Assembly (NCBI RefSeq): GCF_035594125.1
Contig: NC_087151.1
Span: forward strand, 20,537,253-20,601,252
Length of the DNA: 64,000 bases
Source of the DNA: Scylla paramamosain
Taxonomy: Eukaryota > Arthropoda > Malacostraca > Decapoda > Portunidae
Reading direction: 5' to 3'
Positions 1 through 64,000 of the stretch are shown here, piece after piece. The notes under the pieces are model-generated. The model was given only the letters and a program-made list of their open reading frames with translations, did no database searches and was not told where the DNA came from. Position 1 is the stretch's first letter; the number at the start of each line of letters is the position of its first letter. A program made the position numbers and the translations under genes.

Positions 1-620
1 TGAACGCATCAGGCACGGCAGGCGGCTGGGATCACTGACAGCTACACGTTAGGGTCACCATCACACGCATGGTCTGGGAGACTCTGACGACATTGCCATG
101 GAATCCTCCCTTTCACTCGCGTGGATCCTGGACAGCCAGGGTGGTTTGAGTCTTGCCATCACATGTTCCCTCCGATATCTCAGTACATTCCAATGTCTCC
201 ACCACTCAATGGTCAAGGTTGACAGAAGGGAAGAGGGTGGGGGAGGTCTGAATGCGTCAGGAAAGTGGGTGGCAACGCCACCACGCAGCTGCCATGCGCT
301 AGTCGCACACGCGGGTCTTGGATGGCCTGGGTGGCGAGTCTTGCCATCACATGTTCCCTCTGACATCTCAGTACATTCCAATGTCCTGCCTCTTCCAGAT
401 GGCCAAGGTCGTCGTGACTACCCACGTGGTTCCGTTACCTGCGATCCCTTTACCTTGGACGAAGCATCTGTGACGGCGGGGACGGTGGCTGTCACCTTCA
501 CTTTCACTGACCGCCCGTGGTGTGGGCAATTTCGCCGACGTAGTACTTATGACGGATGGTCACCTTATTATTATTATTATCATTATTATTATTATTATTA
601 TCATCATTATTATTAGAAAG
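1..620. repeat. Left terminal inverted repeat of Polinton copy 1 (partial)
   Basis: This stretch aligns with the inner part of the copy 2 left repeat (about 13320-13893) and, inverted, with 27240-27600. It contains two diverged subterminal units built around ATCTCAGTACATTCCAATGT, at about 155-222 and 335-415. It ends in a (TTA)n tract at about 568-615, in the same place as in copy 2. The outer part lies before the window. The open frames read through it are low-complexity shadows. Confidence 0.8.
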
Positions 621-704
621 GTTATGCAGAGTCAATGGGGCATTTTATTTTTATTAGGGCAAATACAGCTCATTGATTTATTAGGACAAATACATCTCAT
701 TCAT

Positions 705-1403
705 TCAAAACATTTGCAAAATGAAGGCAAAGAGATCATCATCACCGCTGTCAATGACGGGGCGTAGTTTTAATAAATCTAGGAATAAGCTTCTTACGAG
801 GGGCAGGTGGGGCATTAAGGAGTTTTGGTATGCTGACATCCTCTGGCATGTTAGGGGGCATATATTTTTTTTTTTCAGTTTTCCTGCGACTTCTTCTTCA
901 CCTCCTGATCCTCATTGCCGCCTACAGCTGACTCATCTGACTGCCGCGGCTGTGTTTTGGCAGGCAGCAGCATCATCGACTCCGGAGGTAGCGGTCACGA
1001 TTGCTGCAGCGGCTGCCACTGTGGTTGTGGCTGCTGCTGCGACTGCTGCGACTCCTGTCCTGATGGGACATCAGGAGGTGGGCTTGCTGGCAGCGGTGAC
1101 ATGTCGTTATACCTAAAGATCAATTTCTTCTTTGCAGGCTCAGACATTCTCTCTACATTGACATCCTCATGGTTGGCGCGGCTTAGCTTACCCCCAATAT
1201 CACCCAGGTAGATATCAAAGCGGAAAGAGATACGTTCTGTAACAGAAAAAAAAAAAAAAGATGAGAACAATGGAAAAGTTTGTTTTTCTCCCCTCCTCTT
1301 CTTATTCATGTAATTTACAATTGCGAAGGTGCGTGATGGCATGCAAGGCAATGGTATATTTACCCAACGTTCTCAAGATGAAATGCTTGTCAGCTTGCTC
1401 CAT
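705..1403 (-). pseudogene. Short acidic two-exon gene, copy 1 (decayed)
   Basis: This is the counterpart of the copy 2 gene at 13983-14702. Exon 1 is 40 nt (1364-1403) from an ATG to a GTAAAT donor. Exon 2 starts at 1236 after a polypyrimidine tract and TTACAG. Splice positions and phase are the same as in copy 2. The exon 2 frame stops early at 995, and the downstream homologous part (to 705) is in other frames and has an extra C near 741, so this copy is broken. The encoded part is Ser/Pro/Gln-rich with a basic KKK patch after the first third. I do not recognise the family and assign no function. Confidence 0.6.
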
Positions 1404-1521
1404 ACTTGGAGATGAGTGCTCGACGTCCAACTGGGTTGAGAGGCGATGGCGAAGTGACACTTATCCGTCAGCATTTACCCCATATTGACCCCTTTCCCAC
1501 ACCCCGCCCCTTTTCCCTCAT

Positions 1522-2094
1522 CTACCTTATTACCACTTTACAGATATTATGACATCCCGCTCGGTTGCCGGCCGGGCAAAACGTAGGCATGCAATGTGGC
1601 TTTTTACAAAATATTACGTAAGCCATACGAGTAATTTTTTTGTCATTATATAGATATTGATGCTTTTTGAAGCTTGTGTGAATAATGCACATTGCACGTT
1701 TTAAAGTATGCCAACTCAGTATAAGGCAAAAGAACATGCAATAAATGCCGCACACGAGGGAATTCAACCCCTGAAGTCAATAATTTAATGTGCTAATTTT
1801 CATATGTGGACAAGTTTGGATGAAATGATGTAAGATGGCGGAATTGTATTTGGGATGTAAGTTACAACTATTGTAATAGCCTATGGTCTGACTTTGAAAA
1901 TTAAGATAAACAGTAATCCAGTGGCCCATGGTCTTCGAGTCACTCAATGTATTTAGAATGAAAACGCATGGCTTCTCCTGTTTTCTGGCAAGATTTATCA
2001 GCTCTGTCACACGGTGTTGGTTGTGACAGCCTAAAAAATAAACTCAACTGCCCAAGATGCCTGCTAGACCGGCTTGTATTTCACGTGCATTCAT
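1522..2094 (-). pseudogene. PRO: Adenain-like cysteine protease, copy 1, two nonsense mutations
   Basis: Homologue of the intact 190-residue protease at 14817-15389, collinear and of equal length. The ATG is at 2094-2092. Codon 17 is TGA (2046-2044), where copy 2 has a sense codon. A second TGA at 1779-1777 replaces an Arg codon just before the catalytic Gln/Cys region. The active-site neighbourhoods (GHW, LVCGIYC) are still readable in the pieces between stops. The product would have matured capsid proteins, by analogy with adenain. As it stands the gene cannot make a full protease. Confidence 0.88.
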
Positions 2095-2100
2095 GACAGC

Positions 2101-3466
2101 TTATGCGTGGACAATGCAGTGAACGTGACGATAATGATAAATTTCTATGACACCGGTAGTGTCGGCGAAAAACATGATGATGCGGTTATGATTACGTTCC
2201 TTAGCAAAAGACAGATTAATTCTTAGATTCCCTAATTTATCCAGAAGGATGGCATTGTGCACGTCCTCTGTCACAAAGTTAAGGAAACATACTGTCCGAC
2301 CTTTATTAAAAGCATCAAATGCTAGGGAATTACGCGTGTCCAATCCTAGTGACTCAAGGGTCGTGTAAAATAATTTTGACGCGTGATGCGGGAAAGAGCT
2401 GCGAACGTTATAAATGGTCTCCCCATTCACAGTGATATGTACATGTGACAGATCAGCGTGAAGAAAATATAAACCGTTCTTATCAATTATGCCATGTAAG
2501 CTGTCCATATCAACTATTGCCATGGTCAAATTTTGAGGTATGATTTGCGCATAAGGTAATTCGGCAATCAAAGATGTTTGATTGGCGTTTAACACATACG
2601 TCTTACTGAGTGTCCTATTGAAAGTGTATTGCATTGGATTTAGAGTCAAGGAGTTATTTAACGATTCTAAAGCGGGTGGATGCAGCGTGATGTGGTCAAC
2701 CCATAACTTAGCCATCTCGAGCTTAAATTTGAAACTGCTGGCGTCTTGGTGTGAATTAAGAATCCATGTTTTGTTAGCCAATTCTAATTGAATTCTCACA
2801 TCGACAGAGTCAAGCAGGTAAGCGTCCAGACTTGATATATTCGAAAACAAAGGCGAAGTCATTGAAAGGCCGTGCGTTTTACAATCTTTTATCATTTGTT
2901 TCTCATCTTTATTCCCCCCCGTGAAATAGTCTTCATCAAATTTATTGATTGTGCCTTTTGATCCATCATAATCGCGGTGGTAGAAGGCGACGCGACCAAT
3001 AGAGTCAATTTTATCCTGAGGGATTGTTGTAATTATTTTAATGAAGGCGTGATAGTTGAACAAAGAGGATGACTCCACAAGCTGTTCGTTAAAATAACAA
3101 GTGCAAGACTTAAACATCGTATTATTCAAGCCATTACTAAAAGCGATGTGATCGTCGTCGTCTAGTGGCGCGCCATCTGCCTTCGCTATGCTAACTTGCA
3201 ATTCTAGAGACCGTGTTGATAGATCCAAAAATTGTCCTGGAATGCCAGGCAGTCTAAATTCAATGTAAGGGTCGTTAATCCCTGCATGATTATAGCATTA
3301 GCGTCTAAATTAACGGGTAATGCGTCCAACTTTCGTTTCGCAGCGACTGACGATTCAATGGTATGCAGGCGATTCACCTGTGGGAAGTTCTCACTCACAG
3401 CCGTCAGATAATTGCTCAGGGGGTGGAGGTCGCTCCACCCTGCACATCCAGCCTGTAATGAGTCAT
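2101..3466 (-). pseudogene. MCP: Polinton major capsid protein, copy 1, frameshifted
   Basis: Homologue of the intact 455-residue capsid gene at 15396-16763. The main open piece (2101-3228) covers about the last 375 residues and keeps the N-rich FNEQLVESSS/NYHAF segment typical of Polinton double-jelly-roll capsid proteins. The N-terminal part is disrupted by two one-base losses relative to copy 2: one T near 3291 and one G in the run at about 3419-3423. Six to seven bases separate its stop from the protease start downstream, as in copy 2. The assignment rests on similarity in pattern to the F54H12.2-like Polinton family, not on a database search. Confidence 0.8.
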
Positions 3467-3520
3467 CTTCACGACTAAGCTAAATATTGAGGATATCTGC
3501 TTTACAGCATGTCTTTCTTT

Positions 3521-3907
3521 TCAGTTGCCTGGTTGGCTGTTTTCTCTTTTTTTCTTTTCTCCGACTCCTACTTTCCCCTATTTCATTGCTCATTCATCTC
3601 GAACTATCCTTTCACCCACACCCTTCACAGCGGCGATGCCTCTATTTCTTAATGATTTGCGAAGTTGTTTCCCCTCTAAAACATCTGTTAATAAACCTTT
3701 TCCCATTTGGAGTGCTTCGGGTGTCACAGTACGCATGAGAAAGGGAATTGCTCTTTTAGCAAAGCCGCTCAAAACGGAAAATATGCCACCACCTCTTCTT
3801 GAATGGGGTGGAATAAAAACCTGGATTTCGTCTAACCCCCCGCCTTTGCTTTGCGTAAAAAGCAAGTCATATTCCACTCAAGTGGGATGTGTGAACGCTC
3901 TCGTCAT
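3521..3907 (-). pseudogene. Small glycine-rich basic virion-type protein, copy 1
   Basis: Counterpart of 16818-17204. The central Gly-rich/hydrophobic segment (RRGGG followed by FSVLSGFAKRAIPF) is preserved in the frame 3590-3877. A CGA-to-TGA type change close to the start separates the original ATG (3907-3905) from the rest. The lysine-rich tail seen in copy 2 is lost to an early stop at 3590. Only an internal Met could start the surviving frame. Function by context: a minor virion protein between penton 1 and the major capsid gene. Confidence 0.65.
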
Positions 3908-3955
3908 GATGACCGCCATGTCACGAATAAGACACCGAGCATAATCACCGGCTTT

Positions 3956-4809
3956 TTATTTTTGTCTGATATGCAGTAAGAGTGTAATTGATTTACCCCT
4001 CCCAAAGTAAATGGGCCGGCCAACTTGATCCGCGAGTTGAATCGCAATCAAATCGATAATAGTTTTACTGAGCGATTTGTATGCAGTCTGATGGAAATCT
4101 TTACCGCCAGCGGATTTCATACTAATGACTTCTAATAAGTTGACATTCTGACCACCATATATCGTCGGTGACACACAGTCCGTGTAAAATAGTGCAAAAT
4201 CTATCCCCCCATCCATTCGAGGCGGGAAAGGGACGGGAATGAAGGGGGAGTCGTTTTCGGCATATGGACTGTATAAATTATACTTGGCATACTAATCAAA
4301 GCCCAAGATGTGAGCCATCCTGGATCCAAATTTCGCAGTCAAGTAGCAGAAATGGCCATTGTTCTCGCACTGTGGGGCATTCTGAAGGACGTGCTCCACC
4401 CTTCACATTTTTTCATTATAGTTAAAAAATTGATCACCCTCAAAATACCGGTCATACTCAGTCTTCATATTGCTTTTTAATTCTGCGGCCAATTCGATAT
4501 TAATGACGTCAACCATATACCCAGTATCGCCCACCTCCATGCTCGTATGTATGTATGGAGTTTATACATGCGTCTTTCATCGGTGTGGGTTATGGCCCAA
4601 ATATCAATCCTGCACGTATAATCACCCACCACTAGACCCAAGAACTGTTTTGGATAAAAGCAGTTTATCAGACCTACTTTATATTCCTTATTTGGATCAA
4701 GATGGATGGGGGGAGTGATTCTATTTTCAAAGCGATGGGGCTGGTTATGGGGGTAGAGCTCGGAGTTGCCCAGACTCGTCAAATACAGATAATGCTCTGC
4801 TCCCGCCAT
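3956..4809 (-). pseudogene. Penton/minor capsid-like protein 1, copy 1, broken
   Basis: The N-terminal part (4477-4809; true ATG at 4809-4807) carries the YLYLTS...FENRI...L...KEYKVGL...FYPK pattern that opens Polinton penton/minor capsid proteins. The C-terminal part (3956-4216) ends in a conserved block containing GRPIYFGRGKS. Between them is a frame change at about 4540-4560, a TGA near 4405 and a TAG near 4290. The expected size, about 285 residues, fits a single-jelly-roll penton. It is the only nearly full-length copy of this gene here, because copy 2 lost its middle. A second paralogue sits at 26221-27139. Family assignment is from motif pattern only. Confidence 0.7.
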
Positions 4810-4910
4810 GATCAAAATAAAGAATAACGATCATCCCAATTAAGGAATACAATTATACTCGATTTGTCAAACACACATCAAATTTATTTCAAAATTTTAC
4901 ATGATATAGT

Positions 4911-5579
4911 TTATTCAGACTTCCTCACGAGAATAGTTTCAACTCCAAAAGGTTGAAGTCGCTTCGCCAGCCCTTCCACCATAGGCAGGTAATTATTCGT
5001 CCACTCATCCCGGCAGCGACCTCTGCACCCCATTCCTTCTGGGATGATAATCTGCTTCACTTCAGTGTTCGCCATGGCTAGCAAGGCAATCTTTTTCAGG
5101 CAATTCTGGAAGTGTTGACGTCAGTTCATGCTTGTATCCATCTTGAGTCCTTCCACGTAAAGCAAATCCTTCGATGTCGCAATTGCCTGTTGTACCTTCT
5201 CGTTACCCTCGACGGCCTCGCCCCAACCATACTGAGTCACGCAGGCCACCAGGTGAGGGAGATTTACGCTTCCTGTGGGAGGCGAGTGGATAATGATACA
5301 TCTTGGTTCATCTCTCGTGTCCGTCGTGGCCCAATGAAGCGAGTAGAGTCTCTTTCTAGGCGCATGCATATTCTCGTATGTATAAATCGTTTTGAGGTCC
5401 CGCGCAATTCCACACGGTACGGTGGAGACCGCATTTACTGTGTAAGCAATATAACAGTGACAATCATGGAACGCACAGTCGGTCAGCCTACCCTCGACCA
5501 CCTTCATCTTGACGACTAATTGGAGGGTAGATCCACACGTCAAACCCTCTGTGAGGGGAGTGAGGGGGAAATGTGGCAT
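4911..5579 (-). pseudogene. Macrodomain-like protein, copy 1, one nonsense mutation
   Basis: Counterpart of the intact 222-residue frame at 17534-18202. The frame is open from the ATG at 5579-5577 to a TGA at 5123-5121, where copy 2 has CGA (Arg) just after the KMDTSMN segment. Beyond that stop the reading frame continues cleanly to the original TAA at 4913-4911, so a single point change separates it from an intact gene. AATAAA-type signals follow the stop on the minus strand (4820-4915). The 295 bases upstream (5580-5874) hold no gene I can see. See the copy 2 entry for function. Confidence 0.75.
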
Positions 5580-5874
5580 CGTGGACCTTTATTTGCACTT
5601 ATTGGTCGATATTAAACCCCTTGCATAGTAGAATTATTCGTTCAAATTGACGCAGGTGTTATTTTTTTTCCTTTGTTGGTGGGAAGGGACGGAGGGTGGG
5701 GAACATATTATTTACTAGGGGATGTGGGTGATGGGACGAACCGTTTTGACCATAACCCTTATCAATTATCCATCCGTAGGTCTGCACCCCTGATGCGCCT
5801 AACACGTGCACGTCAATGACTCATGCGTTATTGATTTACTTACTCGTTTACAGAGTAACACAGTGCCTTTCATT

Positions 5875-6390
5875 TTAATATGCTTCGCAGATGTGGCCGA
5901 TCCCGCCGCCTATCAGTTTACTTCGTTGAGCTGTATTTCTGATGGCGCCCGCGGGGAGTTGCGCCAAGTGAAGTAGCATTGATAATAATGGACGCTCATC
6001 GGCTGAAATTCTTTTCACGTCCCCCTTTCTGTTGCCGAGTACTCGTATGAGATCAAACATACTTATCCCCGAAAATGGCAAAAGTAAGTTACCATGATCA
6101 TCCCATGAAATTCCAGGTTTATCCTCCAATAATTTCAAGAGAGATAAACCGTATTCCCTAAAGGAAGGTGGAACAGCAACTTGAATTAAATCATCCAAGG
6201 GCGGATTGACAGGCGCGCGTGACGGCAGTGCCACAGTGGAGGCGACAGTGGTAGCGGTGGCCGGCGGCAGAAGTGAAGCTTTTTGTTTCTTGACTTGTTT
6301 TGTCGTGAATCGGTGCGGAGTTGCAACGTCGGCCAGTTTAAATTTACACCTCTCAGCAACTGAGATGGGAATTAAATAATATTCCTTCAT
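5875..6390 (-). CDS. Conserved Polinton protein of 171 residues, intact in copy 1
   Basis: The frame starts at ATG 6390-6388; the upstream extension of the open frame is a shifted remnant of the preceding core-type gene. It begins MKEYYLIPISVAERC, the kind of E-Y-x-L-I/V-P-x-S opening I associate with a conserved Polinton protein. A Pro/Ala/Thr-rich linker follows at about 40-70, then a globular C-terminal half with GISWDDHGNLL, FDLIRVLG and LPAGAIRNT blocks and a final SKLIGGG motif. The ATG overlaps the stop of the upstream core-type gene by four bases (ATGA). The copy 2 version is broken, so this is the better template. Precise role is unknown; context suggests virion assembly or structure. 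Confidence 0.65.
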   Translation of the reverse strand: MKEYYLIPISVAERCKFKLADVATPHRFTTKQVKKQKASLLPPATATTVASTVALPSRAPVNPPLDDLIQVAVPPSFREYGLSLLKLLEDKPGISWDDHGNLLLPFSGISMFDLIRVLGNRKGDVKRISADERPLLSMLLHLAQLPAGAIRNTAQRSKLIGGGIGHICEAY

Positions 6391-6730
6391 CTCTGTAGTA
6401 AACTTGTTATTGCCGACACAGCTATCGGGAGTAACGCAGCCAATATGCTGCCACCTCGTTTGGAGATTAGAATGGCTTTTTTTCTTGTACACGAGCGTCT
6501 TCTTCAAGGCTACAGTGCGAATATCACTCTTGAATTTTTTTTACGAGGTTAATGATGGAATCATCGTCCGTCAGGCGTTTCTTCAAAAAGTTGGCGAATA
6601 TTTCCAAGATGCAATTGACTTCGTGCTTATTCAAACTCTTCAAGACCTGCTTCCGCAATTTAGGGGAGATGTGAGAGAGGAGGAAAACAAAATCCTTGTA
6701 CTTCTATATCAATGGTTTTTCCTCATTCAT
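6387..6730 (-). pseudogene. Small core-type protein, copy 1
   Basis: Counterpart of the intact 113-residue gene at 19014-19355. The ATG is at 6730-6728. Codon 9 is TAG (6706-6704) where copy 2 has Leu. A length difference in the T-run near 6533-6545 shifts the frame, so the basic, hydrophobic C-terminal part is no longer read in frame with the start. The ATGA overlap with the following gene is preserved. Confidence 0.7.
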
Positions 6731-6733
6731 ATT

Positions 6734-7833
6734 TTACTAAGTTGTCCGCATCTATCCAAATGTTAAATTTATCTGGATATCCATGCCAGTGGATGAAATA
6801 CTTTCTTTTACCTCGCTCGACCTTTGATCATAATATCTCGACCTGGTAATGTGTCGGAAGAGAGGACTTGATTAATTCTTCCTTGTAGAATGTACCAGTC
6901 ACGTCCTCACCTACCAAATCCCTTATGTAATAAATAGGGATTTTATGTGAGTAATCCACATGACTTATCTTAAAAACCTCCTCAATATTGTTGATGGTAT
7001 AACCCTTATTGAATTTAAATTGCGTTCGGGAAGCACGTTGTAAGTGTACAATGTCTCCCACGTCTAATTTGTGACTGACAACTTTCTCTCCTCTTGGCCA
7101 ATTTATATACATTTGTTTAAATTGCCTCCTGACTTGTGACAGGTGGTGGAGGTGGTGAACCTGGGCCGGTGTTTGGTTATCACCCAAACCGCGGTGTGGG
7201 GTGTGATTGTACGTGTTTATTAGGGTGGGCAAGACGTTAATATACATCAGTGTATTGTTATGTGTGAGATATTTATTTATTTTCGCCTTTATGGTTCGGA
7301 TGACCCTTTCTGCCAAACTTGCCTTTGTTTCGCGCGAGTAACTGGAATACAAGGTAATACCTTTCAAAGTTAGATATTTTTTCACTGCTTGATTGTAAAA
7401 TTCGGATCCCTGATCGGTAAAAAAGAAGCGACACGCCTGTAAAACTTCCCGACTCTAAAATTTTTGCAGGCTACTTGCAGGCTACTGCGTCCAGATTTAC
7501 TTGTCAGCGTTGCTACTTTCAAGTACCTGCTGGAAACGTCCAGGCAAAACATGATGTATCGAATGCCGCCACTGTGTCTGTGCAGCTTTGTAAAATCTGC
7601 CAAATCACAAGTTAAAATGACGGACGGTTTAGGAGCGAGAATTTGTCATTGCGGAAAACGTTTCAGGGTCGGCTTGTGAGGCGTATAAGTGCGGACACCC
7701 TGCAAAATGCCCTCACATCGCGGAGTGTTAGATTCTTATCGCTTTTCTTCCCCTCTCTGTAGAGTGCTTGCACACCTCCTAAAGCCGCAGGATTCGTCAT
7801 ATCCCGGTAAATTTCGTCCAAAACTGCGTTCAT
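6734..7833 (-). pseudogene. INT: Polinton integrase (rve family), copy 1, fragmented
   Basis: Counterpart of the intact 366-residue integrase at 19359-20459. The ATG overlaps the ATPase stop (7833-7831). The surviving frames are 7382-7603, which covers the first part of the catalytic core, and 6828-7385, which covers the catalytic Glu helix (KASLAERVIRTIK) and downstream domain. They are separated by frameshifts around 7385-7470, and the first frame is interrupted near 7603-7690. A stop at 6828 removes the chromodomain, which is still recognisable downstream on the minus strand. It is not functional as written. Confidence 0.88.
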
Positions 7834-8489
7834 AGCAGATAGACTTTCTCACAGGGCGGCTCATCCACAATATTTGTGCGCAGTTGAATTTCTTTGGGTA
7901 CGTTCGGGGATGAATCGCACCACAAATAACCGTGATCTCGTCTAAGCACGACATTTTTATAAATTTCCATAAAGTGTTTGGCGTGCTCCTTTCCATAAAG
8001 TTGCCTGCCCAGACATTCGATTTGATATATATCTCTGTTTTTCATAAGAATGTAATGTGAGGCATTTAAAGTTATCGTTCTAGCATACTTTCCGAGGAAA
8101 AAGACATTCTGCGCTATCATTATAACTGACAAATTTTTATGTCTCCCTTTGGTAAATGTCTCTGCTATCGTTTGAGAATTGCCAGCCATGAGGAAATTGT
8201 TATCTAATATCAAAAGCGTGTGCGTTTGCGGATCGGCATATGGATTGTCATCATCCATCACGGGATCAATAATTTTCTCATGCACTTTGACCTTATCTTG
8301 AAAAAGAGAATTCTGCTGCAGTGAATGCAATGAGACGCCACAAATAATAATTCTGTTAAATCCATGCTGATATTTCTCTATAATTTTATTGCAGAGATGT
8401 GTTTTGCCGGAATTTGTATAACCTGTGATAATTATGCATGTAGGATATCTGAAGAGATTCAGCATTTCTTTGCTAAATGTCTTGTCCAT
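7830..8489 (-). CDS. ATP: A32/FtsK-HerA-like packaging ATPase, intact in copy 1
   Basis: A 219-residue P-loop ATPase of the same length as copy 2. Walker A is GYTNSGKTH (residues 23-31). The Walker B strand is TLLILDNNF (91-99), in which the second acidic residue found in copy 2 (DD) is Asn. A sensor-like IMIAQN motif follows at 123-128. Family role: pumping the element's DNA into preformed capsids. The stop overlaps the integrase start by four bases. It is the only large gene of copy 1 without a break, but the D-to-N change at the position usually filled by the catalytic acid may impair hydrolysis. Upstream lies a repeat-bearing spacer (8490-8892). Confidence 0.87.
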   Translation of the reverse strand: MDKTFSKEMLNLFRYPTCIIITGYTNSGKTHLCNKIIEKYQHGFNRIIICGVSLHSLQQNSLFQDKVKVHEKIIDPVMDDDNPYADPQTHTLLILDNNFLMAGNSQTIAETFTKGRHKNLSVIMIAQNVFFLGKYARTITLNASHYILMKNRDIYQIECLGRQLYGKEHAKHFMEIYKNVVLRRDHGYLWCDSSPNVPKEIQLRTNIVDEPPCEKVYLL

Positions 8490-8892
8490 GTTAAGTTCAG
8501 AGGGTCACTAAAAGACGCTTCGATATGTTTACAGTATTTATTGCTTAACCTTTATTTACATGGTCATGTAGGTAACAGCATAACTAGCCTCCCCAGCTGC
8601 ATCCTCATCCCTGCCCTCTAATTATGGCGTGGATCTCTCCCGACTCACGCTTCTTCCTCAACCTCCTCTTTCCTCTCCTTAACCTAAGTACAAATGTTCT
8701 TACATTACCTCCTTCTCCTCCTCTTCCTCCTCTTCCTCTTCCTCCTCCTTATCCCACGTGGACAGTACAAATGTTCTTACATTACATGAACAATCCCCCT
8801 CATCCCCCTCCTTAATCACGTGGTCAATACAAATGTTCTTACATTACATGAATGGCAGCTGCTAGCCAACGTGGTCTCTCTCCACCCCTTAA
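8490..8892. promoter_or_regulatory. Spacer between polymerase 3' end and ATPase with iterated motif, copy 1
   Basis: There is no gene here. The 20-mer TACAAATGTTCTTACATTAC, or a close variant, occurs three times (about 8689, 8766 and 8828). Two copies are preceded by an E-box-like CACGTGG(A/T)CA and separated by C/T-rich tracts. The same iterated motif occupies the equivalent spacer of copy 2 (21317-21640). Position upstream of the ATPase-integrase-core gene block suggests a promoter or replication signal; that is inference. Confidence 0.4.
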
Positions 8893-11626
8893 TTATGATG
8901 TGAATAATGTCGTGGAAAGTCTCTCCCGATCACGCCACAGTCCACTCATTATCCCATCCTCCCCCTCCCCCTCCTCCTCCTCCTCCTCCTCCTCCTCCTC
9001 CTCCTCCTCCTCCCCCTACTCCACATCCTCTGCCACCTCCTCATCCATATCATTCTCCACACCTCTTTCCCGCTGATCATTGTCGGGGTGGTAATACGTG
9101 AAAGCGTTTGTCGTCAAAATGTGACAATGTACGCTTTCGCATGTGAGTGGTACAAATTTACCCTTTCACATTCCTGATATTATAGCAATCCACCATCCAA
9201 CATGCGCCATTATTAAGTGTTTCCCTATACTGCTGATGCAATATATTTTGCTGTTGGTGAGTTGGAATGCCTTTACCTCGAGATACTTGCTTGTCATCTT
9301 CCAACAGCAGCGAATACATCTTTGGTTTTAATATGATTGCCTCTTTGATGAGCGTGGATCCGGTTTTAGATTTCAGCAAGCCTAGTTGACCCTTCCGCTC
9401 CCCATTAAAACACATGTGATCTGAAGCAAAGTTACTGGTGTCGAGAAAATTTGCCATGGGTTCATGTTTCAGTTCATCATTTAAGTTTGTAGGTATGTGT
9501 AGACTGAATATGAAACTGTCAGTATCTTCACAAGCTGATTTAGCTCTCTCCCCATAATTAGCTTTGATGACACGATACCAAAAGTTGTACATGTACTTCT
9601 TTGCCACTTCTAAAATATGGTATCCCAAGTAATTTGGCTGACTGATTTTAATCGTATTCTTACTGTTGACGGATATGACTCGGTCCTCGCTTAATTGGTG
9701 TACCCTTTTAAAGGATGGATTTCTTGCATACTTCAGGAGAGACTTTCTTTTTGTCACTAATTTCTGTTAGAGGCCATACTTCACTTCAGATGACATGGAT
9801 CTGCCATAAACTGCGTTTGACATCAGTTTGCAAATGCGATTTTTAATGGTGCACGTCTCATTTTTATGCTGAGTAACGTTCCTTTCTATGAAAGGTTTCA
9901 GGTATGGAGCCTGTCTAAAGCTATATATAGCATGGACACATTATATTTTGCAGTCCAAGTGAGAGTAAAAGTTGCAGCAATTCCAGACTGATGAGATGAT
10001 CTTTCAGCCCCTTATGACTTGTCACGAGTTTACGATTTTTTCTTTCCAGCTTTTCGACCCTCAGCTTCTAACAGTCTTTTACTGTATGGCAAGATGTCAT
10101 CTTCTGTAATAGTCATGTGTGCGAGGCACAGAGAAAACTCGTCCATGACCCGGGCCACGTCGGGGGAAACATCGCAGGCGTCCAAATGCAGCCAGTAACC
10201 GATGTCACCATCTGTCGCGTGATTCTGGATGCCAACTTCAAAAAAACCATCCATCTCTGACTGAGAAAGTTTTTTGATGTTGCCCATAGACAGGGGGGAA
10301 CACATAACGGTTGCATATAATGAAATATAGTCCAGATAGAACACATAGGTGCCGGGTCCACCGTTGGGTTCATGGTTTGACTGCAGGTGTGGTCTGACAC
10401 AAGTTACAAAACCTCCCCGTACATTTCTTTTGATCAGGTGATACATGTTAGGATCGTAAGGCGGATCAAATTGAACGCCTGTCGACTTTAAAAAAAGCGT
10501 CATAAGCATAAGAAGACAGTGACACAATGTGCCACGTCCAGTCCATAAAATTCATGCAGGTATGATCTATATTTGAGATATGTGTCGGCTAATAACCCCA
10601 CATCAATGTCACAATACAGTTTTATGTAATCACCTACAGTGTGACAGGATGCCATACTCCACACGCATTCAGCGTGTTCATATTCTCCAGGTGACAGAGC
10701 CTTCTCCTTGAGCGTGTCATAAAATGCTTCGCGGGGTGGCAATTGCTGATCTTCTAAGCGGGCAAAGTCGGTGATGTACTCATAACAAAGAAACTGTTTT
10801 TGAGTCCAAATTACACGTCTTACATCCTCGGGGAGATAAATCAGCATCTCCTGGGCGTAACGCGTGTAATAACCCGCCTGCATGTGACTCTGAGCTAGAT
10901 GACTGAGGCCGGCATTCATAATGGAAAGCATGTCCTGAAACTGCAATTCCTTAATCCTTACTTTTAATAAATGCGATTCTGACTTGGCAAGGATGTCCAC
11001 GTGTGACGTGTGCATCGTGCGCACAATGCCCCCTTGTAATTATTTTGTGGTAATGAGTGGTCGTGATGTTTATGAGGTGGGGTTTTCACATTAAAGGGTT
11101 GATGGCAGAGTTCGCAGTGGCGCTGACGTTAAAAGTGGACTTCATCCTCTGCAGACATGCTAATTGGATAGCTAACTACACTTTCCTTGATGATTCGGCA
11201 AGCTTCGGATAGACTATCAATGAAATTATTCACGGGATCTTCGCCGAAATAACTTCTCTTTTCCACGGCATCTCCATGCCTATTGATGATGAGATACGAG
11301 TATCTAATTGGCTCATGTTCAGCTATCACACTCCTATTCTCCTTAGGTTTTATCATTGTTTCAAAATAAAAAATGCTAAGTAGGCAGGCTGATAGGTGTA
11401 GGCAAAATTTTTGAATTTTACTTTTTCAGCATCACCTGGAAAAAGAAGAGTTTGAGTGAAGTCGCAATGGCACTCGTAATCGCTCAAACTGACAGACTTG
11501 GGAACTGAGCTGAAACATATTTTGCAAAACTGATGACCCTCTGGGGTGGGAGTGCCACTCGACAATTTCTGGTGCAGCTTCTCCACATCTTTAATGAGCG
11601 TCATATGTCTTCCGCCTAGTAAAAAT
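8893..11626 (-). pseudogene. POLB: Protein-primed type DNA polymerase B, copy 1, 5'-truncated and broken
   Basis: Collinear with the copy 2 polymerase but cut at 11626, so the N-terminal region is missing. Recognisable parts include the RGG segment (KRNVRGGF), palm motif A (DYISLYATVM, 10030-10527 frame), motif B (KLMSNAVYG, near 9830), motif C (EDTDSF, 9158-9757 frame) and KPKMYSL. The residue before EDTDS is Cys rather than the Tyr of copy 2. Breaks include a deletion of about 110 bases near 11025 that removes the HNMSFD exonuclease segment, a frame change near 10510, and stops near 9765 and 9158. The acidic tail is encoded over a (TCC)n tract at about 8965-9012. Confidence 0.88.
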
Positions 11627-12930
11627 AGGTATTATAAATGTTCTTGAATTTGCTAGGTACTAAAACATCAAAATGCATGCAAAGCACACTATATTTGAAA
11701 ATAAAATAACATTACCGAAAAACGTGGGTTTTGATGGTTTTCAACTGTTTACGTGCCGAAACGCTAAAACGCATTCAAAACATAAGACATATGGAGAAAT
11801 CGAACAACTTCATTTTAAATGTATTTTTAGTGATTTTTGAGCTTCTTAGGTAACAAAACCCCAAAATGCAAGCAAAACACTCTATATACACTAATGAGAT
11901 GACAGGTCCAGAAACGTGTCATTTGAGTGTTTTTGAGCATATCAGCCACGAAAACACTAAAAAGCATGGAAAACACCCGATATAAGAAAATTAAAGAATA
12001 TTACCAAAATCGTGTATTTTGACAGTTATTAAGCTTGTAACATACCAAAACTCTAAAATGGAAGCAAAAATACACTTCCTGGTGAAAAAGAACATTACAA
12101 AAAACGGATGTTTTGAGTCTCTTTGAGTTTATCAAAACGCCAAAACACATGGAAATATGCTAATATGTGGATACAATGATAGTATTACAAATGTATTTGA
12201 CAAGTGCTTTTAAGGTTCACTGGTGATGAAACGCTAAAACATGTTAATATTACTTTATGTTTAGTAACAGAATGTAATTAAAAAAAATGTGCATTATGAG
12301 TCTTATTTACCGTGTTAGGCACCAAAACGACAAAATGCATAAAAAGAAATCTATATGAAGAGACTGAACTACAATACCAATTCTAATATGAATGTTAGGT
12401 ACCAAAACGCCAAAGTGCATACCTAGCACACGAAACTAGAAAATAAAACATCACCAAAAAAGTATCTTTTTAGTGTTTTCAAACTAGTTGCGTATTAAAA
12501 CACTAAAACGCACGCAAAAAAAAAAAATAAATAAATAAATAAATAAAAAAAATAAAATAAATAAATAAAATGGATAAAACAGAACAACTTCATCAAAAGA
12601 GGGTATTTTAAGAGTTTTTTCGTCTTGTTAGATACCAAACCTACAAAATGCATGGAAAGCATCCTATATCGGGTAATGAAACAACATTACCAGAAACATG
12701 TCATTTTCTTGTTTTGAGCATACAAGGCACCAAAAAGCTAAAAGCATGGAAAACATCTCATTTGGGAAAACTAAACATTACTAACAAATCATATATTGTA
12801 AATGTTTTTGAGCCTCTTACGTACCAAAACTCTAAAATACATGTAAAACACCATTTCTGGAGGAACAGAACAATATTACCAAAAAACTTGTGTTTAGGGT
12901 GTTTTCGAGTTTATTAGGTACCCAAACCAC
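11627..12930 (+). repeat. AT-rich satellite, about 95-bp monomers, 11-mer type
   Basis: Tandem diverged monomers of the GGTACCAAAACGC(C/T)AAAA type, separated by ...GTGTTTTTGAGCTTGTTA-like spacers. Bases 11627-12440 are nearly identical to 41623-42440. An (AAAT)n tract lies at about 12519-12570. The array stops at the left terminal repeat of Polinton copy 2. No genes. Confidence 0.88.
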
Positions 12931-13849
12931 TCTTTCACGTCCCCCCACCCCCCAACCCACCCACCCAGGGGCGACTCTGACGGCAAGCCATATTGCGATG
13001 GGGATCCTGATAGCAATTTTCCATAGACCCAGGCTTGGGAAGGGGGGGGTGATTCACGACGCAAACACCAAGGGGGGGAGGGGGAAGGGGGGGGAGCGGG
13101 ACGGTGACGGCGACACTGACGGAGAGGTGGGGGAGGTGTGCGTCCTTATCCTTCGGCGACGATGGAATGACTAAATGAATCAATGATGGTGGGTGGAAAA
13201 TAATTGAGTGAAAGGGGGGGTGGTGTGGACTGGCGGCCAGACGTGGAAGTCGCCCACACACACGCGTGGTTAGGGGGGCTGTGACGGCAATGCCGTGTAG
13301 GTCGCCCTTTCCCCCTTTCATTCACGGGTATCCTGGAGGGTGGGATGGCTGAGTGTTGCCATTGCGTGTTCCCTCCGAAAACCTCAGTACATTCCAAGGT
13401 CGTCGCCGCTGGATGGTCAAAGGTCGGACGGAAAGGGAATGGGGTGGGGGGAGACCTGCACGTGTCAGGAAAGTGGCGGGCGACGCCGCCAGGTCCCATG
13501 CGGCCTTACGCCACCAGGAGCCATGCAGGCTTTTTTTTTTCTTTTTTTTTGGGCGGGAACGGGAAGTTGAGGGCTTAGAATGGGCCGCCGCGTGGACGTC
13601 ACGCGCTAGTTGCCAGCGCGGATCCTGGACAGTCTGGGTGGCGAGACTTGCCATCACGCGTTCCCTCCGACATCTCAATACATCCCCTATGGTCAAGGTC
13701 GTCGCGACAGCCTCACGAGGTTCCGTTACCTGTCCATCCTTTTTACCTGGAGGAAGCGTCTGTGACGGCCAGGGCGGAGTGGCGGCCTCTTCCACTTTCA
13801 CCGACCACCAGCGGCGTGGCTGACGTAATACTTATGCCGGATGGTCACC

Positions 13850-13893
<44 letters not shown>
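12931..13893. repeat. Left terminal inverted repeat of Polinton copy 2
   Basis: Matches the reverse complement of 27240-28008 over its full extent: the outer G/C-homopolymer-rich end (GGCGACTCTGACGGCAAGCC), the middle CACGCGTGGTTAGG segment, the CAAGGTCGTCGCGAC segment, then a (TTA)n tract at about 13850-13893. Subterminal units of about 60-80 bp are internally repeated. Homopolymer runs account for most length differences between the two ends. Confidence 0.88.
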
Positions 13894-13894
<1 letters not shown>

Positions 13895-13982
13895 GAAAGG
13901 TTATGCAGAGTCGATGGAACATTTTATTTTTATTAGGACAAATACAGCTCATTGCTTATTAGGGCAAATACATCTCTTTCAT

Positions 13983-14702
13983 TCAAAACATTTGCGAATT
14001 GAAGGCGAAGAGATCATCGTCATCGCTGTCAATGACGGGCGTAGTTTTAATAACTCTAGGAACCAGCTTCTTACGAGGAGCGGCTGGAGCAACGGGGAGT
14101 TTTGGTGTGTTGTCGTCCTCTGGCGTGTTAGGGGGAATATTCTTTTTTTTTTCTGTTTTCCTGCAACTTCTTCTTCGCCTCCTGACCCTCTTTGCCGCCT
14201 ACTGCCGACTCATCTGACCGTTGAGGCTGTGCTTCGGTCGGAGGTGGCATCAGCGACTCCTGAGGTGGCGGAATCGACTGCGATGCCGGCTGCTGCTGTT
14301 GCGACTCCTGTCCTGATGGAGCGTCAGGAGGTGGGCTGGCCGGCAGTGGCGACATGTCGTCATCACTAAAGATCAATTTCTTCTTTGCAGGTTCTGACAT
14401 TTTCTCCACATTGACATCCTCATGGTCGGCACGGCTTCGCTTACCCCCAGCATCGCCCAGATAGATATCAAAGCGGAAAGAGATGCGTTCTGTAACAGAC
14501 AAGAAAAAAAAAAAAAAAAAAAAAAAAAAAAACGATGAGAACAATGGAAAAGTTTTTATTTTCCCCTCCCACTCTCCCTCTTCTTATTCATTGGCAAAGA
14601 ACGTTAATGTAATTTACAATGGTGAAGATGTCAGATGCCGTGCAAGGCAATGGCGTACTCACCCGCAGTTCTCAAGATGAAATGTTTGTTAGCTTGCTCC
14701 AT
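13983..14702 (-). CDS. Short acidic two-exon gene, copy 2 (frame change at an A-run)
   Basis: Exon 1 is 40 nt (14663-14702), ATGGAGCAAG to a GTGAGT donor. Exon 2 begins at 14489 after a long polypyrimidine tract and TTACAG, and the exons join in phase with the open frame. The product starts with a short folded-looking segment (ERISFRFDIYLGD), then SEPAKKKLIF, then Pro/Gln/Ser-rich sequence. The frame stops at 14128, just after a run of nine A residues (about 14144-14152). In another frame the next 140 bases stay open to a TGA at 13985-13983 and encode an acidic end with DSDDDDLFAF. Copy 1 shows the same downstream segment, so the original gene probably ran to 13983. I do not recognise the family. 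Confidence 0.55.
14490..14662 (-). other. Spliceosomal intron in the acidic gene
   Basis: 173 bases from GTGAGTACGCC to a T-rich tract and CTGTTACAG on the minus strand. Donor and acceptor are at the same codon positions in copy 1 (1363 and 1237), although the intron interior has diverged. Conserved boundaries with frame continuity support real splicing. Confidence 0.7.
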
Positions 14703-14816
14703 TCTTGGAGATGAGGCTTCGACGTCCAACTGGGTTGAGAGGTGATGGCGAAGTGACGCTTATCCGTCAGCAATTACCCCATATTGACCCCCTTTCCCAC
14801 CCCCCCCACCCCCAAT

Positions 14817-15389
14817 CTACCTTATTACCGGTTTACAGATGTTACGACATCTCGCCCGGCTGCCGGCTGGGCAAAACGTAGGCATGCAATGCGGCTTATT
14901 ACAAAATATTACGTATGCCATACGAGTAATTTTTTTGTCATTATATAGATATTGATGCTTTTTGAAGGTGGCGTGAATAATGCACATTGCACGTTTTAAT
15001 GTATGCCAACTCAGTAGAAGGCAAAAGAACATGCAATAAATGCCACACACGAGGGAATTCAACCCCTGAAGTCGATAATTTAATGTGCTAATTTTCATAT
15101 GTGGACAAGTTTGCATAAAATGATGTAAGACAGCGGAATTGTATTTGGGATGCAAGTTATAGCTATCGTAATAGCCTATGGTCTGACTTTGAAAATTAAG
15201 ATAAACAGTAATCCAGTGGCCCATGGTCTTTGAGTCACTCAATGTATTTAGAATGAAAACGCATGGCTTCAGCTGTTTTCTGGCAAGATTTATCAGATCT
15301 GTCACATGGCGATGGTCGTGACAGCCTAAAAAATAAACTCGATCGCCCAAGATGCCTGCTAGACCGGCCTGTATTTCACGTGCATTCAT
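14817..15389 (-). CDS. PRO: Adenain-like cysteine protease (C5/Ulp1 fold), intact
   Basis: A 190-residue frame from ATG 15389-15387. The catalytic set is visible: His58 in GHW, Asp75 in YYDSYN, Gln108 and Cys115 in LQGLNSLVCGIYC. The His-to-Asp distance of 17 and Gln-to-Cys distance of 7 match adenovirus adenain. Family role: limited proteolysis of capsid and core proteins during particle maturation. It begins only six bases after the major capsid stop, so the two are probably read from one transcript. It has no signal peptide or membrane segment. Copy 1 has two stops in this gene. Confidence 0.92.
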   Translation of the reverse strand: MNAREIQAGLAGILGDRVYFLGCHDHRHVTDLINLARKQLKPCVFILNTLSDSKTMGHWITVYLNFQSQTIGYYDSYNLHPKYNSAVLHHFMQTCPHMKISTLNYRLQGLNSLVCGIYCMFFCLLLSWHTLKRAMCIIHATFKKHQYLYNDKKITRMAYVIFCNKPHCMPTFCPAGSRARCRNICKPVIR

Positions 15390-15395
15390 GACGGC

Positions 15396-16763
15396 TTATG
15401 CGCGGACAATGCAGCGAACGTGACGATAATGATCAATTTCTATGACGCCAGTAGTGTCGGCGAAAAACATTATGACGCGGTTGTGATTACGTTCCTTAGC
15501 AAAAGACAGATTAATTCTTAGATTTCCTGATTTATCCAGAGGGATGGCATTGTGCACGTCCTCCGTCACAAAGTTAAAGAAACATACTGTCCGAGCTTTA
15601 TTAAATGCATCAAATGTTAGGGAATTACGTGTGTCCAATCCTAGTGACTCAAGGGTCGTGTAAAACAATTTTGACGCGTGATGCGGGAAAGAGCTGCGAA
15701 CGTTATAAATGGTCGCCCCGTTCACGGTGATATGTACATGTGACAGATAGGCGTGTTGAAAATATAAACCATTCTTATCAATTACGCCTTGTAAGCTGTC
15801 CATATCAACTATTGCCATGGTCAAATTTTGAGGTATGATTTGCGCAAAAGGTAATTCGGCAATCAAAGACGTTTGATTGGCGGCTAACACATACGTTTTA
15901 TTGAGCGTTCTATTAAAAGTGTATTGCATTGGATTTCGAGTCAAGGAGGTATTTAACGATTCTAAGGCGGGCGGATGTGGCGTGACGCGGTCAACCCATA
16001 ACTTAGGCATCTCGAGCTTAAATTTGAAACTGCTGGCATCTTGGTGTGAATTAAGAATCCACGTTTTGTTAGCCAATTCTAATCGAATTCTCACATCAAC
16101 AGAGTCAAGCAGATAAGCGTCCAGACTTGATATATCTGAAAACAAAGGCGCAGTCATCGAAATGCCGTGCGTTTTACAATCTTTCATCATTTGCTTCTCG
16201 TCTTTATTCCCTCCCGTGAAATAGTCTTCATCAAATTTATTGATTATGCCTTTTGATCCATCATAATCGCGGTGGTAGAAGGCGACGCGACCGATAGAGT
16301 CAATTTTATTCTGAGGGATTGTTGTAATCATTTTAATGAAGGCGTGATAGTTGAACAAAGAGGATGACTCCACAAGCTGTTCGTTAAAATAGCAAGCGCA
16401 TGACTTAAACATCGTATTATTCAAACCATTACTAAAAACGACGTGATCGTCATCGTCTAGTGGCGCACCGTCTGCCTTCGTCGCACTAACCCGCAATTCT
16501 AGAGATAGCGTTGATAGATCCAAAAATTGTCCTGGAATACCAGGCAGTCTAAATTCAATGTAAGGATCGTTAATTCCCGCATGATTATTAGCATTTGCGT
16601 CTAAATTAACGGGTAAAACGTCCAACTTTCCCCTCGCAGCGACTGACGATTCGATGGTATGCAGGCGATTCACCCGCGGAAAGTTCTCACTCACGGCCGT
16701 CAGATAATTGCTCAGGGGGGTGGAGGTCGCTCCACCCTGCACATCCGGTCCGTAATGAGTCAT
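15396..16763 (-). CDS. MCP: Polinton major capsid protein (double jelly roll), intact
   Basis: A 455-residue frame from ATG 16763-16761. After a variable N-terminus it has INDPYIEFRLPG (64-75), DLSTLSLEL (82-90) and a characteristic block at about 114-145: LNNTMFKS, FNEQLVESSS, NYHAFIK, followed by FYHRD. This order resembles the F54H12.2-like Polinton capsid family, whose members form the hexon-like double jelly roll. The rest is beta-rich with no obvious membrane segments. It lies between the small Gly-rich virion protein (54 bases upstream) and the protease (6 bases downstream), a capsid-module arrangement. A distant NCLDV/adenovirus-type capsid fold is expected; I infer the fold from the family. 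Confidence 0.82.
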   Translation of the reverse strand: MTHYGPDVQGGATSTPLSNYLTAVSENFPRVNRLHTIESSVAARGKLDVLPVNLDANANNHAGINDPYIEFRLPGIPGQFLDLSTLSLELRVSATKADGAPLDDDDHVVFSNGLNNTMFKSCACYFNEQLVESSSLFNYHAFIKMITTIPQNKIDSIGRVAFYHRDYDGSKGIINKFDEDYFTGGNKDEKQMMKDCKTHGISMTAPLFSDISSLDAYLLDSVDVRIRLELANKTWILNSHQDASSFKFKLEMPKLWVDRVTPHPPALESLNTSLTRNPMQYTFNRTLNKTYVLAANQTSLIAELPFAQIIPQNLTMAIVDMDSLQGVIDKNGLYFQHAYLSHVHITVNGATIYNVRSSFPHHASKLFYTTLESLGLDTRNSLTFDAFNKARTVCFFNFVTEDVHNAIPLDKSGNLRINLSFAKERNHNRVIMFFADTTGVIEIDHYRHVRCIVRA

Positions 16764-16817
16764 CTTCGCGACTAAGCTAAATATTGAAGATATCTGCTTT
16801 ATAGCAAGTCTTTCTTT

Positions 16818-17204
16818 TCAGTTACCTGGTTGGTGGTTTTCTCTTTTTTTTTTTTTTCCGACTCCAACTTTCCTCTTTTTCATTACTCGTCCGCCTCGAA
16901 CTATCCCTTCCCCCACGCCCTTCACGGCTGCAACACCTCTATTTCTTAATGATTCGCGAAGTCGCTTCCCCTCTAAAACATCTGTTAATAAACCTTTTCC
17001 CATTTGGAGCGCTTCGAGTGCCACAGTGCGCATGAAAAAGGGAATTGCTCTTTTAGCAAAGCCACTCAAAACGGAAAATAGGCCACCACCTCTTCTTGAA
17101 TGGGGTGGAATAAAAACCCGGATGTCGTCTAAACCTCCACCTTTGCTTTGCGTAAAAAGCAAGTCGTATTCCGCTCGAGTGGGAGGTGCGAACGCTCTCG
17201 TCAT
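16818..17204 (-). CDS. Small glycine-rich basic protein, pVI/pX-type virion candidate
   Basis: The first ATG is at 17204-17202, giving 128 residues; the open frame extends to a GTG at 17216, which is unlikely in a eukaryote. Features in order: a polar N-terminus with FTQSKGGG, a RRGGG turn, an amphipathic hydrophobic stretch (LFSVLSGFAKRAIPFFM), a helical GKGLLTDVLEGKRL segment, and a strongly basic tail ending near KKRKVGVGKKKKR. This resembles the minor virion or core proteins that accompany Polinton and adintovirus capsid genes. The tail could bind DNA or act as a nuclear import signal. Not intact in copy 1. Confidence 0.65.
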   Translation of the reverse strand: MTRAFAPPTRAEYDLLFTQSKGGGLDDIRVFIPPHSRRGGGLFSVLSGFAKRAIPFFMRTVALEALQMGKGLLTDVLEGKRLRESLRNRGVAAVKGVGEGIVRGGRVMKKRKVGVGKKKKRENHQPGN

Positions 17205-17252
17205 GATGGATGTCACGTCATGAATAAGACGTCGAGCATAATCACCGACTAT

Positions 17253-17434
17253 TTATTTCTGTCTGATATGCAGCAAGAGTGTAATCGATTTACCCTCCTA
17301 AAGTGAATGACTCGGCTAACTTGATCCGCGAGTTGACTCGCAATCGAATCGATAATAGTTTACTGAGCGATTTATACGCAGTCTTTGGCGTTGTCCAGAC
17401 TCGTCAAATACAGATAATGCTCCGCTCCCGCCAT
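17253..17434 (-). pseudogene. Remnant of penton-like protein 1, internal deletion in copy 2
   Basis: Only the first few codons (ATG at 17434-17432) and the last 130 bases or so of the gene remain. They are joined where copy 1 continues for another 670 bases (copy 1 positions about 4088-4755). Small length differences also disturb the frame at the 3' end. The deletion removes the jelly-roll portion, so copy 2 has no usable penton 1. Confidence 0.8.
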
Positions 17435-17533
17435 GACCAAAATAAATAATAACTGCCACCCCAATTAAGGAATACATTCATACTCGATTCGTCAAACACA
17501 CATCAACTTTATTTTAAAATTTACATGATATAG

Positions 17534-18202
17534 TTATTCAGTCTTCCTCACCAGAATAGTTTCAACTCCAAAAGGTTGAAGTCGCTGCGCCAGCCCTTCC
17601 ACCATAGGCAGGTAATTATTCCTCCACTCATCCTGGCAGCGACCTCTACATCCCAGTCCTTCCGGGATAATAATTTGCTCTACTTCAGCGTTCGCCATGG
17701 CTAGCAGGGCAATCTTTTTCAGGCAATTCTGGAAGTGTTGGCGTCGATTCATGCTTGTATCCATCTTGAGTCCTTCCACGTAAGGCAAATCCTTCGACGT
17801 CGCGATTGCCTGTCGCGCCTTCTCGTTACCCTCGACGGCCTCGCCCCAACCATACTGAGTCACGCAGGCCACCAGGTGAGGGAGATTTACGCTTCCTGTG
17901 GGAGGCGCGTGGATAATGATACGTCCTGGGTCATCTCTCGTGTCTGCCGTGGCCCGATGAAGCGAGTAGAGTCTCTTTCTAGCTGCATGTGTATTCTCGT
18001 ATGGGTAAATCGTTTTGAGATCCCGCGCAATCCCACTCGGTTCGGTGGAGACAGCATTTACTGAGTAAATGATATAACAGCGGCGGTCGCGGAAGATGCC
18101 ATCGGTCAGCTTGCCCTCGACCACCTTCATCTTGACGAGTAATTGGAGGGCTGATCCACACGTTGAACCCTCTGTGAGGGGAGTGAGGGGGAAATGTGAC
18201 AT
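17534..18202 (-). CDS. Macrodomain-like protein, intact
   Basis: A 222-residue frame from ATG 18202-18200. The C-terminal 120 residues contain VNLPHLVACVTQYGWGEA, a predicted helix (FQNCLKKIALLAM), then IIIPEGLGCRGRCQDEW and a last strand (GVETILV). This strand-Q-loop-helix-strand-P-x-G-x-G-W-helix layout is that of POA1/ADP-ribose-1''-phosphatase-type macrodomains, which bind or hydrolyse ADP-ribose groups. The N-terminal 100 residues are unassigned. It lies between the 171-residue gene and penton 1. The single-nonsense copy 1 version confirms it is a real gene. The macrodomain call is tentative; the 297 bases upstream (18203-18499) show nothing coding. Confidence 0.55.
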   Translation of the reverse strand: MSHFPLTPLTEGSTCGSALQLLVKMKVVEGKLTDGIFRDRRCYIIYSVNAVSTEPSGIARDLKTIYPYENTHAARKRLYSLHRATADTRDDPGRIIIHAPPTGSVNLPHLVACVTQYGWGEAVEGNEKARQAIATSKDLPYVEGLKMDTSMNRRQHFQNCLKKIALLAMANAEVEQIIIPEGLGCRGRCQDEWRNNYLPMVEGLAQRLQPFGVETILVRKTE

Positions 18203-18499
18203 CGCGGACCTTTATTCGCACGTATTGGTCGATATTATACCTCCTGCGTAGTAGAATTTATTCATTCAAATTGACGCAGGTGCTATTTTTTTTTCCTTTG
18301 TTTGGTGGGAAGGGCTGGAGGGCGGGGAACGTATTATTTATTAGGGGATGTGGGTAATGGGGGGAGTGAACCTTTTTTTGACCATAACCCTCATCAATTA
18401 TCCATCCGTGGGCCTGCACCCCTGACGCGCCTAACACGTGCTCTCATGTATTATTGATGTACTTACTCGTTTACAGAGTAAGATGGGGAGCTTTCTCAT

Positions 18500-19017
18500 T
18501 TAATATGCTTCCCAGATGTCACCGACCCCGCCACCTATCAGTTTACTTCATTGAGTCGTATTTCTGATGGCATCCGCGGGGAGTTGCGCCATGCGAAGTA
18601 GCAGTGATAATAATGGACGCTTATCGGGTGAAAGTCTTTTCGCGACCCCCTTTTCGTGACCGAGTACTCGTATGAGATCAAACACGCTTACGCCAGAAAA
18701 TGGTGGAAGTAAGTTACTGCGCTCATCCCATGAAATCCCAGGTTTACCCTCCAATAATTTCAAGAGAGATAGACCATATTCTCTAAAGGAAGGAGGAACG
18801 GCAACTCGAATCAAATCATCCAAGGGTGGATTGACGGGCGCGCGTGGTGGTGGTGTCGCGGTGGTTGTGTCGGGGAGGGCGGCGGCCGGCAGCGGAAGTG
18901 AAGTTTTTTTTTTTTCTTGACTTGTTTTGACGTGAATCGGTGCTGAGTTGCGCTGTCGGTCGGTTTAAACTTACACCTCTCGGCAACTGAGACGGGAACT
19001 AAACAATATTCTTTCAT
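18500..19017 (-). pseudogene. Conserved 171-residue Polinton protein, copy 2, broken
   Basis: Counterpart of 5875-6390. The ATG (19017-19015) overlaps the upstream core-type stop. An expanded T-run at about 18904-18915 shifts the frame within the linker, and an Arg codon has become TGA at 18550-18548, ahead of the original TAA at 18502-18500. The C-terminal half remains readable between these breaks (18548-18823). Confidence 0.8.
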
Positions 19018-19355
19018 CTCTGTAGTAAACTTGTTATTGCCGACACGGCTATCGGGAGTAACGCTGCCAATATGCTGCCACCTCGTTTGGAGATTAGAAT
19101 GGCCTTCTTCTTGTACACGGGCGTCTTCTTCAAGGCTACAGTGCGAATATCACTCTTGAATTTTTTCAGGCGGTTAATGATGGTATCGTCGTCCGTCAGG
19201 CGTTTCTTCAAAAAGTTGGCGAATATTTCCGAGATGCAATTGACTTCGCGCTTATTCAAACTTTGCAAGACCTGCTTCCGCAATTTAGGGGTGACGTGCG
19301 AGAGGAGGAAAACCAAATCCTTGTACTTCAATATCAATGGTTTTTCCTCATCCAT
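19014..19355 (-). CDS. Small core-type protein with basic/hydrophobic C-terminus, intact
   Basis: A 113-residue frame from ATG 19355-19353, three bases after the integrase stop. It has a helical Leu-rich N-terminal half (TPKLRKQVLQSLNKREVNCI), a Lys/Arg-rich middle (KKTPVYKKKAILISKRGG) and a C-terminal hydrophobic segment (ILAALLPIAVSAITSLL). A small protein of the form K-L-R-K ... R-G-G ... hydrophobic end recurs in Polintons and adintoviruses and is thought to be a virion core or membrane-active component; that role is inference. Its stop overlaps the next gene's ATG (ATGA). Confidence 0.7.
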   Translation of the reverse strand: MDEEKPLILKYKDLVFLLSHVTPKLRKQVLQSLNKREVNCISEIFANFLKKRLTDDDTIINRLKKFKSDIRTVALKKTPVYKKKAILISKRGGSILAALLPIAVSAITSLLQR

Positions 19356-19358
19356 ATC

Positions 19359-20459
19359 TTATACTAAGTCGTCCGCATCTATCCAGCTGTCAAATTTATC
19401 TGGATATCCACGCCAGTGGACGAAGTACTTTCTCCTACCTCGCTCGACCTTCGATCGTAATATATCGACCTGGTAATGTGAAGGAAGAGAGGACTTGATT
19501 AATTCTTCCCTGTAGAAAGCGCCGGTCACGTCCTCCCTCGCCAAATCCCTTATGAAATAAATAGGGATTTTATGTGAGTAATCCACACGACTTATCTTAA
19601 AAAGCTCCTCGGTATTGTTGACGGTATAACCCTTATTGAATTTAAATTGCGTTCGGGAAGCACGTTGCAAGCGTACAATGTCTCCCACGTCTAATTTATG
19701 ACTGACAACTTTCTTTCCCCTTGGCCGATTTAAATATATTCGTTTAAATTGCTTCCTGACTTGTGACAGCTCGCGGAGGCGGTGAACCTGAGCCGGCGTT
19801 TGGCTGCCACCCAAACCGCGGTATGGGGTGTGATTGTACGTGTTTATTAGGGTGGGCAAGACGTTAATATACGTCAGTCTATTGTTCTGCGTGAGATATT
19901 TATATATTTTTGTCTTTATGGTTCGGATGACCCTTTCTGCCAAACTCGCCTTTGTTTCACGCGAGTAATTGGAATACAAGGTAATACCTTTCAAAGTTAG
20001 ATATTTTTTCACTGCTTGATTATAAAATTCGGATCCCTGATCGGTAAAAAGACGCGACACGCCTGTAAAACTCCCCGACTCTAGAACTTTTTTCAGCGCT
20101 TGCAGGCTACTGCGTCCGGATTTACTTGTCAGCGTTGCCACTTTCAAGTACCTGCTGAAGACGTCCAGGCAAAACATGACGTATCGGACGCCGCCATTGT
20201 GTCTGTGCAGCCTCGCAAAATCAGCCAAATCGCAAGTTAAAATGACGGACGGTTTAGGAGCGAGAATTTTTCGTCGCGGAAAACGTTTCAGCGTCGGCTT
20301 GTAAAGCGTATAAGTGCGGTTGCCCTGCAGAAATGCCCTCACATCGCGGAGTGTTAGATTCTTATCCCTTTTCTTCCCCTCTCTGTAGAGTGCTTGCACA
20401 CCTCCTAAAGCCGCAGGATTCGTCATATCCCGGTAAAGTTCGTCCAAAACGGCGTTCAT
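19359..20459 (-). CDS. INT: Polinton integrase with C-terminal chromodomain, intact
   Basis: A 366-residue frame from ATG 20459-20457. The rve core shows the acidic triad: Asp77 in TCDLADF, Asp140 in FTDQGSEFYN, and Glu175 in KASLAERVIRT. A chromodomain ends the protein (about 331-366: YFVHWRGYPDKFDSWI). Family role: joining the element's termini to chromosomal DNA, with the chromodomain likely steering it to modified chromatin. The ATG overlaps the ATPase stop by four bases and the stop lies three bases before the core-type ATG. There are no breaks, in contrast to copy 1. Confidence 0.95.
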   Translation of the reverse strand: MNAVLDELYRDMTNPAALGGVQALYREGKKRDKNLTLRDVRAFLQGNRTYTLYKPTLKRFPRRKILAPKPSVILTCDLADFARLHRHNGGVRYVMFCLDVFSRYLKVATLTSKSGRSSLQALKKVLESGSFTGVSRLFTDQGSEFYNQAVKKYLTLKGITLYSNYSRETKASLAERVIRTIKTKIYKYLTQNNRLTYINVLPTLINTYNHTPYRGLGGSQTPAQVHRLRELSQVRKQFKRIYLNRPRGKKVVSHKLDVGDIVRLQRASRTQFKFNKGYTVNNTEELFKISRVDYSHKIPIYFIRDLAREDVTGAFYREELIKSSLPSHYQVDILRSKVERGRRKYFVHWRGYPDKFDSWIDADDLV

Positions 20460-21115
20460 AGCAGATAGACTTTCTCACAGGGTGGCTCATCCACAATATT
20501 CGTGCGCAGTTGAATTTCTTCGGGTGCGTTCGGGGATAAATCACACAACAAATAACCGTGATCTCGTCTAAGCACGACATTTTTATAAATTTCCACAAAG
20601 TATTTGGCGCGCTCCCTTCCATAAAGATGCCTGCCCAGACATTCAATTTGATATATATCTCTGTTTTTCATAAGAATGTAATGTGAGGCATTTAAAGTTA
20701 TCGTTCTAGCATACTTTCCGGGGAAAAAGACATTCTGTGCTATCATTATAACTGACAAATTTTTATGTCTCCCTTTGGTGAAAGCCTCTGCTATCGTTTG
20801 AGAATTGCCAGCCGTGAGGAAATTGTCATCTAATATCAGGAGTGTGTGCGTTTGCGGGTCGGCGTATGGACTGTCATCATCCATCACGGGATCAATAATT
20901 TTCTCATGCACTTCGACCTTATCTTGAAAAGGGGAATTCTGCTGCAGCGAATGCGATGAGACGCCACAAATGATAATTCTGTTAAATCCATGCTGATATT
21001 TCTCTATAATTTTATTGCAGAGGTGTGTTTTGCCGGAATTTGTATAACCTGCAATAATTTTGCGTGCAGGATATCTGAAGAGATTCAGCATCCCTTCGCT
21101 AAATGTCTTGTCCAT
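20456..21115 (-). CDS. ATP: A32/FtsK-HerA-like packaging ATPase, intact
   Basis: A 219-residue protein with Walker A GYTNSGKTH (23-31), Walker B TLLILDDNF (91-99; Asp96-Asp97) and IMIAQN (123-128). Length and motifs match Polinton/NCLDV A32-type genome-packaging ATPases. It leads a packed run of minus-strand genes: ATPase, integrase, core-type, 171-residue protein. Unlike copy 1, it keeps both Walker B acids. A repeat-bearing spacer (21116-21693) lies upstream. Confidence 0.92.
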   Translation of the reverse strand: MDKTFSEGMLNLFRYPARKIIAGYTNSGKTHLCNKIIEKYQHGFNRIIICGVSSHSLQQNSPFQDKVEVHEKIIDPVMDDDSPYADPQTHTLLILDDNFLTAGNSQTIAEAFTKGRHKNLSVIMIAQNVFFPGKYARTITLNASHYILMKNRDIYQIECLGRHLYGRERAKYFVEIYKNVVLRRDHGYLLCDLSPNAPEEIQLRTNIVDEPPCEKVYLL

Positions 21116-21693
21116 GTTAAGTTCAGAGGGTTACTAAAAGACGCTACGATATGTTTACAGTATTTATTGCTTAACCTTTATTTACATGGTCATGTAGGTA
21201 ACAGCATAACTAAACTCCCAGCTGCATCCTCATCCCTGCCTTCTAATTATGACGTGGATCTCCCCCGACCCACACCTCTTCCTCAACCTCCTCCTCCCTC
21301 TCCTTAACCTACCAAAGTACAAATGTTCTTACATTACCTCCTCTTCTTCCGCCTCCTCCTCCTCATCCTCCTTATCCCACGTGGACAGTACAAATGTTCT
21401 TACAGCACATGAAGAAATCCCCTTTCATTCCTCTCCTTAACCCCACACTCAAAACAAATGTTCTTACATTACATGAATGGCAGCTGCTAGCGGCCGCGGT
21501 CTCTCTCAACCCTTAATTATGACGTGAATAATGTCATGGAATGCCACTCCCGATCACGTCACAGCCCACTCATTAACCCATCCTTCACCTCCCCCTCTTC
21601 CTTAGCCTACGTGGTCAGTACAAATGTTTTTTTTTTTACATTACATGAAGGGCGGCTGCTAGCAGCTGCGTCCCCTCTTTCTCTACCCCTTAA
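21116..21693. promoter_or_regulatory. Spacer between polymerase 3' end and ATPase with iterated motif, copy 2
   Basis: There is no gene. TACAAATGTTCTTACATTAC-type motifs begin at about 21318, 21389, 21455 and 21619; the last is stretched by a T-run. A block of about 170 bases (ending GGCAGCTGCTAGC-like and including CACGTGGTCAGTACA) is duplicated here compared with copy 1. Runs of TCC/TTC separate the motifs. A promoter or replication signal role is inferred from conservation of motif and position in both copies. Confidence 0.42.
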
Positions 21694-24600
21694 TCACGAT
21701 GTGAATAATGTCGTGGAAAGTCTCTCCCGATCACGCCACAGACCACTCATTATCCCATCCTCCCCCTCCCCATCCCCCTCTTCCTCTTCCTCCTCCTCCT
21801 CCTCCTCCTCTTCCTCATCCACCTCCACCTCCCCCACATCCACCGCCACCTCCTCTTCCATCTCATTCTCCACATCTCTTTCCCGCGGATCATTGTCGGG
21901 GTGATAATACGCCCTTGAGGTATAGCCATCGACGTGAAAGCGCTTGTCGTCAAAATGTGACAACGTACGCTTTCGCATACGAGTGGTACAAATTTGTCCT
22001 TTCACATTCCTGATATTATAGCAATCTACCATCCCACATGCGACATTATTAAGTGTTTCCCTATACTGCTGATGCAATATATTTTGCTGAAGGTGGGTTG
22101 GAATGCCTTTACCTCGAGATACTTGCTTGTCATCTTCCAACAGCAGCGAATACATCTTTGGCTTTAATATAATCGCCTCTTTGATGAGCGTGGATCCGGT
22201 TTCAGATTTCAGCAAGCCTAGTTGACCCTTCCGCTCCCCATTAAAACACGGGTGATCTGAAGCAAAGTTACTGGTGTCGAGAAAATTTGCCATGGGTCCA
22301 TGTTTCAGTTCATCATTTAAGTTTGTAGGTATGTGCAGACTGAAAATGAAACTGTCAGTATCTTCATAAGCTAATTTAGCTCTCTCCCCATAATTAGCTT
22401 TGATGACACGATACCAAAAGTTGTACATGTACTTCTTTGCCACTTCTAAAATATGGTATCCCAAGTAATTTGGCTGCCTGATTTTAATCGTATTCTTACT
22501 GTTGACACATATGACTCGGTCCTCGCCTAATTGGTGGACCCTTTTAAAGGATGGATTTCTTGCATACTTCAGGAAAGACTTTCTTTTTGTCACTAATTTC
22601 TGTTGGAGGCCATACTTCACTTCAGATAACACTTCAGATAACGCTGAGCGACGTTCCTTTCTATGAAAGGTTTCAGGTATGGAGCCTGTCTGAAGCTATA
22701 TATAGCATGAACACATTGTATTTCCAGTCCAAGTCAGAGTAAAAGTTGCAGCAATTCCAGAGTGATGAGATGATCTTTCAGTCCCTTATGACTGGCCACG
22801 AGTTTACGATTTTTCCTCCCCAGCTTACGACCCTCAGCTTCTAACAGTCTTTTACTGTACGGTGAGATGTCATCTTCTGTAATAGTCATGTGTGCGAGGC
22901 ACAGAGGGAACTCGTCCGTGATCCGAGCCACGTCGGGGGAAACGTCACAGCTGTCTAAATGCATCCAGTAACTGACGTCACCATCTGTCGCATGATTCTG
23001 GATGCCAACTTCAAAAAAATCATCCATCTCTGACTGAGAAAGTTTTTTGATGTCGCCCATAGGCAGGGGGGAACACATAACGCTTGCATATAATGAATTA
23101 TAGTCCAGATAAAACACATAGGTGCCGGGTCCACCGTCGGGTTCGTGGTTTGACTGCAGGTGTGGCCTGACGCAAGTTACAAAGCCTCCTCGTACATTTC
23201 TTTTGATCAGGTGATACATGTTAGGGTTGTAAGGTGGATCAAGTTGAACGCCTGTCGACTTTAAAAAAGCGTCATAAGCATAAGAAGACAGTGACACGTA
23301 ATGTGCCACGTCCAGCCCATAAAATTCATGCAGGTATGATCTATATTTGAGATATGTGTCGGCTAATAATCCCACATCAATCTCACAATACAGTCTTATG
23401 TAATCGCCTAAAGTGTGGCAGGATGTCATACTCCACACGCTTTGAGCGTGTTCATATTCTCCAGGTGACAGAGCCTTCCCCTTGAGCGTGTCATAAAATG
23501 CCTCGCGAGGTGGCAATTGTCGATCTTCTAAGCGGCCAAGGTCGGTGATGTACTCATAACAAAGAAACTGTTTTTGAGTGCAAATTACACGCCTTACATC
23601 CTCGGGGAGGTAATTCACCATTTCCTAGGCGTAACGCGTGCTATAGCCCGCCTGCACGTGACTCTGAGCGAGATGACCGAGGCCGGCATTCATAATGGAA
23701 AGCGTGTCCTGAAACTGCAATTCCTTAATCCTTACTTTCAATAAATGCGATTCTGACTTGGCAAGGATGTCCACGTGCGACTCTGGCAAGTGAAGGTCTT
23801 TTATGATTAAGGAGACGTCAAAGCTCATATTATGTGCCAGAGTGATGAGATATTTCCTCATGTCACGACACTGAAGGTTGCATCGCGCGCACAATGCCCC
23901 CTTGTAATTATTTTGTGGTAATGAGTGGTCGTGATGTTTATGAGGTGGGGTTTTCACATTAAAGGGTTGATGGCAGAGCTCGCAGTGACGCTGACGTTTG
24001 AAGTGGTCTTCATCCTCCGCAGACATGCTAATTGGATAGCTAACTACACTTTCCTTGATGATTCCCCAAGCATTGCATAGGCTATCAATGAAATTATTCA
24101 CGGGATCTTCACCGAAATAACTTCTCTTTTCCACGACATCTCCATGCCTATTGATGATGAGATACGAGTATCCAATTGGGTCATGTTCAGCTATCACACT
24201 CATATTCTCCTTAGGTTTTATCATAGTTTCAAAAAAAAAAAATGCTAAGTATGCAGGCTGATAGGTGTAGGCAAAATTTTTAAATTTTACTTTTTCACCG
24301 TCACCTGGAAAGAGAAGAGTTTGAGTGAAGTCGCAGTGACACTCGTGATCGCTCAAACTGACAGACTTGGGAAGAGCTGAAACATATTTTGCAAAACTGA
24401 TGACCCTCTGGGGTGGGACAGCTTCTCGTCAATTTCCGGTGCAGCTTCTCCACGTCTTTAATGAGCATCATATGTCTTCCGCCTAGTAAAAGGAGTGAGA
24501 CTACAGTTTTATACTTCCGCGAGCCTTTTCTTGATAATGTTAAATAGTATATCTCACCGCTTTTTGTCAGTGTATAAACGTCCAGAGACAGACAATTTAA

Positions 24601-25364
24601 TCTTTCTAATTGACTCAAGTTCTCCCAAGTCACTGGACTGTCTACTTTTCCGCGCGTGACGTATTTCTCTCCGCCATGTCGTCTCCGTAATATTTTTGGA
24701 ATTCTTTTCCAAGGTACACCTCGAGCATGAAGTCTGAAAGCCGCCAAACACTGAATAACACAGGATGAATGTCGGCCATCAGGATTGAAAATTTCATTCC
24801 CTCCTCGCACGCCTCTAGGATAAGCAACATAATCTCCTATGCCACTACATGCGACGTGTAAGCAATAGTTGATGAAAAAATTCTGTACTCATGAAATGAT
24901 AAAACCAGATCCTTCAGTCTCGCTGGTAAGGCTTTCCAGCCGACTGTTCAGCTGATGGATCCATAAATCAACAAGGTCAGGCACATCTTGATAGGTGATC
25001 AGTCGTGCTCTAAAAGCAATATGAATGACTCGATGTTCATCCTCGCCTAAGGTAGAAAATTTCACTAGTAACAGAGAAATGTGTGAAAATATTTTCAGGG
25101 TAGGGGGAAATGGCGAGCCGTGCGACGTGAAATATGATCTAATTTCCCGTATAAAGAACTCCCTGTATTCGGTAAGTAGACCGAGTGGATCTCTGCTTAC
25201 ATGATCAGGTATGTCATATTGATGTCTGGTGAAGCTCCTCATAAAATTTTCCCTCGAGTCAATTAACCGCGGCTCTTCCGGCATCCCGCGCTCGTCAAGG
25301 TCTGCATCCGCCGACTCTCCTGCCATGCTGCGCTCATCGTGGTCCGACTCCGCTTGTGGCGTGT

Positions 25365-25397
25365 CTGGAGAGAAAAAAATAGAAGTAGCAGCGACAG

Positions 25398-25451
<54 letters not shown>

Positions 25452-25823
25452 GAATTGATATTTACCTTGTGTAGGTAGTGAAGGAATTGAAGTCTCGGAA
25501 GAATTGAATACGTTCCCCGATAATCCACTCGGTCCCGGCCGTGGCGAGTCTTAAAAAAAATAATATTAGTAGTGGCGGCGGCACCGTATTTATTGGTTTA
25601 TTATTTGTAGTATTTTTTTTTTCTCACCTCTTCCCCCGCCTCCGCGTGGAATGCCGCCTTGTGACGCCCGCCGACGTGCGCCTTCTACGCCGCCGTTCTG
25701 TCCAACCTCAATCGAGTGTGAGCCTGTACAGGAAGATGTGCTCAGAGTTCAAACTTGTAGAGATTGACAGTCATTTCATCTTTATTATTATACATTCCCG
25801 CCAAAATAAGTAATAATGTTTAC
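25365..25823 (-). other. Three phase-1 introns and two small exons at the polymerase 5' end
   Basis: Intron 1 is 25724-25823 (GTAAAC...GTACAG), intron 2 is 25550-25627 (GTGAGA...TTTAAG), and intron 3 is 25365-25465 (GTAAAT...CTCTCCAG); the last contains a (TTA)n microsatellite at 25398-25452. Each interrupts a codon after its first base, and the exons between (96 and 84 nt) keep one open Gly/Ser/Pro-rich frame. Consistent phase and canonical GT-AG ends across three junctions make chance unlikely. Confidence 0.6.
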
Positions 25824-26007
25824 CAGAAGAAGCAGGATTGCCAACTTCGCAGGTGTGTTCTGGTGGTGGATGTGGAAACAGAAGTCCACACCACTCGCAT
25901 AAATCACACTGGTCTTCCACACATGAGGGGCAGGATGGATTAGTGCGCCATCTCCCACACACTTCACATAAAAGCCGCGCCTCTGCTGTTCCACAGTGAA
26001 CACCCAT
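25824..26007 (-). other. Cys-rich first exon, probably of the polymerase gene
   Basis: ATG at 26007-26005 and 61 codons plus one base before a GTAAAC donor. It encodes Cys5, 14, 17, 26, 29, 34, 37, 40 and 53 with His51, arranged as CEVC, CPSC, CDLC and CEWC, a probable zinc-binding domain. Open frame and matching phase-1 junctions link it to the downstream exons and hence to the polymerase. It could instead be a separate small gene. The 213 bases upstream (26008-26220) show no gene. Confidence 0.5.
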
Positions 26008-26220
26008 TTTTCTTTTCTTTTTTTTTCTATAACATTGTTAACACTTTCGTCCCGGCCGCCATGCCGCGCGGGGAAACACTGAAGCTTCCCGCGCAGATGG
26101 TCGCGAGGTGCGTGACTTGTCTCGGAAGTAGGCAACACCTGCCTGTTTCATTATCCTCCACTCCACCCATTATCCCACCTTGATCGATTCTCTTCAAAAC
26201 TTTACGTCCGAGACGCAAAG

Positions 26221-27139
26221 TTAACGTGGTCTTATATGTAACACGCAAGTAACACTGTTTTCCCCATCTTCAAACTGAATAGGTTTGCCTCTTTGATTAG
26301 CAATTTTGATGGCTACACTCTCTATAGTTGATACAGAAAGTGGTTTATACGTAATTGAATTCGCACCTTTACTGGTGCTGTCGCCGGGGAGTGGTATGAC
26401 GTCTAATATATTAACTAGTTGGTTACCAAATCGCGAGGGGGAAATGATGTCGGTACATATAATCCGTCCCTGCATCAGCTCGCGGTACGTATTGAGCGAA
26501 TAATTTTATGGGTAATGAGGAGGAAGCTTCGCTCGCGCTGGAAGATGAAATGACGTCGCCAGATCTTTGAAAGTAGACGGTGTAGCGAAAATTTGGATTG
26601 AAACCCAGAATGCGAGCTATATGCGATGCAAATTTTATACTTATATCACTGTAAATACGATCGTCATTAGGAGGGACAATCGCGTTATTCACAACGACCC
26701 GCTCCAAGTCGTGGTCATAATAAATGATATCCGAGTAAGGGAAATAGATCTTAAAGGAGTCATTCAAGATTGCTTGAAGTTCTCTCACTATCTGTCCATT
26801 AATCGCCTTAGTTATGGCTGGTATGTTCTTATCGGTAAAATTGGAGATGATATTCCTTTCCGGTAGATAGGTATACATATTATATTCATACATATCAAAG
26901 TCTGACTACTTAACCCGACCATAGAGCGATATACTGGAATTTGGATCCCCTTCCGTAATGCAGTAGAAATATTTAGGGAATAAAATATTACACAGGCCGA
27001 CTTCATAATCCCTGCCGGTGTCTAAATTAATGGGTAAGATTCTGTTTTCAAATTCTGTTGTTGTGTTTTTGGGAAATGACCTACCACCTGCAAGAGAAGA
27101 TAGGTATACGTATATATCGTCACTATCTCTCAACGACAT
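26221..27139 (-). pseudogene. Penton/minor capsid-like protein 2, broken
   Basis: ATG at 27139-27137. The N-terminus has the same opening pattern as penton 1 (YVYLSSL...FPKN...FENRI...L...RDYEVGL...LFPKYF), and the C-terminal part (26221-26475) matches the penton 1 end (GKPIQFEDG, HIRPR). The middle includes IARILGFN, again shared. The gene is interrupted by an in-frame TAG at 26908-26906 and a frame change near 26500. The two proteins are clearly paralogous but diverged, so this is not a recent duplication. It is the first gene next to the right terminal repeat; 27140-27239 contains nothing coding. Confidence 0.7.
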
Positions 27140-27239
27140 GTTTTTTAAACCCTGTCAACTAACAGACTGACTTTAAACTTTACTTTTTCATGACATATAT
27201 ACGTCGACAGACTGGAGATTATAGCGGTACAGCGTGGAT

Positions 27240-27317
27240 AGTCGCGACGACCTTGACCATAGGGGGAATGTACTGAGATATCGGAGGGAGCACGTGTCGG
27301 CTATAATAATAATAATA

Positions 27318-27369
<52 letters not shown>

Positions 27370-28008
27370 TGATAATGAGACCGCCATCCGACATAAGTAT
27401 TACGTCAGCCATGCCGCTGGTGGTCGGTGAAAGTGGAAGAGGCCGCCGCTCCGCCCTGGCCGTCACAGACGCTTTCTCCAGGTAAAAAGGATGGACAGGT
27501 AACGGGATCTCGTGGGGCAGTCGCGACGACCTTGACCATAGGGGATGTATTGAGATGTCGGAGGGAACGCGTGATGGCAACACTCAGTCATCCCACCCTC
27601 CAGGATTCCCGTGAATGAAAGGGGGAAAGGGCGACCTACACGGCATTGCCGTCACAGCCCCCCTAACCACGCGTGTGTGTGGGCGACTTCCACGTCTGGC
27701 CGCCAGTCCACACCCCCCCCCTTTCACTCAATTATTTTCCACCCACCATCATTGATTCATTTAGTCATTCCATCGTCGCCGAAGGATAAGGACGCACGCC
27801 TCCCCCACCTCTCCGTCAGTGTCGCCGTCACCGTCCCGCTCCCCCCCTTCCCCTCCCCCCCCCTTGGTGTTTGCCGTCGTGAATCACCTCCCCATTCCCA
27901 AGCCTGGGTCTATGGAAAATTGCTATCAGGATCCCCATCGCAATATGGCTTGCCGTCAGAGTCGTCCCTGGGTGGGTGGGTTGGGGGGTGGGGGGACGCG
28001 AAAGGGTG
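27240..28008. repeat. Right terminal inverted repeat of Polinton copy 2
   Basis: Reverse complement of 12931-13893. It contains two subterminal units (27240-27299 and 27522-27581) sharing GTCGCGACGACCTTGACCAT, separated by an (ATA)n tract at about 27303-27366. It ends in G/C homopolymers. The long isoleucine-rich frames across it come from the microsatellite and are not genes. Confidence 0.88.
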
Positions 28009-28412
28009 ACCTACACGGCATTGCCGTCACAGCCCCCTAACCACGCGTGTGTGTGGGCGACTTCCACGTCTGGCCGCCAGTCCACACCCCCCCCCCCTCT
28101 TTTCACTAAATTATTTTCCACCCGCAATCATTGATTCATTTAGTCATTCCATCGTCGCCGAAGGATAAGGACGCACGCCCCCCCCACCTCTCCGTCAGTG
28201 TCGCCGTCACCGTCCCCCCCCCCCCCTTGGTGTTGCCGTCGTGAATCACCACCCTCCCCTTTCCCAAGCCTGGGTCTCCATCCTGAAATGGACTGCCACT
28301 GAAGTCTACGGAAAATTGCTGTCAGGTTTCCCCATTGCAACTTGATAAGGTCCACACTCGCAATATGGCATGCCATCAGAGTCGCTCCTGGGGGTGGGGG
28401 TGGGATCCAGCA
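28004..28412. repeat. Extra tandem copy of the outer terminal repeat
   Basis: Repeats 27627-28003 in the same orientation (GACCTACACGGCATTGCCGT through TGGGTCTC...CAATATGG...GCCATCAGAGTCG). It differs by two segments totalling about 50 bases that are present only here. It then passes directly into reverse-oriented satellite. It may be a tandem duplication of the terminus or the stub of a second Polinton. Confidence 0.8.
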
Positions 28413-30420
<2,008 letters not shown>

Positions 30421-32913
30421 CGGAGCTACAAATGTCCCCAGGGCGGACTGCTCTTCTGATAATGACCCTAAGTATCTTGACACCCCCCTCAACTTTTTCT
30501 TCATTAGCTTCTGCAACTGATTGAAATTCTAATTTTCATTCAGTAGAACACCACCTCTCCTCTTCTAAACCTCATCTTCTTTTCCTCACTGAAAATCAGG
30601 TATCTGAGGCAAGTGACAGTAGGCCCTTTTTCGGTTCCCTCCTACTTTCTCTATCCTCATTTTCAATTCAAAGCTGGATGTTGCGTTTATGTGCGAAACG
30701 ACATAACCTGCTCTCGTGCCCACGCTCTTGAATCTTCTGAGTTTTCCACCATCTGGCTACGACTTCAGAGTCACTCTCAAACTAAATTCAGCTGTGCTGT
30801 ATAAATCTCACCTAACTCCTCTGAGTACAAGAAATTCTTTGACTACTTAACTTCCAAAGTGAAGCATATTCTGACTCTCTTCGCTTTTGCAGAGATCTCC
30901 ATTCTTGGAGACATCAATGTTCACCACCAGCTTTGGCTTTCCTGTCCCTTCACTGACCATCCTGGTGAACTAGCCTTCAATTTGCTATCATCCACGACCT
31001 AGAGCAATTGGTGCAACACCCTACTCGTATTCCTGACCGTTTTGGAGATACGCCTAACATTCTTGACCTTTTCCTCACCTCTAATCCTTCTCCATATGCT
31101 GTCACCCTCTCTTCTCCGTTGGGCTCCTCCGATCACAATCTCATATCTATATATTGTCCTATCGCTCCAATCTCTCCTCAGGATCCCCCTAAGCGAAGGT
31201 GCCTCTGGCGTTTTGCCTCTGCTAGTTGGGGAACCTGAGGAGGTATTTTGCTGATTTTCCTTGGAATGACAACTGCTTCCGTATCAGAGACCCATCTTTT
31301 TGTGCCGAGCGCATAACGGAGGTGATAGTGTCTGTCATGGAGGCATACTTTCCTCACTCTTTTTCTCGACCTAAACTTTCCAAACCTTGGTTTAACACAG
31401 CTTGTTCTCGTACTATACATGATAGATAGGTGGCCCACAAAAGGTACTTAAGCCTTCCATCACCAGAATCTCATGCACTTTATATTTCTGCCCGGAACCA
31501 TGCCAAGTCTGTTCTCCAACTACCCAAAAATACTCCTTCATTAATAGAAAGTGTCAAAATCTTTCAAAATCTAACTCCCCTCGAGACTTCTGCCATCTAG
31601 CCCAAAATATCTCCAATAACTTTGCTTCTTCTTTTTTCCCTCCTTTATTTCAACCGGATGGCACCACTGCTATCACATCTATCTCTAAAGCTGAACTCTT
31701 CGCTCAGATCTTTGCTAAAAACTATACCTTGGACGATTCATGGTTAGTTCCTCCCTCTCCTCCATCCTCTGACTACTTCATGCTTCACATTGAAATTCTT
31801 CACAATGATGTTTTCCATGCTGGCCTAAACCCTTAGAAGGCCTATGGACCTGATGGGGTCCCTCCTATTGTTCTCCGAAACTATGCCTCCGTGCTTGCAC
31901 CTTGCCTAGTCAAACTCTATCAGCCCTGTCTGTCAACATCTACCTTTCCTTCTTGCTGGAAATTTGCCTACATTCAGCCTGTTCTTAAAAAGGGTGACCG
32001 TTCTAATCCCTCAAAGTGCCGTCCCATTGTTTTAATATCCTGCCTATCTAAATTTTTTTTAATCTATCCTCAACAGGAAGATTCTTAAACATCTATCACT
32101 TCACAACCTTCTATCTGAACAGGAAGATTCTTAAACAACCTTCTATCTGATCGCCAGTATGGGTTCAGTCAAGGCCGCTCTACTGGTGATCTGGCTTTCT
32201 TTACTGAGTCTTGGTCATCCTCTTTGAGAGATTTTGGTGAAACTCTTGCTGTTGCCTTGGATATATGAAAAGCTTTTGATAGAATTGGGCACAAAGCTTT
32301 TATTTCCAAACTATCCTTCTACGGCTTCTATCCTTCTCTCTGTAACTTCATCTCAAGTTTCCTTTCTGACCGTTCTATTGCTGCTGTGGTAGACGGTGAC
32401 TGTTCTTCTCCTAAATCTATTAACAGTGGTGTTCCTCAGGGTTCTGTCCTATCACCCACTCTCTCCTTATTATTCTTCAATGACCTTCTAAACCAAACTT
32501 CTTGTCCTATCCTCTCCTACGCTGATGATACCACCCTGCACTTTTCCACGTCTTTTCATAGACGTCCAACACTTCAGGACGTAAACGTTTCACGCAGGGA
32601 AGCCACAGAACGCCTGGCTACTGATCTTTTTTTAAATTTCTGATTCGGGCAGAACAAACTTGGTATTGTTCAATGCCTCAAAAACTAAATTCCTCCAATC
32701 AGCTCGACACAACCTTTCAGACAACTATCCCCTCTTCTTCAGTGACACTTAACTGTCCCCCCTTCTACACTGAACATTCTCGGTCTGTCCTTTACTTATA
32801 ATCTGAAGTGGAAACTTCACATCTCATATCTAGCTAAAACAGCTTCTATGAAGTTAGGTGTTCTGAGACGTCTCTGCCAGTTTCTTTTTTTTTTTCATCC
32901 CCCCCCAGCTGCT
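30421..32913 (+). mobile_element. Non-LTR retrotransposon copy 1 (internal fragment)
   Basis: Homologous to 55330-57650. It contains an endonuclease-like region in broken frames (30613-31254) and RT pieces, including SGVPQGSVLSPTLSLLFFNDLL and SYADDTTLHF at 32386-32643. It lacks the 5' UTR and everything beyond the CCCCAGCTGCTA position of its relatives, so it is truncated at both ends. A short internal duplication occurs at about 32072-32148. Many stops; inactive. Confidence 0.88.
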
Positions 32914-33585
32914 AGGGTGCTTTCTAAGCATTTTAGCGTTTTGTTACCTAAAACACTAAAAATACACTTTTCTGGTAACGTTTCCTTTCCCCATATAAAG
33001 TGAAATCACTTTATATGGGGTATATAGGTATTTTGGCGTTTTGGTACCTAACATTGTGAAAATACCTAAATACACGCTTTTGGTAATGTTGATCAGTTTC
33101 TACATATGGATTTTTATTTACGCGTTTTAGGATATTAGTACCTGAGAAGGTCAAAAACAATAATACACGTTTCAGGTAATGTCGTTTTGTTTCACCATAT
33201 AAACACACATTTTTGGTAATGTTATTCTGTTTTTCTCCACAATCGATGTTTAGTATGTATTTTAGCGATCTGATACATAAGAAGCTCAAAACCACTCAAA
33301 AGGCACGCTTTTCGTAATGTGCTTTTGTATTCCAATATAGAGTGCTTTCCATGCATTATAGCATTTTGATGCCTAACGAGCTCATAAACACTCTAAAGAA
33401 ATGTTTCTTGTAATGTCATTTCATTTCCCCATACAGAGTGCTTTAAATGCATTTTGTCCCTTTGGTACCTAACAATGTGAAAACAGAATCTTTCAAAATA
33501 AGCAAGAAACAAACACTGAAAAGACACGTTTTTTGGCAGTATTGTTTTGTATTCCAATATAAAATAGATTCCATGCTTTTTTAAT
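32914..33585 (-). repeat. Satellite block, reverse orientation
   Basis: Diverged 95-bp monomers (GCGTTTTGGTACCTAACA type) between retrotransposon copy 1 and the (AAT)n tract. No genes. Confidence 0.85.
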
Positions 33586-33588
33586 AAC

Positions 33589-33664
<76 letters not shown>

Positions 33665-33695
33665 TTAATAACAACAATAATAATAATAATAAAAC

Positions 33696-33760
<65 letters not shown>

Positions 33761-34110
33761 GAAGAAGAAGAAGAAGAAGAAGAAAAAAAGAAGAAAAGAA
33801 AAGAAGAAAAAATTATTTTAAGAATAGTACCAATCATAATCATTATAAGATGTGGATGAAGAATAATAAAAATAATAATAGCCATGTTCTCTCTTTTTCA
33901 CTGGAAGGAATTGAAAATACCTGAATTTCCATTTACTGTTAACGGAATAACATAGTTAGAATTACTATGTATGTATTTTCCTTACACAAGTCATCTCTAC
34001 TTGCTGGAAATGTGTAAGACGATAAGCTGTGCCAATGCGAAGCTAACTTACAAAAATAATAAATAATAAATAAATAAATAAATAAAGTAAATAAATAAAG
34101 CTCTAGTAAG
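33586..34110. repeat. (AAT)n/(AAG)n tract followed by an unclassified non-satellite segment
   Basis: (AAT)n occupies about 33586-33760 with a small interruption near 33670-33695, then (AAG)n to about 33790. About 250 bases (33800-34050) match neither the satellite nor the other elements seen here, and an (AAAT)n tail ends at about 34100. The tail-bearing unit may be a short retroelement, but I see no promoter boxes to support that. The satellite changes orientation across it. Confidence 0.6.
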
Positions 34111-37807
<3,697 letters not shown>

Positions 37808-40540
37808 TAATCCAAATCTTGATGTTGTTTTTATGTGCGAAGTGACTTAACCTGCTCTCGAGCCCACGCTATCGAATCTTCAGAGTTTTATACTGTCTGG
37901 CTACGACTACAGAGTCACTCTCAAACTAAATTTATCTGTGCTGTATTCCTCTCACCTATCTCCTTTGACAATAAGAAAATTCTTTGCCTGCTTTATTTTC
38001 AAAGTGGAGCACATTATTTCTTCCCTTTTACAGAGATCACCATTATTTGAGACTTCAGTGTTAACTCCAGCTTTGGCTTTCCTCTCACTTCACTGACCAT
38101 CCTGGTGAAGTAGCCTTCAATTATGCTCCATGACCTAGTGTAATTGGTGCAACATCCTACCTGTATTCCTCGCCGTCCTCGAGATACGCCAGGTATTCTT
38201 GACATTTTCATTACCTCTAATCCTTCTGCTTATGCTGTTACCATCTCTTCTCAATTGGGCTCCTCCGATCACAATCTCATATCTGTATCTTGTCCTGTCG
38301 CTCCAATCCTTCTTTTGGATCACCCTAAGCGGAGGTGCCTCTGGCGTTTTGCCTCTGTTAGTTGGAAGGACCTAAGGAGGTATTTTGCTGATTTTTCTTG
38401 GAAGGACTACTGCATCCGTGTCAGAGACCCGTATCTGTGTGCCGAGTGCATAACAGAGGAGATAGTGTCTGGCATAGAGACAAGCATACATTCCTCACTC
38501 TTTTTCTCGACCTAAACCCTCCAAACCTTTGTTTAACACAGCCTGTTCTCATGCTGTATATAATTGAGAGGTGGCCCACAAAAAAGTACTTAAGCCTTCC
38601 AACACCATAATCTCATGAACTTTATATGTCTGCCCGGAACCATGCCAAGTTTGTTCTCTAAGTAGCCAAAGCTTCCTTCATTAAAAGAAAGTGTCAAAAT
38701 CTTTCAAGATCTAACTCCCCTCGTGACTTCTGGCATCTATCCAAAAACATCTCCAATAACTTTACTTCTTTTTTTTATCTCCTTTATTTCAAACAGATGG
38801 CACCATTGCTGTCACATCTATTTCTAAAACTGAACTCTTCGCTCAAACCTTTGCTATCCTGCCTCTCCTCCACCCTCTGGCTACTTCTTTCAACCTATTA
38901 AAATTCTTCGTAATGAAGTTTTCCATGCCCTCGTTGGCCTAAAACCTAGGAAGGCTTATGAACATGATGGGGTCCCTCTTCTTCTACGAAACCGTGTCTC
39001 TGTGATGGCACCTTGCCTAGTGAAACTCTTTCAACTCTGCCTCTCAATATCTACCTTTCCTTCTTGCTGGAAGTTTACCTACATTCAGCCTTTTCCTAAA
39101 AATGGTGGGCATTCTAATCCCTCAAACTACCGTCCTATTGCTTTAATTTCCTACCTATCTAAAGTTTTTTAATCTACCTTCAACAGGAAGATTATTAAAC
39201 ATATATCACTTGACAAATTTCTATCTAATCGCCAGTTTGGGTTCCGTCAAGGCCGCTCTACTGGTGATCTGGCTTTCCTTATTGAATCTCGGTCATCCTC
39301 TTTGAGAGATTTTGGTAAAACTTTTGCTGTTGCCTTATACATATTATTTTCTTTTTTTAATAGAGTCTGGCGTAAAACTTTGATTTCCAAACTACCCACC
39401 TACAGTTTCTATTCTTCTCTCTGTATCTTCATCACAAGTTTCCTTTCTGACCGTTCTATTGCTCCTGTGGTAGACGGTCACTGTTCTTCTAAATCTATTA
39501 ACAGAGGTGTTCCTAAGTGTACTGTCGTGTCCCCCACTGTCATCCCATTACTCATTAACGATCTTCTAAACCAAACATATTATCCTATCCAATCCAACGC
39601 TGATGATACCACCCTGCATTTTTCCACTTCTTTCTATAGACGTTCAACGCTTCCGGAAGTAAACAGTTCACGCAAGGATGCCTAACTTTCGATCTCTCTA
39701 AAATTTCTGATTAATTGTTTGCATTAATTGTTTAATGCCTTAAAAACTCAATTCTTCCACCAATCAACTCAACACAACCTTCCAGACAACTATCCTCTCT
39801 TGTATAAAGACAATCAATTGTTCATCTCTTCTACACTGAACATCTGTTTTTTTTTTTTTTTTTATAACCTAAACTAGAAACTTCAAAACTCATCTCCAGC
39901 TAAAAACGTTTCTTTGAAGTTAGGTGTTCTGAGACTTCTACGACAATTTTTCTCTTCCCCCCAGCTGCTAAGCCTATACAAGGTCCTTATCCGTCCATGC
40001 ATGGAATATGCTTCACATGTTTGGGGGATTCCACTCATACGGCTATTTTAGACAGAGTGGAATCAAAAGATTTTCGTATCATCAACTCTCATCTAACTGG
40101 CTGGCATCAGCTTCTTTCTCACCGACGCAATGTTAAATCTTTAGCTACCCTCTACCGCTATTTTCATGGTAACTGCTCTTCTGATCTTGCTAACTACATG
40201 CCTCCCCTCCGCCTGCGGCCTCTCTGCACAAGACTTTCTTCTTTCTCTCACTCCTATTCTGTCCACCTCTCTAATGCAAGAGTAAACCAGTATTCTCAAT
40301 CATTAATTCCTTTCTCTGGTAAAGTTTGGAACTCCATGCCTGATTATGTGTTTCCACCTTCCTATAAATTGAATTCCTTCAAGACACTTATCATTTAAGA
40401 CACTTATGCATTTTTGACTGCCGCTTCGGAAACTGTTGAGGGACCATTGTCTCACCGGGTTATTTATTTTTTTTTTTATTTATTTTGTATTTATTTTTTT
40501 GTTGGTGTGGGATTTTTGTTGCCCTTGGCCTGTGTCCCTA
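37808..40540 (+). mobile_element. Non-LTR retrotransposon copy 2, 5'-truncated
   Basis: Starts at the part of the endonuclease corresponding to about 55590 and runs to a 3' end with GCCCTTGGCCTGTGTCCCTAC. The SSDHNLISV endonuclease motif (38144-38515 frame) and NADDTTLHF (RT) are recognisable. Frame breaks are frequent. Its 3' end coincides with the start of a satellite segment duplicated at 48019-48707. Confidence 0.88.
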
Positions 40541-42690
40541 CATAAAAACGTGTTTTTAAGTTTCTTAGCTACCAAAACGCATAAAAAAAAAAAAAAAAAC
40601 GTACAAAGTAGCCTATACAAAGAAACGAAAAGACATCCATCACAAACTTGTAATATGAGTGTCCTAAGGTATCAGAAAGCTAAAACACGTTAATAGTACA
40701 TTATACTGAGAAAAAGACCAACATTACCAAAAACGTTTACTATGAGTCTTATTTACCATTTTAAGTACCAAAACGCTAAAATGCATATAAAGAGACCTAT
40801 GTGAAAGAACAAAACTACATTATCAAAGTGCATGCAAAGCACACTATATTGGAAATGAAAACAACTTTACCAAAAACGAGGTTTTTGATGTATCAAAACG
40901 CTAAAACGCAAGCACATCACCCTTTATGGAGAAACGGAAACACTTTATAAAAAAAAATGTATTTTCGAGTGTTTTTGAGCTTTTTATGTACCCAAACACC
41001 CTTTCTGAAGAAACAAAACGACATTACCTAAAACATGTGTTTTGAGTTATTTTTATTTTATTTTATTAGGTAACAACACGTCAAAATAAATGCAAAGTAG
41101 ACAGTATAAGGATACTAAACGTTATTACCACAAATGTCTCCGATGTGTGTTTTTAAGGTTCTTAGTTGCTGAAACACTAAAACACATGAATATTACTCTG
41201 TATTTTAGAAACAATATCTTTATCAAAAATGTGCATTATGAGTGTGATTCACCATGTTAAATACCAAAATGCCAAAATGCATACAAGTAACCCTTTTTGA
41301 AGAAACAGAGAAATATTTCCAAAAACGTGTGCTAAATTTAAGTATTTTTTAGTTTCTCAGGTACCAAAATGCGGACACACATGCAAAGTACCCAATGTAT
41401 GGAAATTAAATTATATAATCACAAAAGTGTGTTATCAGTGTTTTTGATGTTCTAATGAATCAAAACGCTAAAATACGTGAATAGTACTCTATATTGGGAG
41501 AGAGATTAATATTACCAAAAAAACGTGTATTATGAGTTTTATTCACCATGTTAGATACCAAAACGCCAAAATGCATAAAAAAGAAATCTATATGAAGAAC
41601 CTTAACTACTTTACCAAAATAATGTATTATAAATGTTTTTGAATTTGCTAGGTACTAAAACGTCAAAATGCATGCAAAGCACACTATATTTGAAAATAAA
41701 ATAGCATTACCGAAAAACGTGGGTTTTGATGGTTTTCAACTGTTTACGTGCCGAAACGCTAAAACGCATTCAAAACATAAGACTCATTTATGGAAAAATC
41801 GAACAGCTTCATTTTAAATGTATTTTTAGTGATTTTTGAGCTTGTTAGGTAACAAAACCCCAAAATGCAAGCAAAACACTCTATATACAATAATGAGATG
41901 ACAGGTCCAGAAACGTGTCATTTGAGTGTTTTTGAGCATATCAGCCACGAAAACACTAAAAAGCATGGAAAACACCCGATATAAGAAAATTAAAGAATAT
42001 TACGAAAATCGTGTATTTTGACGGTTATTAATTTTGTAACATACCAAAACTCTAAAATGGAAGAAAAAATACACTTCCTGGTGAAAAAGAACATTACAAA
42101 AAAACGGATGTTTTGAGTCTGTTTGAGTTTATCAAAACGCCGAAACACATGGAAATATGCTAATATGTGGATACAATGTTAGTATTACAAACGTATTTGA
42201 CAAGTGTTTTTAAGGTTCACTGGTGCTGAAAGGCTAAAACTTGTTAATATTACCTTATATTTAGTAACAAAATGTAATTAACAAAAATGTGCATTATGAG
42301 TCTTATTTACCGTGTTAGGCACCAAAACGACAAAATGCATAAAAAGAAATCTATATGAAGAAACAGAACTACAATACCAATAACCTGTATTATGAATGTT
42401 AGGTACCAAAACGCCAAAGTGCATACAAAGCACACGAAATTTAGTACCAAAACGACAAAAGACGTGGAAATTAGCTTATACAGGAAAACGAAATGATATA
42501 ATCACAAAAGTGTATTATGAGTGTTTTTGAAGTTCCTAGGTATGAAAACGCTAAAACACGTGAATAGTACTCTAAATTAAGAAACAGAACACCATTACCA
42601 AAAAACGGGTATTATGAGACTTTCACAATGTTAAGTACCAAAACGCCAAAATGCATACAAAGAAACCTGTATTTTTATTTTTAATTTTAT
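40541..42690 (+). repeat. Satellite block, forward orientation, 11-mer type
   Basis: Equivalent monomers recur about 1063 bases apart (41163 and 42226). Bases 40541-41230 are nearly identical to 48019-48707, and 41623-42440 to 11627-12440. No genes. Confidence 0.88.
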
Positions 42691-42699
42691 TTATTTATT

Positions 42700-45358
42700 T
42701 TTTTTTCATGTAGGAGAGACACTGGCCGAGGGCAACAAAAATCCAATAAAAAATAAATAAGTAAAAAAAAAAAAGCCCACTGAGATGCAAGTCCCAGAAA
42801 AGGGTCCAGAGCAGTAGTCAAAAACTGAAGGATAAGTGTCTTCATCCTCACCCTTGAAGGAATTCGTCATAGGAAGATCAAAATGCAGAAGCAGGCAGGG
42901 AGTTCCAGAATTTACCAGAGAAAGGGATGAATGACTGAGAATGCTGGTTAACTCTTGCATTAGAATGATGGACAGAATTGGGGTGGGAGAAAGAAGAAAA
43001 TCTTGTGCAGTGAAGCCGCGGGAGGGGGGGAGGCACGCAGTTAGCAAGATCAGAAGAGCAGTTACCATGAAAATACCGGTAGAAGATAGTTAGAGATGCA
43101 ACATTGCAGCGATGAGAGAGAGGCTGAAGACAATCAGCTAGAGAAGAGGAGGTGATGAGACGAAAAGCTTTTGATTCCACCCTGTCTAGAAGAGCAGTAT
43201 GAGTGGAACCCTCCCAGACATGTGAACCATACTTCATACATGGACGGATTAGGCCCTTGTACAGAGTTAGCAGCAGGGGGGGCGGTGTTAGAAAAACTGG
43301 CGGAGACGTCTCAGAACGCCTAACTTTATAGGAGCTGTTTTAGCTAGAGATGAGGTATGAGGTTTCCACTTCAGATTATAAGTAAAGGACAGACCGAGGA
43401 TGCTCAGTGTAGAAAAGGGGAACAGTTGAGTGTCATTGAGGAAGAGGGGATAGTTGTCTGGAAGGTTGTGTCAAGTTCATAAATGGAGGAACTGAGTTTT
43501 TGAGGCACGGAACAATACCAAATTTGCTCTGCCCCAATCAGAAATTTTAGAAAGATCAGAAGTCAGGCGTTCTGTGGCTTCCCTGCATGAAATGTTTACT
43601 TCTGAAGTCTATGAAAAGACGTGGAAAAGTGCAGGGTGTTATCATCAGCGTAGAAGTGAATAGGACAAGAAGTTCGGTCTAGAATGTCATTGATGAATAA
43701 TAAGAAAAGAGTGGGTGACAGGAAAGTATCCTGAAGAACACCACTGTTAATAGATTTAGAAGAACAGCTTTGTGCCAGACTCTATCAAAATCTCTTGATA
43801 TATCCAAGGCAACAGCAAAAGTTTCTTCCTGTTGAGGATAGATTCAAAATCTTTAGATAGGCACGATGGTAGTCTGAGGGATTAGAACGGTCACCCTTTT
43901 TAGGAACAGGTTGAATGTAGGCAAACTTCCAGCAAGAAGGAAAGGTAGATGTTGATAGACCGAGCTGAAAGAGTTTGAATAAGCAAGGTGCAAGCACGGA
44001 GGCACAGTTTCGGAGAACAATAGGAGGGACCCCATCAGGTCCATAAGCCTTCAGAGCATTTAGGCCAGCATGGAAAGCATCATTGCGAAGAATTTTAATA
44101 GGTAGCATGAAGTAGTCAGAGGGTGGAGGAGAGGGAGGAACAAGCCTTGAATCGTCCAAGGTAGAGTTTTTAGCAAAGGTTTAAGCGAAGAGTTCAGCTT
44201 TAGGGATAGATGTGATAGCAGTGGTGCCATCTGGTTGAAATAAAGGAGGGAAAGAAGAAGAAGCAAAGTTATTGGAGATATTTTTGGCTAGGTGCCAGAA
44301 GTCACAAGGGGAGTTAGATCTAAAAAAAAAATTCTGACACTTTCTGTTAATGAAGGAGTTCTTTGCTAGCTGGAGAACAGACTTTGCATGGTTCCGGGAA
44401 GAAATATAAAGTGCATGAGATTCTGGTGATGGAAGGCTTAAGTACCTTTGGTGGGCCACCTCTCTATCATATATAGCATATAATTATATAACACGAGAAC
44501 AAGCTGTGTTAAACCAAGGTTTGCAAGGTTTAGGTCGAGAAAAAGAGGGAAGAATGTACGCCTCTATGCCAGACACTATCATCTCTGTTATGCGCTCGGC
44601 ACACAAAGACGGGTTTCTGACACTGAAGTAGTAGTCATTCCAAGGAAAATCAGCTAAATAGTCAGGTCCCCCCAACTATCAGAGGCAAAACGACAGAGGC
44701 ATCTTCGCTTAGGTGGATCCTGAGAAGGGATTGGAGCGAGAGGACAAGATACAGATATGAGATTGTGATCGGAGGAGTCCAATGGAGAAGAAAGGGTGAC
44801 ACCATAATTAGGATTAGAGGTCAGGAAAAGGTCAAGAATGTTAGGCGTATCTCCAAGACGGTCAGGAATACGAGTAGGGTGTTGCACCAATTGCTCTAGG
44901 TCGTGGAGGATAGCAAAGTTGAAGGCTAGTTCACCAGGATGGTCAGGGAAGGGAGAGGAAAGCCCAGGCTGGTGGTGAACATTGACGTTTCCGAGAATGG
45001 AGATCGCTGCAAAAGGGAAGAGAGTCAGAATGTGCTCACTTTGGAAGTTTAGTCAAAGAATTTCTTTTTGTCAGAGGAGTTAGGTGAGAGGTATACAGCA
45101 CAGATAAATTTAGTTTGAGAGTGACTCTGTAGTCGTAGCCAGATAGTGGAAAACTCGGAAGATTCAAGAGCGTGGGTACGAGAGCCGTTGCGCACATACA
45201 CGCAACATCCAGCTTTGGATTGAAAATGAGGATAGGGAAAGTAGGAGGGAACAGAAAAGTGGCTACTGTCAGTTGCCTCAGACACCAGAGTTCAGTGAGG
45301 AAAAGAAGATGAGGTTTAAAAGAGAAAAGCTGGTGTTTTACAGATTGAAAATTAGATT
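42700..45358 (-). mobile_element. Non-LTR retrotransposon copy 3, 5'-truncated, minus strand
   Basis: Reverse-oriented relative of 55440-58160, inserted within a satellite monomer; its 3' end at about 42706 abuts a T/ATTT-rich tract. Visible parts: SSDHNLISV in 44654-44890, PSCWKFAYIQPVPKKGDRSN in 43785-44159, and a 3' domain frame at 42878-43237 (KYGSHVWEGSTHTALLDRVE). It contains frameshifts and deletions and is inactive. Confidence 0.88.
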
Positions 45359-47375
45359 AGTATGAAACCTAACTACATTACCAAAAACCTGTATCATGAA
45401 TGTCTTGAACTTGTTAGGTACCAAACCGCCAAAATTCATGCAAAGCACACTATATTGGAAAAGAATGCATTATCAAAAACGTGGCTTTTGAGTGTTTTCA
45501 GCTACTTATATACCAAAACTATAAAAGTCATGCAAAACATCCTTTATAGAGATTAACCTCATCAAAATAGTGTATCTTGAGAGTTTTTGAGCTTGTTAGG
45601 TATCAAATCTCCAAAGTGGTTGCAAAGCATCGTTTAAGGGTAATGAAACGACATTACGAGAAACGTGTCATTTGCTTGTTTATTTTAGTTTATTTGTTTA
45701 GCAAATTAGGCACCAAAATGCTAAAAAGTATGGAAAAAACTCTATTTAGAAAACTAAACAACTTTAACAAATTGTGTCTTTTGAGCTTTTTTTTAGCTTC
45801 TTACATAAGAAATCTTTAAAAAATACATACAAAACACCTTGTCTGGAGGAACAGAACAGCATTACTAAAAACATGTGTTTTGGGTGTTTTTTTTAGTTTA
45901 TTAGGTACCAAAACACATGCAAATTATCTCAAACGTCTCATATGAGTGTTTTTTAAGGCTCTTAGATGTTGAAACGCTAAAGCATATGAATATTAATCAA
46001 AATTGAGGAAGAGAACATCATTACTAAAAACTTGTATTTTGAATGTTATTCATCATTTTAGGTCCTAAATCGCCAAAATGCATACAAAACTCATTTAAAA
46101 ATAAGTATTTAAAAAAATGTGTGTTTTAAGTGTTTTTCAGTTTGTTAAGTACCAAAACACCAAAACACTTGCAAAATATCAATATGGGAAAAATGAATTA
46201 TATAATCACAAACATGTGTTACGTGTGTTTTTGATTTTCTAATGAATCAGAAAGCTAAAACACGTGAATAGTACTCTATATTAAGAAACAGAACAGTATT
46301 TTTCACCATGTTAGGTACCAAAACGTCAAAATGCATGCAAACAAAAAAAGAAAAAAACAACTACATTACCAAAAAACTGTATAATCAATGTTTTTTTTTT
46401 TTTTATATTGTTAGATACCAAAACGCCCAAGTGCGTGAAAAGTACAATATATTGGAAAAGAAAACAACTTTACCAAAAACGTTTCTCTTTAAGTGTTTTC
46501 GGATTCTTACAAACCAAAACTCTAAAACGTATGCTAAACACCCTTTTTGGAGAAACAGAACAACTTTATCAAAAGGTATATTTTGAGTGTTTTGAGCTAG
46601 TTAGTTTTTAAAGCTCCAAATGCATGCAAAGCATCCTATATGGGATAACGTAACAATATTACCAGAGACGTGTTATTTGCCTGTTTCTAAACATATTAGG
46701 CACCTAAACGCTAAAAAGCATGGAAAACACCCTAAAATGGACAACTAAACAATGTTATCAAAATTGTGTCTTTCCAGTGTTTATGAGCTTTTTAGGTACC
46801 AAAACTCTAATATGCATCGAAAACACCCATTCTCGAGGAACAGAAAAACATTACCAAAAAAGGTGTGCTTTTGAGTTTATTAGGTACGCCAAAACACATG
46901 AAAATTAGCCAATATTGGGAAACTAAATGATATTGTCAAAGACGTGTCTTATGAGTGTTTTTGAGGTTCTTATGTGTTAAAACACTACAACATATGAATA
47001 ATACTCAAAGCTGAGTAACAGAATATCATTAATAAAAATGTGTATTATGAAAGTGATACACCATATTAGGTACAAAATCTTAAATTTTTGGAGAAACAAA
47101 AAAACGTTTGTTTTATTTTTTTTTTTTTTCAAGTTTATAAGTACTAAAAAGCCAAAAAAACATGCAAAGTAGCCAATATAGGGATACCAAAAGATAGAAT
47201 CACAACCGTGTATTATGACTGTTTTCGATTTTGTTAGATATCAGAACTCTAAAAGACGTGAATAATACTCTATACTGACAAACAAAACAACTTTATGAAA
47301 AAAAAAAAAAAAATAACGTGTATGATGAGTCTTATTATTGTACATTAGGTACAAAAACGATGAATTGCATAAAAA
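45359..47375 (+). repeat. Satellite block, forward orientation, 11-mer type
   Basis: Equivalent monomers lie about 1007 bases apart (45963 and 46970). The block ends at an orientation switch near 47375. No genes. Confidence 0.87.
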
Positions 47376-48018
47376 GAAACTTACTTTTTTGGAAATGTTC
47401 TGTTTCTCCAGAAAAGTTCTTTGTATACATTTTTGGCGTTTTTGTACTTAATATGGTGAATGAGCCTCATAACACACACTTTTAGTAATAACGTTTTCTT
47501 TCTCAATATAGATTAATATTTATTTGTGTTAGCGTCTCATCACCTAAAAACCGTAAAAAACTCTCATAAGACACGTGTGTGGAAATATCGCTTAGTTTCT
47601 TCATAATGGCCGATTTGTATATGTCTAGGCGTTTTGGTATATAATGAACTGAAAAAAAAAAAAAAACACTTAAATCACACATTATTGGTAATGTAGTTAT
47701 GTTCCTCCGGACAGAGAGTTTTGCATGCATTTTAGAGTTTTGGTGCGCAAAAAGCTCAAAACAAAAAAAAAAAACACTCAAAAAACACTTTATTTGTGAG
47801 ATTGTTCTGTTTCTCCTTAAGGGATGTTTTTCATGAATTTTAGCTTTTTGATACGCAAAACCTGAAAAAAAACATGTTTTTGGCAGTTGTTATATTTTCT
47901 AATAAGATATCTTAAGATATCTTAAGATATCTTAAGATATCTAACTAAATAAAAAAAAACAGTCATAATGCAGGTTTTTGGTAATATAGATGTCTTTCTT
48001 AATATAGGTATATAGGTA
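47376..48018 (-). repeat. Satellite block, reverse orientation, ending in duplicated segment A
   Basis: Reverse monomers. The last 221 bases (about 47797-48018), with repeated AAGATATCTT units and GGTATATAGGTATA, recur at 48708-48921. Confidence 0.82.
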
Positions 48019-48707
48019 TAAAAACGTGTTTTTAAGTTTCTTAGCTACCAAAACGCATAAAAAAAAAAAAAAAAACGTACAAAGTAGCCTATACAAAGAA
48101 ACGAAAAGACATCCATCACAAACTTGTAATATGAGTGTCCTAAGGTATCAGAAAGCTAAAACACGTTAATAGTACATTATACTGAGAAACAGACCAACAT
48201 TACCAAAAACGTTTACTATGAGTCTTATTCACCATTTTAAGTACCAAAACGCTAAAATGCATATAAAGAGACCTATGTGAAAGAACAAAACTACATTATC
48301 AAAGTGCATGCAAAGCACACTATATTGGAAATGAAAACAACTTTACCAAAAACGAGGTTTTTGATGTATCAAAACGCTAAAACGCAAGCACATCACCCTT
48401 TATGGAGAAACGGAAACACTTTATAAAAAAAAATTTATTTTCGAGTGTTTTTGAGCTTTTTATGTACCCAAACACCCTTTCTGAAGAAACAAAACGACAT
48501 TACCTAAAACATGTGTTTTGAGTTATTTTTATTTTATTTTATTAGGTAACAACACGTCAAAATAAATGCAAAGTAGACAGTATAAGGATACTAAACGTTA
48601 TTACCACAAATGTCTCCGATGTGTGTTTTTAAGGTTCTTAGTTGCTGAAACACTAAAACACATGAATATTACTCTGTATTTTAGAAACAATATCTTTATC
48701 AAAAATG
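48019..48707 (+). repeat. Forward satellite segment B, near-identical to 40541-41230
   Basis: About 690 bases matching 40541-41230 with very few differences, including the A-run after AAAACGCAT. It is in opposite orientation to its neighbours and bracketed by the 221-base direct repeats A and A'. Confidence 0.85.
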
Positions 48708-49755
48708 TGAGATTGTTCTGTTTCTCCTTAAGGGATGTTTTTCATGAATTTTAGCGTTTTGATACGCAAAACCTGAAAAAAAAAACATGTTTTTGGCAGT
48801 TGTTTTATTTTCTAATAAGATATCTTAAGATATCTTGAGATATCTAACTAAATAAAAAAAAACAGTCATAATGCAGGTTTTTGGTAATATAGATGTCTTT
48901 CTTAATATAGGTATATAGGTATATATGCATACAGGTAAGCATTTTGAAGTTTTCGCACCTATCATAGTGAATAAGATTCATAATTCATAACGCTTTTCTT
49001 AATGTTGTTCTGTTTCTGAATATAGAGTACTATTTTTGTGTTTTAGCGTCCTGATTACTTTTGTTTGTGATTATTTCGTTTCGTTTCCCTATACTGGAAC
49101 CTTTGCATAGGTTTTGGCATTTTGATATCTAACAAAAAACACTTAAAACACACGTTTTTTTTTTAATATTATATGCTGATTTTTATTTTATTTTATTTAT
49201 TTATTTTTTTTTCTAGAAAGGGTTCTTTCTCTGCATTTTGGCGTTTTGGTACGTAACATGGTGAATCACACTCATAATACACATTTTTGTAATGATGCTG
49301 TTTTTGTTCCCCCAATATAGAGGAATATTCATAAGTTTTAGCGTTTCAGCACCGAAGAATCTTAAAAACACTCATAAGATACGTTTGTGGTAATATCGTT
49401 TAGTTTCCTCATATGTGCTACATTGCATATGTTTAGGCGTTTTTGCACCTAATGAACTTAAAAACGCTAAGTACACACGTTTTTGATAAAGTTATGTTCC
49501 TCCGGAACATAACTTTTTTGATACCTTAGAACATAAAAAAAAGAAAAAAAACATACACGTTTGTGATTATATCATTTCATTATATATGCTAATTTGCATG
49601 TATTATGCAATTTCGTATCTAACAAGCTGAAAAACAATCAAAACTCATGCTTTTGGAAATTTATTTTTTTATTTATTTTTTGTTGTACCTAACAAACTGA
49701 AAATACTTGAAGTACACATTTTTGAAAAATGTTGTTCTGTTTCCCCAAGTAGAAG
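48708..49755 (-). repeat. Satellite block, reverse orientation, starting with segment A'
   Basis: Begins with the second copy of segment A (48708-48921), then reverse monomers up to an orientation switch near 49750. No genes. Confidence 0.82.
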
Positions 49756-51894
49756 AACAAAATCCATAGGAAGTACCCTATATGGGAAAGTAAAATACAT
49801 TAAGAGAAGCGATTTATGTGCATTTTTTTTTTTTTACTTCTTAGGTACAAAAAGGCGAAAAGGCGTTAATAGCACTCTATATGGAGAAACGAAACACCAT
49901 TGACAAAAACCTATTTTTTTGTGAGTGTTTTTGAACTATTTAAGTATCAAAACGCTAAAGCTCAAATAACCCTTTATAGAAAAACAAAAGACATTCAGAT
50001 AAGAGACATTTCAGATATGAGAGTTTTGAGCTTCTTAGGTACCAAAACGCGAAATCGCATCAGTAACACCCTATATCGAGAAAAGAACATAACCAAAAAC
50101 TTGAATTTCAAGTGTTTTTCTTTTTTAGGTACAAAAAAAGCAAAAATGCTTACAAAGTCAATTATATTAAGAAATTAAATGACATTACTAGAAACATATT
50201 TTGAGTATTTTTGTGCATGTTAGGCTCCAAAACTCTAAGAAGAAAGAATAAGTATGGAAAGCACCCAATATGGGAATAGAAAAGAACTTTACCAAAATTT
50301 TATCTTTTTCGGCTTCTTACGTACCAAAACGCTAAAACGCATGCAAAACACCCTGTAAGAAGAAACAGAATAATATTACCAAAATAAATAAAAATTTGAG
50401 TGTTTTGAGCTTGTCACGTACAAAAACGCCAAAATACATGGAAAGTACACTATATGAGGAAACGAAAGAATATTATGAGAAACGTTTATTATGAGTGTTT
50501 TTACCTTCTTATGTAACAAAACGTGATAAAACATGAATAGCACTCTAAATGGAGAAACTGAACATTACTAAAACTTTTATTTTAGTGTATTTCACATGAT
50601 TTAGGTACCAAAACGCCAAAATGCATGCAAAGCAGTCTATATGGCAAAAAAAGACAACATTTCCAGAAAAGTGCCTTTCGAGTGTTCATGAGCGTGTTAG
50701 GCAGCAAAACGCTAAAAAAAAAAAAAATGGAAAACACTTTATATGGAAAAAGAAAACAAGATTACTAAAATCATGTCTTTTGAGTGTTTTGAACTATTTA
50801 TGTACCAAAACGATAAAACGCAGAGAAAACATCCCTTATGGGAAAACACAATAACGTTACCAAAAAAAAAAAAGTATTTTGAGTGTTTTTCCTCATGTTA
50901 CGTACAAAAAATGCGAAAAATGTGTAGAAAGTATCCTATATGGGGAAACGAAAGGACATTATGAGAACCGTTTATTATTAGTGTTTTTTTTTTAAGATAC
51001 CAAAACTCGAGAGCACATGACACTCTATATGGAGAAACAGAACATTAACAAAAACGTCTATTTTAAATGTATATCACATCTTTAGGTATCAAACAACCAA
51101 AATGCATACAAAGCACATTAACTGGAGAAAGGAAACGAGATTTCAAAAAAATATATCTTTGACGAGTGTGCTAAGCACCATATCGCTAAAAAGCATGGAA
51201 AGGAATCTCTATGGGAAAAGAAAGCAACATTACAAATAACGACTTTTTTCAGTCCTTTGAGGTACTTACGTACCAGAACGCTAAAACGGATGGAAAACAA
51301 CCTTTTATGGCGAAACAGAATAACATTACTAAAAATCAATACCTTGTGTGTTTTTTTTAGCTTGTTACTTAGAAAAAGCCATAATGCATGCAAAATACTC
51401 TACATGGGGAAACGAAAAGACATTATGAGAAACGTGTATTATGAATTTTTGGGATTTTTAGGTAACAAAATGCTAAAACGCATGAGTAGGACTTTATACG
51501 GAGAAAAAAGAACAACGCTACAAAAAAGAGTATTTTGAGGGCATTTCACATTGTTAGGTATCAAAACGCCAAAAATGCATGTAAAGCACTTTATATAAGA
51601 AAAGGAAAAGAAATTTCCACAAACGTGTCTTTTGACTGTATATGAGCGTGCTAGGCACCAAAATGATAAAAACATGGGAAAGCAAAATATCATTACGAAA
51701 AATGATTATTTTCATTTTTTTTAGTTACTTTCGTAGGAAACGCATGAAAACACCTCTTATGTGCAATAATAGAATAAATTTACCAAAATCGTGTATTTTG
51801 AGTGTTTTTCAGCTTGTTACGTAGAGAAATACCAAAAAGCATGCAAACTACTGCATATAGGGCAATGAAAAGACATTATCAGAATTATGCATTA

Positions 51895-51968
<74 letters not shown>

Positions 51969-54900
51969 GGTAAGAAAACACGAAAACTGTTAATAGCACT
52001 CAATATGGAGAAAAGGAAAAAAAAAATACGAAAAACGTGTATTTTTATTGTTTTTTACATTGTTAGGTACCAAAACGCAGAAATGTATGCAGAAATGTAT
52101 GCAGAAATGCATCCCCTTAAATGGGGAAAAGAAAAGACATTACAAGAAACGTATCTGTTGAGTGTTTTCCTGGATATTAGGCACCAAAACGCTTAACAGC
52201 ATGGAAAGCACCATATATGGAATCAGAAAACAACCTAACTAAAAACAAGTATTTTGTACGTTTTTAACTACTTACGTACAAAAACACCAAAATATAAAGG
52301 AAAGGACATTACGAGAACCGTGTATTTTGAGTGTTTTGAGCTTCTTAGGCACCAAAAATGCTAAAATGCATGAATAGCACTCTATAAAGAGAAAGAGAAC
52401 ATTACCAAAAACGTCTATTTTGAGCGTGTTTCTTATTCTTAGGCACGAAAACGCCAAAATGCACGCAAAACGCACTATATGGGGAAAGGCAACGAAATTT
52501 GGAAAAAAAACATGTTTTTTGAGTATTTATGAGCGTGCTACGAACCATAACGCTAAAAAGTATGGAAATCAAACTATATGGGAAATCAAACCAACATTAC
52601 CAAAAAAGTCAGTAGTTTTTGAGCCAAAACGCTAAGACGTTTGTAAAGCACCCTTTATAAGGAAAAACAAACTATTACAAAAATATTAGTAATCTGAGTT
52701 TTTTGAGGTTGTTACGTAGAAAAATGCCAAAATGCGTCCAAAGTATCCTGTATAAGGAAAGGAAATGATACTACAAGAAACATGTATTATAATTTTTTTC
52801 TTAGATATCTAAACACTAAAATGCATGAAAAAGCACTCTATATCTTAGGTATCAAAGCACTAAAACGGATGAATAGCATTCCATATGTAGAAACAAAACA
52901 ATATTATCAAAAACGTGCATTTTTAAGTGTTTTTAACATTGATAGGTACCAAAATGCGAAAATGCATAAATAGCACCTTATATGGGGAAAGGAAACAAGA
53001 TTTCCAGAAACGTGTCTTTTGAGTGGTTATGAGCGTGCTAGGTACTAAAACGCTAAAAAGCATAGAAAACACTTTATAAGGGAAAGGAAAACAACATTAC
53101 CGAAAACGTGTCTTTTGTGTGTTTTTGAGGTGCATACTGAGCTAATACTCATGCAAAACACCCTTTATGGGGGAAACACAATAACTTTACTAAAAAAGTG
53201 TACTTTGAGGGTTTTTATTTAGCTTATTACGTAAAAAAGCCAAAATGCATGTAAAATACGCTAAACGGAATAACGAAAAGACATTATAAGAAACTTTTAT
53301 TATGAGAGTTTTAAGCTTCTTAGGTACCAAAATGTTAAAACGCACGATTAGCATTCTATTTTGGAGAAAAAGGACATTTCCAGAAACGTGTTTTTTTTTT
53401 TTTCAGAGTTTTTCACATTGATAGATACCAAAACGCAAAAAACATTAAATGCCCCCTATATGGAGAAACCAAGAGACATTACGTGTCTTTTCAGTGTTTT
53501 TTTTTTTTTTAGTGTTAGGTACAAAAAAACGCTAATAATAATGGAAAACACAAATACAAAACATTAAGTGTGTCTTCGGACAATTTTTTTTTAACTTCTT
53601 ACATACCAAAACGCTGAAAGGCATGGCTAAGGAGAATTACATTACCAAAAAAACAAGTATTTTTAGCTTTTTAAGGTTGTTATATGGGGAAACGAAAAGA
53701 CATTATGAGAAACATGTATTATGAGAGTTTTTGAGTTTCTTAGGTACCAAAACTCGAAAACGCATGAATAGCACTCTGGTGAAAAGAACAATATTACAAA
53801 ATATGAATATACCAAGTGTATTTCACATTTTTAGATGGCATAACGCTAAAATGCATGCAAATCACAATATATGAGGAAAAGAAACGACATTTTCAGAAAC
53901 GTGTCAGAGACGTCTCAAGAGCATTACCAAAAACGGGTATTTTTAAGTGTTTTGAGCTTGTTACGTACATAAATGCCAAAATATATGGAAGTACACTATA
54001 TGGGGAAAGGAAAGGACCTTACAAAAACCGTGTCGTATGAATGTTTTTGAGCTTTTTAGGTAGCATAACTCGAAAACGCATGAATATAATTTTATATGGA
54101 GAAATATAACATTACCAAAAACACGTATTTTGACTGTAATTCACATTTTTATGTACCAAAACGCCAAAATGCACGCAAAACACCCTTTATGCGAAAAAGA
54201 AACGAGATTTATATAACCTGCCTTTTGCGTATTTATGAACGTGCTAGTCACTATAACGCTAAAAAAAAAAAAAAAACCATGGGAAGATCCTAATATTGAA
54301 AAACAAAACATTACGAAACACGTTTCTTTTCATAGTTTATGATCTACTTACAAGTCAAAACGTTAAAGCCCATGTAAAAAAAAATCTCTATGAATGAAAA
54401 TAACATTACAAAAAACAAGTATATCGAGTGTTTTTTTTACTTTTTACTTAGAAAAATGCAAAATGCATTTTTCTAAGTAAAAATAAAAAATCTTTTTGCA
54501 TTTTTACTTAGAATTTTTTTATTTTTTCCATTTGCCCAAAATGCAAAAAATATTTTATTGAAAAAACACTATAACATTAACAAAAACAATTTATTTTAGT
54601 GTTTTTAACCTTGTTATGGACAAACATAGGGAAACAAAAGGACACTATGAGAAACGTTTGTTATGAGTGTTTTTGATCTTCTTGGTATTAAAACTTGAAA
54701 CAGCATGAATACCACTCAATATGGAGAAAGAAAACAAAATTACAAAAAATATGTGCTTTGAGTGTATTTCACATTATTAGGTACCAAACCGCCAGCATAT
54801 ACGGAAAGCATACTATATGGGGAAAGGAAACGACTTTAAAAAAATAAAACAATGTCTTTTAAATATTTATGAGTACGTGGTAGTCACCATAACCCTAAAA

Positions 54901-55055
54901 AGCATGGAAACACCTTATATGAGAAAACAAAACAACTTTACCAAAAAGTTTTCTTTTTAGTGTTTTTTTTTTTTTAGCTACTTACATAGCAAAAAACTGA
55001 AACGCATGCAAAACACCCTTTAAGGAGAAACAGAAAAACATTACCAAAAATAAAG
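49756..55055 (+). repeat. Satellite block, forward orientation, 5-mer higher-order form
   Basis: Monomers preceded by GAGCGTG-type links recur at about 50213, 50690, 51165, 51645, 52530 and 53025; most intervals are about 475-495 bases, i.e. five monomers. The order is CATGCAAAGCAC, AAAGCATGGAAAGCACC, ACGCATGCAAAACACCC, ATGCATGCAAAGTACCC, ACGCATGAATAGCACTC. A (TTA)n tract sits at 51892-51966. Short frames here are shadows. No genes. Confidence 0.85.
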
Positions 55056-55295
55056 GAGAAGGCAGTAGGCACCTGCCGAAACGATAATTACTCCCAGTGA
55101 GGTCTAAAACACAGTTCAGGGGGTGCTGTGAACTTATCATTAAACCCAGCAGTGACCTCACTGAACGTTTCCCTTTGTGTCTCACAACACAAGGGGGCAG
55201 TCACAGCCTGCCCTCTAAAGACAACTCTCTTCCTCCACACAAAACTACAAGCACCTAATAACACACACACCCTTCTCAAAAATTTTAAAATCATC

Positions 55296-56117
55296 ATGGC
55301 GACTCTTACACCATCCTCAGAGTCCTCATCTGGGGAGGGGACCATAAATGTCCCCAGGTCCAACTGCCTTTCTGTCGACGACCCTAAGTGTCTTGACACC
55401 CCCCTCAACTTTTTCTTCATTAACTTCTGCAACATTCGCGGTCTAAGATCTAATTTTCAGTCTGTAGGGCACCACCTCTCCTCTTCTAAACCTCATCTTC
55501 TTTTCCTCACTGAAACTCAGGTGTCTGAGGCAACTGACAGTAGCCCCTTTTCTATTCCCTCCTACTTTCTCTATCCTCATTTTCGATCCAAAGTTGGATG
55601 CTGTGTTTATGTGCGCAGTGACTTAACCTACTGTCGTGCCCACACTCTTGAATCTTCCGAGTTTTCCACCATCTGGCTACGACTACAGAGTCACTCTCAA
55701 ACTAAATTTATCTGTGCTGTATACCTCTCACCTAACTCCTTTAACAATAAAAAATTCTTTGACTATTTAACTTCCAAAGTGGAGCACATTCTGACTCTCT
55801 TCCCTTTTGCAGAGATCTCCATTCTTGGAGACTTCAATGTTCACCACCAGCTTTGGCTTTCCTCTCTCTTCACTGACCATCCTGGTGAACTAGCCTTCAA
55901 CTTTGCTATACTCCATGACCTAGAGCAATTGGAGCAACACCCTACTCGTATTCCTGACCGTCTTGGAGATATGCCCAACATTCTTGACCTTTTCCTGACC
56001 TCTAATCCTTCTGCTTATGCTGTCACCCTTTCTTCTCCGTTGGGCTCCTCCGATCACAATCTCATATCTGTATCTTGTCCTATCGCTCCAATCCTTCCTC
56101 AGGATCCCCTTAAGTGA
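55296..56117 (+). CDS. AP-like endonuclease part of non-LTR retrotransposon copy 4
   Basis: The likely start is ATG 55296 ([10 protein letters not shown]); the open frame reaches upstream only through a non-ATG codon. The catalytic landmarks of the exonuclease-endonuclease-phosphatase fold appear in order: [27 protein letters not shown] and SSDHNLISV. The enzyme would nick target DNA for target-primed reverse transcription. The frame ends with TGA at 56117, short of the RT domain, so it is separated from its polymerase by a break. Confidence 0.82.
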
Positions 56118-56419
56118 AGATGACTCTAGCGTTTTGCCTCTGCTAGTTGGAGGGACCTGAGGAGGTATTTTTCTGACTTTCCTTGGAATGACTACTGCTT
56201 CCGTGTCAGAGACCCGTCTTTGTGTGCTGAGCACATAACAGGGGTGATAGTGTCTGGCATGGAGGCGTACATTCCTCATTCTTTTTCTCGACCTAAACCT
56301 TCCAAACCTTGGTTTAACAGCTTGTTTTCGTGCTATCCATGGTAGAGAGGTGGCCCACAAAAGGTACTTAAGCCTTCCATCACAAGATCTAACTCCTCTC
56401 GTAACTTCTGGCATCTAAC

Positions 56420-58080
56420 CAAAAATATCTCCAATAACTTTGCTTCTTCTTCTTTCCCTTCTTTATTTCAACTTGATGGCACCACTGTTATCACATCTAT
56501 TTCTAAAGCTGAACTCTTCGCTCAAACATTTGCTAAAAACTCTATCTTGGACGATTCAGGGCTTGTTCCTCCCTCTCCTCCACCCTCTGACTACTTCATA
56601 CTACCTATTAAAATTCTTCGCAATGATGTTTTCCATGCCCTTGCTGGCCTAAACCTTCGAAAGGCTTATGGACCTGATGGGGTCCCTCCTATTGTTCTCC
56701 GAAACTGTTTCTCCGTGCTTGCACTTTGCCTAGTCAAACTCTTTGCCTACATTTAACCTGTTCCTAAAAAGGGTGACCGTTCTAATCCCTCAAACTACAG
56801 TCCTATTGCTTTGATTTCCTGCCTATCTAAAGATTTTAAATCTCTCCTCAACAGAAAGATTCTTAAACATCTATCACTTCACAAACTTTCATCTAATCAC
56901 CAGTATGTGTTCCGTCAAGGCCGCTCTACTGGTGATCTTCTGGCTTTCCTTACTGAGTTTCTTTTAGATATTTTGGTGAAAATTTTGTTGTTGCCTTGGA
57001 CATATCAAAAGCTTTTTGATAGAGTCTGGCACAAAGCTTTGATTTCCAAACTACCCTCCTACGGCTTCTATCCTTCTCTCTGTAACTTCATCTTAAGTTT
57101 CCTTTCTGACCGTTCTATTGCTTCTGTGGTAGACGGTCACTGTTCTTCTCCTAAATCTATTAACAGTGGTGTTTCTCAGGGTTCTGTCCTGTCACCCACT
57201 CTCTTCTTATTATTCATTAATGATCTTCTAAACCAAACTTCTTGTCCTATCCACTCCTACGCTAATGATACCACCCTGCACTTTTCCACGTCTTTTCATA
57301 GACGTCCAACCTTTCAGGAGGTAAACATTTCACGCACGGAAGCCACAGAATGCTTCATTTCTGATCTTTCTGAAATTTCTGATTGGGGCAGAGCAAACTT
57401 GGTATTGTTCAATGCCTCAAAAATTCAATTCCTTCATCTATGAACTCGACACAACCTTCCTGAGAACTATCCCTTCATCTTCAATGACACTCAACTGTAC
57501 CCCTCTTCTACACTGAACATCCTCGGTCTGTCCTTTACTTATAATCTGAACTATAAACTTCATATTTCATCTCTAGCTAAAAAAGCTTCTATGAAGGTAG
57601 GTGTTCTGAGACGTCTCTGCCAGTTTTTCTCACCCTTCCCCAGCTGTTAACTCTTATCCGTCCATGTATGGAGTATGCTTCACATATCTTGGGGGGTTCC
57701 ACTCATACTGGTCTTTTAGACAGGGTGGAATTAACAGCGTTTCGTCTCATCAACTCCTCTCCTCTAAATGACTGTCTTCAGCCTCTCTCTCACCGCCGCA
57801 ATGTTGCATCTCTAGCTATCTTCTACCACTATTTTCATGCTAACTGCTCTTCTGATCTTGCTAACTGCATGCCTCCTCTCCTCCCGCGGCCTCAATGCAC
57901 AAGACTTTCTTTCTTTCTCTCACCCCTATTGCTGTCCACCTCTCTAATGCAAGAGTTAACCGGTATTCTCAATCATTCATTCCTTTCTCTGGTAAACTCT
58001 GGAAGTCTCTGCCTGCTTCTGTATTTTTACCTTCCTATGACTTAAATTCCTTCAAGAGGGAGGTTTCAAGACACTTATCC
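56420..58080 (+). pseudogene. Reverse transcriptase and 3' domain of copy 4, broken
   Basis: Pieces in several frames: KAYGPDGVPPIVLRN (56547-56756), FRQGRSTGDLLAF, SQGSVLSPTLFLLFINDLL and YANDTTLHF (56811-57443), and a 3' domain (57668-58045). The catalytic YADD box reads YAND, losing one metal-binding Asp. There are deletions near 56745 and 57650. Not active. Confidence 0.85.
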
Positions 58081-58180
58081 ACCAATTTTTGACTACTGCC
58101 TTGACCCTTTTATGAGACTGGCATTTCAGTGGGCATTTTTTTGTTTTTTTTGTTTCCCTTGGCCAGTATCCCTCCTTTAT

Positions 58181-58845
58181 GAAAAAAAAAAAGTATTTTG
58201 AGTGTTTTGAGGTTTTTAGAAAAACACCGAAAATGCAGGCAAAGATCCTTATATGGGGAAACAAAAAGGCATTACAAAAAATCGTGTATTATGAGAGTTT
58301 TTCAGCTTCTTATGTACCAAAGCGGTAAAAGGAATGAAAAGCACTCTATATGTAGAAACACAAGAACATTACAAAAAAAAAAAAAAGAAAAAAAAAATTT
58401 GACTGTCTCACATTGTTAAGTACTAAATACCAAAATGCATGCACAACACCCTTTATGGGGAATGGAAGCAAAATTTATAGAAATGTCTTTTTTGAGTTAT
58501 TTTTTTTTTCATCGTGTTAGGCAGCAAAATGCTAAAAACCATGGAAAACACCCTATATAGAAAAAAAAAAACACCAAAAACGTGTCTTTTGAGTTTTTTC
58601 AGCTTCTTACATACTAAAACCCTAAAACTCAAGCAAAACACCGTTTTTAGAAAAAAAAAACACAATAACTTTACAATAAACGTGTATTTTATTTGTTTTG
58701 AGCTTGTTACGTAGAAAAATGCAAAAATGCATGGAAAGTATTCTATAAGAAAACAAAAAAAGATATTAAGAGAAAAGTGTATAAAGAGAGTTTTTGTGTT
58801 TTTAGGTACCAAAACGACATTACCAGAAACGTGTCTTTTGAATGT

Positions 58846-58894
<49 letters not shown>

Positions 58895-60668
58895 CATGGA
58901 AATCACCCTCTATGGGAATATAAAACTATAAGAAAAACGTGCCATTTTTTTTTTTAGTTTGTTTTTGAACTTCTTGCGTACATAAACGCTAAAACGTATG
59001 TAAAACACCATTCATGATTAAACAGAATAACATTACCGAAAACAAGTATTTTGAGTGTTTTTGAGCTTCTTACATTGAAAAACACCCAACTGCATGCAAA
59101 ATACCCTATATGGGAAAATGAAATGACATTACGAGAAACATGTATTATGAGTGTTTCTAAGGTACCAAAATGTTAAAATGCTTTAATAGGACTCTATATG
59201 GAGAAATAGAACAACATTACCACAAATGTGTTTTTTGAGAATATTTCACATTATTAGATACCAAACCACCAAAATGCATGTATAGCACCCTCGATGGGGA
59301 AAGGAAACGACATTTTCAGAAACATGTCTTTTGAGTGTTTTTGAGCGTGTTAGGCACCAAGACGCTAAAAAAAAAAAAAAGAAACATGGCAATCAGCCTA
59401 CATAAGAAAAGAAAACAACATAACCAAAAACGTGTTTTTTAAAGTGTTTTTGAGGTACTTACTAAAACCCTAAAACGCAGGGAAAACACCTTTTAAGGAG
59501 AAACACAATAACTTTACCAATTACGTGAATTTTGAGTGTTTTTGAGCTTGTTACGTACAAAAACGCCAAAATGCATGGAAAATACCCTATATGGAGAAAG
59601 GAAAGAACATTACGAGAAACGTGTATTATGAAAGTTTTTGAGCTCGTTAGGTATCAAAACGCTAATACGCACAAATAGCACACTCTATATTGAGAAACAG
59701 GAAAACATCACCAAAAATCTGTATTTTGAGCGTATTTCACATTATTACGTACAAAAATGTAATGTAATGGAATACAGTACAAGAATGTAATGGACGCAAA
59801 GCACCTTATATGGGTAAAGGGAACTATATATCTAAAATTGTCTATTTTCATCCTTTATAAGCGTGCTAGCCACAAAAACCAGGAAAAGCATGGAAAGCAC
59901 CTCATATTAGAAAACAAAACATAACAAAAAAAATCTCTTTTTTAGTGTTTTTGAGCTACTTATGTACAAAAACGCATGGAAAAAAAAAAAAATTTTTGGA
60001 GAAACACATTACCATAATTTTGCGTGTTTTTGAGCTTGGTACGTAGAAAAAACAAATTGCATGCAAGGAACTCTATATGGGGAAACGAAAAGACATTACG
60101 TGAAACATGTATTATGAGAGTTTTTGATCTTAGGTTCTAAAATAATGAAACGCATGATCATTACAAACGGATCATTACCAAAAAGGTGTATTTTAATCGT
60201 TAGAATGTTAGATACCAAAATGCCAAAATGCATGCAAAGCCCCTTATATAGGGAAACAAAATGTTGTTACAAGAAACGTGTTTTTGATTGTTTTTGAGCG
60301 TGTTAGGTCCCAAAATGATAAAAAGCATGGAAAGCATCTTACATGGGGATACAAACCAATATTACAAGAAACATGTCTTTTATTTTATTTTATTGTATTT
60401 TATTATTTTTTTTACTTACATACCAAAACGCTGAAACGCATGCAAAACACTCTTTTTGGAAATACATAATTACATGACCAAAAAGAAGTATTTTTGGCGT
60501 TTTTTTTTTCACCATGTTATGTTAAAAACGGTTAAATTCTTGCAAAACACTTTATATTAGGAAACGATAAAACATTATGAGGAACGTGTTTTATGACTGT
60601 TTTTAATTTTTTAAGGTAACAAAACGGAAAAACGCGTTAATAGCACTTTTTATAGGGAAAGAAAACAT
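58181..60668 (+). repeat. Satellite block, forward orientation, 5-mer form; left arm of inverted repeat
   Basis: 5-mer type monomers with poly-A expansions (58852-58892). From 58897 onward the block is nearly identical to the reverse complement of 62194-64000. No genes. Confidence 0.87.
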
Positions 60669-62111
60669 TGGGTTTAGGAAGGGGGATAAAAACCCAGGGA
60701 GGAGTTAGGATTCTTTTAATCTAATGTTTCGGCTGAATAGCCATCCTCAGAGAGACTGATTTACATGAGTGAAAACACACTATTTATAACAACATACAAA
60801 ATTTTCTCATTTGACATTCGTACAGAGTATTGCCATCCTGGCGTGTACCTCACCTAATTTTATTTTCCTAGTCAGGTGGCATTGTCCGCCTACGTGACGA
60901 GCCTTTACTGGAGACTTTCCTTGTACCTGACCTAAGGGCCAATCTGGCGGAATTACCCGCCCACCTGATTAAACCTTCTCTGTGGTTAATGACTTCCCTA
61001 GTTGTTATGAGGGCTGCCTCTGTAGCTTTTCTCATTCTTTTCTTCAATCCAACTTTAATTTCTTTAGGCTCTTCCCATTTTGGTAGGTGTTTACATTTTT
61101 CTATGTGCAATACAAGGGAGTTTGATGTGTTGTGTTTTAAAACATCTCTCCTATGCTCTTATTCTTGTTTTAAGTCCCCTGCCTGTTTCTCCTATGTATT
61201 GCTTTGTACAACCTTTACATGGTATGCTGTACACTACGCTGTTATTATTGACAAGTCCGGTCTTTTTAGTCCTCGTTAGCTCACCAATTTTCTCTTCCGC
61301 TAATGTTACTATTTTTAATCCTGTTTTAGACAAATATTTATTAATTATGGAAGCCTTGTCCGAGTTTGGTACACATATATACCTCTCTCTTTCGCTGGTT
61401 GTACAGGGATCTTTATTCTTTTTGTTTTCAGTTGTTATTTTCTTTGCCTTATTCTTAAGCCTAACAAGGAGCCCTTCAGGATAACCCAGCTTTTTGAAAG
61501 TTGATATGATATATCGTATTTCTTGCTCTAGGAAGTTGTTGCTGCAAATTCTGAACGCTCTTAAGTAAAAACCAATAATCACACCAGATTTGACCCTCAT
61601 GCTGTGGGCTGAAAGTTAGTGAATGAAATCGTCCTTATTGGTGGGGTTTCTGTAAACAGAAAAACTGACTCCTTCTTCTTCCCTCCAGATTACCGTATCT
61701 TGGAAAGGTAATCTATTGTCTTGTTCCTCTTCCACCGTAAATTGGATATCCTTATGGACTTTGTTAAGCAATGTTAACTTAATATTTATATTCGTGCCCT
61801 TTGGGACTATAACTATCACATCATCAACATACCTAAGCCATGTTGAGCCTCTACTCATTATTCTCATAAAGTGATCAGTCTCTAGTGTTTCCATATACAA
61901 ACATGCCATAACAGCACTTAGAGGGGATCCCATGGCCAGTCCCTTATGTTGTGAGTACTCTTGTCCCTCGAAAGTGAAGGCACCAAACTTAACACAAAGC
62001 TCAACAAGATTGATGTAGTCCTCCCGAGGGAACGGTAAATTTCGTTATAACCACACCTCCTCCTTTGTCCGATTTGGTGATCATGACGCTATCATCCTTG
62101 CGTAGGTTGTT
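60669..62111 (-). mobile_element. Penelope-like retroelement, 5'-truncated, minus strand
   Basis: Coding pieces on the minus strand: an RT finger segment (DKGGGV) near 62065, RT motifs MGSPLSAVMACLYMETLE and YVDDVIVI (61616-61933), the FSVYRNPTNKDDF block, and a GIY-YIG endonuclease (SVVYSIPCKGC, YIGETGRGLKTRI; 61151-61600). A helical C-terminal segment follows (60868-61110). RT plus GIY-YIG in this order defines Penelope-like elements. Frames are offset between pieces, so it is inactive. The 3' flank includes a sequence with hammerhead-like core strands near 60735. Confidence 0.88.
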
Positions 62112-64000
62112 TCATTTTCCCATATAAAGGGGCTTTACATGCATTTTGGTGTTTTGGTACCAAACAATGTGAAAAACACTCAAAATAGATGTTCTTGATA
62201 ATGTTTTCTTTCCCTGTATAAAGTGCTATTAACTCGTTTTTCCGTTTTTGTTACCTTAAAAAATTAAAAACAGTCATAAAACACGTTTCTCGTAATGTTT
62301 TATCGTTTCCTAATATAAAGTGTTTTGCAAGAATTTAACCGTTTTTAACATAACAAGCTGAAAAAAAAAAAAATACTTGTTTTTGGTCATGTAATTATGT
62401 ATTTCCAAAAAGAGTGTTTTGCATGCGTTTCAGCGTTTTGGTATGTAATTAAAAAAAAATAAATAAAATACAATAAAATAAAATAAAAGACATGTTTCTT
62501 GTAATATTGCTTTGTATCCTCATGTAGGATGCTTTCCATGCTTTTTATCATTTTGGGACCTAACACGCTCAAAAACACTCAAAAAGACGTTTCTTGTAAC
62601 ATCATTTTGTTTCCCCATATAAGGGGCTTTGCATGCATTTTGGCATTTTGGTATCTAACATTCTAACGATTAAAATACACCTTTTTTGGTAATGATCTGT
62701 TTGCACATATAAAGTGCAATTCATGCGTTTCATTATTTTAGAACCTAAGATCAAAAACTTTCATAATATATGTTTCACGTAATGTCTTTTCATTTCCCCA
62801 TATAGAGTTCCTTGCATGCAATTTGTTTTTTTTTCTACGTAACAAGCTCAAAAACACGCAAAATACACGTTTTTGGTAATGTGTTTCTCCAAAAATGTGT
62901 TTTTTTTTTCCATGCTCTTTTGTACATAAGTAGCTCAAAAACACTAAAAAAGAGACTTTTTTTTAGTTATGTTTTGTTTTCTGATATGAGGTGCTTTCCA
63001 TGTTTTTTTCCTGGTTTTTGTGGCTAGCACGATTATAAAGGGTGAAAATAGACAATTTTAGATATATAGTTCCCTTTACCCATATAAGGTGCTTTGCGTC
63101 CATTACATTCTTGTACTGAATTCCATTACATTACATTTTTGTACGTAATAATGTGAAATACACTCAAAATACAGATTTTTGGTGATGTTTTCCTGTTTCT
63201 CCATATAGAGTGCTATTTGTGCGCATTAGCATTTTGATACCTAACGAGCTCAAAAACTTTCATAATACATGTTTCTCGTAATGTTCTTTCCTTTCTCCAT
63301 ATAGGGTATTTTCCATGCATTTTGGCGTTTTTGTACGTAACAAGCTCAAAAACACTCAAAATTCGCGTTATTGGTGAAGTTATTGTGTTTCTCCTTAAAA
63401 GGTGCTTTCCCTGCGTTTTAGCGTTTTAGTAAGTACCTCAAAAACACTTTAAAAAACACGTTTTTGCTTACTTTGTTTTGTTTTCTTATGTAGGCTGATT
63501 GCCATGTTTTTTTTTTTTTTCAGCGTCTTGGTGCCTAACACACTCAAAAACACTCAAAAGACACGTTTCTGAAAATGTCGTTTCCTTTCCCCATCGAGGG
63601 TGCTATACATGCCTTTTGGTGGTTTGGTACGAGTATCTAATAATGTGAAATATTCTCAAAAAACACATTTGTGGTAATGTTGTTCTGTTTCTCCATATAG
63701 AGTCCTATTAACGCATTTTAACATTTTGGTACCTTAGAAACACTCATAATACATGTTTCTCGTAATGTCATTTCATTTTCCCATATAGGGTATTTTGCAT
63801 GCAGTTGGGTGTTTTTCAATGTAAGAAGCTCAAAAACACTCAAAATACTTGTTTTCGGTAATATTAATCTGTTTAATCATGAATGGTGTTTTACATACGT
63901 TTTAGCGTTTATGTACGCAAGAAGTTCAAAAACAAACTAAAAAAAAAAATGGCACTTTTTTCTTATAGTTTTGTATTCCCATAGAGGGTGATTTCCATGT
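62112..64000 (-). repeat. Satellite block, reverse orientation; right arm of inverted repeat
   Basis: Reverse complement of 58897-60668 from about 62194 on, matching even at idiosyncratic sites such as the ATGTAATGTAATGG segment (63105-63145 versus 59755-59795). The last base of the window corresponds to about 58897, so the arm continues outside. No genes. Confidence 0.88.

What the first reader, a model, noticed from the sequence alone, without database searches (positions are those of the whole stretch)
13983..27139. A 12-gene adintovirus-like Polinton with a macrodomain-like gene and two pentons
Copy 2, completed by comparison with copy 1, has the standard polymerase/integrase/ATPase/protease/capsid kit plus genes I do not associate with typical Polintons: a macrodomain-like protein (17534-18202), an acidic spliced gene (13983-14702) and a second penton-like protein (26221-27139). 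Two independently decaying copies share the same order, so the arrangement is real and not an assembly mosaic. This may be a distinct decapod lineage.
Basis: partly seen in the sequence, partly recalled or inferred. Interest (0 to 1): 0.8.

Follow-up and report, generated by a model that had tools for sequence, protein, structure and literature searches.

The report
Polinton family swapping its vertex proteins
A virus-like mobile element, found many times over in what is probably a crustacean genome, carries a macrodomain (ADP-ribose-type) gene and has been losing one of its two likely vertex-protein genes step by step while keeping the other.

The parts
12944..13894 (.). left terminal inverted repeat, as far as it can be followed (not aligned throughout)
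   Evidence: arms 89-97% complementary with parts of 27334-28008; followed to 12944/28404
13983..14702 (-). acidic, probably spliced gene; ATG near 14702, GT donor and polypyrimidine/AG acceptor before ~14489; frame broken downstream in this copy
   Evidence: sequence read; exon-2 ORF 14128-14583 has a 69% counterpart in copy 1; no RNA evidence
14817..15395 (-). cysteine protease (adenain/Ulp1-like)
   Evidence: Pfam Peptidase_C48 E 0.0011, below the curated cut-off
15396..16760 (-). major capsid protein, 454 aa, double jelly-roll
16818..17252 (-). small ORF (my label: core144) between capsid gene and penton-1 site
   Evidence: ORF, found in most sampled downstream stretches
17256..17452 (-). 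remnants of penton 1 around an internal deletion: residues 77-111 of the C-terminal piece and 2-24 of the N-terminal piece of copy 1's penton
   Evidence: tblastn of copy-1 pieces; gap in blastn; same state in 6 other copies
17534..18202 (-). macrodomain gene (possible start at 18130)
   Evidence: fold matches, 20 database matches, at least 150 matches in own genome
18548..19358 (-). conserved gene in two frames here (no Pfam family)
19359..20474 (-). integrase with C-terminal chromodomain
   Evidence: Pfam rve E 1.3e-8, Chromo E 7.3e-7
20456..21130 (-). packaging ATPase
   Evidence: Pfam Pox_A32 E 2.1e-5
21694..25398 (-). family-B DNA polymerase with N-terminal extension, in several frames
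   Evidence: Pfam DNA_pol_B_2 E 9.1e-13 on 22737-23624; pieces searched apart
25771..26037 (-). Cys-rich ORF, no family found
   Evidence: present in 26 of the 27 upstream stretches that hold full-length penton 2
26221..27154 (-). penton 2 (broken here; one open 313-codon frame in 23 of 40 sampled upstream stretches)
   Evidence: 41%/40% to penton-1 end pieces
27334..28404 (.). right terminal inverted repeat; many other copies run on past this point in a C-rich tract
1..11624 (-). copy 1, older truncated copy; penton 1 pieces at 3956-4830
   Evidence: groups with other C1 copies in the tree

Best explanation
A recently amplified Polinton/Maverick-type endogenous virus family. It copies itself with its own polymerase, integrates with a chromodomain integrase and builds a double-jelly-roll capsid. 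Its ancestor carried two pentons: penton 1 at the usual place near the capsid gene and penton 2 near the opposite terminal repeat. Penton 1 was lost in steps (one shared internal deletion, then a slightly larger deletion in one branch and complete removal in another), and penton 2 took over the capsid vertices in the most abundant subfamily. The family also carries a macrodomain of the TARG1/Poa1p structural class, which I think binds ADP-ribose and reverses or masks host antiviral ADP-ribosylation. Shown: copies, penton states, their order, fold. Inferred: penton function, take-over of the vertex, macrodomain activity.
Against: No named penton was matched by sequence, so 'penton' rests on position, mutual similarity and a recalled N-terminal pattern; 'full' penton 1 means that both end pieces match, not that the frame is open. 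11 of 13 sampled copies with full or partly left penton 1 show no penton 2 in the fetched stretch (7 are C1 copies lacking that end, like copy 1), so two pentons in the ancestor rest on two copies. Macrodomain identity is measured against the window's own copy, and the tree's midpoint root is only for drawing. No Pfam Macro hit in 12 family members. The family has an invariant Gln where I recall TARG1's catalytic Lys, so hydrolysis may be lost. The sampling was by hand from a ranked list, not random; pN/pS used only copies with an open frame.
Confidence: 0.62

Rival explanations
1. Penton 1 was dispensable because the young family spreads as a transposon without virions (or uses proteins made by other copies), so its loss is plain decay and not replacement.
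For: Copies are dispersed in the genome (57 contigs by my count of the rows); loss is stepwise.
Against: Penton 2 stays open in 23 of 27 reduced or no-trace copies and shows pN/pS 0.49; copy 1/copy 2 capsid dN/dS is 0.22.
Confidence: 0.25
2. The macrodomain protein is not an ADP-ribose enzyme but a reader or a structural virion protein that kept the fold only.
For: No Pfam Macro match; recalled TARG1 catalytic Lys replaced by an invariant Gln (A3); the gene sits among virion genes.
Against: Invariant N49, G57, D61 and G118 in the 12 rows of A3; that they lie near the ligand loops is recalled, not tested.
Confidence: 0.35
3. Penton 2 is a recent capture that only some lineages ever had, so the older copies never carried two pentons.
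For: 11 of 13 sampled copies with full or partly left penton 1 show no penton 2 in the fetched stretch.
Against: C11:12885098 (macrodomain 86%) has both, with penton 2 pieces 66-91% identical to the window's apart from a short overlapping match at 56%; C9:23905840 has penton 1 and part of penton 2; the C1 copies lack that whole end.
Confidence: 0.2

Closest known systems
Polintons/Mavericks (vertebrate architecture, PMC8097293 section 7 and passages seen; PMC4028283 passages seen)
   Same: PolB, rve integrase, A32-type ATPase, likely protease, DJR capsid, terminal inverted repeats; penton 1 one gene away from the capsid gene, as described for Polinton PX; size ~15.5 kb within 12.7-24.6 kb
   Different: macrodomain gene, second penton by the far terminal repeat, short 454-aa capsid protein; all genes on one strand (described there for the Xenopus tropicalis elements)
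Adintoviruses (PMC11071296 section 16 and passages seen; Starrett 2021 not held, recalled only)
   Same: integrase with C-terminal chromodomain; duplicate or missing pentons reported there
   Different: capsid model scores higher against NCLDV and virophage capsids than against adenovirus hexon; OTU-like domain and hexon BLASTp not established; 'macro domain' and 'macrodomain' do not occur in that main text
Nimavirus wsv206-like proteins (PMC7016691 passages seen)
   Same: macro domain in a DNA virus of decapods; best viral structure match (E 2.6e-7, TM 0.60/0.66)
   Different: 16% identity; nimaviruses are very large and, as I recall, unrelated in their other genes; direct homology untested
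TARG1/Poa1p/DarG macrodomains
   Different: 10-18% identity; recalled catalytic Lys not conserved

Membership tests
Polinton/Maverick | family-B DNA polymerase | tested here: met
   DNA_pol_B_2 E 9.1e-13
Polinton/Maverick | retrovirus-like integrase | tested here: met
   rve E 1.3e-8
Polinton/Maverick | packaging ATPase | tested here: met
   Pox_A32 E 2.1e-5, above cut-off
Polinton/Maverick | adenovirus-like cysteine protease | tested here: inconclusive
   Peptidase_C48 E 0.0011, below cut-off
Polinton/Maverick | double-jelly-roll major capsid protein | tested here: met
Polinton/Maverick | single-jelly-roll penton | tested here: inconclusive
   two homologous genes, one at the canonical place; no fold model, no PDB sequence match
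Polinton/Maverick | terminal inverted repeats | tested here: met
Polinton/Maverick | 6-bp target-site duplication | not testable with these tools
   only A-runs and one chance-like word matched at copy 2's ends; the left end asked for in another copy is withheld
Adintovirus | integrase with C-terminal chromodomain | tested here: met
   Chromo E 7.3e-7 at residues 337-370
Adintovirus | PolB with N-terminal OTU-like domain | tested here: inconclusive
   no Pfam family, no PDB match for 24304-24888
Adintovirus | hexon recognised by BLASTp from reference adintoviruses | not testable with these tools
   no reference held; none of 37 capsid relatives bears the name
TARG1/Poa1p-class macrodomain | macrodomain fold | tested here: met
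TARG1/Poa1p-class macrodomain | curated sequence-family match (Pfam Macro) | tested here: not met
   0 of 12 members
TARG1/Poa1p-class macrodomain | catalytic Lys/Asp pair of TARG1 | tested here: inconclusive
   residue positions recalled; Gln invariant at the supposed Lys place
Nimavirus wsv206-like | sequence homology to wsv206-like proteins | not tested
   only a fold comparison

The most novel reading that the evidence does not exclude
A virus family caught in the act of replacing its vertex protein: within one genome, copies of successive ages record a two-penton ancestor, a shared partial deletion of the canonical penton, and a successful single-penton clade that uses the divergent one. 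The same family shares a macrodomain gene with nimaviruses of the same kind of host, through gene exchange between two unrelated DNA viruses.
Probability: 0.3. Interest if true: 0.75.

Novelty: new variant of a known kind. Interest (0 to 1): 0.6.

Why it matters
Adintoviruses with two, one or no penton are on record (PMC11071296 section 16), but the part I read gives no path between these states. Here a path can be read from copies of different ages in one genome, which makes vertex-protein replacement testable. A macrodomain in a Polinton would put ADP-ribosylation conflict into this virus group and hint at gene traffic with shrimp nimaviruses, whose wsv206-like proteins also hold a macro domain (PMC7016691). 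I saw no paper joining macro domain or macrodomain with Polinton, Maverick, virophage or adintovirus in the rows listed for (19 of 20 papers; 25 of 218); the unlisted rows were not seen, so absence from print is not shown.

Tried and rejected
Pfam, PHROGs and PDB sequence searches with the macrodomain: no macrodomain hit; one of 12 members matched DUF459 at E 3.7e-4, which I set aside. IMG/VR scans with the capsid protein, both macrodomain alignments, the capsid alignment, integrase and ATPase: none confirmed. Phage records with integrase and ATPase: none. PDB search with the capsid alignment: none. PDB searches with penton end-piece alignments: no penton. Target-site duplication: none convincing at copy 2's ends. 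Capsid and macrodomain hits share two exact contig lengths (5706 and 5678), which suggests they sit together in two relatives; this is inference, as the contigs cannot be read. The low macrodomain pN/pS of 0.08 among 8 copies is biased, because these were the best protein matches, and is not used. Assembly artefact: rejected, given the many copies. In 300-nt tails of 19 upstream stretches, 152 of 171 pairs show no match, which fits separate insertions, though some tails still lie in the repeat.

Full report
What is there. The window lies at G000:C1:20537253-20601252 of a 1.21 Gb genome in 234 contigs. It holds two minus-strand copies of one element. Copy 2 runs between inverted repeats that can be followed from 12944 to 28404. 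Copy 1 reaches to the window's first few hundred bases and breaks off at 11624. Within 293-11624 / 13600-24491 the five long blastn pieces are 88-94% identical and in the same order.

Macrodomain. The ORF at 17534-18202 has 20 database matches, 49-99% identical over the matched part; A3 aligns it with 11 of them, 4 of which begin exactly at its residue 25. Fold: mean pLDDT 75.3, pTM 0.74. Foldseek's PDB list is headed by macrodomains (top E 1.7e-5); SPX-domain entries also appear, some described as crystallised by a carrier, which I recall to be a macrodomain. On VIA-align the best rows are TARG1 (13.2; 141 aligned, 3.1 A), a Bacteroides protein (13.0), DarG (12.6), ALC1 (12.4) and Poa1p (12.3). 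In BFVD the first row is a wsv206-like protein of a Metapenaeus nimavirus (E 2.6e-7, TM 0.60/0.66, 16% identity). PMC7016691 (passages) states independently that wsv206-like proteins carry a macro domain and proposes wsv206 for the nimavirus core set. Between copies 1 and 2 dN/dS is 0.31, within the 0.22-0.45 of the other genes. That shows constraint during spread, not activity. From recall of TARG1, its catalytic Lys falls at an invariant Gln here, so binding is better supported than hydrolysis.

Copy number. The macrodomain protein has at least 150 matches in the genome (300 candidates, 150 scored), on 57 contigs by my count of the rows. The first 59 rows are 98-100% identical, without internal stops. 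Among 17 young copies the 4-kb right-hand stretches differ by a median 1.5% (136 of 136 pairs; range 0.1-3.2%). This is a young, highly amplified family. Copy 1 groups with seven older copies between 21 and 24.2 Mb of the same contig.

Penton turnover. I sampled by hand across the identity range: 48 stretches downstream of the macrodomain and 40 upstream, scored. Downstream: both end pieces of penton 1 fully covered in 10 (L029, L031-L035, L037, L044, L045, L086; frames not necessarily open); only part left in 4 (L030, L036, L038, L041); an internal deletion leaving residues up to 24 of the N-terminal piece and 68-111 of the C-terminal piece in 7 (B1); leaving up to 24 and 77-111 in 7, window copy 2 among them (B2); nothing in 19 (C; one of these, L079, also lacks most of the next gene); a different deletion in 1 (L087). 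Upstream: penton 2 at full or nearly full length (at least 80% of each piece) in 27 of 40, partial in 2, absent in 11. Of the 27 copies in states B or C with both stretches, 26 have full-length penton 2 and 23 have it in one open frame of 313 codons; the window's own copy 2, not counted among the 27, is broken. Of 13 copies with full or partly left penton 1, one (C11:12885098) has both pentons, one (C9:23905840) has penton 1 with part of penton 2, and 11 show none; seven of these 11 are C1 copies without that end.

Order of events. A tree of about 850 nt of neighbouring DNA, not including penton 1 (44 of 49 rows kept; L036, L038, L041, L045, L079 left out for too little matching flank), places full-penton copies outermost, B1 copies as a ladder, then a B2 clade (6 rows, 99/96; L040 is B2 outside it) and a no-trace clade (18 rows, 100/99). 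The root is at the midpoint, for drawing only. I therefore read one shared internal deletion followed by two further reductions in separate branches. pN/pS of penton 2 among the 23 open frames is 0.49, which argues against mere passenger status; choosing open frames biases it down a little and decay after insertion pulls it towards 1.

Are they pentons? The two genes match each other at both ends (41%, E 1e-16; 40%, E 7e-18). Penton 1 sits one gene from the capsid gene, where PMC4028283 (passages) places the Polinton penton PX. The N-terminal pattern looks like Polinton minor capsid proteins I recall. No database match names them and no fold was predicted (cap reached), so the label is likely but unproven.

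Comparison. Intact vertebrate Mavericks have eight conserved ORFs (seven in Xenopus tropicalis) in two modules, usually on opposite strands, with accessory regions flanking the core (PMC8097293 section 7; ORF count from a passage). Here all genes lie on one strand, as there in X. tropicalis, and penton 2 is in the accessory position. Adintoviruses with duplicate or no penton are already on record (PMC11071296 section 16). What I take to be new: the macrodomain, and a graded series linking penton states within one family.

Noticed in passing
window 11621-12905 and 34680-64000: A diverged host tandem repeat of about 96-100 bp (77 copies matched) flanks the element copies; it appears in opposite orientation on the two sides of copy 2.
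   Followed up: partly
window 30661-32643, 37805-39700, 42870-45180, 55580-57900: Several copies of a LINE-like element (74-94% alike), some inverted; one frame carries what looks by eye like a reverse-transcriptase motif (recalled).
   Followed up: no
L088 (G000:C22:21682237-21684287): Its flank groups inside the young B2 clade although its macrodomain match is only 72% with three stops: possibly a mosaic copy.
   Followed up: no
L087 (G000:C71:773911-775961): An older copy (79%) with a different internal loss in penton 1 (residues 2-72 of the N-terminal and 48-111 of the C-terminal piece remain): perhaps an independent deletion.
   Followed up: no
G000:C1 about 20.5-24.3 Mb: Fourteen old macrodomain matches (82-87%), each with at least one internal stop; the 7 sampled upstream show none of the penton-2, Cys-rich or polymerase N-terminal pieces: probably one truncated copy multiplied by segmental duplication.
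   Followed up: partly
window 25771-26037: Cys-rich ORF beside penton 2, present in 26 of the 27 sampled stretches with full-length penton 2; no family.
   Followed up: partly
window 15396-16760: The capsid model's best BFVD match is an uncharacterised protein of a Cotesia bracovirus (E 5.5e-21, 17% identity), hinting at a Maverick-like remnant there.
   Followed up: no
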